Part shown: positions 1-35,516 of the stretch, piece by piece
How positions within the stretch are numbered: the first letter of the stretch is position 1
Layout of the letters: every line of letters begins with the position of its first letter
Source: a bacterium
Lineage (GTDB): Bacteria; UBA9089; CG2-30-40-21; SBAY01
NCBI GenBank assembly: GCA_040755795.1
Contig: JBFLXS010000006.1
Location: forward strand, 1 to 35,516
Reading direction: 5' to 3'
DNA length: 35,516 bases
The notes under the pieces: model-generated
The model's input: the letters and a program-made list of their open reading frames with translations, nothing else
Database searches by the model: none
Told to the model about the DNA's origin: nothing
Translations under genes and position numbers: made by a program

Positions 1-62
1 TTTTGGCACTACAAACCGATTTTGACGAATCCAAAATGTGCAAGTTGCTGATATAACAGGAC

Positions 63-779
63 TTATATTTTTAGAGACAGTGAAAAATATCCTGAATTAG
101 CGATTTTTTCATGAAGTTGGGTTAAGTCAGATTCAGAATAACTTCTCTTTCTTAGTTCACTCCGGATGTGCATTCGAGTTACGGAGCCTTCTTCACGAAC
201 GAGCATTGGAACAGTAAAGAGGTCTTTCAAAGTAACTATTTTTTTTGAGCTCCACGGATGAGATGGTGAGACAATGAGAATGAGCCTATCTGAGGTAAAC
301 TTTTCAATAAGTAAGTCTTTATAATTTACTTCTGCGCCAACTATGCCCAGGTCTAATTCATGAGCGACCATCTGTTTGGTTATTTCAGAGGTATCCATAA
401 TGCGTAAAGCAATTTCAACAGCAGGATATTTTTGTTTAAATGAACCAAGCAAGTGTGGCATTAGACCTTCTCCAATGGTCACACCAGCACCAATGATAAT
501 TTTGCCTCTAAGTTTCGGTCCACAGGATTCACTTAATTCATCTTTAATCTGGTCTATACGGCTTAAGATTCCTTTAGCACTATGATATAGAATTTGTCCA
601 GCGGAGGTAGGTAATATTTTACGGTCCAGTCTATCAAGCAATTTGGTGTGCAATTCATTTTCTAATGATTTAACCTGCAAACTTACGGCTGGTTGTGATA
701 GATTGACTATAGTTCCCGCTTTAGAAAAGCTTCCCTGTTCAATTACGGCACAAAATGTCTTAAGTTCTCGTAATTCCAT
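63..779 (-). CDS. LysR-family transcriptional regulator, C-terminally shortened
   Basis: The N-terminal residues 1-60 form a typical LysR winged helix-turn-helix (MELRELKTFCAVIEQGSFSK, then a SQPAVSLQVKSLE recognition helix). A substrate-binding domain follows from about residue 90. LysR proteins are normally about 290-310 aa, but this one stops at 238. Homology-like sequence runs to about residue 222 (SYSESDLTQLHE) and the last residues look unrelated, so roughly the final third of the effector domain is missing. The break lies within about 50 bp of a short sequence (7-47) that recurs near 6415-6519, which suggests truncation by a mobile or repeat sequence. It is divergent from the speH-acpS region. 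A role as regulator of the cluster is possible but the protein may be non-functional. The family call is secure. Confidence 0.85.
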   Translation of the reverse strand: MELRELKTFCAVIEQGSFSKAGTIVNLSQPAVSLQVKSLENELHTKLLDRLDRKILPTSAGQILYHSAKGILSRIDQIKDELSESCGPKLRGKIIIGAGVTIGEGLMPHLLGSFKQKYPAVEIALRIMDTSEITKQMVAHELDLGIVGAEVNYKDLLIEKFTSDRLILIVSPSHPWSSKKIVTLKDLFTVPMLVREEGSVTRMHIRSELRKRSYSESDLTQLHEKIANSGYFSLSLKI

Positions 780-788
780 TTATCTTTG

Positions 789-817
789 ATTTTATATTAA
801 ATATGAGCATTTGTCAA
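789..817 (-). promoter_or_regulatory. Sigma-70-type promoter for the LysR gene
   Basis: Read on the minus strand there is TTGACA (817-812), a 17-nt spacer and TAAAAT (794-789). The predicted transcription start falls only a few bases before the ATG at 779, and no good Shine-Dalgarno sequence is present. The transcript may therefore be leaderless or nearly so. Confidence 0.6.
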
Positions 818-870
818 TAAAAATCTAACTGTGATGCAAGGGGCGAGAGAGCAGAGGGTAGAGATAGATG

Positions 871-888
871 TCCCCCGCTGGCGGGGGA
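871..888. repeat. Perfect GC-rich inverted repeat
   Basis: Arms TCCCCCGC and GCGGGGGA are separated by TG. There is no T-run after it on the + strand, so it is not an obvious intrinsic terminator. It may be a repeat-element hairpin. Confidence 0.6.
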
Positions 889-1191
889 TTAAGGAGGTGG
901 AAGTTAGAGGGAGAAAAGCCCTTCAGCCTTCAGCCTGATTACAGACACGGATACCGGAGACGCCTCACGGATTTTTTCGTATTTCATCTGTGTCCATCTG
1001 TGGCTGAATAGTTACGATTTGGTTTATAATTTCTTCATCCCCTTCCGGGGCACCCACTTGTGGATCGTTCGTGGTTTTAAAAGATGTGAGTAAGGTTAAT
1101 CTACCTGCACAGGTCGAAAAAATTTTACATTCCTAACTATTTGATGTATTTAGAGTTAGCAAGATAAATAAAAAAATTTAAAAAATTTTCC

Positions 1192-1220
1192 TTGACAAAA
1201 AATAAAAAATATGATACATA
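1192..1220 (+). promoter_or_regulatory. Promoter upstream of the speH leader
   Basis: A perfect -35 TTGACA (1192-1197) is followed by a 17-nt AT-rich spacer and TACATA (1215-1220), which is preceded by TG in the extended -10 position. This is the best promoter-like sequence before the plus-strand genes. It would start a transcript carrying the 1263 leader ORF, the 1390-1417 terminator and then speH-acpS. Confidence 0.6.
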
Positions 1221-1262
1221 TTATTTTGCATTTTGCAATAGAAAAAGTAAGGAGAAAGAATT

Positions 1263-1454
1263 ATGAGAAGGAGAAAAAGTAACACTCATAGTTTATTAAC
1301 CGAAAACGTTACTTACATAAGTCTAATACATACATACATAATAACGTCACTTTTAAACGCAGGAGATAATGGTTTTTATAATTATAATCAGCAGGTGATA
1401 TTTAGCCTGCTTTTTTTGTGCCCTTTTGACAGGAAATCGAATATTCAATCCTAA
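1263..1454 (+). CDS. Putative leader peptide ORF upstream of speH
   Basis: This is a 63-codon ORF starting MRRRKSNTHSLLTEN, with a strong ribosome binding site (AAGGAG at about 1249-1254). No family is recognised. The frame runs through the intrinsic terminator at 1390-1417 and ends 24 nt before the speH start. Translation of the ORF could therefore be coupled to terminator formation, as in attenuation leaders. The encoded sequence has no convincing domain and the composition is unremarkable apart from a basic N-terminus. It could also be chance coding in a leader RNA. Confidence 0.35.
   Translation: MRRRKSNTHSLLTENVTYISLIHTYIITSLLNAGDNGFYNYNQQVIFSLLFLCPFDRKSNIQS
1390..1417 (+). terminator. 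Intrinsic terminator/attenuator before speH
   Basis: Stem AGCAGG (1390-1395) pairs with CCTGCT (1406-1411) and is followed by seven Ts (1411-1417). A second GCAGG at 1359-1363 could compete for the same CCTGC arm, giving an alternative structure. It lies between a good promoter and speH, which is the usual position of a transcription attenuator. Confidence 0.7.
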
Positions 1455-1478
1455 AATTGGGTTATAAGAGGGAGAAAA

Positions 1479-1829
1479 TTGAAAACATTAGGTCAACATT
1501 TACTTGTTGAGTTGTTTGAGTGTAATAGGAAAATTCTCGATGATGAAAAGATGATGGAAGAGATTTTAATCCAATCAGCAATTATTGGGGGTGCTACTGT
1601 AATGAAACATTTATCCCATAAGTATTCTCCACAAGGGGTAAGTGCTATCGTAATAATTGCTGAATCACATCTATCAATTCATACCTGGCCAGAATATGGA
1701 TATGCGGGATGTGATATCTTTGCGTGTGCTAATAGCCTTAAGATGGAGAAAGCACTCGATTATATTGTAAGTCAAGTAGAACCAACAAATTTTACACTAC
1801 TTGAAATAAAAAGAGGAAATATTAAATAA
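1479..1829 (+). CDS. speH: S-adenosylmethionine decarboxylase proenzyme (prokaryotic class 1B)
   Basis: This 116-aa pyruvoyl enzyme makes decarboxylated SAM, the aminopropyl donor for polyamine synthesis. The self-cleavage motif AESHLSIHTWPE gives the Glu62-Ser63 cut, with Ser63 becoming the pyruvoyl group. His68 and Cys83 match the catalytic positions known from the Thermotoga maritima enzyme, and the length is normal for the family. The start is TTG at 1479 behind an AGAGGGAG ribosome binding site. No spermidine synthase (speE) lies nearby. The only aminopropyltransferase in the window is the BpsA-like protein at 19869-20963, so the two probably work together. A leader with an intrinsic terminator precedes it. 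Confidence 0.95.
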   Translation: MKTLGQHLLVELFECNRKILDDEKMMEEILIQSAIIGGATVMKHLSHKYSPQGVSAIVIIAESHLSIHTWPEYGYAGCDIFACANSLKMEKALDYIVSQVEPTNFTLLEIKRGNIK

Positions 1830-1913
1830 AAGGGAAAAACTTATTTTAAGGTACATTATCCTATATCTCAATGTATTTAACCAGTCAGAATATAATAATA
1901 GTAGAGAGAGAAA

Positions 1914-2285
1914 ATGATATATGGGATGGGAATAGATATTGTGGGAATAAAAAGAATAGAAGATGTAATTAACAGGAATAAAGAAAGATTTTTGAAGAAG
2001 ATATTTACAGATGGGGAGATTAATTATTGTAACTCTCAGAAATTGAAATATCACCATTATGCCGGGAGAATTGCTGTTAAAGAGGCGATGATTAAAGCCC
2101 TGGGAAGACGATATGGAATAGATTGGAGAGAGATGGAAGTTAAGAATGGTAAATTTGGTCAACCAAAATTAAATTTATATGGGAAAGCAATAGAAATAAT
2201 TAAGAAATTGAATATTGTTAGTATTGAGGTTTCTATCTCCCATTGTGATGAATATGCTATAGCCGCGGTTATCTTAGAAAAATAA
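1914..2285 (+). CDS. acpS: Holo-[acyl-carrier-protein] synthase
   Basis: This 123-aa phosphopantetheinyl transferase converts apo-ACP to holo-ACP. It shows the AcpS signature GIDIVGIKRIE near the N-terminus (Asp8) and the RIAVKEAMIKAL motif (Glu57), the Mg/CoA-binding acidic residues of the family. The C-terminal VSISHCDEYAIAAVI strand is also typical. The length is normal. Its position in front of a cluster with a dedicated ACP (18153-18464) suggests it services that carrier, though it could be the cell's general AcpS. Confidence 0.95.
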   Translation: MIYGMGIDIVGIKRIEDVINRNKERFLKKIFTDGEINYCNSQKLKYHHYAGRIAVKEAMIKALGRRYGIDWREMEVKNGKFGQPKLNLYGKAIEIIKKLNIVSIEVSISHCDEYAIAAVILEK

Positions 2286-2329
2286 AGAATGGATAAAGAT
2301 TATAAAGGAGCTCTTGAAAGAATTAAGAG

Positions 2330-3817
2330 ATGGATAAAGAAAATATACAAAAAATAATAGAAGAAGAAACTCCATTAATAATAAGGGATGATATTATTTT
2401 AAGAGCTGAATATGGCTATATAAATACCAATACTTTTATAGTAAAAGATAGTAAAAATGATAAAATGTTTTATATTACAGAGGAAGGATTTAAAATCCTT
2501 ACAGATTTATCTTCGAGTCGAACAATAAAGGGAATTTTAGGAATAATTTCGCCTCTTGATGAAGGAAAATTAGAAACGGTATATAAATTTTTAGATACTT
2601 TTCTAAAAGAAAATATTATTGTTAAAACAGAAAAATATGAAGAGAATAAAAATGTATTAAAAAATTTGGATTTGAAACCGATTGATAAATGTGTTTATAC
2701 ACCAATGAGTTTTCCTTCAACCATAAATTTATATCTAACTAATAGATGTAATTTGATGTGTAGGCATTGTATAAACTCATCTTCTCCGAATGAATTAAAA
2801 GGAGATGAACTCTCTACAGAGACAATAAAGGATTTATTAAATCAATTTGATAATGGAGGATTATTAGTATTAAAATTTTCTGGAGGAGAACCTTTATGCC
2901 GAGAAGATATAAATGAAATATTATTATCTGCAGCTCAATATAGATTTACATTAGAACTATTTTCTAACGGATTACTTATAAGAGAAGAAGACATAGAACT
3001 ATTTTCAGAAATCACCAAAATAAAACAAAAAGGATTTTCTATTAATGTATCAATAGATGGAGCTACCCCAAATTCCCATGATTGGTTAAGAGGAAAGGAA
3101 GGAGCATTTTTTAAAACATTAGAGACTTTAAAATTACTGGCAAAAAATAAAATAAAAACCTCTGTAGAAGCAATAATACATCAGAAGAATAAGGAGGAAT
3201 TGGAAGAAATAATTAATATCTGTCTTGATAATGGGGTAAGTGGGGTTTACTTTCACCCTGCTGCTTTCAACGGAAGAGCTATGAAAGAGAAAGACTTATA
3301 CTTGAATATAGATGATATGTCCAGGATTCTATTAAGAGGTAATGATTTAATAGAGAAATATGCTAAATATACCACCATTATTTTTGACCCTTATCGTATC
3401 CCTTTCAAAAAGGAGGAAAATAAGAAAGAAAGACTTGCTTTACCACCAAACTCGTGTCCTGCTGGTATGTGTGATATGGTTATTTCATGTGAAGGGAAAG
3501 TTTATCCGTGTATTGAAGCCGTTGGATTTCATAAGTTGGAAATGGGAGATGTGAAAAAAAGGAACATAGGTGATATATGGGAAGATGATAAGTGGAGTAT
3601 ACTTCGAGGAGGATGGGAATTAAAGGAGTTAAAGGTGTGTAATACTTGTAAATTTAAACAGGAGGAATGTAATGTAAGTAGGTGCCGGTGTTACCCGTAT
3701 AAAATTTTTGGTGATTTTTATGGCCCTTTACCTGAATGCTTCTATAATTATAAAACATTAGAATTAAGTGAAGATAAAATAACCCCCTATTTAAAATTAC
3801 AAGGGGGATTATTATAA
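2330..3817 (+). CDS. PqqD-domain radical SAM/SPASM peptide maturase 1
   Basis: This 495-aa enzyme has an N-terminal PqqD-like RiPP recognition domain (about 15-105) and a radical SAM core with Cys140-x3-Cys144-x2-Cys147 (CNLMCRHC) and SGGEP (184-188). Its C-terminal SPASM region is very Cys-rich (Cys376, 381, 387, 394, 437, 440, 447, 452, 454, 470) and would bind auxiliary Fe-S clusters. In the family this architecture installs thioether, C-C or C-O crosslinks or epimerises residues in ribosomal peptides. The gene at 4632 is a clear paralog. A 28-aa Cys-containing peptide gene lies between them, which fits a substrate role. Relative to the paralog it has additional SPASM cysteines (381 and 387), so the two enzymes may not be redundant. 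The reaction cannot be named from sequence. Confidence 0.9.
   Translation: MDKENIQKIIEEETPLIIRDDIILRAEYGYINTNTFIVKDSKNDKMFYITEEGFKILTDLSSSRTIKGILGIISPLDEGKLETVYKFLDTFLKENIIVKTEKYEENKNVLKNLDLKPIDKCVYTPMSFPSTINLYLTNRCNLMCRHCINSSSPNELKGDELSTETIKDLLNQFDNGGLLVLKFSGGEPLCREDINEILLSAAQYRFTLELFSNGLLIREEDIELFSEITKIKQKGFSINVSIDGATPNSHDWLRGKEGAFFKTLETLKLLAKNKIKTSVEAIIHQKNKEELEEIINICLDNGVSGVYFHPAAFNGRAMKEKDLYLNIDDMSRILLRGNDLIEKYAKYTTIIFDPYRIPFKKEENKKERLALPPNSCPAGMCDMVISCEGKVYPCIEAVGFHKLEMGDVKKRNIGDIWEDDKWSILRGGWELKELKVCNTCKFKQEECNVSRCRCYPYKIFGDFYGPLPECFYNYKTLELSEDKITPYLKLQGGLL
3778..3813 (+). repeat. Hairpin overlapping the 3' end of the first maturase gene
   Basis: AATAACCCCC (3778-3787) pairs with GGGGGATTATT (3803-3813) with one bulged A. 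The downstream sequence is AT-rich without a clean T-run. It may be a weak terminator or processing site that separates maturase and precursor expression. Confidence 0.4.
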
Positions 3818-3994
3818 ATAGTAAATGAGAATGTAGTTTTCCCCTCTTGTTTTAAAAGTTCTAATAAAAAGGATGTGAAGATGAAGAAGGATACCTCTCT
3901 CCTGATAAAAATGGTTATACTGCGAAAGGTGAGATAAGAGAAAATTTCAAATTCTCTCTTACCAAAATATTAGAGAGGAAGGAGGTGATAAAAA

Positions 3995-4081
3995 ATGATT
4001 ATTGAAGAAATGGAAGTAGAAGGGATACGTAATGAGATGACTAATTGCGGATGTGGAGGCAGTAAGGTGGTATGTAAGTGA
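3995..4081 (+). CDS. Putative RiPP precursor peptide (28 aa, CxC...C core)
   Basis: This is a 28-codon ORF with an essentially ideal ribosome binding site (GGAGGTGAT at 3981-3989, 5 nt before ATG). The N-terminal half is acidic and leader-like (four Glu in the first nine residues). The C-terminus is TNCGCGGSKVVCK, with Cys18, Cys20 and Cys27 and a Gly-rich turn. It sits between two PqqD-domain radical SAM/SPASM maturases, the usual place for their substrate. A long hairpin (4100-4158) follows immediately, as is common where a small precursor gene is expressed more than its downstream enzyme. It is too short for routine gene callers. I do not recognise the peptide family. The assignment rests on the RBS, composition and context. 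Confidence 0.7.
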   Translation: MIIEEMEVEGIRNEMTNCGCGGSKVVCK

Positions 4082-4099
4082 GAAAAGAGAATGAAAAAC

Positions 4100-4158
4100 G
4101 GGGTGTTATAGAGATAACCCGTAGAGTGAGATGAAGTTAAAAATTTCTATAACACCCC
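4100..4158 (+). terminator. Long stable hairpin downstream of the precursor gene
   Basis: GGGGTGTTATAG (4100-4111) and CTATAACACCCC (4147-4158) are perfect 12-bp arms. Pairing can extend inward to 16 bp with one G-U (4112-4115 with 4143-4146), leaving a loop of about 27 nt. There is no T-run after it (AAAATTT follows), so it may be a transcript stabiliser or partial terminator between precursor and second maturase. Confidence 0.5.
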
Positions 4159-4631
4159 AAAATTTGAAATGGGGGGAGGGGTTACTATTTCTTGTGATTG
4201 AGCAAAAAAGTTATTTGGAATGAAATTGATGGGCGTTTTTACTTCAAGTGCGGTTTTATAGGAGTTATTAGTCAAAATTTGATATGATGTGAGACAAAAA
4301 TCAAATATCAAAATGTAATTCAAAATGTAAAAAGCATGAGATTAAACCTATACAAATTCTCTTTGCATTTTTTTCATTTTGCATTTTGAGGTGGTGGGTG
4401 ATTCTCTTTGTGAAAATTTGGTTGATAACCGCTATATATATACATGTTAAAGGTGCGATTACCAAAAATTATGCTAAGCAATTTTATCCATTTCACAATT
4501 TATAAAAACCAACTTAAGAATTCCAATATTAACAAGGGAAGAGATAATATCATAAGAAAAGTAAAATAACACTTTTAATATTTGGAAGATTTGAATCTAA
4601 GTTATGACTTAAAGAAGAAGGATAATCTATT
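4159..4631. other. AT-rich intergenic region before the second maturase
   Basis: No supported gene was found. It contains an imperfect inverted repeat of 'CAAAATG'-type units (about 4308-4336 against 4362-4389), a kind of AT-rich hairpin often dispersed in intergenic DNA. An AT-alternating tract with TATATATATACATG (about 4433-4446) may hold a promoter for the 4632 gene. The ribosome binding site for that gene is probably AGAAGAAGGAT just before the ATG. Confidence 0.4.
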
Positions 4632-6137
4632 ATGAATAAAGAAGATAAATGGATAGTGAGAGAAGATATTATTCTAAGAGATGAAAGTAAATATATAAAT
4701 TCTAACATATATATAGTAAAAGATAATATATACGGCAGGCCATTTTATGTAACAAGAGAAGGATTTGAAATACTTAAATATTTAGCATTTCCAAGGAAGA
4801 TAGATGAAATTAAAGAATTCTATAAAAATTTCCTCAAATCTTCATTCTTAAATAAAGAAGAATCTGAAAAGATATCTAAATTTATCAACAAATTTATTGA
4901 GAATAATATTATAGTCAAAACAAATGAAGGTAAAGCTCATAAAAAAATATTATCAAATCTTTCACTTCCTTTGGTTAAAGATGTAAATTATATTCCTATG
5001 AGCTTCCCCATGGAAGTAATGATTCTTTTAACTGAGAGATGTAATTTAAGTTGTAGACATTGCATAATTTCATCTTCTCCAACTAAATCGAGGAAAGATG
5101 AACTTTCTACAGAAGAATTAAAGAGAATATTATTAGAGTTAGATAAAGGAGGATTACTTAATCTCATACTTAGTGGTGGTGAACCTCTGATTAGAAATGA
5201 TATATGGGAGATATTACTTTTTGCCTCAAGGTTAAGATTTTCTTTAAGTCTACTAACGAATGGAATATTATTATCTCTCCCACAGATAGAAGTACTTTCA
5301 GAGATTGCAAAAAGAAAGGGGAGAGGATTTTGGGTAAACATTTCCTTAGACGGTTCAACACCAGAATCTCATGCACGGTTAAGGGGAAAAGAAAGAATTT
5401 TTAATCGTACACTACAAAATTTAAAATTGTTAGTGAAGAATAATATCCAATGTTCAACCGAGACAATACTGCATCAGAAAAATAAAGATGAAATTGAATC
5501 TATAATTAAAATATGTTTTGAGTTAGGAGTAAAGATAGTAACTTTGCATCCAGCATCCTTAAGTAGAAAGAGGGTTAAAGAAAAAGATTTATATATGACC
5601 TTAGATGAAATCATGGAAATTGGATATAAAATAGAAAAATTAAAAGAAAAATATTCTAATTATGGAAAAATAAATTTTGATCTATATCATTATTTTTTTA
5701 CACAACCATCAGTAAGGATGAAAAAAGAGCAAGAAGAACAGAAAGATAATTCAATTAAGAGAATTAAACTGCCTCAAAATTGTTGTTCGGCTGGAATGTA
5801 TTCAATGGTCATTTCTGCAAAAGGAAAGGTTTATCCCTGTGATGAAGTTTATGGATTGCAAATGTTTGAGATGGGAGATGTAAGAAAGAGTATTTTAATC
5901 GAGATATGGCATAATGAAAAATGGAATATATTTAGAGGAGGATGGAAAAGAGAGGATGTAAAGGTGTGTAATAAATGTATGTACAACGAAAGTTGTAGCA
6001 TTATTAAATGCAGGTGTTATCCTTATAGCATCTTCAGAGATTTTTATGCCCCTTTACCGGCGTGTGTCTATAATTATAAAACAATAGGATTAAATGAGGA
6101 AGATATCACTCAATATAAAACTTGTCTTAATTTTTAA
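4632..6137 (+). CDS. PqqD-domain radical SAM/SPASM peptide maturase 2
   Basis: This 501-aa protein is colinear with the product of 2330-3817. It has a PqqD-like recognition domain (about 8-100), a radical SAM Cys137-x3-Cys141-x2-Cys144 motif, SGGEP (181-185) and a SPASM region with Cys384, 385, 403, 446, 449, 455, 460, 462 and 478. At the two positions where the paralog has Cys381 and Cys387 this protein has Tyr and Ala, so cluster ligation or chemistry may differ. The two probably arose by duplication and may act in succession on the 3995-4081 peptide. It is separated from the precursor by about 550 bp and may have its own promoter. Confidence 0.9.
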   Translation: MNKEDKWIVREDIILRDESKYINSNIYIVKDNIYGRPFYVTREGFEILKYLAFPRKIDEIKEFYKNFLKSSFLNKEESEKISKFINKFIENNIIVKTNEGKAHKKILSNLSLPLVKDVNYIPMSFPMEVMILLTERCNLSCRHCIISSSPTKSRKDELSTEELKRILLELDKGGLLNLILSGGEPLIRNDIWEILLFASRLRFSLSLLTNGILLSLPQIEVLSEIAKRKGRGFWVNISLDGSTPESHARLRGKERIFNRTLQNLKLLVKNNIQCSTETILHQKNKDEIESIIKICFELGVKIVTLHPASLSRKRVKEKDLYMTLDEIMEIGYKIEKLKEKYSNYGKINFDLYHYFFTQPSVRMKKEQEEQKDNSIKRIKLPQNCCSAGMYSMVISAKGKVYPCDEVYGLQMFEMGDVRKSILIEIWHNEKWNIFRGGWKREDVKVCNKCMYNESCSIIKCRCYPYSIFRDFYAPLPACVYNYKTIGLNEEDITQYKTCLNF

Positions 6138-6414
6138 TTGAAATTGCAATGGATGAGCCCAAGTTGCGCACTTTAAAGAAACAAATGTAGTAATATCAAG
6201 GCTCTACAAGACTTCAGACACTACATCATATATAAATTTCTTAAGAGGTAAGACTCAAGAAGACAAGGATTTTTTATTGATGGCCTTTTTGACGACCATA
6301 TTGTAAAACAAGAATGTGATTTAAAGAAAGTATTTCTGAAGAACCTAATATATAATATCATAAGTAGAGAAATTTGTCAAGAAGAATTTTACTATTAAAA
6401 GACATTTTTTAAGA

Positions 6415-6519
6415 CACTACAAAGGCGATTTTCAGATTTTATATATAGATTTTATGCGGGTTTTTACACGTACCACCCCCCTATTTTTAACTATTTTTTT
6501 AACAAAAATGCGCAAGTTG
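6415..6519 (+). repeat. Dispersed repeat related to window positions 7-47
   Basis: CACTACAAA..CGATTTT (6415-6432) and AAAATGCGCAAGTTG (6505-6519) both recur in the same order at 7-23 and 33-47 (CACTACAAA.CGATTTT and AAAATGTGCAAGTTG), with different spacing. These may be ends of a mobile element or MITE. The left copy lies next to the truncated LysR gene. Confidence 0.4.
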
Positions 6520-6606
6520 GGTTAGGATTTTGGGACGAAAATTAAAATGAGTATGCGAAGGAGAAAATTCTATAATCCAGAGGATACAAATCCTTGAGGA
6601 GGAAAA

Positions 6607-6684
6607 ATGAACCATTATATGAGAACTGAACCTTGCACCAGAGGGCGTAATCTTTTAGTGTGGAACCAGTGGAATGGGAGATAA
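6607..6684 (+). CDS. Short ORF (25 aa) of unknown nature
   Basis: It is preceded by GAGGAGGAAAA, a strong ribosome binding site, and encodes a peptide with one Cys and a Trp-rich end (LLVWNQWNGR). No family is recognised. It could be a second small peptide gene or a piece of a decayed gene, and the surrounding frames are broken. It is listed only because of the RBS and its location near the peptide maturases. Confidence 0.2.
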   Translation: MNHYMRTEPCTRGRNLLVWNQWNGR

Positions 6685-6809
6685 AGATACACCGGAAGGT
6701 AAAGAAATTGAACCCCAAAATCAAATAGTGTGATGAATGTCCAATATTGTCGTTGAGGAGGAGAGGGAATTTTCATATCCATTATTGGCAAGATTATGAG
6801 GGCCCAAAG

Positions 6810-6822
6810 CGGTCTAAGACCG
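6810..6822. repeat. Perfect palindrome upstream of the acyltransferase gene
   Basis: CGGTCT-A-AGACCG lies 32 bp before the start of the acyltransferase gene. It could be an operator half-site pair; it has no T-run and a 1-nt centre, so it is not a normal terminator. Confidence 0.35.
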
Positions 6823-6854
6823 TAGCAAAAATATAGGAGGGAGAGGAAACTATA

Positions 6855-7769
6855 ATGCTCTTACAGGATTTATTAATAAAAATTCCTTTTCTCTTTACAT
6901 TTTTTTATTATTTTGTACCTTATAAACTAAAATTTCTTTTTTTTCATATTTATTCCATTATATTTTTCAAAAGACACCAAAACCAATATATGCCGAATAT
7001 ATTCTCTAATTTAAAAGAAGCATTAGGGAATGAAAAATCCGAGGCGGAAATTGAGTTGATAGCTAAAAGAAATTTGGGACTCTTAATGAAGAAAGAAGCG
7101 GAGTTCTGTTTAAATTTTTCCCGGAAGATTGGGCAGAAAGATAAACGGATAATCTTTGAGTTTGAAAATCTTAAACAAACAGTGAAAATAAATAAAGGAG
7201 TGATTATAGCTCCACTTCATCTAACTGAATTTTTTTGGGCATGGCCATATTGGATAGCAAGTCAAGGATACAAAGTTCAAGTAGTTACTAATGAACCATT
7301 CGCTAAAGAAAGACTGATGGTAATAAGAGAAGAATTAGATGATGAAAAGGAGAATAAAAGTGGGTGGTATAATATAGAGATAATACAGGTAACTCCTTTG
7401 ATACTTCAGTCTTGTCGCAATTTTTTAAAAGAAGGAGGAATTGTAATAATATACCCTGAATTTCAAGAGGGAAAGAAAAAACATATCATTGAATTCCTTG
7501 GGATTCCTATATATGTAGGATTAGGGATTATAGAGTTAAGTCTCAATATAGGAGCACCAATCCTATTATCTTGGGTAATTAAAAAGAATACTACTGTTAT
7601 AGCTAGGATAGATAAACCTACGGAGTTAATTCTAACCGGAGATAAAAAAGAGGATATTGAGGTTAATATAAAACAGGTTTTCAAAATAATAGAATCTCAT
7701 ATCCAAAAAGAACCTGAAGAATGGTATCTATGGAAAGAAATTCATAGATTAAGGGCGATTGAAAAATGA
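6855..7769 (+). CDS. LpxL/HtrB-like lysophospholipid acyltransferase-superfamily protein
   Basis: This 304-aa protein has an N-terminal hydrophobic anchor (about 5-38). Its overall pattern matches late lipid A acyltransferases: the strand-His region GVIIAPLHLTEFFW around His122, a second motif IIYPEFQEGKKKH (about 196-208), then FLGIPIYVG and GAPILLSWVI. The family usually transfers acyl chains from acyl-ACP to a membrane lipid using an H-x4-D/E dyad. Here the residue five after His122 is Phe127 and the only nearby acid is Glu125, so catalysis may be altered. It has a good RBS (AGGAGGGAGAGG). The neighbours suggest it could attach the cluster's acyl product to an amine or lipid acceptor, but the acceptor is unknown. 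Confidence 0.75.
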   Translation: MLLQDLLIKIPFLFTFFYYFVPYKLKFLFFHIYSIIFFKRHQNQYMPNIFSNLKEALGNEKSEAEIELIAKRNLGLLMKKEAEFCLNFSRKIGQKDKRIIFEFENLKQTVKINKGVIIAPLHLTEFFWAWPYWIASQGYKVQVVTNEPFAKERLMVIREELDDEKENKSGWYNIEIIQVTPLILQSCRNFLKEGGIVIIYPEFQEGKKKHIIEFLGIPIYVGLGIIELSLNIGAPILLSWVIKKNTTVIARIDKPTELILTGDKKEDIEVNIKQVFKIIESHIQKEPEEWYLWKEIHRLRAIEK

Positions 7770-7794
7770 TTAAAAAGGAGGTTAATTAAATAGG

Positions 7795-9603
7795 ATGAGG
7801 GTGCCGAATTTGCTCAAGAGAGTAATATTATTATGTATTTTAGTGGGATTTGTAGATAAATTCTTAGAGGCAAAGGAAGGAGCAATGGGAACAATTACCG
7901 ATAAATGCAATCTTGCGTCTTGTAAAATAAGCTTTCCAGCAAAGCCACAAGAAAGTAAAGCAGATAATATTGCCAAAGATTTTACCTTAAAGGATATTTT
8001 GGGCAAGGGATATTTCCTACAAATGTTTCGTGGGAAGGTTATTTTGTTACATTTTGAAGCTACCTGGTGTGGAGGATGTCAATGCCAGGCTAAAAACATA
8101 GAAGGAGTATGGAAAAGATATAAATCAAAGGGAGTCCAGATTCTGAGTATCTATTCTGGAGAAGGGATATCGGCAGTAGTGGATTATAGAAAGCATTATG
8201 GCATTACTTATCCACAACTAATAGACCCTTCCTATAGGATATCTCGGGAATACGAGGCGCATATTGTGCCATACACAATTATTATTGACCAGAATATGAA
8301 GGTTAGGTATAAATGTGGATTAGTAGGATTCTTTTCTCCTCTTAGATTGATTGATGAGTTGTTTTTATGGTGGATGGCCCAAAAGAAAACCTTACCAGGG
8401 GAAGAAATTTCTCTCCCAAAAGAGCAACCTGAAATAAAAGGAAAGGAAGAAATAGGAATAATTGAGATTACTAAAGGTGCAGGGTTGAATGAGTTTTCCA
8501 CTACCTTGACCGATAATTCAGGTAATGTCTGGGTAGTCTGGTGTGAGAAAAAGGATGAGCGAGGAAATATTTATGCCAGATATTATAATGGTGAGGTCTT
8601 GTCTGAGAAAATGGATGTAAGTGGAGATAAAGGGGATAATTATCAACCGAGAATAAGTCTTGATTCATCAGGAAATGTCTGGATAGCCTGGGCTTCCAAC
8701 AGAGAAGGGAATTATAACATCTATGCCAGATATTACGATGGGGAAAACTGGTCTGAGATAATAAAGGTAACATCTGACAAAAAGGATGAGATGCATCCGG
8801 TAATAGCCTGTGATAATACCAATCGTATATGGTTTGCGTGGTATAGATGGACACCAATGTCTTTATTGTTGTTCAGAGAGAGAGGTCGCCATGTATTTGC
8901 CAAATATTATGATAATAAGAGTGGTGTTTGGTCAAAAGAAACGCTGATTACACAAGATTTTAGTAAATGGGACCATCACTCAGACCCAGAAATCACAGTA
9001 GATAACCAGGGGAAGATATGGTTAAGCTGGACTACTAATTATCATCCCGAATGTTATAAACCACCCAAAAGGCAGAAGTGCGATGGACCTTCTATCTTTG
9101 CTAAATGCTATGATGATGATAATTGGGGCACTCCTACAGTGGTAAGTATAGATACCCAAGGACAACATTCCAGGAATAATTACTATTCTAAAATAACTGC
9201 TGATAACTCAGGTGGAATATGGATAGTTTGGGAAGGTGCTTCTAAAGATTTTAAAAAGAGAAATATTTATGTTAAATATTATAAAGATGGGAAGTGGTCT
9301 GAGGTAATTCCTGTGAGTTCTTATGAAGGAGTTGAAAGTTCTCCAATTATCAGGCTAGATAGAGAGAATAACCCCTGGGTATTATGGAAAAGGGATGTAG
9401 ATGGAAGATGGGATATTTATGGTAGTTATTATCAGAATAGTAAATGGACATCTCCATTTCCAGTGATTAGCTCAAGTGATGATGTAAATTCTTATGGCTT
9501 AGCCGTGGATAAAATGGGTAAAATTTATGTTGTCTGGTCTTCCTATGATGAATATGGTAATTCTAATGTCTATATAAAAAGTATTTTAAGAGGGGAAAAA
9601 TGA
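7795..9603 (+). CDS. Secreted thioredoxin-like (TlpA/AhpC-type) domain fused to seven-bladed beta-propeller
   Basis: This 602-aa protein starts with a signal peptide (about 1-26). A thioredoxin-fold domain (about 58-195) carries the redox motif Cys92-GG-Cys95 in ATWCGGCQCQ. After it come seven repeats of a D-x-x-G-x-x-W-x-x-W type unit (GNVWVVW, GNVWIAW, NRIWFAW, GKIWLSW, GGIWIVW, NNPWVLW, GKIYVVW), which predicts a seven-bladed propeller. The protein would be periplasmic or surface-exposed and could reduce or isomerise disulfides on a partner bound by the propeller. It is 25 bp after the acyltransferase gene and 3 bp before the ABC ATPase, so it is probably co-transcribed with both. The fusion is unusual in my knowledge. 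The molecular partner cannot be deduced. Confidence 0.8.
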   Translation: MRVPNLLKRVILLCILVGFVDKFLEAKEGAMGTITDKCNLASCKISFPAKPQESKADNIAKDFTLKDILGKGYFLQMFRGKVILLHFEATWCGGCQCQAKNIEGVWKRYKSKGVQILSIYSGEGISAVVDYRKHYGITYPQLIDPSYRISREYEAHIVPYTIIIDQNMKVRYKCGLVGFFSPLRLIDELFLWWMAQKKTLPGEEISLPKEQPEIKGKEEIGIIEITKGAGLNEFSTTLTDNSGNVWVVWCEKKDERGNIYARYYNGEVLSEKMDVSGDKGDNYQPRISLDSSGNVWIAWASNREGNYNIYARYYDGENWSEIIKVTSDKKDEMHPVIACDNTNRIWFAWYRWTPMSLLLFRERGRHVFAKYYDNKSGVWSKETLITQDFSKWDHHSDPEITVDNQGKIWLSWTTNYHPECYKPPKRQKCDGPSIFAKCYDDDNWGTPTVVSIDTQGQHSRNNYYSKITADNSGGIWIVWEGASKDFKKRNIYVKYYKDGKWSEVIPVSSYEGVESSPIIRLDRENNPWVLWKRDVDGRWDIYGSYYQNSKWTSPFPVISSSDDVNSYGLAVDKMGKIYVVWSSYDEYGNSNVYIKSILRGEK

Positions 9604-9606
9604 TTA

Positions 9607-10563
9607 ATGGGTATAATTAAAATAGAGAATGTAACAAAGGTATTCTATCCCAAAGATGAGAAAAAAAGAATTATTGCCGTAGATAATCTAAATTTAGAAA
9701 TCGAGAAAGGAGAGATTTTAAGTATTTTAGGACCAAATGGGGCGGGGAAGACTTCCATTGTTAAAATATGCTGTGGGTTATTAATCCCAAATAAGGGAAG
9801 AGTTCTAATTAATGGCTATGATGCTTTTACCCATCAGAAAAAAACAAAGAAGATAATAGCTGTACTTCTGGAAGGAGATAGAAATCTTTATTGGCGATTA
9901 ACCGCCTATCAGAATCTAAAATATTTTGGTGCATTGAAACAATATCATAATAAAGAGTTTGAGAAATGGATTGATTATATTCTGGATTTTTTTGAGTTAT
10001 CCGACCGTAAACATAACGAGGTTAAAGAATTTTCCAGAGGAATGAAACAAAAACTCTCCTTAGCTGTTGCTTTAATTGGTAACCCGGAGATTTTATTTTT
10101 AGATGAGCCTACTTTAGGATTGGATGTTTATGCAAATCGAGCCATAAAAAATAAACTTAGAGAGATTAGCTCTTTAATGCAAAAAACTATTATTATCGCT
10201 ACGCATCAAATGGATGTAGCGAGGGATCTCTCTAATCGAGTGGCTATCTTAAATCGAGGTAAATTATTAGCCATAGATAAGCCAGAAAGTCTAATTAGAT
10301 TATTCTCGCGCCAATATTATGAAATCAGGATAAAAGGAGAATTAACCCCTTACCAATATCAAAGTTTATCCGATCTAAATAATTTGAATATCAATAAGGA
10401 AGAAGGAGAAATATTAGTCTCTGGTGTTATAGAAGAACCTCACTTTATATATAAAATAATAGATATTCTAAAAGAGGGTACTGAAATTATAGCAATAAAT
10501 AAAATTGAACCGAGTTTGGAAGAGGTATTTCTAAAAATTATGGGGACGACTAAACAAGGATGA
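9607..10563 (+). CDS. ABC transporter ATP-binding protein (ABC-2 exporter type)
   Basis: This 318-aa ATPase has Walker A GPNGAGKT (42-49), ABC signature FSRGMKQKLS, Walker B ILFLDEP and the switch His in IIATHQMD. The extended C-terminus (about 225-318) is typical of the drug and polysaccharide exporters related to DrrA/NatA. It overlaps the next gene by 4 bp (ATGA), so it pairs with that permease. It presumably energises export of a product of this region, but the substrate is not visible from sequence. Confidence 0.9.
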   Translation: MGIIKIENVTKVFYPKDEKKRIIAVDNLNLEIEKGEILSILGPNGAGKTSIVKICCGLLIPNKGRVLINGYDAFTHQKKTKKIIAVLLEGDRNLYWRLTAYQNLKYFGALKQYHNKEFEKWIDYILDFFELSDRKHNEVKEFSRGMKQKLSLAVALIGNPEILFLDEPTLGLDVYANRAIKNKLREISSLMQKTIIIATHQMDVARDLSNRVAILNRGKLLAIDKPESLIRLFSRQYYEIRIKGELTPYQYQSLSDLNNLNINKEEGEILVSGVIEEPHFIYKIIDILKEGTEIIAINKIEPSLEEVFLKIMGTTKQG

Positions 10564-11360
10564 TTGATTTATTTTTTCTATTAAAAGAAGAGATTAAAAG
10601 AAATATTATTATGCGTAAAAGATACGCTATAGAATATATTGCAGGATTAATATTAATGTATGGTGTGTTTATAGGGATGTTTGCCGGACTTTCTCATATA
10701 AAAATGCTCTCAGATGAGAAAATAGGTCCGTATTTAATGATAGGTTATTTAATGTGGCAAATATTTGGTTGGGTGACCATAGAAGGTATAGCGGATGAAT
10801 TAGGAGATGAGAGTATTTTGGGGACAATTCAACAAATATATATCTCTTCCTTTAAAATAATGGATGTTCTCTTATGTCGGACCCTGGCTAAATTTATACT
10901 TGGCAGTGGAGAATTAATGATTATGTTACTGGCAATTTTTCTCACCACAGGTGAATTTTTATATATTACGAGAATATCAGTTATTATTCCATTTGTTCTA
11001 ACTCTTATGGGTCTATATGGTTTTGGACTTTCGTTAGCTGGGTTAAATTTAGTTTTTAAACGAGTTAGAAATATTACGGAAATTATCACCTGGGCACTCT
11101 TTTTCCTTGCGGGCGTAATGATACCATTAGAATTTTTCCCACCTATAATACAATTTATTGGTAAAACACTACCACTAACTCAAGGGATAGAGGTATTAAG
11201 AACAATGATTATTGAACAAAAATCATTAATTTTTACCTTACATCAAGGAGACTTATTCCTTTTAATGATAAATTCTGGGGTATATCTGTTATTAGGGATT
11301 TATATCTTTAAGATTGCAGAAAAAATTGCTTTAAGACGAGGGATAATTGGATATTTTTAG
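10560..11360 (+). CDS. ABC-2 family exporter permease
   Basis: This 266-aa polytopic protein has about six hydrophobic segments. The pattern matches ABC-2 permeases: an N-terminal amphipathic start, IAGLILMYGVFIGMFAGL, and a late GVMIPLEFFPPIIQFIGKTLPLTQGIEVLR segment characteristic of DrrB/NodJ-like exporters. It is translationally coupled to the ATPase before it. A gap of about 130 bp follows before the CrtI-like gene, so the exporter may end one transcription unit or be read through into the biosynthetic operon. Confidence 0.88.
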   Translation: MIDLFFLLKEEIKRNIIMRKRYAIEYIAGLILMYGVFIGMFAGLSHIKMLSDEKIGPYLMIGYLMWQIFGWVTIEGIADELGDESILGTIQQIYISSFKIMDVLLCRTLAKFILGSGELMIMLLAIFLTTGEFLYITRISVIIPFVLTLMGLYGFGLSLAGLNLVFKRVRNITEIITWALFFLAGVMIPLEFFPPIIQFIGKTLPLTQGIEVLRTMIIEQKSLIFTLHQGDLFLLMINSGVYLLLGIYIFKIAEKIALRRGIIGYF

Positions 11361-11492
11361 AGAACAAAGGAAAATATCATCCCAAAATGTAGAATTGATA
11401 AAATGTCGATCAAGAAAATTAATCTCTAAGAATGATTATTTTTGCATCTTTGAGCCTTAAAAATGAAAATATGAGGGAAAGGAGACTTTATT
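11361..11492 (+). promoter_or_regulatory. Short intergenic gap before the biosynthetic operon
   Basis: These 132 bp hold no gene. A TTGATA sequence at about 11396-11401 followed by AT-rich DNA could be a weak promoter for the operon beginning at 11493. AGGGAAAGGAG immediately upstream is the ribosome binding site that supports the TTG start. No clear terminator for the preceding exporter was seen. Confidence 0.25.
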
Positions 11493-12992
11493 TTGAAAGA
11501 CAATTATGATGTAATCGTTATTGGAGCAGGGATAGGTGGTTTAACCTGCGGAACATTTTTAGCTAAGGAAGGAATAAGTGTATTGGTGGCGGAAAAGAAT
11601 GATAAGGCAGGAGGATATTGTACCTCATTTAGCCGGGGAGATTATATCTTTGATAGCGGTCCTTCCTCTATTAGTGGCTTAAGCCAAGGAGGGACATTGA
11701 GAAACACATTATCTTTGCTTCAGTTAGAAGACGAAATAACATTTCTTCCCTTAGATTTTAAGGAAAAACTCATTTTCCCCAACTATACCATCGTTATTCC
11801 AACTAATTTTGAGGAATACCAACAAGAACTTATGAGAAGATTTCCTGATGAGAAGGAAGGGATAACTAAATATTTTAAACATATAGAGAATTTGTATTAT
11901 GAGTTTCAAAATATAATGGATGGGGATCTTCTAACCTTATCTAAACAACCTTCGTTGGTTTCATTCAAGAAATATCCAAATATGATTAGATTTCGAGATG
12001 TAACCTTTCACCAGATATTAGATAAATTTTTTACTGATTGTTCTATTAAGGGAATTTTAGCAGTTGGAGGTTGTGGAAGAATAGGACTTCCTCCTAGCAA
12101 AGCTTCATTTATAAGTGTGGCTATTGATAGCATTGAAACTTTAAAATATGGCTTAGTTCATTTTAAAGGAGGGAATCAATTCTTATCAGATGCTTTTGTA
12201 AAAGGGCTGGTGAAATATGGTGGGAATTTAATGTTAGGGCAAAAGGTAAAAAAAATATTGATAGAACAACATAAGGCTTGTGGAATTGTGTTAGAAGACG
12301 GAACACAAATAAGAGGTAAATATATTGTCTCTAATGGTGATGCTAAACAAACTTTTCTTAATCTAATTGGAGAGGAATATTTAAGTAAAGAATTTGTAAG
12401 AATGTTAAATAACGCAGAAGTATCACTATCTGCATTTATAGTTTATCTGGGGGTAAATATTGATTTAAAAAATAAAGGGATAAAAGAAAGTCTATTATGG
12501 TATATTCCATCTTACGATATAAAAGAAGAATATGAAAAGAGTTACGATATCCTGGGAGGAGATTTATATATTCTTATCCCCTCAAATATAGATTCGGGAT
12601 TAGCACCTTTGGGTAAAAGTTGTATTAAGATAGAACAATTAGTGCCGTATCATTGTGGTCATAATTGGGATGAATGTAAGGAAGAGATGGCTAATAGATT
12701 AATTAAAAGAGCAGAACAGATTATTCCAGACCTTTCTAACTATATTGAGATTAAAGAAATAGCTACTCCTTTGACCTTGGAGCGATATACTCTAAATAGT
12801 GAAGGGGCATGTTATGGTTGGGCTAAGACTATAGAGCAAGGAGAATTTTATTATTCTCCAAACCAAAAGACTCCTATTGAAAATCTTTACTTAGCAGGAC
12901 ACTGGACATTCCCGGGGCATGGTGTTCCCACAGTAGCTTGCTCAGGGATATTAGCAGGTAAGAGTATCTTGTCGGAGATAAATAAATCATGA
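11493..12992 (+). CDS. CrtI-like FAD-dependent oxidoreductase (phytoene desaturase/carotenoid isomerase family)
   Basis: This 499-aa protein begins with a dinucleotide-binding fold VIVIGAGIGGLTCG (8-20) and the acidic turn VLVAEKNDKAGGYCTS. It ends with the conserved NLYLAGHWTFPGHGVPTVACSG FAD-contact segment of the CrtI/CrtISO family. The start is TTG at 11493 behind a strong AGGAG site. Members desaturate or isomerise carotenoids, and related proteins occur in other lipid clusters, including candidate ladderane clusters of anammox bacteria. No phytoene synthase or prenyltransferase is present, so a polyene or acyl chain made by the adjacent KS enzymes is a more likely substrate than a carotenoid. 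Its stop overlaps the start of the KS gene (ATGA). Confidence 0.88.
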   Translation: MKDNYDVIVIGAGIGGLTCGTFLAKEGISVLVAEKNDKAGGYCTSFSRGDYIFDSGPSSISGLSQGGTLRNTLSLLQLEDEITFLPLDFKEKLIFPNYTIVIPTNFEEYQQELMRRFPDEKEGITKYFKHIENLYYEFQNIMDGDLLTLSKQPSLVSFKKYPNMIRFRDVTFHQILDKFFTDCSIKGILAVGGCGRIGLPPSKASFISVAIDSIETLKYGLVHFKGGNQFLSDAFVKGLVKYGGNLMLGQKVKKILIEQHKACGIVLEDGTQIRGKYIVSNGDAKQTFLNLIGEEYLSKEFVRMLNNAEVSLSAFIVYLGVNIDLKNKGIKESLLWYIPSYDIKEEYEKSYDILGGDLYILIPSNIDSGLAPLGKSCIKIEQLVPYHCGHNWDECKEEMANRLIKRAEQIIPDLSNYIEIKEIATPLTLERYTLNSEGACYGWAKTIEQGEFYYSPNQKTPIENLYLAGHWTFPGHGVPTVACSGILAGKSILSEINKS

Positions 12993-14227
12993 AAAGGGTT
13001 GTTGTCGCAGGAATAGGTGTATTATCACCGATTGGAAATGATAAAGAGGAATATTGGGAAGGTTTAAGAAGTGGCAAGTCAGGCATTGAAACAATTACCC
13101 TATTTGATACACGAAATTATAAATTTAAGAGAGGCGGAGAAATAAAGGATTTTAATCCTACAAAATACTTTACCAGGAAAGGACTAAGACGGTTGGATAG
13201 AGCTTCTCAAATGGTATTAATTGCTACCCAGGAGGCAATAGATGATGCCCAGATAAATTTTAACCAGATGGAGAAAAACAATTGTGGAGTAGTATTGGGA
13301 ACTACTCTGGGAGGAATGGTTTCTGGGGAAAAATATTATCGCCATTTGAAAAAGAGGCAAGATAGAGTTTATGCTTCTTTATTATTAGATTTCCCAATGT
13401 ATTCAGCAACAGACCATATTTCTATCAGATATAAGTGTAGCGGTTCAATCTTGACTATCTCTACCGCGTGCTCTGCAAGTAATCAGGCTATTGGTTGTGC
13501 CTTTGATTTAATTCGAAAAGGGGAAGATACAATAATTATCACCGGCGGTTTTGACCCATTGTCAGAATTGACCTTTGCAGGTTTTGGAATATTAAGGATT
13601 ATGAGCCTTGATAAGATTAGACCCTTTGATAAGAATAGAACAGGATTAATTCTGGGTGAAGGGGTGGGTATTCTTATTTTGGAAGAATTAGAGCATGCTT
13701 TAAATAGGAAAGCAAAAATATATGCTGAAATAATCGGATACGGAGCAACTACTGATGCATACCATATGACCGCTCCTCATCCACAAGGAGAAGGTGCAGC
13801 TAATGCTATGCAAAAGGCATTAGATGATGCAAATATTAAACCAGATGATGTAGATTATATTAATGCCCATGGGACAGGAACGCTATTTAATGATTTATCA
13901 GAAACAATGGCTATAAAAAAGATAATGGGAGAAGGGGCTTATAAAATACCCATTAGTTCTACAAAATCTATGATTGGACATACTTTAGGTGCGGCAGGGG
14001 CATTGGAGGCAATTGCTACTATTTTAGCCATGCAAAAAGGGATAATTCCTCCCACAATTAATTATGAAACCCCTGACCCTAAATGTGACCTTAATTATGT
14101 GCCCAATTATTCTATTCAAAAAAATATAAGGATTGCTTTATCAAATTCCTTTGGTTTTGGAGGAAATAATGCTACTATAGTGTTTAAAAAATGGGAGGGA
14201 GAAACAGATGACTCTACCTCAAAGTAA
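12989..14227 (+). CDS. Beta-ketoacyl-ACP synthase II-type ketosynthase (KS-A)
   Basis: This 412-aa FabF-family protein has a complete catalytic triad: Cys161 in STACSASNQ, His294 in NAHGTGTLFND and His331 in SMIGHTLGAAGALE, with Lys326. It should decarboxylate malonyl-ACP and extend an acyl chain. It is one of four KAS-fold proteins in the operon and is probably paired with the CLF-like protein at 16908-18128 or the one at 22186-23415. It overlaps the upstream oxidoreductase by 4 bp and the downstream PLP gene by 20 bp, indicating tight co-translation. The sequence is close to FabF, but the duplicated CLF arrangement points to a type II polyketide or specialised fatty acid system rather than housekeeping synthesis. 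Confidence 0.93.
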   Translation: MKRVVVAGIGVLSPIGNDKEEYWEGLRSGKSGIETITLFDTRNYKFKRGGEIKDFNPTKYFTRKGLRRLDRASQMVLIATQEAIDDAQINFNQMEKNNCGVVLGTTLGGMVSGEKYYRHLKKRQDRVYASLLLDFPMYSATDHISIRYKCSGSILTISTACSASNQAIGCAFDLIRKGEDTIIITGGFDPLSELTFAGFGILRIMSLDKIRPFDKNRTGLILGEGVGILILEELEHALNRKAKIYAEIIGYGATTDAYHMTAPHPQGEGAANAMQKALDDANIKPDDVDYINAHGTGTLFNDLSETMAIKKIMGEGAYKIPISSTKSMIGHTLGAAGALEAIATILAMQKGIIPPTINYETPDPKCDLNYVPNYSIQKNIRIALSNSFGFGGNNATIVFKKWEGETDDSTSK

Positions 14228-15437
14228 AATGGAAATGATAAGTAAGATTGCGCAAGAGTATTCCCTTGTCTTTATATGTTTTGAGGATATATTACAAAAT
14301 AATATTGAAAGATTAAAAATATCTGCAAATAATTATCTTAAATTATCTCTCTTTTATTCATATAAAACAAATTGGTTACCTGGGATATGCAAGGTTATAC
14401 ATAAAAATGGTGTTGGTGCAGAAGTAGTCTCTGGATTTGAGTTGTGGTTAGCACGCTTGCTCAAAGTTCCTAATGAGCAAATTATCTTTAATGGCCCCTG
14501 CAAAACTTCAGAGGAATTGAAGGAAGCCAGTAATCCAGGTATTGGATGTTTAAATATAGATTCTTTATCTGAATTTAATCGATTATTAAATACATGGAAT
14601 GGTAATAGTCCAGGAAATTTAGGGATTAGAATAACCCCTGAAAAAATTAGAGATATGCAGGTGTTTGGAATCCTTAGTTCTGACTATAATACTATTGATA
14701 AAATTGTGGAGACAGCTATTAAAAATAACTTTAATCTTAAACTCTTGCATACCCATATAGCTCACTATCTTAACTATAAGGAGATGTGTATTTATGCTTG
14801 TGAAGAATTAATTAAAGTTTTAGCTTATCTCTACAAAAAATATAATATTTTTATTAAAAATATAGATTTAGGAGGAGGACTGAATCCTATTTTATTAGGA
14901 GAAGATAAAGGTTGTTTTTCAGACTGTGAAAATTTCTTTGCCACAGTAAGCAAGATCTTTGAAAAAGAATTGTTGAAACACAGTCTGCCATATCTTATAC
15001 CAAATCTTATTTTAGAACCAGGTCGATTTATAGTTAACAATGCAGTTATGTTATTAACCACTATCCATGCTTTAAAAGAAGTAGACAACCAACATATAGC
15101 TGTATTAGATGCAGGAACAAATATATTAGGAACGCCACATGAAGATATAATTCCTATTTCCACGACTTCTTCCAATAAGACTATTTTGTATAGATTGGTT
15201 GGACCATTATGCTTCCCAGGAGATACAGTAGCTATTTCTGTAAAACTACCACCAGTAAATATAGGTGATAGTCTTTTAATCTTAAATTGTGGTGCTTATA
15301 GCTTATCTAACTCCTGGCAGTTTATTAAAACAAGACCACCAGTAATATTGGTGACAAACAATGATGAGATTAAAATTATTAGAGAAAAAGAGAGGTATGA
15401 AGATATGATAGCCCTGGACAGGTATGATAATCTTTAA
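14208..15437 (+). CDS. Fold-type III PLP-dependent decarboxylase (ornithine/diaminopimelate decarboxylase family)
   Basis: This 409-aa protein has PLP-binding Lys53 in FYSYKTN, the substrate-strand GAEVVSGFEL (70-79), the phosphate-binding IDLGGGLN (Gly222-224), EPGR (270-273), catalytic Cys335 with Asp339 in GPLCFPGD, and Tyr364 in CGAYSLSN. These are the full set of active-site elements of diaminopimelate/ornithine/carboxynorspermidine decarboxylases. The substrate cannot be assigned. It could be a free amino acid feeding polyamine synthesis, or a carrier-bound aminoacyl group as in BtrK of butirosin biosynthesis. Its start lies inside the end of the KS gene with a GGGAGG ribosome binding site at about 14192-14197, so it is coupled to chain synthesis. 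Confidence 0.88.
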   Translation: MTLPQSKMEMISKIAQEYSLVFICFEDILQNNIERLKISANNYLKLSLFYSYKTNWLPGICKVIHKNGVGAEVVSGFELWLARLLKVPNEQIIFNGPCKTSEELKEASNPGIGCLNIDSLSEFNRLLNTWNGNSPGNLGIRITPEKIRDMQVFGILSSDYNTIDKIVETAIKNNFNLKLLHTHIAHYLNYKEMCIYACEELIKVLAYLYKKYNIFIKNIDLGGGLNPILLGEDKGCFSDCENFFATVSKIFEKELLKHSLPYLIPNLILEPGRFIVNNAVMLLTTIHALKEVDNQHIAVLDAGTNILGTPHEDIIPISTTSSNKTILYRLVGPLCFPGDTVAISVKLPPVNIGDSLLILNCGAYSLSNSWQFIKTRPPVILVTNNDEIKIIREKERYEDMIALDRYDNL

Positions 15438-15452
15438 GTGAGAAGAAATACT

Positions 15453-16415
15453 ATGGGAGATTTTACAAAACCAGAATTTTGGAATGAGAGTGAAGAATAT
15501 ATATTTATAAGTATTTTCCCTGGAACGAGGGATTTTGTGAACTTATTTAACATAGGCTCATTTATAACTTCCGCTGATAAGATTTTACATGTGGGTTGTG
15601 GACCAGGTGATTGTGTCATAGAATTAGGACAACACATAAAAGAGGGTATGGTCTATGGTATTGATTTCTCAGAACACTCAATTAATATTGCTCTAGAAAA
15701 GTTAAAATCCCCCACTTTCATTCCTCAAGTAATGGTATGGGGGAGAATAATGGGATTGTGGCATGAAGGGATAATTAAAGATGAAGATTTATATAAATTC
15801 ACATTAGAGATGTGTAGAGAAAGCAAAAAAGATATTCTATCTGAGATAAAAAATGTATATCATCAATATATAGAAATAATAAAACATTATACCTTATTAT
15901 CACCATATTCTACCCTTACATCAGGATTAAAAAAATTAGGGTTGATTGACATTTCTACCCCTCTTTGTTACTATAAATTAATTGAAGGGGTCAAAAGATT
16001 TAATGACCCAATATTTGAGAAAATTGTAGAAACGGATATTCAGAAGTTACAACAAGTAGTAAAATTTGATAAAATGGATGCGTTCTATCTTTTATATCCT
16101 GATAATTATTTTGACAAGGTTTTCGCTCGAGAGATAGAACCGCTTCTTCGTAAAAATGGCTCAAAATGGTTAGATGAGATGATAAGAGTATGTAAACATG
16201 ACGGCGTGATTTTATATGGAGGTTTCAGACTCCCGGGAGAATATCTAAAATCAGATGAGTTAGAAAGTGTTATTTCAGAAATAGAAAAAAGAGAAAAAAT
16301 TACTTTGATAGAAATGGGGAAAAGGAAGTTGGTCTCGTGGTGGGACCCATTATTTAATCTGTCAGACCTTAATGAGAATGTATTTACTCCATATGTGATA
16401 ATAAAAAAAGATTGA
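15453..16415 (+). CDS. Class I SAM-dependent methyltransferase with large internal insertion
   Basis: About 320 aa. SAM-binding motif I is ILHVGCGPGDC (44-54), followed by the acidic strand VYGIDFSE. The expected motif II/III sequence (DAFYLLYPDNYFDKVFARE, about 209-227) does not follow until about 130 residues later. The intervening part (about 86-200) is mostly helical and not seen in standard small-molecule methyltransferases. It could form a lid or bind a carrier protein. I prefer the ATG at 15453 (GAGAAG upstream) to a GTG at 15438 that touches the previous stop. It lies between the PLP decarboxylase and a small unknown gene in the KS operon. The methyl acceptor is unknown. Confidence 0.8.
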   Translation: MGDFTKPEFWNESEEYIFISIFPGTRDFVNLFNIGSFITSADKILHVGCGPGDCVIELGQHIKEGMVYGIDFSEHSINIALEKLKSPTFIPQVMVWGRIMGLWHEGIIKDEDLYKFTLEMCRESKKDILSEIKNVYHQYIEIIKHYTLLSPYSTLTSGLKKLGLIDISTPLCYYKLIEGVKRFNDPIFEKIVETDIQKLQQVVKFDKMDAFYLLYPDNYFDKVFAREIEPLLRKNGSKWLDEMIRVCKHDGVILYGGFRLPGEYLKSDELESVISEIEKREKITLIEMGKRKLVSWWDPLFNLSDLNENVFTPYVIIKKD

Positions 16416-16428
16416 CAAGGAGAAAAAA

Positions 16429-16911
16429 ATGGAAATAGAGAGTATATTTGTGACAAAGTTACCAGATTGGAAGGTTCTGGAAAGGAAAAATAAGAGACAG
16501 ATAAGTTTTTCAAAACCATTTGAACGGGAAGAGATTGTATTCGAAGCTCCAGCAACAATCCCTAGTATGGGAAAGGCTGGAGTAATTAAGATGAGAATAA
16601 ATTATCCTCTTCCAAATGAAGAATTGATTATAAGAAGGTCGATAGAAATAGCGAAGGAAGAGATGTGTAAAGGAATACCTCCCTACTTAAAATATAATGA
16701 AGATGAAATTTCAATTGAAACGATAACTATTGAAAATAAAAGAGTAGAAAGTGTGACCATCCCGCTCTATGTATTTCCAGGTATCACACCAAAAGTTAGG
16801 TCTATTATTATATCTATGGGCAAAATAACATATGTTACCTATGGACTCTATGAGAATGCTGAGATTTTAGCTAATATATTGATAGAAAATATAACTGAGG
16901 AAGAAAGATGA
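16429..16911 (+). CDS. Conserved-looking hypothetical protein, 160 aa
   Basis: I do not recognise a family. The protein is soluble and mixed alpha/beta with no signal peptide or membrane segment. It has an Ile/Val-rich beta pattern in the second half (VESVTIPLYVFPG, VRSIIISMGKITYVTYG) and a C-terminal helix. A good RBS (CAAGGAGAAA) precedes the ATG. It lies 13 bp after the methyltransferase gene and overlaps the CLF gene by 4 bp (ATGA), so it is almost certainly part of the biosynthetic operon. Cyclase, hotdog-type or accessory roles are possible but nothing in the sequence proves any. Confidence 0.7.
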   Translation: MEIESIFVTKLPDWKVLERKNKRQISFSKPFEREEIVFEAPATIPSMGKAGVIKMRINYPLPNEELIIRRSIEIAKEEMCKGIPPYLKYNEDEISIETITIENKRVESVTIPLYVFPGITPKVRSIIISMGKITYVTYGLYENAEILANILIENITEEER

Positions 16912-18128
16912 ACGCTCGTGTTGTAATCACAGGTATAGGCATAATTTCTCCCTATGGGGTAGGGGAGGAAGTCTTTTATAAGGCATTAAAAGAAGGAACC
17001 TCCTGTATAAAGAAGATATCTTTATTTGATGTATCTTCTTTTAAATCTCAAAAAGGTGGTCTTATTACTAATTTTTTACCAGAAGAATTTGATAATGATG
17101 AAAGGTTTTGTCGCTTACCAAGGATTGCTCAATATTCAATTGTTGCCGCAGATTTGGTTATGAAAGATATACAAGATGCTTTTGATTCTACTAAAATAGG
17201 AATATTTTTAGGGACGGACCATGGAGCAATAGAATTTACTGAAAGATTTTATTCAAATTTAATTGAAAAAGGTCCTGAAAGGGTTAATCCGTTATTATTT
17301 CAAGAAACGGTATTTAATGCCCCTGCAAGTCATATTAGTTTAAAATATAAAATTAAGGGACCAACTATCGTCATTACCTCTGGTTATGTTTCGGGATTAT
17401 TATCTGTTATGCAAGGAGTTGATTATCTTCAGAGAGGGAAATTAGATTTAGCTATAGTTGGGGGAATAGAGGAATTAACAAAGACAGTTTATGAAGTGGA
17501 ATATCATTTAGGAATTCTATCCCCTCAAGATGAAGGAGAGGAAGAGTGTAGACCGTTTGATGCAAAGAGGAACGGGTTTATCCCTTCCGAGGGGGCAGGA
17601 ATTCTTCTGATAGAGAGATTAGACCAGGCACGGAAACGAAAAGCTCATATCTACGGAGAAATAATAGGTTGGGGAAATTCATCTGATTCGTATAAAATTG
17701 CTGATTACTCTCCTGAGGGTGAGGGAATTAAAAATGCTATGTTAAAGGCATTGAGAGAGGCAAACTTAAATCCCGAAAAGATAGATTATATTGCTGCGGC
17801 TGCCAATGGAAGCAGAGTATTAGATAGAGCTGAAACAAAGGCAATAAAGGATGTATTTGGCAATTATGCTTATAAAATTGCTCTCAGTAGTATAAAATCT
17901 ATAGTTGGTGAATCAAGTGCACCAAGTGGTGTTTTTAATTTAATCGCAGTCCTATTTAGCATGGAGAATAATCTTATTCCTCCAACAATAAATTATGAAA
18001 ATTATGATCCTGAATGTGATCTTTATTATGTTCCGAACATACCGAAAAGAATGGAAGTAAAAACAGGACTGGCTAATGCCATCTCCTTTGGTGGTAATAG
18101 TTGTAGTATTATAGTCCAAAAATTATAA
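16908..18128 (+). CDS. Chain-length-factor-like KAS protein (CLF-A), active-site Cys replaced
   Basis: This 406-aa FabF-fold protein has all catalytic residues replaced. Aligned to the KS at 12989, the nucleophile Cys position is Tyr160 (VITSGYVSG), the first His is Ala (AAAANGSRVLD) and the second His is Glu (SIVGESSAPSG). This matches a KS-beta/CLF partner that shapes chain length in a heterodimer with a true KS. The usual Gln of actinobacterial CLFs is not present, so it represents a different lineage. The N-terminal RVVITGIGIISPYG and C-terminal NAISFGGNS segments are standard for the fold. Overlap with the preceding 160-aa gene and a 24-bp gap to the ACP gene place it in the operon. Confidence 0.9.
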   Translation: MNARVVITGIGIISPYGVGEEVFYKALKEGTSCIKKISLFDVSSFKSQKGGLITNFLPEEFDNDERFCRLPRIAQYSIVAADLVMKDIQDAFDSTKIGIFLGTDHGAIEFTERFYSNLIEKGPERVNPLLFQETVFNAPASHISLKYKIKGPTIVITSGYVSGLLSVMQGVDYLQRGKLDLAIVGGIEELTKTVYEVEYHLGILSPQDEGEEECRPFDAKRNGFIPSEGAGILLIERLDQARKRKAHIYGEIIGWGNSSDSYKIADYSPEGEGIKNAMLKALREANLNPEKIDYIAAAANGSRVLDRAETKAIKDVFGNYAYKIALSSIKSIVGESSAPSGVFNLIAVLFSMENNLIPPTINYENYDPECDLYYVPNIPKRMEVKTGLANAISFGGNSCSIIVQKL

Positions 18129-18152
18129 AAAAGAAAGGAGTAAGTAAAAAAT

Positions 18153-18464
18153 ATGGAAGAAGTGATTTCAATTGATGAGATTAAAAAAAGACTAAAACAA
18201 CTCATTGTGGAACGGTTAAGGTTAAAAATTAAGCTTGAGGAAATAGAGGATGAAGCACCGCTTTTTGTAGAAGGATTAGGATTAGACTCAATTGAGGCGT
18301 TAGAGATTATAGTAGGGATAGAAGAGGAGTTTAATATAACTGTTCCTGGTGGAGAGGATGAGGAAATGCAACAAAGATTTTATTCTATTAATACTTTAGC
18401 CCAATATGTCAAGGAACTCTTAGAAAAGAAGGATTTAGAAGTACCAACTCCACAATACCTCTAA
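18153..18464 (+). CDS. Acyl carrier protein
   Basis: This 103-aa carrier has the phosphopantetheine site GLGLDSIEALEI with Ser46, a normal helix pattern and a somewhat extended C-terminus (KKDLEVPTPQYL) compared with the roughly 78-aa housekeeping AcpP. A strong RBS (AAAGGAG) precedes it. It is located between a CLF gene and fabZ, so it is the dedicated carrier for this pathway and the probable target of the AcpS at 1914-2285. Confidence 0.93.
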   Translation: MEEVISIDEIKKRLKQLIVERLRLKIKLEEIEDEAPLFVEGLGLDSIEALEIIVGIEEEFNITVPGGEDEEMQQRFYSINTLAQYVKELLEKKDLEVPTPQYL

Positions 18465-18473
18465 AAAGGAATA

Positions 18474-18962
18474 ATGAAAATGGAAGAAAAGATAATGGAG
18501 ATATATGACATAAAAAACCGAATACCTCATAGATTCCCAATGTTATTAGTAGATAGAATAATTGAAATAGAAAGAGGTAAACGGGCAGTAGGGGTTAAAT
18601 GTGTAACCATAAACGAAGGTTTCTTTGAAGGCCATTTCCCTGAGGAACCTATTATGCCAGGTGTTCTGATCATCGAATCTATGTCTCAAGTAGCCGGTAT
18701 CCTTCTCTCAGAAGAAAATGAGAGAGGGAGAAAAAATGAGGGAAAGGAAAATGAGAATGAGGAGAGAAGAATGTATTTGGGGATGGTAGATCATATTAAA
18801 TTTCGTAAACCTGTAATTCCTGGCGATAGAATGCTCATTGAGGTTAATGTCATAAAAACCTTTGTGAATATGGCGAAAGTTAAGGGAGAGGTAAAGGTAG
18901 ATAATGAAATTGTAGCCGAGGGAGAATTAGATTTTGTTGTAGTTAAGAGAAAGGGTAGATAA
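18474..18962 (+). CDS. fabZ: 3-hydroxyacyl-ACP dehydratase (FabZ-like)
   Basis: This 162-aa hotdog-fold enzyme has the FabZ signature IPHRFPMLLVDRI, catalytic His54 in GHFPEEPIMPGV and Glu68 in IIESMSQ. It removes water from 3-hydroxyacyl-ACP to give a trans-2-enoyl chain. A highly charged stretch of about 18 residues rich in Glu, Asn, Arg and Lys (82-99) is inserted between the central helix and the next strand and is not part of ordinary FabZ. No recognisable enoyl reductase is in the window, so its products may stay unsaturated, as in highly reducing type II polyketide systems making polyenes. Confidence 0.93.
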   Translation: MKMEEKIMEIYDIKNRIPHRFPMLLVDRIIEIERGKRAVGVKCVTINEGFFEGHFPEEPIMPGVLIIESMSQVAGILLSEENERGRKNEGKENENEERRMYLGMVDHIKFRKPVIPGDRMLIEVNVIKTFVNMAKVKGEVKVDNEIVAEGELDFVVVKRKGR

Positions 18963-19047
18963 TAGTATTGAAGGGAAATATTCGGATAAAAGAGGAAAAC
19001 CTTGAGAGAAAAAGTTTGAACTTTTATTATCAAAGGAGAAACACCTA

Positions 19048-19797
19048 ATGGCTAATTTATTAGCGGGAAAGGTAGCGATAATTACAGGAGGCACGAAAGG
19101 AATTGGAAAGGCAATTACTCTAAAATTTGCTCAGGAAGGAGCAAAAGTGGTGATTAATTATGCCCATGATGACCAGGAGGCGAAAAAAACAGAAGAGGAA
19201 ATAAGAACCATAGGACAAGAAGTATTACTGGTGAAAGGTTCAGTAAGTGATTGGTTAGCAGTTGAAAGAATGATAAAAGAGACGATTAATAAATGGAAAC
19301 AAATTGATATCCTGGTAAATAATGCAGGAGGTACAAGAGATGGTTTTTTGATGACCATGTCAGATAAAAATTGGGATGAAGTTATAGAATTAAATCTGAA
19401 AGGAACTTATTATTGTTGTAAGGCTGTCTTAAAAACTATGATTAGCCAAAAAAGTGGGAAAATTATTAATATGTCCTCTTTAACAGGAATTACAGGACAG
19501 ATAGGGCAAACCAATTATGCGGCCGCAAAAGGCGGGATAATAAGTTTTACTAAAGCGTTAGCAAGAGAAGTAGGAAGGTTTGGAATATATGCAAATACAG
19601 TTGTCCCTGGGTTTATTGATACAGAGATGATACGAAAACTTCATCCAGAAATTATAGAGATGCATATAGAACTTACCCCATTAGGAAGACTTGGAAAACC
19701 AGAAGAAGTAGCAGATGTAGCTTTATTCCTTGCTTCAGATATGTCAAGTTATATTACAGGTCAAATAATTCATGTCAATGGTGGTGAATATATGTAA
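19048..19797 (+). CDS. fabG: 3-oxoacyl-ACP reductase (FabG-like SDR)
   Basis: This 249-aa classical short-chain dehydrogenase has a TGGTKGIG cofactor loop (13-20), NNAG (91-94), catalytic Ser about 143-144, Tyr157 and Lys161 (NYAAAKGG), and the C-terminal ITGQIIHVNGGEYM typical of FabG. It reduces the keto group made by the KS enzymes, using NADPH in the usual case. A strong RBS (AAAGGAG) lies before the ATG. It is separated from fabZ by 85 bp that hold no gene. Confidence 0.94.
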   Translation: MANLLAGKVAIITGGTKGIGKAITLKFAQEGAKVVINYAHDDQEAKKTEEEIRTIGQEVLLVKGSVSDWLAVERMIKETINKWKQIDILVNNAGGTRDGFLMTMSDKNWDEVIELNLKGTYYCCKAVLKTMISQKSGKIINMSSLTGITGQIGQTNYAAAKGGIISFTKALAREVGRFGIYANTVVPGFIDTEMIRKLHPEIIEMHIELTPLGRLGKPEEVADVALFLASDMSSYITGQIIHVNGGEYM

Positions 19798-19868
19798 CAA
19801 GGTTTTTGAAATGTTCATAACTCATTGCAAGATAAGAAGATATAATTTAAAAAGGAGAGGGAAAAATA

Positions 19869-20963
19869 ATGAATATAACCAGAAGGAAAATTTTTAAAAA
19901 ATTATTAGAAAAAGACCAAGTATTTTTAAAGTTATTAGAAAATCAAGAATCACCTCTTGAGTTCATGAAAGAATTACATTCTTTATACAAAGAAAATTTA
20001 ATAACATTATCAGCCAATAAATACTTTACTATTACCGAGAAAGGAAAAAGATATGCTAATACCCTTAGATTTTTACCAGGAAAAGTAAGATGCGAATTAT
20101 GTCAAGGTAAAGGGATTGATACTACTGAATACCAGTGTATTCTAACAAAATTTAAAGAAATAGTTAAAGATAGACCACTCCCGGTAAACGAATATGACCA
20201 GGGACCAGTTACTCCTGAAGATAGTCTAAGAAGGGTTCTATTTATGTTAGAAAGAGGAGATCTTCAAGATAAAAGGATATTAATCTTAGGAGATGATGAT
20301 TTAATAAGCATTGTTATTGCAATGATGAAGGTAACTGAGAGGATAACAGTGGTGGAAATAGATCAAAGATTAATTGAGTTCATTGAAGCAAGTGGTTTAA
20401 ATATTGAAATCACTCATTACAATGCTGAAGAAACTTTAACATTACCTATTAAATACAGCACTTTTATTACTGATCCGGTAGAAACTATCGAGGGATGGAA
20501 ATTATTTTTATCAAGAGGGATTTCCTGTCTCGATAAATGTGGAACTGTTTATTTCGCCTTGACATCACTGAGATCTTCAAGGGAAAAATGGTATGAGTTC
20601 CAAAGACTAATAAGTGAAATGGGATTAATAATAACAGATATGTTAAGAGATTTCAGCACTTATCCTATGGAAACAAATATTTTAAAGAGTAAATTAGAGA
20701 ATGGTGAACATTTTATGCCTAAAAAAATGACAAGTTTTTTAGAAGAGTTTCTCTTCTCCCAGGAAGATAATTATGAAGATAGTAAGTGGTATACTTCTAC
20801 TTTTGTAAGGGCTGAGGCAATAAATGAACCACGACCTCTTATAATCGGTAACTACAAACTTGGTAATATAATGTATAAGGATAATGAAGGTGTAGAAATA
20901 GAAAGCTGTTTTAAAAAGCTTTTCTTTGAAATTTATAAAGACTTACAAAGTGAAAAGCAGTAA
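19869..20963 (+). CDS. bpsA: BpsA-type branched-chain polyamine synthase (aminopropyltransferase)
   Basis: This 364-aa protein has a winged-helix-like N-terminus (about 1-70), a Cys75-x2-Cys78 pair, the EYDQGPVTPED segment (108-118), a Rossmann core with GDDD (141-144) and EIDQR (163-167), and DPVET (202-206). GDDD and DPxET are hallmark motifs of N4-bis(aminopropyl)spermidine synthase, best known from Thermococcus kodakarensis, which adds aminopropyl groups from decarboxylated SAM to internal amines. The DPPET of that enzyme reads DPVET here. It lies 9 bp before a KS gene in the operon, and SpeH at 1479-1829 supplies the donor. The acceptor could be free polyamine or an amine on the cluster's product. 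Confidence 0.85.
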   Translation: MNITRRKIFKKLLEKDQVFLKLLENQESPLEFMKELHSLYKENLITLSANKYFTITEKGKRYANTLRFLPGKVRCELCQGKGIDTTEYQCILTKFKEIVKDRPLPVNEYDQGPVTPEDSLRRVLFMLERGDLQDKRILILGDDDLISIVIAMMKVTERITVVEIDQRLIEFIEASGLNIEITHYNAEETLTLPIKYSTFITDPVETIEGWKLFLSRGISCLDKCGTVYFALTSLRSSREKWYEFQRLISEMGLIITDMLRDFSTYPMETNILKSKLENGEHFMPKKMTSFLEEFLFSQEDNYEDSKWYTSTFVRAEAINEPRPLIIGNYKLGNIMYKDNEGVEIESCFKKLFFEIYKDLQSEKQ

Positions 20964-20972
20964 AAAAAACAG

Positions 20973-22199
20973 ATGGATGAGAAAGTAGTAGTAACAGGAA
21001 TAGGGGTGATTACCTCTGTTGGTATGGGGAAAGAAGAATTCTGGAATTCCTTAATTTGTGGAAAAGAAGGAATTAAGGAAATAACTTCTTTTGATACGAG
21101 AAAGTACAAATGTAGGAAAGGAGGGGAGATTGAAAGATTTACCTTTCCATCTTATTTAAAAAAGGCAGATAGATCTTCTCAGTTATTAGCTACTTGTGTT
21201 GAGGAAGCTATTAGTGATGCTAAATTGGATTTAGACAAAGAAGATAAGGAAATGACAGGAGTGGTAATTGGAACCGCTCTGGGAGGAATTTTATCTGGTG
21301 AAAAGATTCATTTTGCCTTAAAAAATAATCAACAGAGGAAGATTAAATCATTATTTTTAGAATATCCTTTACATAGAAGTGCAGAGTATATTCGAGATAG
21401 ATTTAATCTGAAAGGATCTATTATTACTCTGAGTAATGCTTGTACTTCAAGCAGTAACGCTATAGGGTATGCATACAATCTTATTCGGTATAAAAGAAGT
21501 GAGATAATGATAGTGGGAGGGGTAGATACCTTATCCCAATTTGTTTTTAGCGGATTTAATTCTCTAAGGATACTTACAGAAGATAAATGTCGACCTTTTG
21601 ATAAAAAAAGGGATGGCTTAGTTTTAGGGGAAGGAGCAGGAGTGATAATCTTAGAAAGGCTACATCATGCTTTATATAGAAACGCACATATTTATGCTGA
21701 AATAGTTGGTTACAGTAACAGTTGTGATGCATGTCATATAAGTGCTCCTGATAAGGAAAGTGATGGGGCTTATCAAGCTATAAAAATTGCTTTAAAAGAA
21801 GCAAAATTAAAAATAAAAGATATAGATTATATTCACCTTCATGGAAATGGAACAATTTATAATGATAGAATGGAATCTACAGCAATTAAAAGAGCTTTTG
21901 GAGTTTATAAGGAAAAGATTCCAGTTTCTGCAATTAAAGCTATGACAGGATATACATTAGGGGCAAGTGGTGTAATAGATGGAATAACCTGTATCTTGAT
22001 TATGAATAATAATTTTATCCCCCCTATTATAAATTATGCAACCCCTGATTCTGAATGTAACCTTAATTTTGTAACTAATAAAGGGAAAAAAAGAAAGGTT
22101 AAGATTTCTTTATCCTTGAGTTCTGGATTTGGGGGAGCTAATACAGTAATTCTCTTTAAAAAATATTCGGGAAGAAAACACAATAATGGAAAACAATAG
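20973..22199 (+). CDS. Beta-ketoacyl-ACP synthase-type ketosynthase (KS-B) with His-to-Tyr substitution
   Basis: This 408-aa FabF-family protein keeps the nucleophile Cys157 (SNACTSSSNAIG) and the first His290 (HLHGNGT). The second catalytic His, in the KSxIGH motif of the family, is Tyr327 (IKAMTGYTLGASG), with Lys322 kept. Both His residues take part in malonyl decarboxylation and thioester stabilisation, so the enzyme may accept acyl chains but show altered or no malonyl decarboxylation. It overlaps the downstream CLF gene by 14 bp and is preceded by bpsA, so it forms the second KS/CLF pair. Specialised roles such as acyl transfer or condensation with a non-standard nucleophile are possible. 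Confidence 0.9.
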   Translation: MDEKVVVTGIGVITSVGMGKEEFWNSLICGKEGIKEITSFDTRKYKCRKGGEIERFTFPSYLKKADRSSQLLATCVEEAISDAKLDLDKEDKEMTGVVIGTALGGILSGEKIHFALKNNQQRKIKSLFLEYPLHRSAEYIRDRFNLKGSIITLSNACTSSSNAIGYAYNLIRYKRSEIMIVGGVDTLSQFVFSGFNSLRILTEDKCRPFDKKRDGLVLGEGAGVIILERLHHALYRNAHIYAEIVGYSNSCDACHISAPDKESDGAYQAIKIALKEAKLKIKDIDYIHLHGNGTIYNDRMESTAIKRAFGVYKEKIPVSAIKAMTGYTLGASGVIDGITCILIMNNNFIPPIINYATPDSECNLNFVTNKGKKRKVKISLSLSSGFGGANTVILFKKYSGRKHNNGKQ

Positions 22200-23415
22200 A
22201 GTAGTTATCTCTGGGATAGGGGTTATAAGTTCTATAGGGATAGGGAAGGAGGCTTTCTGGAATGCTTTAGAGAAAGGAGAGTCAGGGATAAGAGAAATTT
22301 CCAGATTTGATACTTCTTCTTGTAAGGCTAAATTAGGAGGTGAAATTAAAAATTTTGACTTTTACTCGCTAATGCAAATATCGGAAAGTAATGATGATAG
22401 TAGATACAGATTGATGGATTCCCTTTCTAAATTGGGAGTAGCAGGGACAAAATTAGCTCTGGAAGATACAGATTTGGAGATTAAAAAAAATGAGACTTCC
22501 AGAAAAGGTGTTATAGTTGGTACAGTTTTTGGATGTTTAGAAAGTAACGAAATGTTTAATGAAGGAATACTTAGAAAAGGTCCTCTATATGTGAATCCAA
22601 TAATATTTAAGAATACAATATCTAATGGTGTAGGGGCACAAGTGGCGATTGAGTATAGTATTAAGGGAGTAAATCTTACTTTTACATCAGGAATAACCTC
22701 AGGGATGCATGCCATTATTTATGCCTTTGATCTTATCAAACATGGGGAAGCAGATATTATCATTACCATAGGGATAGATAAACTTTGTCAAGTGTTATTT
22801 CAGGGTTTTGATATGTTAAGACTTTTATCCCCTCAAGATAACAAATTAGAAGGGTGTCGACCATTTGACCGCACTCGTAATGGTTTAGTAATAGGAGAGG
22901 GAGCAGGGGTTCTAATTTTGGAGAAATTAAGCTATGCATTAGAGAGAAAGTCGAAGATATATGCAGAAATAGTTGGTTTTGGAATAGCCAGTGGGGAAGA
23001 AAATATCGCACGAGCAATGAGACTATCATTAGAAAATGCAAAGATTTTACCTCAAAAAATTGATTATATCTGTACCAGCGCAAATTCGACTAAAGAATTA
23101 GATAGGAGAGAAACAAAATCAATTAAAGATGTATTTGGGGAATGTGCTTATAAAATCCCAATAAGTAGTATTAAATCTATCGTAGGAGAAACTTTTGGAG
23201 CAGGAGGAATATTTAATGTCATAAGTGGTGCTATGGCTATTTCAGAGGGGATAATACCTCCTACTATTAATTATGAAAATCAAGACCCAGAATGTAACCT
23301 CAATTATGTACCTAACTATCCTCAAAGATCTAAAGTTGAATTTGTTTTAGCCAATACAGCCGGGAGAAAAAAAGGAGAAGCTATTTCAATAGCTATGAAG
23401 AGATATACGCCATAA
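22186..23415 (+). CDS. Chain-length-factor-like KAS protein (CLF-B)
   Basis: This 409-aa KAS-fold protein lacks the catalytic residues. The Cys position is Ile170 (TFTSGITSG), the first His region reads CTSANSTKELD and the second reads SIVGETFGAGG. It resembles the CLF at 16908-18128 in the last two motifs, so the two CLFs likely share an ancestor by duplication of a KS/CLF unit. Its start lies inside the upstream KS gene (14-bp overlap), strong evidence for a KS-B/CLF-B heterodimer. Confidence 0.9.
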   Translation: MENNRVVISGIGVISSIGIGKEAFWNALEKGESGIREISRFDTSSCKAKLGGEIKNFDFYSLMQISESNDDSRYRLMDSLSKLGVAGTKLALEDTDLEIKKNETSRKGVIVGTVFGCLESNEMFNEGILRKGPLYVNPIIFKNTISNGVGAQVAIEYSIKGVNLTFTSGITSGMHAIIYAFDLIKHGEADIIITIGIDKLCQVLFQGFDMLRLLSPQDNKLEGCRPFDRTRNGLVIGEGAGVLILEKLSYALERKSKIYAEIVGFGIASGEENIARAMRLSLENAKILPQKIDYICTSANSTKELDRRETKSIKDVFGECAYKIPISSIKSIVGETFGAGGIFNVISGAMAISEGIIPPTINYENQDPECNLNYVPNYPQRSKVEFVLANTAGRKKGEAISIAMKRYTP

Positions 23416-23434
23416 TTTTTTATAGGTAGAGTAA

Positions 23435-24730
23435 ATGAAAGAGTATCCAACAATGGAATACCTATCATCCCAAAATATTAAAAATGTTCAAGAGGAATTA
23501 TTACAGGAGACAATTAATTACACATACAAATATTCCCCATATTATGAAAGATTATTTAATTCTTATAATATATTACCATCTAAGATTAAGAGATTAGAAG
23601 ATTTAGTTCAAATTCCTCCTACGACAAAATATGATTTACAAAAGAACAATGAGGATTTTTTATGTGTTGATAAAGAAAAGGTAGTAGAGATTGTTTGCAG
23701 TAGTGGGACTACAGGAGAACCAATATTTATAGCCTTAACTAAAAATGACATATATAGATTGGCACGGAACGAAGAATTGAGTTTTCTTTGTACAAATACT
23801 ACTTCCGAGGATCTTTTTCAATTGATGGTAACAAGTGATAATATGTTTATTGCCGGAATGGCATATTATCTTGGAATTACTAAAATAGGGGCTGGAGTTA
23901 TCAGGATGGGACCAGGCAATACAAAAAGACAGATCCGGATATTGGAAGCCCTAAAACCAACGGGTATAGTAAGCGTTCCTTCTTATTTAATTAAAATGCA
24001 TGAAGAAATAATAAATCTTTCCATAGATATCTCTAAATTGTCTCTTAATAAAGCAGTATTGATTGGTGAGAGCATTTTAAATGAGTCATTAAAACTAAAT
24101 CCCTTGGGGCAGAAAATCCGTAATCTGTGGAATATTGAATTGTTTTCTACCTACGGAACCACAGAAATAGCAACTTCTTTTTGTGAATGTATTGTTCACC
24201 AGGGCCTACATTCACATCCTGAATTACTTTATTTTGAAATCCTTGATGAGAACAATAATGTATTAAATGATGGTGAGATGGGAGAATTAACAGTAACTAC
24301 TTTTCAAACCGAAGGAATGCCATTAATCAGGTATAAAACAGGTGATATTACTTTTAAGATTTCCTCCCCTTGTAAATGTGGGCGAACTACTGAAAAAATT
24401 GGTCCAATACTTAGTCGAAAGCATCATTTAATAAAATTTAAAGGAACTACTGTTTATCAGACACAAATTGAAATGGCGTTATTAAAATTTGATGAGATAA
24501 AAAACTATGTCATCGAGGTATCTACAAAGGATAATCTTTCTGATTGGATAGTAGTTAAAGTAGGAGTGAGTAATTTCTCTCCTCTATTAGAAGAAAGAAT
24601 AAAAGATGAGATAAAGGCTTATGCCCGTGTAACTCCAGAAATCCAGATGTTTACCCCTAGTGAAGTAGAAAAATTTTTATTCACTGAGGGCTCTAGAAAA
24701 CCTAAAAAGTTTGTTGATTTAAGGAAATGA
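23435..24730 (+). CDS. PaaK-like adenylate-forming ligase
   Basis: This 431-aa protein has the phenylacetate-CoA-ligase-type pattern: P-loop SSGTTGEP (89-96), YGTTE, a RYKTGD motif and a CKCGRT segment, followed by GPILSRKHHLIKFKGT where PaaK enzymes hinge to the C-terminal lid. Such enzymes activate a carboxylate as acyl-AMP and pass it to CoA, a carrier or an amine. The gene is 19 bp after CLF-B and directly followed by the third radical SAM gene. It could load a starter acid or couple the finished chain to a polyamine. An amidation role is inference, since the acceptor cannot be read from sequence. Confidence 0.87.
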   Translation: MKEYPTMEYLSSQNIKNVQEELLQETINYTYKYSPYYERLFNSYNILPSKIKRLEDLVQIPPTTKYDLQKNNEDFLCVDKEKVVEIVCSSGTTGEPIFIALTKNDIYRLARNEELSFLCTNTTSEDLFQLMVTSDNMFIAGMAYYLGITKIGAGVIRMGPGNTKRQIRILEALKPTGIVSVPSYLIKMHEEIINLSIDISKLSLNKAVLIGESILNESLKLNPLGQKIRNLWNIELFSTYGTTEIATSFCECIVHQGLHSHPELLYFEILDENNNVLNDGEMGELTVTTFQTEGMPLIRYKTGDITFKISSPCKCGRTTEKIGPILSRKHHLIKFKGTTVYQTQIEMALLKFDEIKNYVIEVSTKDNLSDWIVVKVGVSNFSPLLEERIKDEIKAYARVTPEIQMFTPSEVEKFLFTEGSRKPKKFVDLRK

Positions 24731-24731
24731 A

Positions 24732-25796
24732 ATGAAATCAAAACTAAAATCTCCAGAAAGCGTATATGGGCTGAATTTCACTAAAGGAGAGATAGAAGAA
24801 GCTAAAGAAAAAGGACATCTTCTTAGTTTGGACATGGAATTAAGTAATGTATGTAATTTAAGATGTAAGTATTGCTATAATACATCGGGAGAAAGATTAA
24901 AAAACGAGTTGCAGTTAGCTGAAGTCATTGATATAATAAACCAGGCGAAAGATTTAGGGGTAAGAAGTATTATTATTATCGGAGGAGGAGAACCGATACT
25001 TTTTAACGGGCTATTAGAGATATTAACTTACCTAAATAAAAAGGGTATTCTTTCTGTTCTCTTTACCAATGGAACTATGATTACCCGGGAAATAGCAGAA
25101 AAATTATTTGAGAATAATGTCTCGGTGGTAATGAAATTAAATAGTATGAATTCAAAAATACAAGATTTTTTAGCTGGTAAAAAAGGTGCCTATGAAATGA
25201 TGATGCAGGGACTACAAAATTTGATTAAAGCAGGATTCCCTTCAAGGGAATGTCGATTTGGAATTGAAACGGTAATTTGTAAACAAAATATTGAAGAGAT
25301 TCCAAAGATGTGGGTTTGGAGTCGTGAAAATGGCTATATCCCCTACTTTGAAACTATCACTTATCAAGGAAGAGCACAAAAATATAATCTTAATGTTAGT
25401 TCTCAAGAAATAAAAGAATTATTCTACAAATTGCTGTCAATTGATGAGAGAAAATTTGGACTTACATGGGAACCAAAACCTCCAATTGCAGGTATGAGCT
25501 GTAAAAGACATTACTATAGCTGTGTAGTGAATTCACAAGGGTTTGTCCAACCATGCGTAGGGATTGATATCTATGTGGGGAATATACGATATAAACCTCT
25601 TAAAACAATATTAAGGGAATCTACAATAATTAATAACCTGAGAAATATGGATAAAAATATTAAGGGAAGTTGTAAAGAATGTTCATTAAAGATGGATTGT
25701 TACGGTTGTCGCGGAATGGCTTATCATATATACGGTGATTATTTTGAAGCAGACCCTCTGTGTTGGAATAATCCACACAGACTAAGGTATGTATAA
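24732..25796 (+). CDS. Radical SAM/SPASM enzyme lacking a PqqD domain
   Basis: This 354-aa protein has the radical SAM triad Cys41-x3-Cys45-x2-Cys48 (CNLRCKYC), GGGEP and a C-terminal SPASM region with CKECSLKMDCYGCRG and a final LCWN. Unlike the two maturases near the start of the window, it has no N-terminal PqqD-like domain and begins directly with the core, and no small peptide gene is next to it. It is separated from the ligase gene by 1 bp, so it belongs to the chain-building operon. It may act on the acyl/amine product or an amino acid building block rather than a peptide, although an unrecognised peptide substrate cannot be excluded. Confidence 0.88.
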   Translation: MKSKLKSPESVYGLNFTKGEIEEAKEKGHLLSLDMELSNVCNLRCKYCYNTSGERLKNELQLAEVIDIINQAKDLGVRSIIIIGGGEPILFNGLLEILTYLNKKGILSVLFTNGTMITREIAEKLFENNVSVVMKLNSMNSKIQDFLAGKKGAYEMMMQGLQNLIKAGFPSRECRFGIETVICKQNIEEIPKMWVWSRENGYIPYFETITYQGRAQKYNLNVSSQEIKELFYKLLSIDERKFGLTWEPKPPIAGMSCKRHYYSCVVNSQGFVQPCVGIDIYVGNIRYKPLKTILRESTIINNLRNMDKNIKGSCKECSLKMDCYGCRGMAYHIYGDYFEADPLCWNNPHRLRYV

Positions 25797-25815
25797 AGAG
25801 GAAGGATGCTATTCT

Positions 25816-27321
25816 ATGATGCAAAAAGGAAAAATGAGAAAGATGGTGAGAATAATAATATGGGGATGGATGCTATTTTCTTTTTTAAAAAGTAATTACA
25901 TCAGCGCAGAAAACCAGAATATGTTACAATTAGATAGTATAACGATTGAAGGGAATTCAATATACACCGCTTCAGAAATTAAAAAAATAATGATGACAAA
26001 AGAAGGTGAAAGATTCCATGAGGAAATATTCCTTCAGGACCTCCAACAAATTAAAGAACTCTATCATAACCAGGGATATATTTATGCCGAGGTTAAGAAT
26101 TTTAAAATAGATGACACAAAGAAATTATTATTATCTATCACCGAAGGGAAAATTAAAGAGTTAATAATTCACGGTAATAAAAAAACCAAAGAAAAAATAA
26201 TAAAACAAGAGATTAGACTAAAAGAAGGAGATGTCTTTAATATAAAAAACTGTGAACAAGACTTACAAAGACTGAAGAATCTCCAATTGTTTAACTCAGT
26301 GGATTATGAAGTAGAATATGATGATGATAGGCTTAAATTAGCATTTATTGTGGAAGAAAGCTGGACAATTCTTCCCTGGATTGATTTTGGAAGTGATGGT
26401 AGAAGCTATTGGGAAATAGGGATAACATGGGGCAATTTCATGGGGAATAATCAATCGATAGACCTATCCTATGGTCAGGTTGAGTCTTTCTCTTGCTATG
26501 AGATAGAATTCTTTGACCCACGGGTCTTTGGAAGTAATTATTCAATTAAATTAGGACTTTCTTCAGAAAGGATATTGGATGAAGAACATAAAGAAGGAAA
26601 AGTAATGAGCCTCTACGAAAGGACAACTCAAAGTAAAAATATAGAAATTGGTAAAAAGATTGAAGAATATTGGGAGCTTTTATTCGGATTTAAAACTGCC
26701 GAGGAATCATTCGTATTAGAGAAGAATTCACCGTATCCCACTCCTATTCCTAAAAATGGTAAAACAAATTTATTGACTATAGGTGCAAAATATGATAAAA
26801 TGAACTTCGATGATGAAATTTTAGATGGATATTTATATTACCTCTCTCTGGGAATATCTGATAAAAATGTTGGTTCGGATTTTAATTTTACAAAGATAAG
26901 ATTTAATTACACCCAGTTTAGTAAATTGAAGGAGAGAAAAAACCTTGGCTGCCGAGTTATGGGAGGCATAGGGAGAGGGAAATACGGGAGGAATTTAGAG
27001 ATGCAACACCGATTTGAACTAAATGACTTCATCCGTGGATACCCTGCCTATGAATTTAAGGGGGATAAGATGGTGGTCTTTAATACAGAATATCGCTATC
27101 CCCTATTAAATAGTGATATGGCAATGATTCAAGGAGTAAACTTTATAGATATAGGGAATGTGTGGTCCGATAAGTTTGGCCATCTAAAAATGGGTATAGG
27201 GATAGGTATTCGGGGGATATTTAAGCCTATTCCCGAAGCGGTGATTAGGTTAGATTCTGTCTATGGACTAAATTCCTCTGAAGGACCTAAGTTATATTTG
27301 GGATTAGGACAATTCTTTTAG
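25816..27321 (+). CDS. Omp85/BamA-TamA-like outer-membrane protein with POTRA domains
   Basis: About 501 aa from the preferred ATG at 25816. An upstream in-frame ATG at 25789 overlaps the radical SAM gene, but AAAGAGGAAGG at about 25795-25805 fits the later start. A signal peptide includes IIIWGWMLFSFL. Two POTRA-like modules follow (LDSITIEGNSIYTASEIKK and IKELIIHGNKKTKEKIIKQE), then a beta-barrel of about 300 residues. The conserved FIRGYP loop motif and a terminal Phe-Phe are typical of Omp85 barrels. Family members insert outer-membrane proteins or translocate substrates. It is shorter than BamA (fewer POTRA domains). Its position right after the biosynthetic genes suggests a dedicated envelope role. 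Confidence 0.87.
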   Translation: MMQKGKMRKMVRIIIWGWMLFSFLKSNYISAENQNMLQLDSITIEGNSIYTASEIKKIMMTKEGERFHEEIFLQDLQQIKELYHNQGYIYAEVKNFKIDDTKKLLLSITEGKIKELIIHGNKKTKEKIIKQEIRLKEGDVFNIKNCEQDLQRLKNLQLFNSVDYEVEYDDDRLKLAFIVEESWTILPWIDFGSDGRSYWEIGITWGNFMGNNQSIDLSYGQVESFSCYEIEFFDPRVFGSNYSIKLGLSSERILDEEHKEGKVMSLYERTTQSKNIEIGKKIEEYWELLFGFKTAEESFVLEKNSPYPTPIPKNGKTNLLTIGAKYDKMNFDDEILDGYLYYLSLGISDKNVGSDFNFTKIRFNYTQFSKLKERKNLGCRVMGGIGRGKYGRNLEMQHRFELNDFIRGYPAYEFKGDKMVVFNTEYRYPLLNSDMAMIQGVNFIDIGNVWSDKFGHLKMGIGIGIRGIFKPIPEAVIRLDSVYGLNSSEGPKLYLGLGQFF

Positions 27322-27357
27322 GATAATGTGAGGAAAATTGCTCTTGGGAGAAAATAG

Positions 27358-28251
27358 ATGACTTTGTTGACAAAGATAATAATAGTAAGCCTTTTTATCG
27401 TCAGATTCTTCACCTTAAGTTTTGCCAATGACAACCCTCCTTCACCTTTTATACCTGATAACTATCGAAATATTGACCAGAAGAAATTAGAGCAAGATAT
27501 TGCTACCTATGAGAAAATGGTAGCTAATAATAAACTAGATCCTGAGGCTCATTATAAATTAGGTAAGCTTTATATCCTATCTGCCCTTCGGATGCAAAGT
27601 GAAATATTTACAAAAAAAGGTGAAACTGGACTGAAAGAATTAGAGAAAAATGAAACATTCCAAAGAATAAAGGTAAATGCATTCAAAGAATTAGAGACTG
27701 CGGTTTTATTAGAACCAAAGAATATTGACTATCTTATAAACTTCTCAGAATTATCCTTCCAATTCTATGAATATGCGAAAGCAGAAAAGGCATTAAAAAA
27801 AGCACTATCTATAAAACCAAATAATCCTTATTTGCACCTTCAATTAGGAAAGGTTTATGTCTACCGGATAGACCCGACTAATAATACAATTATAGAACAG
27901 GGGCATTGGTGTAATAAGGCATTACGAGAATTTGATAAAATTATTGAGAAACTCCAACCGAAGGATTGGAATATCCTCTGGGAAGCCCTTTGTTGGCGGG
28001 CAATGACTTATAAAGGTATCCCCCCCATCTTTGACACGCAGGAAGATGCATTGGATGATTTCAAACAGTTAATCGAACTGCAAAAAGATAAACCAAAGGA
28101 AGAAAAGTTTGTTATTCCCTACCTTCGCTCTGGAGAAATATATCTGAAAATGAACAAAAGAAAAGAAGCAGAAAAGATATGGAAAGAAGGGTTAAAATTA
28201 TTCCCACAAAATAAAGAATTACAAAAGAAATTGGAATCAATCAAGAAATAG
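27358..28251 (+). CDS. Periplasmic TPR-repeat protein
   Basis: This 297-aa protein has a signal peptide (about 1-23, ending near SFAND). TPR-like helical repeats include DPEAHYKLGKLYIL, the A-rich LELEP/KPN repeat around KAEKALKKALSIKPNNP, and a C-terminal KEAEKIWKEGLKLFPQNK unit. It is a protein-interaction scaffold, probably in the periplasm. It lies between two outer-membrane barrel genes, so a role in assembly or export with them is plausible. The specific partner is unknown. Confidence 0.85.
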   Translation: MTLLTKIIIVSLFIVRFFTLSFANDNPPSPFIPDNYRNIDQKKLEQDIATYEKMVANNKLDPEAHYKLGKLYILSALRMQSEIFTKKGETGLKELEKNETFQRIKVNAFKELETAVLLEPKNIDYLINFSELSFQFYEYAKAEKALKKALSIKPNNPYLHLQLGKVYVYRIDPTNNTIIEQGHWCNKALREFDKIIEKLQPKDWNILWEALCWRAMTYKGIPPIFDTQEDALDDFKQLIELQKDKPKEEKFVIPYLRSGEIYLKMNKRKEAEKIWKEGLKLFPQNKELQKKLESIKK

Positions 28252-28328
28252 AAAATTGGAATTCCAATAGATTGATTTTGTAAGGGAAGAAAACTCTAAG
28301 TCGGGCAAATACCAGGATTGATAAAAAA

Positions 28329-29483
28329 ATGGTAAAACTAAAAGTATGGGCAATTATCTTATTAGTGTCTATTCCCCAATCTGGTTGGTCTAGTTTTTGG
28401 ATAAGTAGAAGTAATGAATTGGAGAATACATATACCTTCTCTAAATCCACAGAGGATGAAGGGAATGAAAGGACAAAAAAAGAAAAGGAGGTTGATAATC
28501 TTGTAAAAATTAATTTTGAGTTAGGCCTAACCGATAATATTGTAGGGTCTAGCACATTAAGGGGAAGATTTAAGATGAAGAAGGGAACCCCGAAAAAACT
28601 TAAACTTTCTAATATATCATATATAACATATTCTAACTCTTTTTATGAACTAAAAATAGGTAAGCAGAACTATGAAATAGGACAAGGACATATTTGGAAC
28701 CCCACAAATAGATTTAAGAAAATAGGTGTGGGAGAGATAGAAGAGGAAGATATGACAAAAAAACAGACATGTTCTTTGATGATTGGGGCACCAATTGAAA
28801 TAAAGAATCTACTTATCAATTCATTTAATGTAATAGCAGTTATCCCTTTAAAAAAGGAAAAGTCTCATCCCTGTATGCTTAATACAAAATATAAAATTGC
28901 TGACTATGATTTGACCACAAGTTATTATCAAAATAAGAAGAATAAGGAGGAGATGGTAGGATTTGGTGCCAGGGGTAATTTATATTCCCTCGTCAATATG
29001 TGGATAGAGATGTCTTACATCTTTCCAAAAGTTGGGAGAAGATATCATCAATATGTTGTAGGATTAGACCATCAATTTTCTAACGGGCTATCTATTTTTG
29101 TTGAATATTACCAGGATAAAAATGGGAAAAAGACAAAAAAACTATATGATTGGGAGAGTTTCTCGGCTAAGAAAATAACCAGTCTGGCGCAAGATTATCT
29201 CGGAGTTGAATTAGACTATAATTTTAATAATGTAATAAAGATAGATAATACATTTATAAGAAATCTAAATGATACCAGTTCTCTTATAGTAAGTACTCTT
29301 AATTATAATTTCTTTTCAGGATGTGAAATTAACATAGGTGTCATTTCCCCTTTTGGTAAAGAAGACATAGAGATTATTAAGTATGAAGATGATGAAGAAG
29401 AAGAGATTGAAACAGTCAAATATCCCGAAGAATTTAAAAAAACACCTAAAACATCTTACATCTCGGTTAAACTAAAATTTTAA
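28329..29483 (+). CDS. Predicted outer-membrane beta-barrel protein
   Basis: This 384-aa protein has a signal peptide (about 1-21, ending near GWSS) followed by alternating amphipathic strands through the rest of the chain and a terminal aromatic residue (SYISVKLKF). The segment KIGKQNYEIGQGHIWNPTNR resembles the 'G-Q-x-x-x-G-x-G-x-x-x-N-P-T' pattern of DUF1302-like and porin-like barrels. An acidic run (EDDEEEEIE) near residue 350 may be a surface loop. No exact family can be named. It follows the TPR gene and precedes the NEW3-domain gene by 2 bp. Confidence 0.75.
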   Translation: MVKLKVWAIILLVSIPQSGWSSFWISRSNELENTYTFSKSTEDEGNERTKKEKEVDNLVKINFELGLTDNIVGSSTLRGRFKMKKGTPKKLKLSNISYITYSNSFYELKIGKQNYEIGQGHIWNPTNRFKKIGVGEIEEEDMTKKQTCSLMIGAPIEIKNLLINSFNVIAVIPLKKEKSHPCMLNTKYKIADYDLTTSYYQNKKNKEEMVGFGARGNLYSLVNMWIEMSYIFPKVGRRYHQYVVGLDHQFSNGLSIFVEYYQDKNGKKTKKLYDWESFSAKKITSLAQDYLGVELDYNFNNVIKIDNTFIRNLNDTSSLIVSTLNYNFFSGCEINIGVISPFGKEDIEIIKYEDDEEEEIETVKYPEEFKKTPKTSYISVKLKF

Positions 29484-29485
29484 AA

Positions 29486-31462
29486 ATGAAAAAAATGAAA
29501 ACTTTTCTTATAATTATAACTTTTACTTTCTTTACCTCAAAGGTATCAGCAGAGATAAACTCAAATATTAATCTTCCAGATGGATTGCCAAATATTAATA
29601 TTGTAGAGGCAAACCTTTTGCCAGATGCAGTTGTAGAGATTGTTCTTGTCAATACCAGCCCAGAGTATCTGGTTGAAATTCAACATTTTAGAGCAAATGG
29701 TTTGCCTTATTTTGAAAAATGGAAAAAGAAGGTAATAGAAAATATTATTGTCTCTTTAGAATCCGAAGGTAAGATAATATCTCTTCCTTACGAAGAGAAA
29801 ATAGAAACTTTACCCTATAATGTCAAAACCCCGCTCAGGTTTAAATTATTAATCGATGATATAGAAAATATTCAGGTTATTCTAAGCTATCTTGATAGAA
29901 AAGTAGGGAAAAATATCCGGTTAGTTAAGGAGTCTAAATTAATATTAGAACTTGCTAATATAGATAAAGGAGAAGAAGAGGAAAATGAGAATATTATTCC
30001 TTTAGGATTTAATCTTAAAAATAAAGGGAAGACAACTATAGAGGATATTAAGATGGAGGTAAAGTATCCATATCTATGGGAAGCAGTAGTTATGCCTCTC
30101 TCGATAAAACAACAACTATTCCCTGAGGAAGAAAGATTAATAAAGATTACTTTAAAATTACCAAAGAATTTATCCCGAGATGACTATGGAGATTATCTTG
30201 TGGAAGTAAATGGAATTGGATATACTCTGGAAAAGAGAAAGGTGGAGATACCAAGTAAAAAGATGAGAATTTATTTATGTGAGTCTAAATCTCCTCCAGA
30301 AATCACTATTTCTAATGTAATGAAAACATCTGATAAAGAGGGGAATAAAGTGATTAGACTTACCTTGACTGGTGGACCTGAGAAAAGAACAAAGATAAGA
30401 GAACTGTACTCAAGCGGAGAAAGTTATTTTGAGGTCTCTTTTTGCAAAAAGATGGAAGACATTTATGTCTCTTTAATGAACGAATCAAGAATAATTGCTA
30501 AGCCTTATGAGGTAAAGATAAATTCACTTGATTTTGATGAAAATAAGAATATTATCTTTACCCTTCTTCCTGATTGTAAAGGGATAAAAGATGTAACTGT
30601 CCTATTAAGATACCACAATGCGAATATAGTAAAAAATATCCATATGACGCAGGATAAAAAGCAAAGTGAATTGAAGATAGAATCCAATCAATTTGCTCAA
30701 GAAGGGGCTTTAGGCAGTAATCTGGTTTATGAACTAAATATTGATGCTACCGCAGGAGGGGCAGAGGGGACTTTTTATCTTGAGGTAAAAAATCTCCCCA
30801 AAGAGATTGAATACCACTTTACTGACCCCGTAACTAATGCCCGCTTAACACAAATAAAAATCACTCAAGAAGAACCGAAAACTACTCTTCAAAAAATACA
30901 ACTTATCCTTTACCTGCCAGAGAAATTAAATCCATCACTAATAGAAAAATCTATTTATTTCTATGTAGTTTTATCTAATAAAGAAGAACCAAAATATTCA
31001 CTCAAATATCCCCTTGAATTAATTCCTAAAGGGGTAGGAAAGTTAGATATACTATCGTCAAATTTTTATTATGAGGTTAAACCTACCCAGGAAGCAAAGA
31101 TAAAAATTGAGGTGAAAAATTGTGGGACATTAGAATTAAAAAATATTAAGATAGATATAACCTCTCCATACGAATGGAGGAAAAATCTTACTCCAGAAAT
31201 AATCGAGCGTATCCACCCGGATAAAAAACAAGAGGTAATAATTTCTTTAGTCCCACCTATTAATGTTAATGTAGGCGAATATGAGGCGAAAATAAAGGCG
31301 AGTTGTGAAGTAAATAATAAAGAAGTAAAATCGCCAGAAAAGATAGTGCGAATCAATGTAAAGAAAGAGGCTAAAGTAGGGGTGAATCTAACGTTAATAG
31401 GAATAATAAGTTTGATTATGATAGCTGTGGTCATCTTTATGATTAAGATAACGAGAAGGTGA
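29486..31462 (+). CDS. Secreted, membrane-anchored protein with NEW3/CARDB-like beta-sandwich domains
   Basis: This 658-aa protein has a signal peptide (about 1-22, ending near VSA) and several Ig-like beta-sandwich modules. The last one (about 520-625) resembles NEW3 or CARDB domains (KIKIEVKNCGTLELKNIKI, then EVIISLVPPINVNVGEYEAKIKA). A single C-terminal transmembrane helix (LTLIGIISLIMIAVVIFMI) with a basic tail follows. The bulk therefore faces the periplasm or outside. The internal similarity of segments around residues 160-240 and 520-620 suggests domain duplication. It lies 6 bp before the ABC ATPase, and may be an exporter partner or substrate-binding component. The function is unknown. 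Confidence 0.75.
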   Translation: MKKMKTFLIIITFTFFTSKVSAEINSNINLPDGLPNINIVEANLLPDAVVEIVLVNTSPEYLVEIQHFRANGLPYFEKWKKKVIENIIVSLESEGKIISLPYEEKIETLPYNVKTPLRFKLLIDDIENIQVILSYLDRKVGKNIRLVKESKLILELANIDKGEEEENENIIPLGFNLKNKGKTTIEDIKMEVKYPYLWEAVVMPLSIKQQLFPEEERLIKITLKLPKNLSRDDYGDYLVEVNGIGYTLEKRKVEIPSKKMRIYLCESKSPPEITISNVMKTSDKEGNKVIRLTLTGGPEKRTKIRELYSSGESYFEVSFCKKMEDIYVSLMNESRIIAKPYEVKINSLDFDENKNIIFTLLPDCKGIKDVTVLLRYHNANIVKNIHMTQDKKQSELKIESNQFAQEGALGSNLVYELNIDATAGGAEGTFYLEVKNLPKEIEYHFTDPVTNARLTQIKITQEEPKTTLQKIQLILYLPEKLNPSLIEKSIYFYVVLSNKEEPKYSLKYPLELIPKGVGKLDILSSNFYYEVKPTQEAKIKIEVKNCGTLELKNIKIDITSPYEWRKNLTPEIIERIHPDKKQEVIISLVPPINVNVGEYEAKIKASCEVNNKEVKSPEKIVRINVKKEAKVGVNLTLIGIISLIMIAVVIFMIKITRR

Positions 31463-31468
31463 GATATA

Positions 31469-32182
31469 ATGGTATTAAAAATAGAAAACTTAAGTAAAAG
31501 ATTTGAAAATGATACTACATTTACAGTGCAGGAATTAAATTTAGAGATTCAAGGAGAAGAAATATTCACCCTTTTAGGGGCAAATGGTGCAGGCAAAACT
31601 ACTACTTTTATGCTTTGTTTGGGATATATCCAGGCGAATAATGGAAGGGTTTTAATAAATGGCTACGACATAGAAAAAGAACCTCTAAAGGCGAAAAAAT
31701 ATGTTGCCTATGTCTCTGAAAATGTTATGGTCTATGATAATTTTACGGCGATACAAAACTTAAAGTTTTTTGCCCATTTGTGCGGAAAGTATCCTACGGT
31801 TGATAAATGTAAGACATTATTAGAAAAGGTAGGACTGAGGGAGGTAACTAATAAGTGGGCAAGGAGTTTCTCTAAAGGGATGCGACAAAGATTAGGAATT
31901 GCCATTAGTCTCATAAAAGATGCTAAGATAATATTTTTAGATGAACCTACCTCAGGACTTGACCCTGAAGGGGCAAAGGAATTCCTCCTTATACTTCAGA
32001 AATTAAGGCAGGAAGGGAAGGCAATATTTATGGCAAGCCATGATATCTTCCGAGCAAAGGAGATATCTGATAGAATCGGAATTATGGTCAAAGGAAGACT
32101 TGTAAATGTGCTTAATAAAAGTGAAATAAAGGATAAAAATTTGGAAGAAATCTACTTAAAGTATATAGAAACTATGGGATAA
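31469..32182 (+). CDS. ABC transporter ATP-binding protein
   Basis: This 237-aa ATPase has Walker A GANGAGKTT (37-45), signature FSKGMRQRLG, Walker B IIFLDEPTSGLD and a switch His in MASHD. It is typical of ABC-2 type exporters with no extra domain. Two ABC-2 permease genes follow within 5 and 19 bp, giving a one-ATPase, two-permease transporter. It is coupled to the NEW3-domain membrane protein upstream, which may be an accessory. Confidence 0.92.
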   Translation: MVLKIENLSKRFENDTTFTVQELNLEIQGEEIFTLLGANGAGKTTTFMLCLGYIQANNGRVLINGYDIEKEPLKAKKYVAYVSENVMVYDNFTAIQNLKFFAHLCGKYPTVDKCKTLLEKVGLREVTNKWARSFSKGMRQRLGIAISLIKDAKIIFLDEPTSGLDPEGAKEFLLILQKLRQEGKAIFMASHDIFRAKEISDRIGIMVKGRLVNVLNKSEIKDKNLEEIYLKYIETMG

Positions 32183-32186
32183 AAAT

Positions 32187-33554
32187 ATGTTATGGGTAAT
32201 TATTAAGAAGGAATTTTTGGGGAACATAAAAACCCTAAAATTTATATGGAGTTTTTTATTGTGCCTTCTCTTAATGGGAACTAGTTCCTTTATCAGGACT
32301 ACTCAATATAATCAAAGGATAACTAACTATCACGCAAATGTAAAATTACATTTAAAAACCGCAGGAAGCTATTCTGCATATCGAGATTTAGCTGAACAAG
32401 GGATAAAGATTGATAGACCAGCGGATATCTTAAGTATCTTTGTGGAAGGACTTGAAAATAACCTGCCGGGGGTATTTTCTATCTCAAGCTCTTCAGAATC
32501 TGTTGTGGGAATAGAAAAAAACTGGCTTTTTTCTTTATTCGGAACGATAGATTATTTATTTGTTATCTCTACTATAATGAGTTTGGTGGCAATTTTATTT
32601 ACTTATGATGCTATCTGTGGGGAGAAAGAAAGAGGGACGTTAAAATTACTTTTATCTAATCCTATTCCCAAAGATCTTCTCTTATGGGGGAAAGTATTAG
32701 GCGGATATTTAACCTTGTTGTTTCCTGTTACTGTTTCCTTTCTCTTGGGGCTTCTAATAGTAAATATAATATGTCAAACGCCCTTTTCTGCTTATGATTT
32801 TAGTCGATTAGGGTTAATATTTATCATTTCATTAATTTATCTGGGGACATTCTGCAATTTAGGGCTATTTGTTTCCTCTGTTACGGTTAAATCTTCCACT
32901 GCACTCCTGGTACTTTTGTTAATTTGGTTGGTTTTAGTTTTCCTCATTCCTAACCTTAGTCCACTCCTGGCAAGCTCTGTTTATCCAGTTACCCCTATGC
33001 AGAAAATTATGGAAGAAAAAAGGAATACTATTGAAACTGCCTGGGAGAAATTTGAAGAGAAATATGCGAAGTATGATGAAGAATACGGAGGTGTACCTTT
33101 AATGGACAAAGGTTCAGTATGGATGATAGAAAGAGATAAGGAAATTACAGAGGAGATTGAAAAAATAGAAAATCCTTATCAACTCTCACTTAATCAACAA
33201 TTAAAATTATCTATGAATATTTCCAGGCTATCTCCTGTATCATCTTTTTTTTATACCATCAGCCATTTAGCTCAAACAGATTACCTGATGCATCTACAGA
33301 TTATGGCTATGTTAAAAAAATATAAGCAGGCGTTCATTGAGTATGTTAACAGAATGATGATAGAAGAAGACTCTCCTATTCCAGACCTGCTTAATAAAAT
33401 TGATATTACAGAAATGCCGCAATTTGTGATGAAAAAACCACCGCTAATCGAGCTCATAAATAACATACAGAGAGATATCTTTTTGTTGATAAGTTGGTTA
33501 GTCATCTTATTTGTGACCACATATTTTACTTTCCTGAAATATGACATCAGGTAG
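32187..33554 (+). CDS. ABC-2 permease with large extracytoplasmic regions (DUF3526-like), copy 1
   Basis: This 455-aa protein begins MLWVIIKKEFLGNIKTLKF, which is a typical permease N-terminus, and has a first membrane helix at about 20-38 and an extracytoplasmic region to about 110. Five or so central helices follow, with the cytoplasmic GEKERGTLKLLLSNPIPKD signature, then a second soluble region (about 265-425) and a last helix near the C-terminus. This architecture matches DUF3526-type ABC-2 permeases. It is homologous to the next gene, with which it probably forms a heterodimer. Confidence 0.85.
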   Translation: MLWVIIKKEFLGNIKTLKFIWSFLLCLLLMGTSSFIRTTQYNQRITNYHANVKLHLKTAGSYSAYRDLAEQGIKIDRPADILSIFVEGLENNLPGVFSISSSSESVVGIEKNWLFSLFGTIDYLFVISTIMSLVAILFTYDAICGEKERGTLKLLLSNPIPKDLLLWGKVLGGYLTLLFPVTVSFLLGLLIVNIICQTPFSAYDFSRLGLIFIISLIYLGTFCNLGLFVSSVTVKSSTALLVLLLIWLVLVFLIPNLSPLLASSVYPVTPMQKIMEEKRNTIETAWEKFEEKYAKYDEEYGGVPLMDKGSVWMIERDKEITEEIEKIENPYQLSLNQQLKLSMNISRLSPVSSFFYTISHLAQTDYLMHLQIMAMLKKYKQAFIEYVNRMMIEEDSPIPDLLNKIDITEMPQFVMKKPPLIELINNIQRDIFLLISWLVILFVTTYFTFLKYDIR

Positions 33555-33573
33555 AAAGGGGATTTTATCAGAG

Positions 33574-34929
33574 ATGTTGTTATGGACTCTTGTTAAGAAG
33601 GAATTTTTAATAAATGTAATTAGTTTAAAATTTCTCCTTGCCTTTTTTATATGTTCTACTTCATTCATTACCGTAACCTATGTCCTTGTTTATGATTATA
33701 AAGAACGGCAAAAAGCCTATTACCTTAACCTGACATTTCATGACCAAGAATTTAAAAAATATAAAAACTATGAAGATTTAGAATGGGATGGTAAAAGTGT
33801 GGGTAAACCACCGACCCCTTTATCTATATTTGCCCAGGGATTAGAAGGGGAGATTACCTCTACCGTCCGTATTACAAGGTATGACTACCCTTTTTTAAAA
33901 GGAGGTTTCCGCAACAATTCTCTATTTCCACTTTTGGGCAAAATTGATCTAGCTTACCTTATTGCTATAGTAATGACTTTACTTGCAATCTTATTTACTT
34001 ATAATGCCATTTCCGAAGAAAAAGAAAATGGCACACTGAAACTTATGTTATCTAATCCTATCTCCAGAGATAAAATATTGTTAGGGAAATTCATTGGGGG
34101 ATTTTTGAGTGTGGTTACTCCATATTTAGTCTCATTTCTGGTTTCATTACTCATAATTACCGCTGTGGGTGAAATAGTGTTAAGTAAAGAAGAGATATTA
34201 AGAGTTAGCCTTTTTTTTCTCGTTTCACTCCTCTACATAAGCGTATTTTTTATGATAGGGATATTTGTTTCCACCAGGAATTTTAACTCCACAAATTCAT
34301 TATTTACCTCATTATTTATTTGGATAATCCTGGTTTTGATTATGCCAAATTTGAGTATTCTTATTGGTTCTTATGTCGTCCCTACACCAGAAATTTCAGA
34401 AATACAGGGGAAAGAAGATGGTATTATTATCGAGGGAAGAGATAATTGGATGAAGAAGATTATGGAGGAAGCAAATCGGGTACAAGCACCACCTTCTTTT
34501 AAATTTGTGGAAGAGAAATACAATGAGATGCAAATAGCCAATGTGGAAAAAATAGAGCAATTAAAAAGATATTATGAGGGAATTAAATCTCATCAGTTAA
34601 ATGTATGCCAAAATATTTTATCCTGGTTATCAGCAGCTGGGGCATATAATAATATTGTAACCGAATTGTGCCAGACAAATTTTGAGACACAAGAATCTTT
34701 TATAAATTCAAGTCGCAAATATCGAGTGGATTTTATTAGATATATTGAAGAACTTAAGGGAAATAATCAAAAAATTATTCTTTCTGAAGTGCCACAATTT
34801 ATTTTTGAAACAAGGGACATAAAAGAAAGCACAATAAAGGTTTCTTTGGATATTTTCATACTAATAGCTTATTTTTTCTTTTTTTTCACAGGTAGTTATT
34901 TTTCATTTTTAAGGTTTGATGTGCGATAA
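33574..34929 (+). CDS. ABC-2 permease with large extracytoplasmic regions (DUF3526-like), copy 2
   Basis: About 451 aa. I use the ATG at 33574, preceded by GAAAGGGG, because the resulting MLLWTLVKKEFLINV start aligns with the paralog's MLWVIIKKEF. An in-frame ATG at 33541 lies inside the previous gene. It has the same layout as copy 1, including EEKENGTLKLMLSNPISRDK and a terminal helix (IAYFFFFFTGSYFSFLRF). It is the last gene of the long co-directional series, and the DNA after it holds only a remnant of an insertion sequence. Confidence 0.85.
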   Translation: MLLWTLVKKEFLINVISLKFLLAFFICSTSFITVTYVLVYDYKERQKAYYLNLTFHDQEFKKYKNYEDLEWDGKSVGKPPTPLSIFAQGLEGEITSTVRITRYDYPFLKGGFRNNSLFPLLGKIDLAYLIAIVMTLLAILFTYNAISEEKENGTLKLMLSNPISRDKILLGKFIGGFLSVVTPYLVSFLVSLLIITAVGEIVLSKEEILRVSLFFLVSLLYISVFFMIGIFVSTRNFNSTNSLFTSLFIWIILVLIMPNLSILIGSYVVPTPEISEIQGKEDGIIIEGRDNWMKKIMEEANRVQAPPSFKFVEEKYNEMQIANVEKIEQLKRYYEGIKSHQLNVCQNILSWLSAAGAYNNIVTELCQTNFETQESFINSSRKYRVDFIRYIEELKGNNQKIILSEVPQFIFETRDIKESTIKVSLDIFILIAYFFFFFTGSYFSFLRFDVR

Positions 34930-35080
34930 ATGTAAAACCGAATCAATGCTCTGATGGCTTACAGAAGGCTAAGAGATCTAATAAATCAATGGAATCAAAA
35001 GAGTCCAAACTTAAATTCCTTCTATTCTCCTGAAAATGTCTGTAACTCTTTGTAATTATTGTGGTTAGCGATGATGAAGT
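34930..35080. other. Short intergenic stretch before the IS remnant
   Basis: These 151 bp show no recognisable gene or terminator. A 33-codon ORF (34954-35055, MAYRRLRDLINQWNQ start) has no ribosome binding site or family. It could be a fragment of a gene interrupted by the adjacent insertion sequence. Confidence 0.3.
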
Positions 35081-35266
35081 TGTTAATGGCAAACGAAAAT
35101 TGACCCCCCTGGGCAAAAATATAGTATAGTGTATTCTTATGCGGAAAAGCAGTAAAACAAAAAATCATTCCGCAAAAAGGAGGAAAACACTATGCTAAAA
35201 TTGGAGGAAAGGGTGGAAATAAAGGTATTAAAGGAGCAGGGATATTCAATACGGCAGATAGTGTAA
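35081..35266 (+). mobile_element. Remnant of an IS21-family insertion sequence with istA fragment
   Basis: The left end reads TGTTAATGGCAAACG followed by AAAATTGACCC, a pattern typical of IS21-family terminal repeats. An RBS (AAAAAGGAGG) then precedes ATG at 35192 and a 24-codon ORF MLKLEERVEIKVLKEQGYSI, which matches the N-terminus of IstA transposases. It stops at 35266, just where the helix-turn-helix should continue (RQI then a stop). The rest of istA and istB is absent, so the element is dead. Confidence 0.75.
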
Positions 35267-35432
35267 TCTTTAACAATCTTTCTGTCTGATTTGTTAAAAA
35301 TTTTGCGACCTGTGAAATAGGTTGACATGGGAAAACAAAATTATACCACACTACTTATTGTCCGAAAAGGAGATAGGGAGATTAAGCAGAAATTCGGTGG
35401 TGTCCTAAATTAGCTAAAGTTTGTGAGAGAAA
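35267..35432. other. Non-coding stretch after the IS remnant
   Basis: AT-rich DNA with no supported ORF. It may include more decayed mobile-element sequence, but nothing recognisable remains. Confidence 0.3.
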
Positions 35433-35516
35433 ATGTCGATAAAGATAACAGAAGTACATAGTGTATTATTCTGGAGATTTTGTTTGGGAGGTGGAATAAC
35501 GATGCATCCAATAGAA
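35433..35516 (+). CDS. 5' end of an ORF running off the window
   Basis: The frame is open from ATG at 35433 to the window end (28 codons). An internal ATG at 35502 has a much better ribosome binding site (GGGAGGTGG at about 35487-35495) and is the more likely start, giving only MHPIE inside the window. Nothing can be said of its product. Confidence 0.3.
   Translation, partial: MSIKITEVHSVLFWRFCLGGGITMHPIE

Follow-up and report, generated by a model that had tools for sequence, protein, structure and literature searches.

The locus described here is probably a RiPP pathway in which a 28-residue precursor, encoded by a short unannotated open reading frame (ORF), is modified in its core by two maturases, rSAM1 and rSAM2, each carrying a RiPP recognition element (RRE). 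The product would probably be a small cysteine-rich modified peptide, because the short gene lies between duplicated radical enzymes with a peptide-gripping domain. The window analysed (35,516 nucleotides) spans all of contig C6 in a draft genome of 4.7 Mb and 771 contigs, with listed values of 100% for completeness and 4.2% for contamination, and the source bacterium is known solely from draft genome data. Within the window, the AcpS gene (1914-2285), rSAM1, the peptide ORF, rSAM2 and the gene for an LpxL-like acyltransferase (6855-7769) lie within a single co-directional run, with the AcpS and acyltransferase genes flanking the radical SAM/SPASM pair. The original prediction had placed the ORF between two radical SAM/SPASM paralogues of a RiPP-type locus; its position is correct, the enzymes on either side are 50% identical across their whole length, and the architecture, a short gene that appears real next to two paralogues with a likely fused RRE, supports the RiPP assignment. 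The main features are collected in Table 1.

Table 1. Features of the locus, in window coordinates.
Feature	Position	Strand	Evidence
rSAM1, 495 aa: N-terminal RRE (likely; about residues 15-105), radical SAM and SPASM domains	2330..3817	+	Pfam, hhalign, AF2/Foldseek
Perfect Shine-Dalgarno (SD) sequence AAGGAGGTGAT of the peptide gene	3979..3989	+	anti-SD pairing, genome-wide count, shuffles
Candidate precursor peptide, 28 aa, MIIEEMEVEGIRNEMTNCGCGGSKVVCK	3995..4081	+	unannotated ORF; start-signal strength
Strong stem-loop, 16-nt arms, 94% complementary, without T run	4100..4158	+	folding versus shuffles
rSAM2, 501 aa: RRE (likely), radical SAM and SPASM domains	4632..6137	+	Pfam, alignment, hhalign
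TlpA-like thioredoxin domain plus repeat domain; possible thiol partner (from position only)	7795..9603	+	
ABC exporter ATPase; 43% identical to its counterpart in the C186 locus	9607..10563	+	sequence comparison
ABC-2 permease; 34% identical to its counterpart in the C186 locus	10560..11360	+	sequence comparison

The short gene and its start signal

The peptide gene had been predicted to possess an ideal ribosome binding site, and the pairing energies bear this out. At -19.0 kcal/mol, its anti-SD pairing is the strongest among the genuine starts of the window, the runner-up reaching -13.4 kcal/mol, while the annotated CDS starts (n = 29) have a mean of -6.0 and a best value of -11.3 kcal/mol. 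When the intergenic region was shuffled 2,000 times with dinucleotides preserved, a pairing of -19 kcal/mol was never reached. An ORF of 20 aa or more with three cysteines in its last 14 residues arose in 55 of the 2,000 shuffles, and such an ORF combined with an SD of -10 kcal/mol or better in 2. The arrangement AAGGAGGTGAT-N3-9-ATG was counted 15 times across the genome, and its reversed control 0 times; downstream of 13 of these starts lie ORFs with a length of 28 aa or more, many of which begin like signal peptides, and downstream of the other 2 lie 3-codon frames. Behind the gene, the 119-nt stretch that contains the stem-loop folds at -29.8 kcal/mol (z -3.1). Given the lack of a T run, a role of this element in mRNA stabilisation or attenuation is more likely than one in classical termination; Rfam at gathering thresholds returned no RNA match in the window. 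Together, the SD, shuffle, genome-wide and stem-loop data are good evidence for a predicted peptide gene that would be highly translated.

The stem-loop also bears on a different and rather improbable reading, in which the short ORF encodes a leader (attenuator) peptide that regulates rSAM2, the substrate of the maturases being encoded elsewhere or at 6607-6684. The location of a strong stem-loop directly after the ORF would suit such a device, cysteine supply could be sensed through the Cys codons, and a second small ORF of 25 aa (MNHYMRTEPCTRGRNLLVWNQWNGR, 6607-6684) with a fair SD of -12.2 kcal/mol lies behind rSAM2. However, the short ORF and rSAM2 lie 550 nt apart, the hairpin lacks a T run, the SD is as strong as in genes of this genome that are presumably highly expressed, and a site between two RRE enzymes is a usual position of a precursor. 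The 25-aa ORF itself is possibly a second peptide or a decayed gene.

Searches of Pfam and NCBIfam with the 28-aa peptide gave no usable family match, and no RRE-binding motif was recognised in it. A-type Fe-S carriers have a CGCG motif at their C-terminus, and we considered whether the peptide could be a fragment of such a carrier; this idea was dropped because the remainder of the peptide does not appear to resemble one.

The two maturases and their probable recognition domain

Both enzymes match PF04055 and PF13186 in Pfam, and both fall far under every family cutoff in NCBIfam, where the top matches (ScmE, AhbD and NirJ2) have scores of approximately one third of the cutoffs or less. These matches are what would speak for NirJ/AhbD/ScmE-like enzymes whose substrate is a small molecule or cofactor, with the peptide being unrelated. 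We regard this as very unlikely, given the low scores and the fused RRE fold, which argues for a peptide substrate.

That fold could not be seen by standard family searches. The original prediction had assigned a PqqD-like domain to both enzymes; the isolated N-terminal domains (first 120 residues of each) gave nothing convincing in Pfam and NCBIfam, and a sequence profile of the domain yielded only chance-level matches among PDB chains, but the assignment is backed by profile and fold comparison. With hhalign, a profile of the two N-domains scored 30.0 against eight PqqD-like proteins of the phylum, compared to 11.0 +/- 2.1 (maximum 21.9) for shuffled controls. Taken individually, rSAM1 scored 26.7 and rSAM2 17.5, the latter inside the range of the best shuffles; the hhalign support for an RRE comes mainly from rSAM1 and extends to rSAM2 only through its homology with rSAM1. 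The best of five AF2 models of the N-domain is of medium confidence (pLDDT 65, compared to 34-44 for the remaining four) and has three strands followed by three helices in its core (for the strand-helix order that defines an RRE, see PMC12710340); a full-length model built from two sequences (pLDDT 42) was set aside as too poor. When the N-domain model was compared to the PDB with Foldseek, the leading matches were TigE (PDB 8VPO; the best, E 1.3e-4), TbiB1, MccB, a cyanobactin-type (LynD-type) heterocyclase, SuiB, CteB and PbtF, i.e., nearly all RRE proteins. We therefore grade the N-terminal domain as a likely rather than a proven RRE, because confidence in the model is medium and the rSAM2 score is low; the RRE evidence makes the RiPP reading well supported.

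The SPASM regions differ in one respect. As predicted, Cys381 and Cys387 are present only in rSAM1, both being absent from rSAM2 in the alignment, while C376, C394, C437, C440, C447, C452, C454 and C470 are common to both enzymes. The two additional residues lie outside the canonical SPASM motif, and we take them not to be canonical ligands. The proposal that different cysteine sets point to two successive modifications is not supported by this comparison: it is weak because the canonical ligands are all present in both enzymes, and the extra pair in rSAM1 does not of itself argue for two different reactions. Thuricin CD provides a precedent for paired radical SAM enzymes that act as one unit (PMC12093266).

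Relatives and named systems

The phylum sample comprised 19 genomes, and in the 18 others besides the source genome we found neither a homologous enzyme pair nor a homologue of the peptide. Scans of viral, plasmid and phage sequences returned zero orthologues. Beyond the phylum, a scan of genome contigs gave a single relative with 22% identity, which by its sequence looks like a SCIFF-type maturase; the query was one protein and not a profile, so that relatives in other phyla may be missed. The literature searched contained no description of a radical SAM peptide with a CGCGG core.

According to the original prediction, the core matches no named class. This is true of the peptide and not of the motif. 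CGCGG names the family TIGR03995 ('CGCGG family putative rSAM-modified RiPP protein'), a candidate family of haloarchaea, but its HMM (cutoff 70 bits) leaves the 28-aa peptide outside the family, with no match up to E = 10. The TIGR03995 example that we compared resembles the present case in that CGCGG lies close to the C-terminus and hydrophobic residues come after it, with radical SAM/SPASM genes nearby (there at 2-3 kb). It differs in being a 98-aa protein, ending CGCGGHVVRVHVE, with no visible similarity to the 28-aa peptide outside the motif. CGCGG is thus most likely a convergent or recurrent target motif in the two.

Sactipeptide and ranthipeptide systems are alike in that RRE-rSAM-SPASM enzymes, sometimes paired, are found beside a short precursor; thuricin CD TrnC/TrnD and RumMC1/RumMC2 are such pairs for comparison, and SuiB, CteB and SkfB are fold and sequence relatives. 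No SCIFF or ranthipeptide family matched the peptide, and rSAM1 scored 70.6 bits with the PapB family, compared to a cutoff of 340. To our knowledge, the CxC...C core resembles no known core of these systems, and the TigE precursor is likewise unlike the 28-aa peptide. SynChlorMet is similar in that ScmE is the best NCBIfam match for rSAM1 and the cassette has two radical SAM/SPASM proteins, but the scores of 134 and 136 bits, against an ScmE cutoff of 400, place the enzymes outside ScmE/ScmF. The locus is best described as an RRE-rSAM/SPASM RiPP variant with an unusually short CxC precursor.

Two further RiPP-like loci in the same genome speak for the RiPP reading. One (contig C186, 1419-5897) has a 74-aa candidate precursor, a radical SAM enzyme, a stand-alone PqqD-like protein and a membrane protein resembling an M50-type peptidase; its ABC exporter is homologous to the pair at 9607-11360 in the window. 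The other (contig C84, 64-4991) has a PqqD protein, a SPASM fragment where the contig ends, and a 49-aa Cys-containing peptide (MRKVYQKPAISSEKMFEQ..., from 427) with zero NCBIfam matches and a perfect SD identical to that of the 28-aa gene. In Clostridioides difficile plasmid p_TW11, the region 3917-6456 is a sactipeptide-like locus with two adjacent radical SAM genes, an S8 peptidase, an ABC transporter, and a 59-aa Cys peptide that is annotated only as hypothetical and has no NCBIfam match.

Neighbouring genes and the proposed pathway

The ABC pair downstream of the maturases is a plausible exporter of the peptide product because it resembles the pair in the C186 locus, which has a radical SAM enzyme and a PqqD protein. 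No protein closely homologous to the TlpA-like one was found in the rest of the phylum. Apart from the RiPP genes, the cluster looks suited to making a polyketide or a fatty-acid-like compound, with polyamine chemistry. The rest of the window encodes several ketosynthases (KS), ACP, FabZ, FabG, an AMP-binding ligase, a PLP decarboxylase and a BpsA-like aminopropyltransferase, the names KS, ACP, FabZ and FabG being readings of the sequences and not family-search matches. The stretch 11493-24730, with type II PKS/aryl-polyene-like genes next to those for the aminopropyltransferase and PLP decarboxylase, is an unusual polyketide-polyamine combination. A third radical SAM/SPASM gene (24732-25796), lacking an N-terminal RRE, adjoins the AMP-binding ligase; a search of three other genomes of the family gave a best match of 32% identity and no close orthologue. 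Upstream of the radical SAM module lies a SAM decarboxylase gene (1479-1829), and just before it (1263-1479) a short ORF precedes a terminator-like hairpin with a T run (1390-1411), possibly a transcription attenuator for polyamine genes.

This setting invites the idea of a RiPP-polyketide-polyamine hybrid, in which the modified peptide is joined to an acyl/polyamine chain made by the KS/ACP/FabZ/FabG, SAM decarboxylase and BpsA-like genes. Gene position is the sole support, with the radical SAM module lying between AcpS and the LpxL-like acyltransferase in the co-directional run. No gene that would join the parts was identified, and a BpsA-KS-KS fragment is conserved in another genus of the family (G006:C309; BpsA 70% identical), in a genome where we found no radical SAM pair, which fits separate modules but is weak evidence because that contig is only 3 kb long. 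We consider a hybrid unlikely. A new RiPP class, in which the paralogue pair forms a compact CGCGG core, crosslinked or metal-binding, for subsequent attachment to the polyketide/polyamine chain, also seems doubtful.

For the RiPP pathway with the 28-aa precursor, we infer that the peptide is the substrate and would consist of an acidic N-terminal leader of approximately 15 residues, followed by a core rich in Cys, probably TNCGCGGSKVVCK. Each maturase would hold the leader via its own fused recognition element, and the core would be modified using the radical SAM cluster and the SPASM auxiliary clusters, with the two enzymes acting together or in turn. Since there are three cysteines and two SPASM enzymes, thioether crosslinks between Cys and neighbouring residues (sacti- or ranthi-type) are judged the likeliest chemistry, which we put forward tentatively. 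The ABC pair would probably export the product; no obvious leader peptidase is encoded near the locus.

With this locus, a small bacterial phylum gains a very short precursor that had escaped annotation and a duplicated RRE-rSAM pair whose recognition domain standard Pfam and NCBIfam searches miss; the gene cluster around them has a different chemistry. Should the core carry the inferred modification, the product would be a new small crosslinked peptide scaffold. The locus also bears on the question of whether radical SAM enzymes recurrently target CGCGG, a motif flagged in haloarchaea.

Follow-up and report, generated by a model that had tools for sequence, protein, structure and literature searches.

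Gene clusters for type II fatty acid synthesis from Kuenenia (kuste3335-3352 and kuste3603-3608) and Desulfotalea psychrophila, described in 2009, hold KS/CLF, ACP, FabZ, FabG, CrtI, SAM-dependent methyltransferase (MT), radical SAM (rSAM) and phenylacetyl-CoA ligase genes, and PUFA or ladderane synthesis was proposed for them (PMC2649909, PMC4790861). BpsA, PLP decarboxylase and AdoMet decarboxylase are absent from the gene lists in these papers. Branched-polyamine chemistry is so far known from thermophile polyamine metabolism. Polyamine-polyketides of the zeamine and fabclavine type come from modular PKS/NRPS together with PUFA-type synthases. In the window (the whole stretch of 35,516 nucleotides analyzed here), KS/CLF genes and a BpsA-like gene stand in one operon.

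Layout of the operon and its flanks

Between positions 11493 and 25796, 14 genes lie on the same strand with intergenic gaps of -20 to +85 bp:

11493..12992, +, CrtI/CrtISO-like FAD oxidoreductase (TIGR02730 4e-58, TIGR02734 1.5e-53, both below cut-off)
12989..14227, +, KS1, catalytic Cys-His-His ketosynthase (PF00109/PF02801, residues, tree)
14208..15437, +, fold-III PLP decarboxylase (DAP/Orn/Arg-type), not LysA (PF02784 5e-25, motif table, PDB relatives)
15438..16415, +, SAM-dependent MT with a long insertion (PF13847 2e-12)
16429..16911, +, 160-aa orphan (no Pfam, NCBIfam or PDB family)
16908..18128, +, CLF1, non-catalytic KS partner (Y163, A298, E333; residues, tree)
18153..18464, +, acyl carrier protein (PF00550; top NCBIfam model PRK09184, below cut-off)
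18474..18962, +, FabZ-type dehydratase (TIGR01750 above cut-off)
19048..19797, +, FabG-type ketoreductase (TIGR01830 above cut-off)
19869..20963, +, BpsA-like aminopropyltransferase, BpsA_C (PF01861 7e-65, 219 bits; PDB 5xnc 6e-47; alignment)
20973..22199, +, KS2, ketosynthase with Cys-His-Tyr (top PDB match 9s5h_B, residues, tree)
22186..23415, +, CLF2, non-catalytic KS partner (I163, S298, E333; residues, tree)
23435..24730, +, FlxY/PaaK-like acyl-adenylating ligase (NF053551, 501 bits vs. cut-off 520)
24732..25796, +, radical SAM/SPASM enzyme (PF04055/PF13186)

Profile matches and coordinates place every gene named in the earlier note where it had been reported. The note had described a packed operon with two KS/CLF pairs; the packing stands, but KS1 and CLF1 are not adjacent, being separated by the decarboxylase, the MT and the orphan. 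The decarboxylase gene (from 14208) overlaps the 3' end of KS1 (14227), and 9 bp separate the BpsA-like gene from KS2. The co-directional run extends further, from an LpxL-like acyltransferase (6855) to ABC permeases (end 34929), with a largest gap of 132 bp. Promoter and terminator scans stayed at chance level and no Rfam family was found. The zeamine/fabclavine systems resemble our reading of the operon in that an amine-rich chain is joined to polyketide-type chemistry, but the window encodes neither modular PKS/NRPS megasynthases nor PUFA-type synthases, only discrete enzymes, and its largest protein has 658 aa.

The following features flank the operon:

1479..1829, +, SpeH, AdoMet decarboxylase (PF02675 1e-36; TIGR03330 above cut-off)
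1914..2285, +, AcpS holo-ACP synthase, extra copy (PF01648)
2330..3817, +, radical SAM/SPASM protein with an N-terminal extension of ~100 aa (PF04055, PF13186)
6855..7769, +, LpxL-like acyltransferase, weak match, heading the long run (PF03279 1.4e-5)
9607..11360, +, DrrAB-like ABC exporter, ATPase 9607-10563 and permease 10560-11360 (PF00005, PF01061; drrA/drrB models below cut-off)
25789..29483, +, BamA-like Omp85 protein with POTRA domains (25789), TPR protein (27358), porin-like outer-membrane protein (28329)
29486..34929, +, NEW3-domain protein, ABC ATPase and two ABC-2 permeases

SpeH and AcpS are indeed upstream on the same strand, as had been noted, but with the adjoining rSAM gene they form a unit of their own (1479-3817), 7.7-10 kb upstream of the operon; it is uncertain whether this rSAM/SPASM protein (2330..3817) belongs to the system. 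SpeH of the window is the third copy in the genome and, compared over 116 aa, shares 59% identity with the housekeeping SpeH (contig C39). AcpS is present in four copies in the host genome, compared with none or one in other genomes of the phylum. The TPR and outer-membrane proteins have weak relatives in a sister cluster. Envelope and export genes surround the operon, and the polyene or fatty-acyl machinery proposed earlier is supported.

Relationship to known KS/CLF systems

In the active-site comparison, KS1 has the residues C/H/H, CLF1 Y/A/E and CLF2 I/S/E. KS2 carries Tyr in place of His333 in both orthologs (window and G003, a genome of another genus), whereas all other Cys-bearing KS proteins examined have His. 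In the tree, KS1 and KS2 group with 9s5h_B, apart from the FabFs of the phylum (99/96), and CLF1 and CLF2 group with 9s5h_C (CLF group 100/99), some CLF branches being long. Since 9s5h_C carries 8/8 diagnostic residues of Kuenenia Kuste3606, PDB entry 9s5h appears to be the anammox Kuste3605/3606 pair.

This kinship extends to gene content. Judged against the published gene lists, the operon shares with the anammox and Desulfotalea clusters the pairs of canonical and non-canonical FabF, the partner without Cys/His/His, and further ACP, FabZ, FabG, a CrtI-like oxidase, a SAM methylase, rSAM and a phenylacetyl-CoA ligase. It differs in the Cys-His-Tyr residues of KS2 and in the SPASM type of its radical SAM enzymes. 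Rather than being without precedent, as first supposed, the set therefore has a KS/CLF and accessory part of a kind described in 2009, and only the polyamine genes (SpeH, decarboxylase, BpsA) are new. Within the collection of papers searched, no type II PKS combined with polyamine or aminopropyl chemistry turned up.

Aryl polyene and flexirubin clusters have KS/CLF, ACP, FabZ, FabG and an LpxL-like acyltransferase in common with the window, as well as nearby export and outer-membrane genes and perhaps a FlxY-like ligase (slightly under the NCBIfam cut-off in the window). Compared with them, the CrtI-like, radical SAM, BpsA and decarboxylase genes are extras. The aryl polyene markers ammonia-lyase, LolA and MMPL have no representative among the 30 window proteins scanned; the window likewise lacks the flexirubin protein DarA, and KS2 scores 31 bits against DarB (cut-off 550). 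The ligase and its rSAM neighbor have counterparts elsewhere: rSAM partners with 43-45% identity adjoin PaaK in five other genomes, and such pairs occur in other lineages with KS, KR and CrtI genes.

The amine genes and competing explanations

On balance, we interpret the locus as an anammox/Desulfotalea-type polyene or acyl cluster with a built-in amine/aminopropyl module, which would make and export an as yet undescribed amine-bearing lipid, polyene or pigment. The BpsA-like protein shares the BpsA_C domain, GDDD and equivalents of Tk Asp225 and Tyr290 with the Thermococcus and Thermus enzymes, and its donor-site motifs GDDD, DQG and TDP are intact in the alignment. It differs from these enzymes in an inserted segment, in a C-terminal extension of ~20 residues replacing the conserved end, in an altered acceptor residue and in its linkage to KS/CLF genes. 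The altered residue is an Arg replacing Tk-BpsA Glu259 in the window copy, which makes the activity of this copy uncertain; G003 has Glu. In the acidic C-terminal carrier motif, which is altered (DNE in the window, DNN in G003), the window copy keeps YxDxE and G003 has YxDNN. The nearest BpsAs found outside G003 are 36-40% identical.

The decarboxylase shares the PLP-binding Lys, GGG, EPGR (ESGR in G003) and the catalytic Cys with fold-III PLP decarboxylases such as BtrK and those acting on N-citrylornithine and DAP, and its PDB relatives are DAPDC, N-citrylornithine decarboxylase and BtrK. In contrast to LysA, it has CFPGD instead of CExGD and HIAH instead of HIGS, scores 198 bits against the LysA model TIGR01048 (cut-off 298) and is ~30% identical to the LysA-type enzymes of the phylum. 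Since the host carries separate housekeeping SpeH-SpeE genes (contig C39) and a LysA-type decarboxylase (contig C127), the copies linked to the operon appear to be dedicated to it. The orphan downstream of the MT yielded one chance-level match in 386 genomes (L129, an unrelated protein) and was not found after the MT in G003; single-sequence structure predictions were unusable (mean pLDDT 32 for the orphan, 36 for the MT).

The combination of KS/CLF with BpsA and decarboxylase occurs in two genomes only, the host and G003. G003 keeps the order BpsA-9 bp-KS2-CLF2 (identity 70/79/77%), so that the proximity of aminopropyltransferase and KS is no chance neighborhood, as the earlier note had maintained, and also CrtI-KS1-decarboxylase-MT (69/83/80/77%); each part sits on its own short contig, and we assume that these contigs join. 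Every gene compared between the window and G003 is under purifying selection (dN/dS ~0.2-0.36). Together with the separate housekeeping genes, gene order and selection support a functional link of BpsA and decarboxylase with KS/CLF. In G003, where the assembly is broken, searches gave no AdoMet decarboxylase and no true spermidine synthase, which leaves its BpsA without an evident donor. The note had regarded a regular lack of both amine genes in homologous clusters as evidence against the link: the sole orthologous cluster found keeps both, while more distant sister and cousin clusters (G005:C215 and others in further lineages) are without them, which implies that the acyl machinery works without amine genes. 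Since a sister cluster encodes an N-acyl amino acid synthase of the FeeM type, members of the kin group may be able to transfer acyl chains to amines.

BpsA, SpeH and decarboxylase could instead serve general physiology by producing free polyamines, branched or long-chain, that stabilize nucleic acids or membranes, and merely share the operon with the acyl-chain genes, e.g., because both act on the envelope under one and the same stress. We regard this as unlikely. The GDDD motif and several BpsA acceptor residues are kept, but the acceptor/lid region is unlike that of all 29 other BpsAs aligned. BpsA elsewhere belongs to thermophile polyamine metabolism and adjoins AdoMetDC in L062, L105 and L114, and branched polyamines occur in membrane fractions (PMC12979288); here, on the other hand, two genera keep BpsA at a distance of 9 bp from KS2 and an overlap between the decarboxylase and KS1 genes, and the host has housekeeping SpeH-SpeE genes elsewhere. 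The single BpsA of the host lies within the operon, and no match was found in the other 17 genomes of the phylum at E<=1e-15, including one of the same genus (99% completeness), which argues against general physiology.

Similarly doubtful is the idea that the BpsA-like protein has ceased to transfer aminopropyl groups to polyamines and that its fold now serves to pass an alkyl group (aminopropyl or other) directly to an intermediate that is a lipid or is bound to a carrier, with the decarboxylase acting on an ACP-bound amino acid like BtrK in butirosin synthesis. The Arg at Glu259, the altered acidic C-terminal motif, the insertion and the extension would fit such a change, as would CFPGD and the BtrK relationship of the decarboxylase. 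Nevertheless, the donor-site motifs are unimpaired, the dedicated SpeH upstream fits decarboxylated SAM as donor, and G003 retains the Glu.

The operon is low in GC, with an AT content above that of other contigs in both hosts, its synonymous divergence between host and G003 is below that of most other orthologs compared, and the genome from the same genus lacks it; it was probably acquired laterally. That BpsA and decarboxylase are hitch-hikers in a cluster spreading laterally, without a part in its product, would agree with these data and with the cousin clusters, but is highly improbable given that the two genes are inserted at separate points of a single transcription unit, where they overlap or almost touch KS genes, and that two genera retain both at dN/dS 0.23 and 0.36. 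Spread via plasmids is unsupported, as tblastn of BpsA gave no match in a plasmid collection. Two further candidates were rejected: the Aerophobetes BpsA (L062) is an ordinary polyamine gene adjoining AdoMetDC in a housekeeping region, and in one family (L111, L112) the FabF gene beside BpsA encodes an ordinary FabF and runs on the other strand.

Proposed pathway and significance

What the sequence shows directly is which genes are present, how the KS/CLF proteins are related, that decarboxylase and BpsA stay linked to the KS genes in another genus too, and that polyamine and LysA-type housekeeping genes exist separately. In the favored pathway to an amine-bearing lipid or polyene, AcpS would charge the ACP, and the PaaK-like ligase with its rSAM partner would prepare or load a starter acid. 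KS1/CLF1, FabG and FabZ would elongate this starter, giving an acyl-ACP with a conjugated polyene or polyunsaturated chain, which the CrtI-like enzyme may desaturate or isomerize. The PLP decarboxylase would convert an amino acid to an amine; a neutral or carrier-bound substrate is suggested, since its active site is without the acidic residue of the phylum's LysA-type enzymes. SpeH would provide decarboxylated SAM, and the BpsA-like enzyme would add one or more aminopropyl groups to the pathway amine. KS2/CLF2, where Tyr replaces the second catalytic His, might carry out an unusual acyl transfer, possibly one that couples the chain to the amine. Finally, ABC and Omp85-type proteins would export the product to the envelope. 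The product, the acceptor of BpsA and the role of KS2 in this scheme we infer from sequence. A bolder version, which we put forward tentatively, is that an aminopropylated (lipopolyamine-like) polyene or polyunsaturated lipid is formed as a new class of natural product, with decarboxylated-SAM chemistry belonging to a type II polyketide pathway and with the Cys-His-Tyr KS2/CLF2 joining the ACP-bound chain to the amine instead of condensing malonyl units.

KS2, the BpsA-like protein and the decarboxylase are discrete enzymes and lend themselves to testing. If the link is real, branched-polyamine chemistry would be built into an anammox-type acyl or polyene pathway and decarboxylated SAM would have a wider use. 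The operon would then also be a natural system with which to compare the unsolved anammox cluster, as it has the same core of KS/CLF, CrtI, MT, PaaK and rSAM plus an amine module.

Gene content and layout

The window spans contig C6 from end to end, in a host genome of 4.7 Mb and 771 contigs. Reading frames and family scans confirmed every gene named in the earlier note. The features concerned are:

1479-3817, unit of its own with SpeH (AdoMet decarboxylase, AdoMetDC), AcpS and a radical SAM/SPASM gene
3995-4081 (+), 28-codon ORF
6855-34929, same-strand run from an LpxL-like acyltransferase to ABC-2 permeases, gaps ≤132 bp
11493-25796, operon from CrtI to radical SAM, intergenic gaps -20 to +85 bp
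14208-15437, fold-III PLP decarboxylase
19869-20963, BpsA-like aminopropyltransferase, ending 9 bp before KS2
23435-24730, PaaK/FlxY-like ligase
24732-25796, radical SAM/SPASM partner of the ligase

The longer run also holds a DrrAB-like ABC pair, a BamA-like Omp85 protein, a TPR protein and a porin-like protein, and at 7795-9603 a BNR-like repeat region is fused to a TlpA/ResA-type thioredoxin domain. No convincing ORF was found in the 717-bp gap ahead of the acyltransferase gene (6138-6854). The 28-codon ORF, MIIEEMEVEGIRNEMTNCGCGGSKVVCK, with a strong Shine-Dalgarno sequence, AGGAGGTGAT, sits between two paralogous radical SAM/SPASM genes (51% identical to each other) and is accompanied by a hairpin at about 4099-4160. 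It matched none of the NCBIfam models and looks like a candidate radical-SAM RiPP precursor.

Since contig C39 of the host groups SpeH and SpeE with a second AdoMetDC, contig C127 has a LysA-type decarboxylase, and the AcpS genes number four (0 or 1 in the phylum's other genomes), the polyamine, decarboxylase and AcpS copies of the operon region are extra.

Kinship of the acyl machinery

The best PDB match of KS2 is 9s5h_B (367 bits; runner-up 289); 9s5h_B and 9s5h_C are the top two matches of CLF1 and rank within the best four of CLF2. In the CLF1 alignment, 9s5h_C has Val163, Asn298, Tyr300, Gly302, Lys328, Glu333, Gln342 and Arg392. Because all eight are listed for Kuste3606 (Rattray et al., 2009, Table 2; PMC2649909), we infer that 9s5h is the anammox Kuste3605/3606 pair. 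In a maximum-likelihood tree, with a number of long branches in this part and some unsure placements, KS1 and KS2 group with 9s5h_B, and CLF1 and CLF2 with 9s5h_C and one CLF of genome G005 (100/99), both groups being separate from the phylum's FabF proteins (99/96). Another KS/KS-like pair of the host (L054, G000:C20:5070-7567) has a partner with Arg163, Asp298 and Asp333.

Kuenenia clusters, syntenic with Desulfotalea, comprise FabF and a non-canonical FabF, ACP, FabZ, FabG, a phytoene-desaturase-like protein, a SAM methylase, a radical SAM protein and a phenylacetyl-CoA ligase (PMC2649909, PMC4790861). The polyketide part of the operon is thus of a known kind, and the earlier statement that no described pathway has this set does not hold for it; the amine part alone is new.

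The ligase scores 501 bits against the flexirubin FlxY model (cut-off 520). Six other genomes have such a ligase. In five of them a radical SAM/SPASM gene follows it directly (43-45% identical to that of the window); KS genes are nearby in five of the six, one case adding LolA and acyltransferase genes. The five with the ligase-radical SAM/SPASM pair (L169-L173) belong to other lineages and mostly carry KS, KR and CrtI genes as well.

A sister cluster in G005 (contig C215, L150) is related to the window in CLF1 (48-49% identity), KS2 (45%), the ketoreductase (54%), ACP (45%) and AcpS (44%). It also encodes a FabD-type acyltransferase, a thioesterase, a FeeM-type N-acyl amino acid synthase, and LolA-like, TPR and outer-membrane proteins; three KS-like genes and a GcvT-like protein were seen as well. 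BpsA and the decarboxylase are both missing here, and therefore the acyl machinery exists without the amine module; this cluster may join its chain to an amine with another enzyme, the FeeM-type synthase.

Active sites

The active-site Cys is kept in 38 of 42 KS-like sequences compared, and among these 38 only KS2 and its orthologue in G003, a genome of another genus of the same family, have Tyr for the second catalytic His. The KS of calcimycin CalA3 demonstrates C-N bond formation by a ketosynthase (PMC10006239). Since CalA3 retains Cys-His-His and requires the second His (PMC10006239), in contrast to Cys-His-Tyr in KS2, it is a precedent in reaction type only.

The window BpsA retains the GDDD, DQG and TDP motifs and, numbered through the 5xnc alignment and a review (PMC12979288), Asp225 and Tyr290; at Glu259 the window protein carries Arg, its G003 counterpart Glu. 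Ahead of the WYxS motif there is an insertion, and the C-terminal segment that steers acceptor choice has its conserved end replaced by an extension. In the decarboxylase, PLP-Lys and the catalytic Cys are intact, and CFPGD stands in place of the CExGD of the phylum's LysA-type enzymes.

At BpsA loci of other lineages, several families have AcpS as the head-to-head neighbour of BpsA (L101, L104, L107, L108, L110, L115) and another has FabF beside it (L111, L112), BpsA adjoining acyl-chain genes being a recurring arrangement across them.

Linkage and origin of the amine genes

In G003, a 3.1 kb contig has BpsA-9 bp-KS2-CLF2 and a second one, of 4.8 kb, CrtI-KS1-decarboxylase-MT, both in window order and with 69-83% identity. 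Between the two genomes, dN/dS (Nei-Gojobori) comes roughly to 0.36 in BpsA and 0.23 in the decarboxylase, and to 0.20-0.34 across the other genes compared. As a source of the donor for its BpsA, neither AdoMetDC nor a true spermidine synthase was found in G003.

A BpsA relative is present in 34 of 386 sampled genomes. Among 30 of these matches whose loci were fetched with 1.5 kb flanks, G000 and G003 alone show BpsA next to a KS of the window clade. At E≤1e-15, no window-type BpsA was found in further genomes of the phylum, including a same-genus genome of 99% completeness, whose KS proteins are non-orthologous to those of the window. Scanning 84,980 species genomes by pattern, a method that detects close relatives only, returned G003, one ordinary BpsA and nothing else.

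Operon GC is 33% in G000 (34-38% on other contigs sampled) and 31% in G003 (36-39%). Synonymous differences between the two are low in the operon (pS 0.36-0.42; 0.51-0.76 for most other orthologues compared). Four genes on contig C47, also AT-rich, equal or fall below the operon (0.20-0.40), so the low values may partly reflect base composition or a second transfer. AT-richness, low synonymous divergence and patchy presence together suggest that the operon was probably acquired by lateral transfer.

Related clusters were expected to keep both amine genes if the link were functional: G003 does, and the G005 cluster and the ligase regions of the other genomes, where matches to both are absent, do not. 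Judged from sequence, the earlier interpretation finds partial support: conserved gene order and selection bear out the link of BpsA and the decarboxylase to the KS/CLF system, the acyl machinery is of a described kind, and a putative polyamine-bearing product is a reasonable inference.

Follow-up and report, generated by a model that had tools for sequence, protein, structure and literature searches.

A BpsA-type aminopropyltransferase gene within a ketosynthase/chain-length-factor cluster that carries its own S-adenosylmethionine decarboxylase gene

Descriptions of BpsA cover only the synthesis of free branched polyamines in thermophiles; according to a 2025 paper its gene is confined to thermophiles, with none found among mesophiles (PMC12175538). 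In the enzyme of Thermococcus kodakarensis (Tk), Asp159 and Asp160 of the GDDD motif hold the aminopropyl group of decarboxylated S-adenosylmethionine (dcSAM) (PMC12979288). Microcin C, which receives its aminopropyl group through MccD/MccE and, in a Bacillus version, with the use of dcSAM, provides a precedent for an aminopropylated natural product (PMC7857480, PMC10491745). On the polyene side, the FlxY protein from Chitinophaga acts as a 4-coumarate-CoA ligase (PMC3992019), and in aryl polyenes ApeC has the role of chain-length factor and ApeO that of ketosynthase (PMC8253772). In the literature that we searched, neither aryl polyene nor type II polyketide clusters were linked to aminopropyltransferases, and there was no aminopropylated natural product made via a BpsA-type enzyme or on a polyketide. 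An article by Kulikovsky et al. from 2025 reportedly deals, by its title, with dcSAM-dependent aminopropylation of a natural product.

The window analysed here, meaning the whole stretch of 35,516 nucleotides of contig JBFLXS010000006.1 from an uncultured bacterium of the UBA9089 lineage, holds a BpsA gene in a setting of another kind (Table 1). All annotated genes between positions 1479 and 34929 run in one direction, and the BpsA gene is co-directional with about 25 genes of a polyene cluster of the ketosynthase/chain-length-factor (KS/CLF) type, which contains two KS-CLF pairs. It has an ATG start with the ribosome-binding site AAAAAGGAGAGGG, begins 71 bp after the end of the FabG gene and ends 9 bp before the start of the KS3 gene, with no terminator found between BpsA and KS3. 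The close packing between fabG and a KS gene reported in the first-pass annotation is thus confirmed.

Table 1. Features of the window and the evidence for each; residue numbers are those of the window BpsA unless marked Tk.
Feature	Position	Strand	Basis
SpeD, S-adenosylmethionine decarboxylase, likely dcSAM supply; first cluster gene	1479..1829	+	PF02675 125.6 bits; TIGR03330 133.8 bits, cut-off 75.7
Holo-ACP synthase type phosphopantetheinyl transferase	1914..2285	+	PF01648; TIGR00516 above cut-off
Radical SAM/SPASM protein 1	2330..3817	+	Profile match
Radical SAM/SPASM protein 2	4632..6137	+	49% identity to protein 1
LpxL-type acyltransferase, candidate for joining acyl chain to amine/hydroxyl	6855..7769	+	PF03279 24.9 bits, cut-off 22.3
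FAD oxidoreductase, carotenoid isomerase/desaturase family (CrtISO-like), possible polyene isomerase	11493..12992	+	TIGR02730 197.6 bits, below equivalog cut-off; conserved in sister (L153)
KS1, Cys-His-His intact	12989..14227	+	Alignment; 83% identity in sister
PLP decarboxylase, DAPDC/FslC/BtrK clade, recognition loop CFPGD vs CESSD	14208..15437	+	80% identity in sister
Methyltransferase-like protein	15438..16415	+	Pfam; 76% identity in sister
Orphan protein, 160 aa, between methyltransferase and KS2	16429-16911	+	Without family
KS2, chain-length-factor type; Cys, His1 and His2 all lost	16908..18128	+	KS alignment
Acyl carrier protein (ACP)	18153..18464	+	PF00550
FabZ-type dehydratase	18474..18962	+	TIGR01750 above cut-off
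FabG-type ketoreductase	19048..19797	+	TIGR01830 above cut-off; FlxB model 260 bits, cut-off 340
BpsA-family (PF01861) aminopropyltransferase, 364 aa	19869..20963	+	PF01861 219 bits; AF2 model pLDDT 88.4, VIA Z 28.3 to 5xnc
GDDD motif, residues 141-144 (Tk G157-D160), dcSAM aminopropyl binding	20289..20300	+	G141, D143, D144 invariant, 89/89
DPVET motif, residues 202-206 (D202 = Tk D225)	20472..20486	+	V204 in 85/89 BpsA, the usual form
Arg235 replacing acceptor-activating Glu (Tk E259)	20571..20573	+	89 aligned: E 86, D 2, R only here; sister (L025) E
Insertion of ~14 residues before WYTS motif (roughly residues 283-303)	20715..20777	+	Alignment; common to sister only
C-terminal extension after acidic motif, residues 347-364	20907..20960	+	Alignment; residues 339-363 one helix (predicted)
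KS3, active-site Cys and His1 kept, His2 to Tyr (sister too)	20973..22199	+	KS alignment
KS4, chain-length-factor type (Cys/His/His lost), overlaps KS3	22186..23415	+	KS alignment
FlxY-like (4-coumarate-CoA ligase-like) acyl-activating enzyme	23435..24730	+	NF053551 501.4 bits, curated cut-off 520

We regard the assignment of the protein as an aminopropyltransferase of the BpsA family as firm. Its Pfam BpsA_C score stands against a cut-off of 27 and covers profile positions 2-241 of 243, and by sequence it matches the solved BpsA chains of Thermococcus, Pyrococcus and Thermus with E-values from 6e-47 (Thermococcus, the best) to 1e-32. The AF2 model (pTM 0.85) superposes on Thermococcus BpsA (5xnc) over 247 residues with an rmsd of 2.8 and 35% identity. 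The top six VIA structural matches of the model are all BpsA-family members (Z 25.4-28.3), followed by the next family at 19.4; MccD, which is a different methyltransferase-fold enzyme and acts on microcin C in place of a polyketide scaffold, is represented by 5fcd only among generic matches (Z 14.3). The GDDD and DPVET motifs had been taken as marks of the family from the letters alone, and rightly so. Aminopropyl transfer is well supported as the reaction; the acceptor is one that we infer. No other PF01861 protein occurs in the genome, and a plasmid search for BpsA gave no match.

A scan of genome contigs recovered 348 relatives, of which the best 80 were kept. Among these 80, a protein from a sister genus (G003) is 70% identical to the window BpsA and all others are at most 42% identical. 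Whether this copy forms a separate clade linked to KS genes had been put forward as a check. The window and sister proteins do make up a clade of their own (100/100), which has a long stem and is nested within a supported set of bacterial sequences (100/96) together with those of Thermodesulfobacteria, Kryptonia and Atribacterota, in a tree with long branches where the exact neighbour of the pair is unsure. Gene neighbourhoods were compared at 87 other BpsA loci (51 with at least 3 kb on both sides). A same-strand speD lies within 3 kb of BpsA in 62 of the 87, and a co-directional KS near BpsA in none. The sole nearby KS, 47 bp away at locus L109, is encoded on the other strand, apparently as part of a housekeeping fab operon, and BpsA beside KS was therefore rejected as a widespread arrangement; BpsA in a KS cluster is known from two genomes only.

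The second of these genomes is that of the sister genus, in which the embedding of BpsA among KS genes noted in the first-pass annotation is conserved. A 3-kb sister contig (SBAY01000185.1) carries BpsA, KS3 and KS4 in the same order as the window, and another carries the oxidase, KS1, decarboxylase and methyltransferase. Identity between the two genera is 69-83% over seven cluster proteins, and dN/dS is 0.18-0.30 in five of the six genes compared and highest, at 0.32, in BpsA, which points to purifying selection throughout. Values of dS for the cluster (0.53-0.66), set against 0.92 and 1.29 for two other gene pairs, hint at recent transfer of the cluster, although two pairs are too few as comparators. 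No SpeD was found in the fragmented sister assembly. In another family of the same order, genome G005 has a related KS/CLF cluster without BpsA (L162, G005:C215), so BpsA was apparently added as an extra module to a type of cluster that already existed.

In order to compare active sites, Tk BpsA residues named in PMC12979288 were transferred to the window protein via sequence alignments of 89 BpsA proteins. Equivalents of Tk D159, D160, D225, Y290 and Y316 are all kept. Within the acceptor-activating set (Asp225, Glu259, Tyr290 and Tyr316), the window protein thus has D202, Y265 and Y308, with R235 at the position of Glu259; as the sister retains glutamate, this replacement is not a trait of the cluster as a whole. 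Two earlier expectations found no support here. A supposed DPPET-to-DPVET change in the substrate-binding motif proved to be the usual form (V in 85 of the 89 aligned proteins and P in 4, with DPV in Thermus BpsA as well) and is rejected as a change of specificity. A rebuilt acceptor pocket did not emerge from the comparison with Tk BpsA either, given the retained residues and the loss of Glu259 in the window copy only. Judged from the alignment, the pocket appears mostly conventional and the changes appear to gather in the C-terminal region, which in Tk/Tt swap experiments (Tt, Thermus thermophilus) sets substrate and product preference (PMC12979288). This region contains the acidic residues D338, E340, E343 and E345; the acidic carrier motif, D-[DE]-E in the family, reads D-N-E in the window protein and D-N-N in the sister, and both proteins have the insertion and the C-terminal extension. 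Set against Tk (5xnc) and Tt (6j27) BpsA, the window enzyme agrees in its family, its fold (Z 28, 30-35% identity), GDDD, DP-E and both tyrosines. It is unlike the known enzymes in its KS/CLF cluster, where theirs have a speD neighbour alone, in its separate clade, 14-aa insertion and helical C-terminal extension, and in the Arg at Glu259.

The surrounding cluster is most like those for flexirubins and aryl polyenes (flx, ape), with which it shares KS and CLF, a ketoreductase (KR), a dehydratase (DH), an ACP, the FlxY-like ligase, an FlxB-like reductase, an acyltransferase and outer-membrane/export genes. Unlike them, it lacks FlxA (the tyrosine ammonia-lyase) and DarA/DarB within the window, and its ligase and reductase score below the curated cut-offs. 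It has in addition SpeD, BpsA, the PLP decarboxylase and three radical SAM proteins, the third of which lies downstream of the FlxY-like ligase and is followed by an Omp85 protein, a porin-like protein and ABC exporters. No aromatic-starter enzyme (ammonia-lyase or chorismate lyase) was found among the 30 window proteins scanned. KS/CLF pairs with a KR and a DH, and with no enoyl reductase found in the window, make a conjugated polyene a fitting product. The second catalytic His of KS3 is Tyr in both genera (L025 1199-2425 in the sister), and from its active-site residues KS3 may perform acyl transfer or priming instead of ordinary elongation.

The first-pass annotation had found no spermidine synthase gene, which holds for the window and fails for the genome. 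A SpeE gene (PF01564, 164 bits) lies on contig C39 (14255-14791) between two SpeD genes, in a speD-speE-speD operon (L026 8567-10596); a second PF01564 protein is encoded on contig C75, and an agmatinase-like gene is present elsewhere. The idea of a genome without spermidine synthase is accordingly rejected, and the host is probably able to make spermidine. The SpeD gene at the head of the cluster had been overlooked, and with the two that flank SpeE it is the third SpeD. Its product is 60% identical to C39 SpeD and only 27-39% identical to nearly all SpeDs adjoining other BpsAs, so the cluster seems to have brought together a BpsA that was acquired and a SpeD that arose by duplication of a native one.

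A carrier-bound or product amine had been proposed as the acceptor in place of spermidine. The idea is plausible in view of the PLP decarboxylase, whose recognition residue is like that of BtrK and FslC, and is weakened by the largely standard pocket of BpsA. The decarboxylase shares its alanine-racemase fold with BtrK (a glutamyl-ACP decarboxylase) and FslC/FigC (N-citrylornithine decarboxylase), although, unlike these, it scores best overall to diaminopimelate (DAP) decarboxylase (198 against an equivalog cut-off of 298). In all three cases a non-acidic residue follows the conserved Cys, namely Phe in the cluster enzyme of both genera, Thr in BtrK and Met in FslC; DAP decarboxylases have Glu there. 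Free DAP or ornithine is less likely as the substrate, as F replaces E/D at this position; Phe would favour a conjugated or carrier-bound amino acid, the decarboxylation of which would provide an amine for BpsA inside the pathway. Spermidine from the C39 operon could serve as an alternative acceptor.

The presence of BpsA and SpeD inside a polyene-like cluster suggests a product or building block with a polyamine-like group. We therefore favour, at slightly better than even chances, the reading that a working BpsA-type aminopropyltransferase was recruited, together with its own SpeD, into a flexirubin/aryl-polyene-like type II polyketide cluster to act on an amine of the product or of a building block. 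The cluster SpeD, from its family and position, would decarboxylate SAM to dcSAM. BpsA would then take the 3-aminopropyl group from dcSAM by a ping-pong mechanism, with GDDD holding the donor and acidic C-terminal residues carrying the group; this mechanism is known for Tk BpsA and presumably holds for the window protein, in which the motif is conserved. The group may be passed to a pathway amine, whether that of the product, of an intermediate released by the PLP decarboxylase, or of a polyamine head later acylated with the polyene. This route would yield a polyene or acyl chain that bears an aminopropyl or polyamine head and would probably be exported to the cell envelope. If so, BpsA aminopropyl chemistry would gain a role in natural products and a new class of polyamine-headed polyenes would be predicted. 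A more tentative proposal, to which we give less than even weight, is that a ping-pong BpsA, fed by a cluster-dedicated SpeD, aminopropylates a type II polyketide at a carrier-bound or product-bound amine, as part of secondary metabolism in a host that is apparently mesophilic. A candidate gene for a small peptide, located between two of the radical SAM genes, may mean that such a product is a peptide-polyketide hybrid.

The most serious challenge to this reading is that the enzyme makes ordinary free branched polyamines from the spermidine of the C39 operon, having entered the cluster by chance and retaining a general role, for example in the envelope or with nucleic acids. With a near-ordinary pocket, in which the catalytic and most acceptor residues are conserved, spermidine could still be the substrate; the host, with speD, speE and an agmatinase-like gene elsewhere in its genome, probably makes it; and the five family-conserved positions that the window BpsA has lost do not exceed the 6-12 lost by some other members. 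We nonetheless consider this role unlikely, though by no means negligible, as BpsA sits in the KS operon in both genera and not by the spermidine operon, and a genome of the same genus (G001) has SpeD and no BpsA, which argues against a housekeeping role of BpsA in the genus. Nor does the host look thermophilic. Its 16S rRNA GC content of 50%, the same as that of G001 and below the 51.5-61% measured for other BpsA carriers, is an indirect sign that suggests a mesophile. Some of those carriers are also low in 16S GC, which may mean that the restriction of BpsA to thermophiles is looser than PMC12175538 states.

The weakened acidic carrier motif speaks against the favoured reading and, with the change of Glu259 to Arg, raises the question of whether the window BpsA is decaying or inactive. 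An Arg235 that is unique among 89 proteins and the highest dN/dS of six cluster genes would fit decay. This is very improbable, however, with the frame intact in both genera, a good ribosome site in the window, dN/dS well below 1 and all other named catalytic residues kept. Another chemistry would be transfer of the whole 3-amino-3-carboxypropyl group from SAM, followed by decarboxylation by the DAPDC-clade enzyme, as proposed for MccD/MccE. The cluster PLP decarboxylase does belong to the same clade as MccE (PMC7857480), yet the GDDD that holds the dcSAM amine in BpsA is intact and the cluster contains a SpeD, and we consider such a route highly improbable.

Several smaller observations concern other parts of the window and the loci compared with it. 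The first two radical SAM/SPASM genes flank an ORF of 28 residues (MIIEEMEVEGIRNEMTNCGCGGSKVVCK) at 3995-4081 (+), whose ribosome site, GGAGGTGAT, is perfect; it gave no match in a Pfam search and may encode a RiPP precursor whose core is rich in Cys. An Rfam search of the window gave no match, and small direct and inverted repeats in its intergenic regions offered no lead. The orphan protein has one weak match in 386 genomes, and its single-sequence fold is not confident (pLDDT 32). The Pfam match of the methyltransferase-like protein is split into two segments, residues 44-94 and 201-259, about 100 residues apart, consistent with a fold with an insertion. The KS/CLF cluster of G005 includes an ACP, FabG, a FabD-type acyltransferase, a methyltransferase, a GcvT-like protein, an FeeM-like N-acyl amino acid synthase and LolA. 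At five of the other BpsA loci (L092, L096, L108, L110 and L109), a gene on the opposite strand lies 27-112 bp from BpsA, being acpS at four loci and the fabF-like KS at one.
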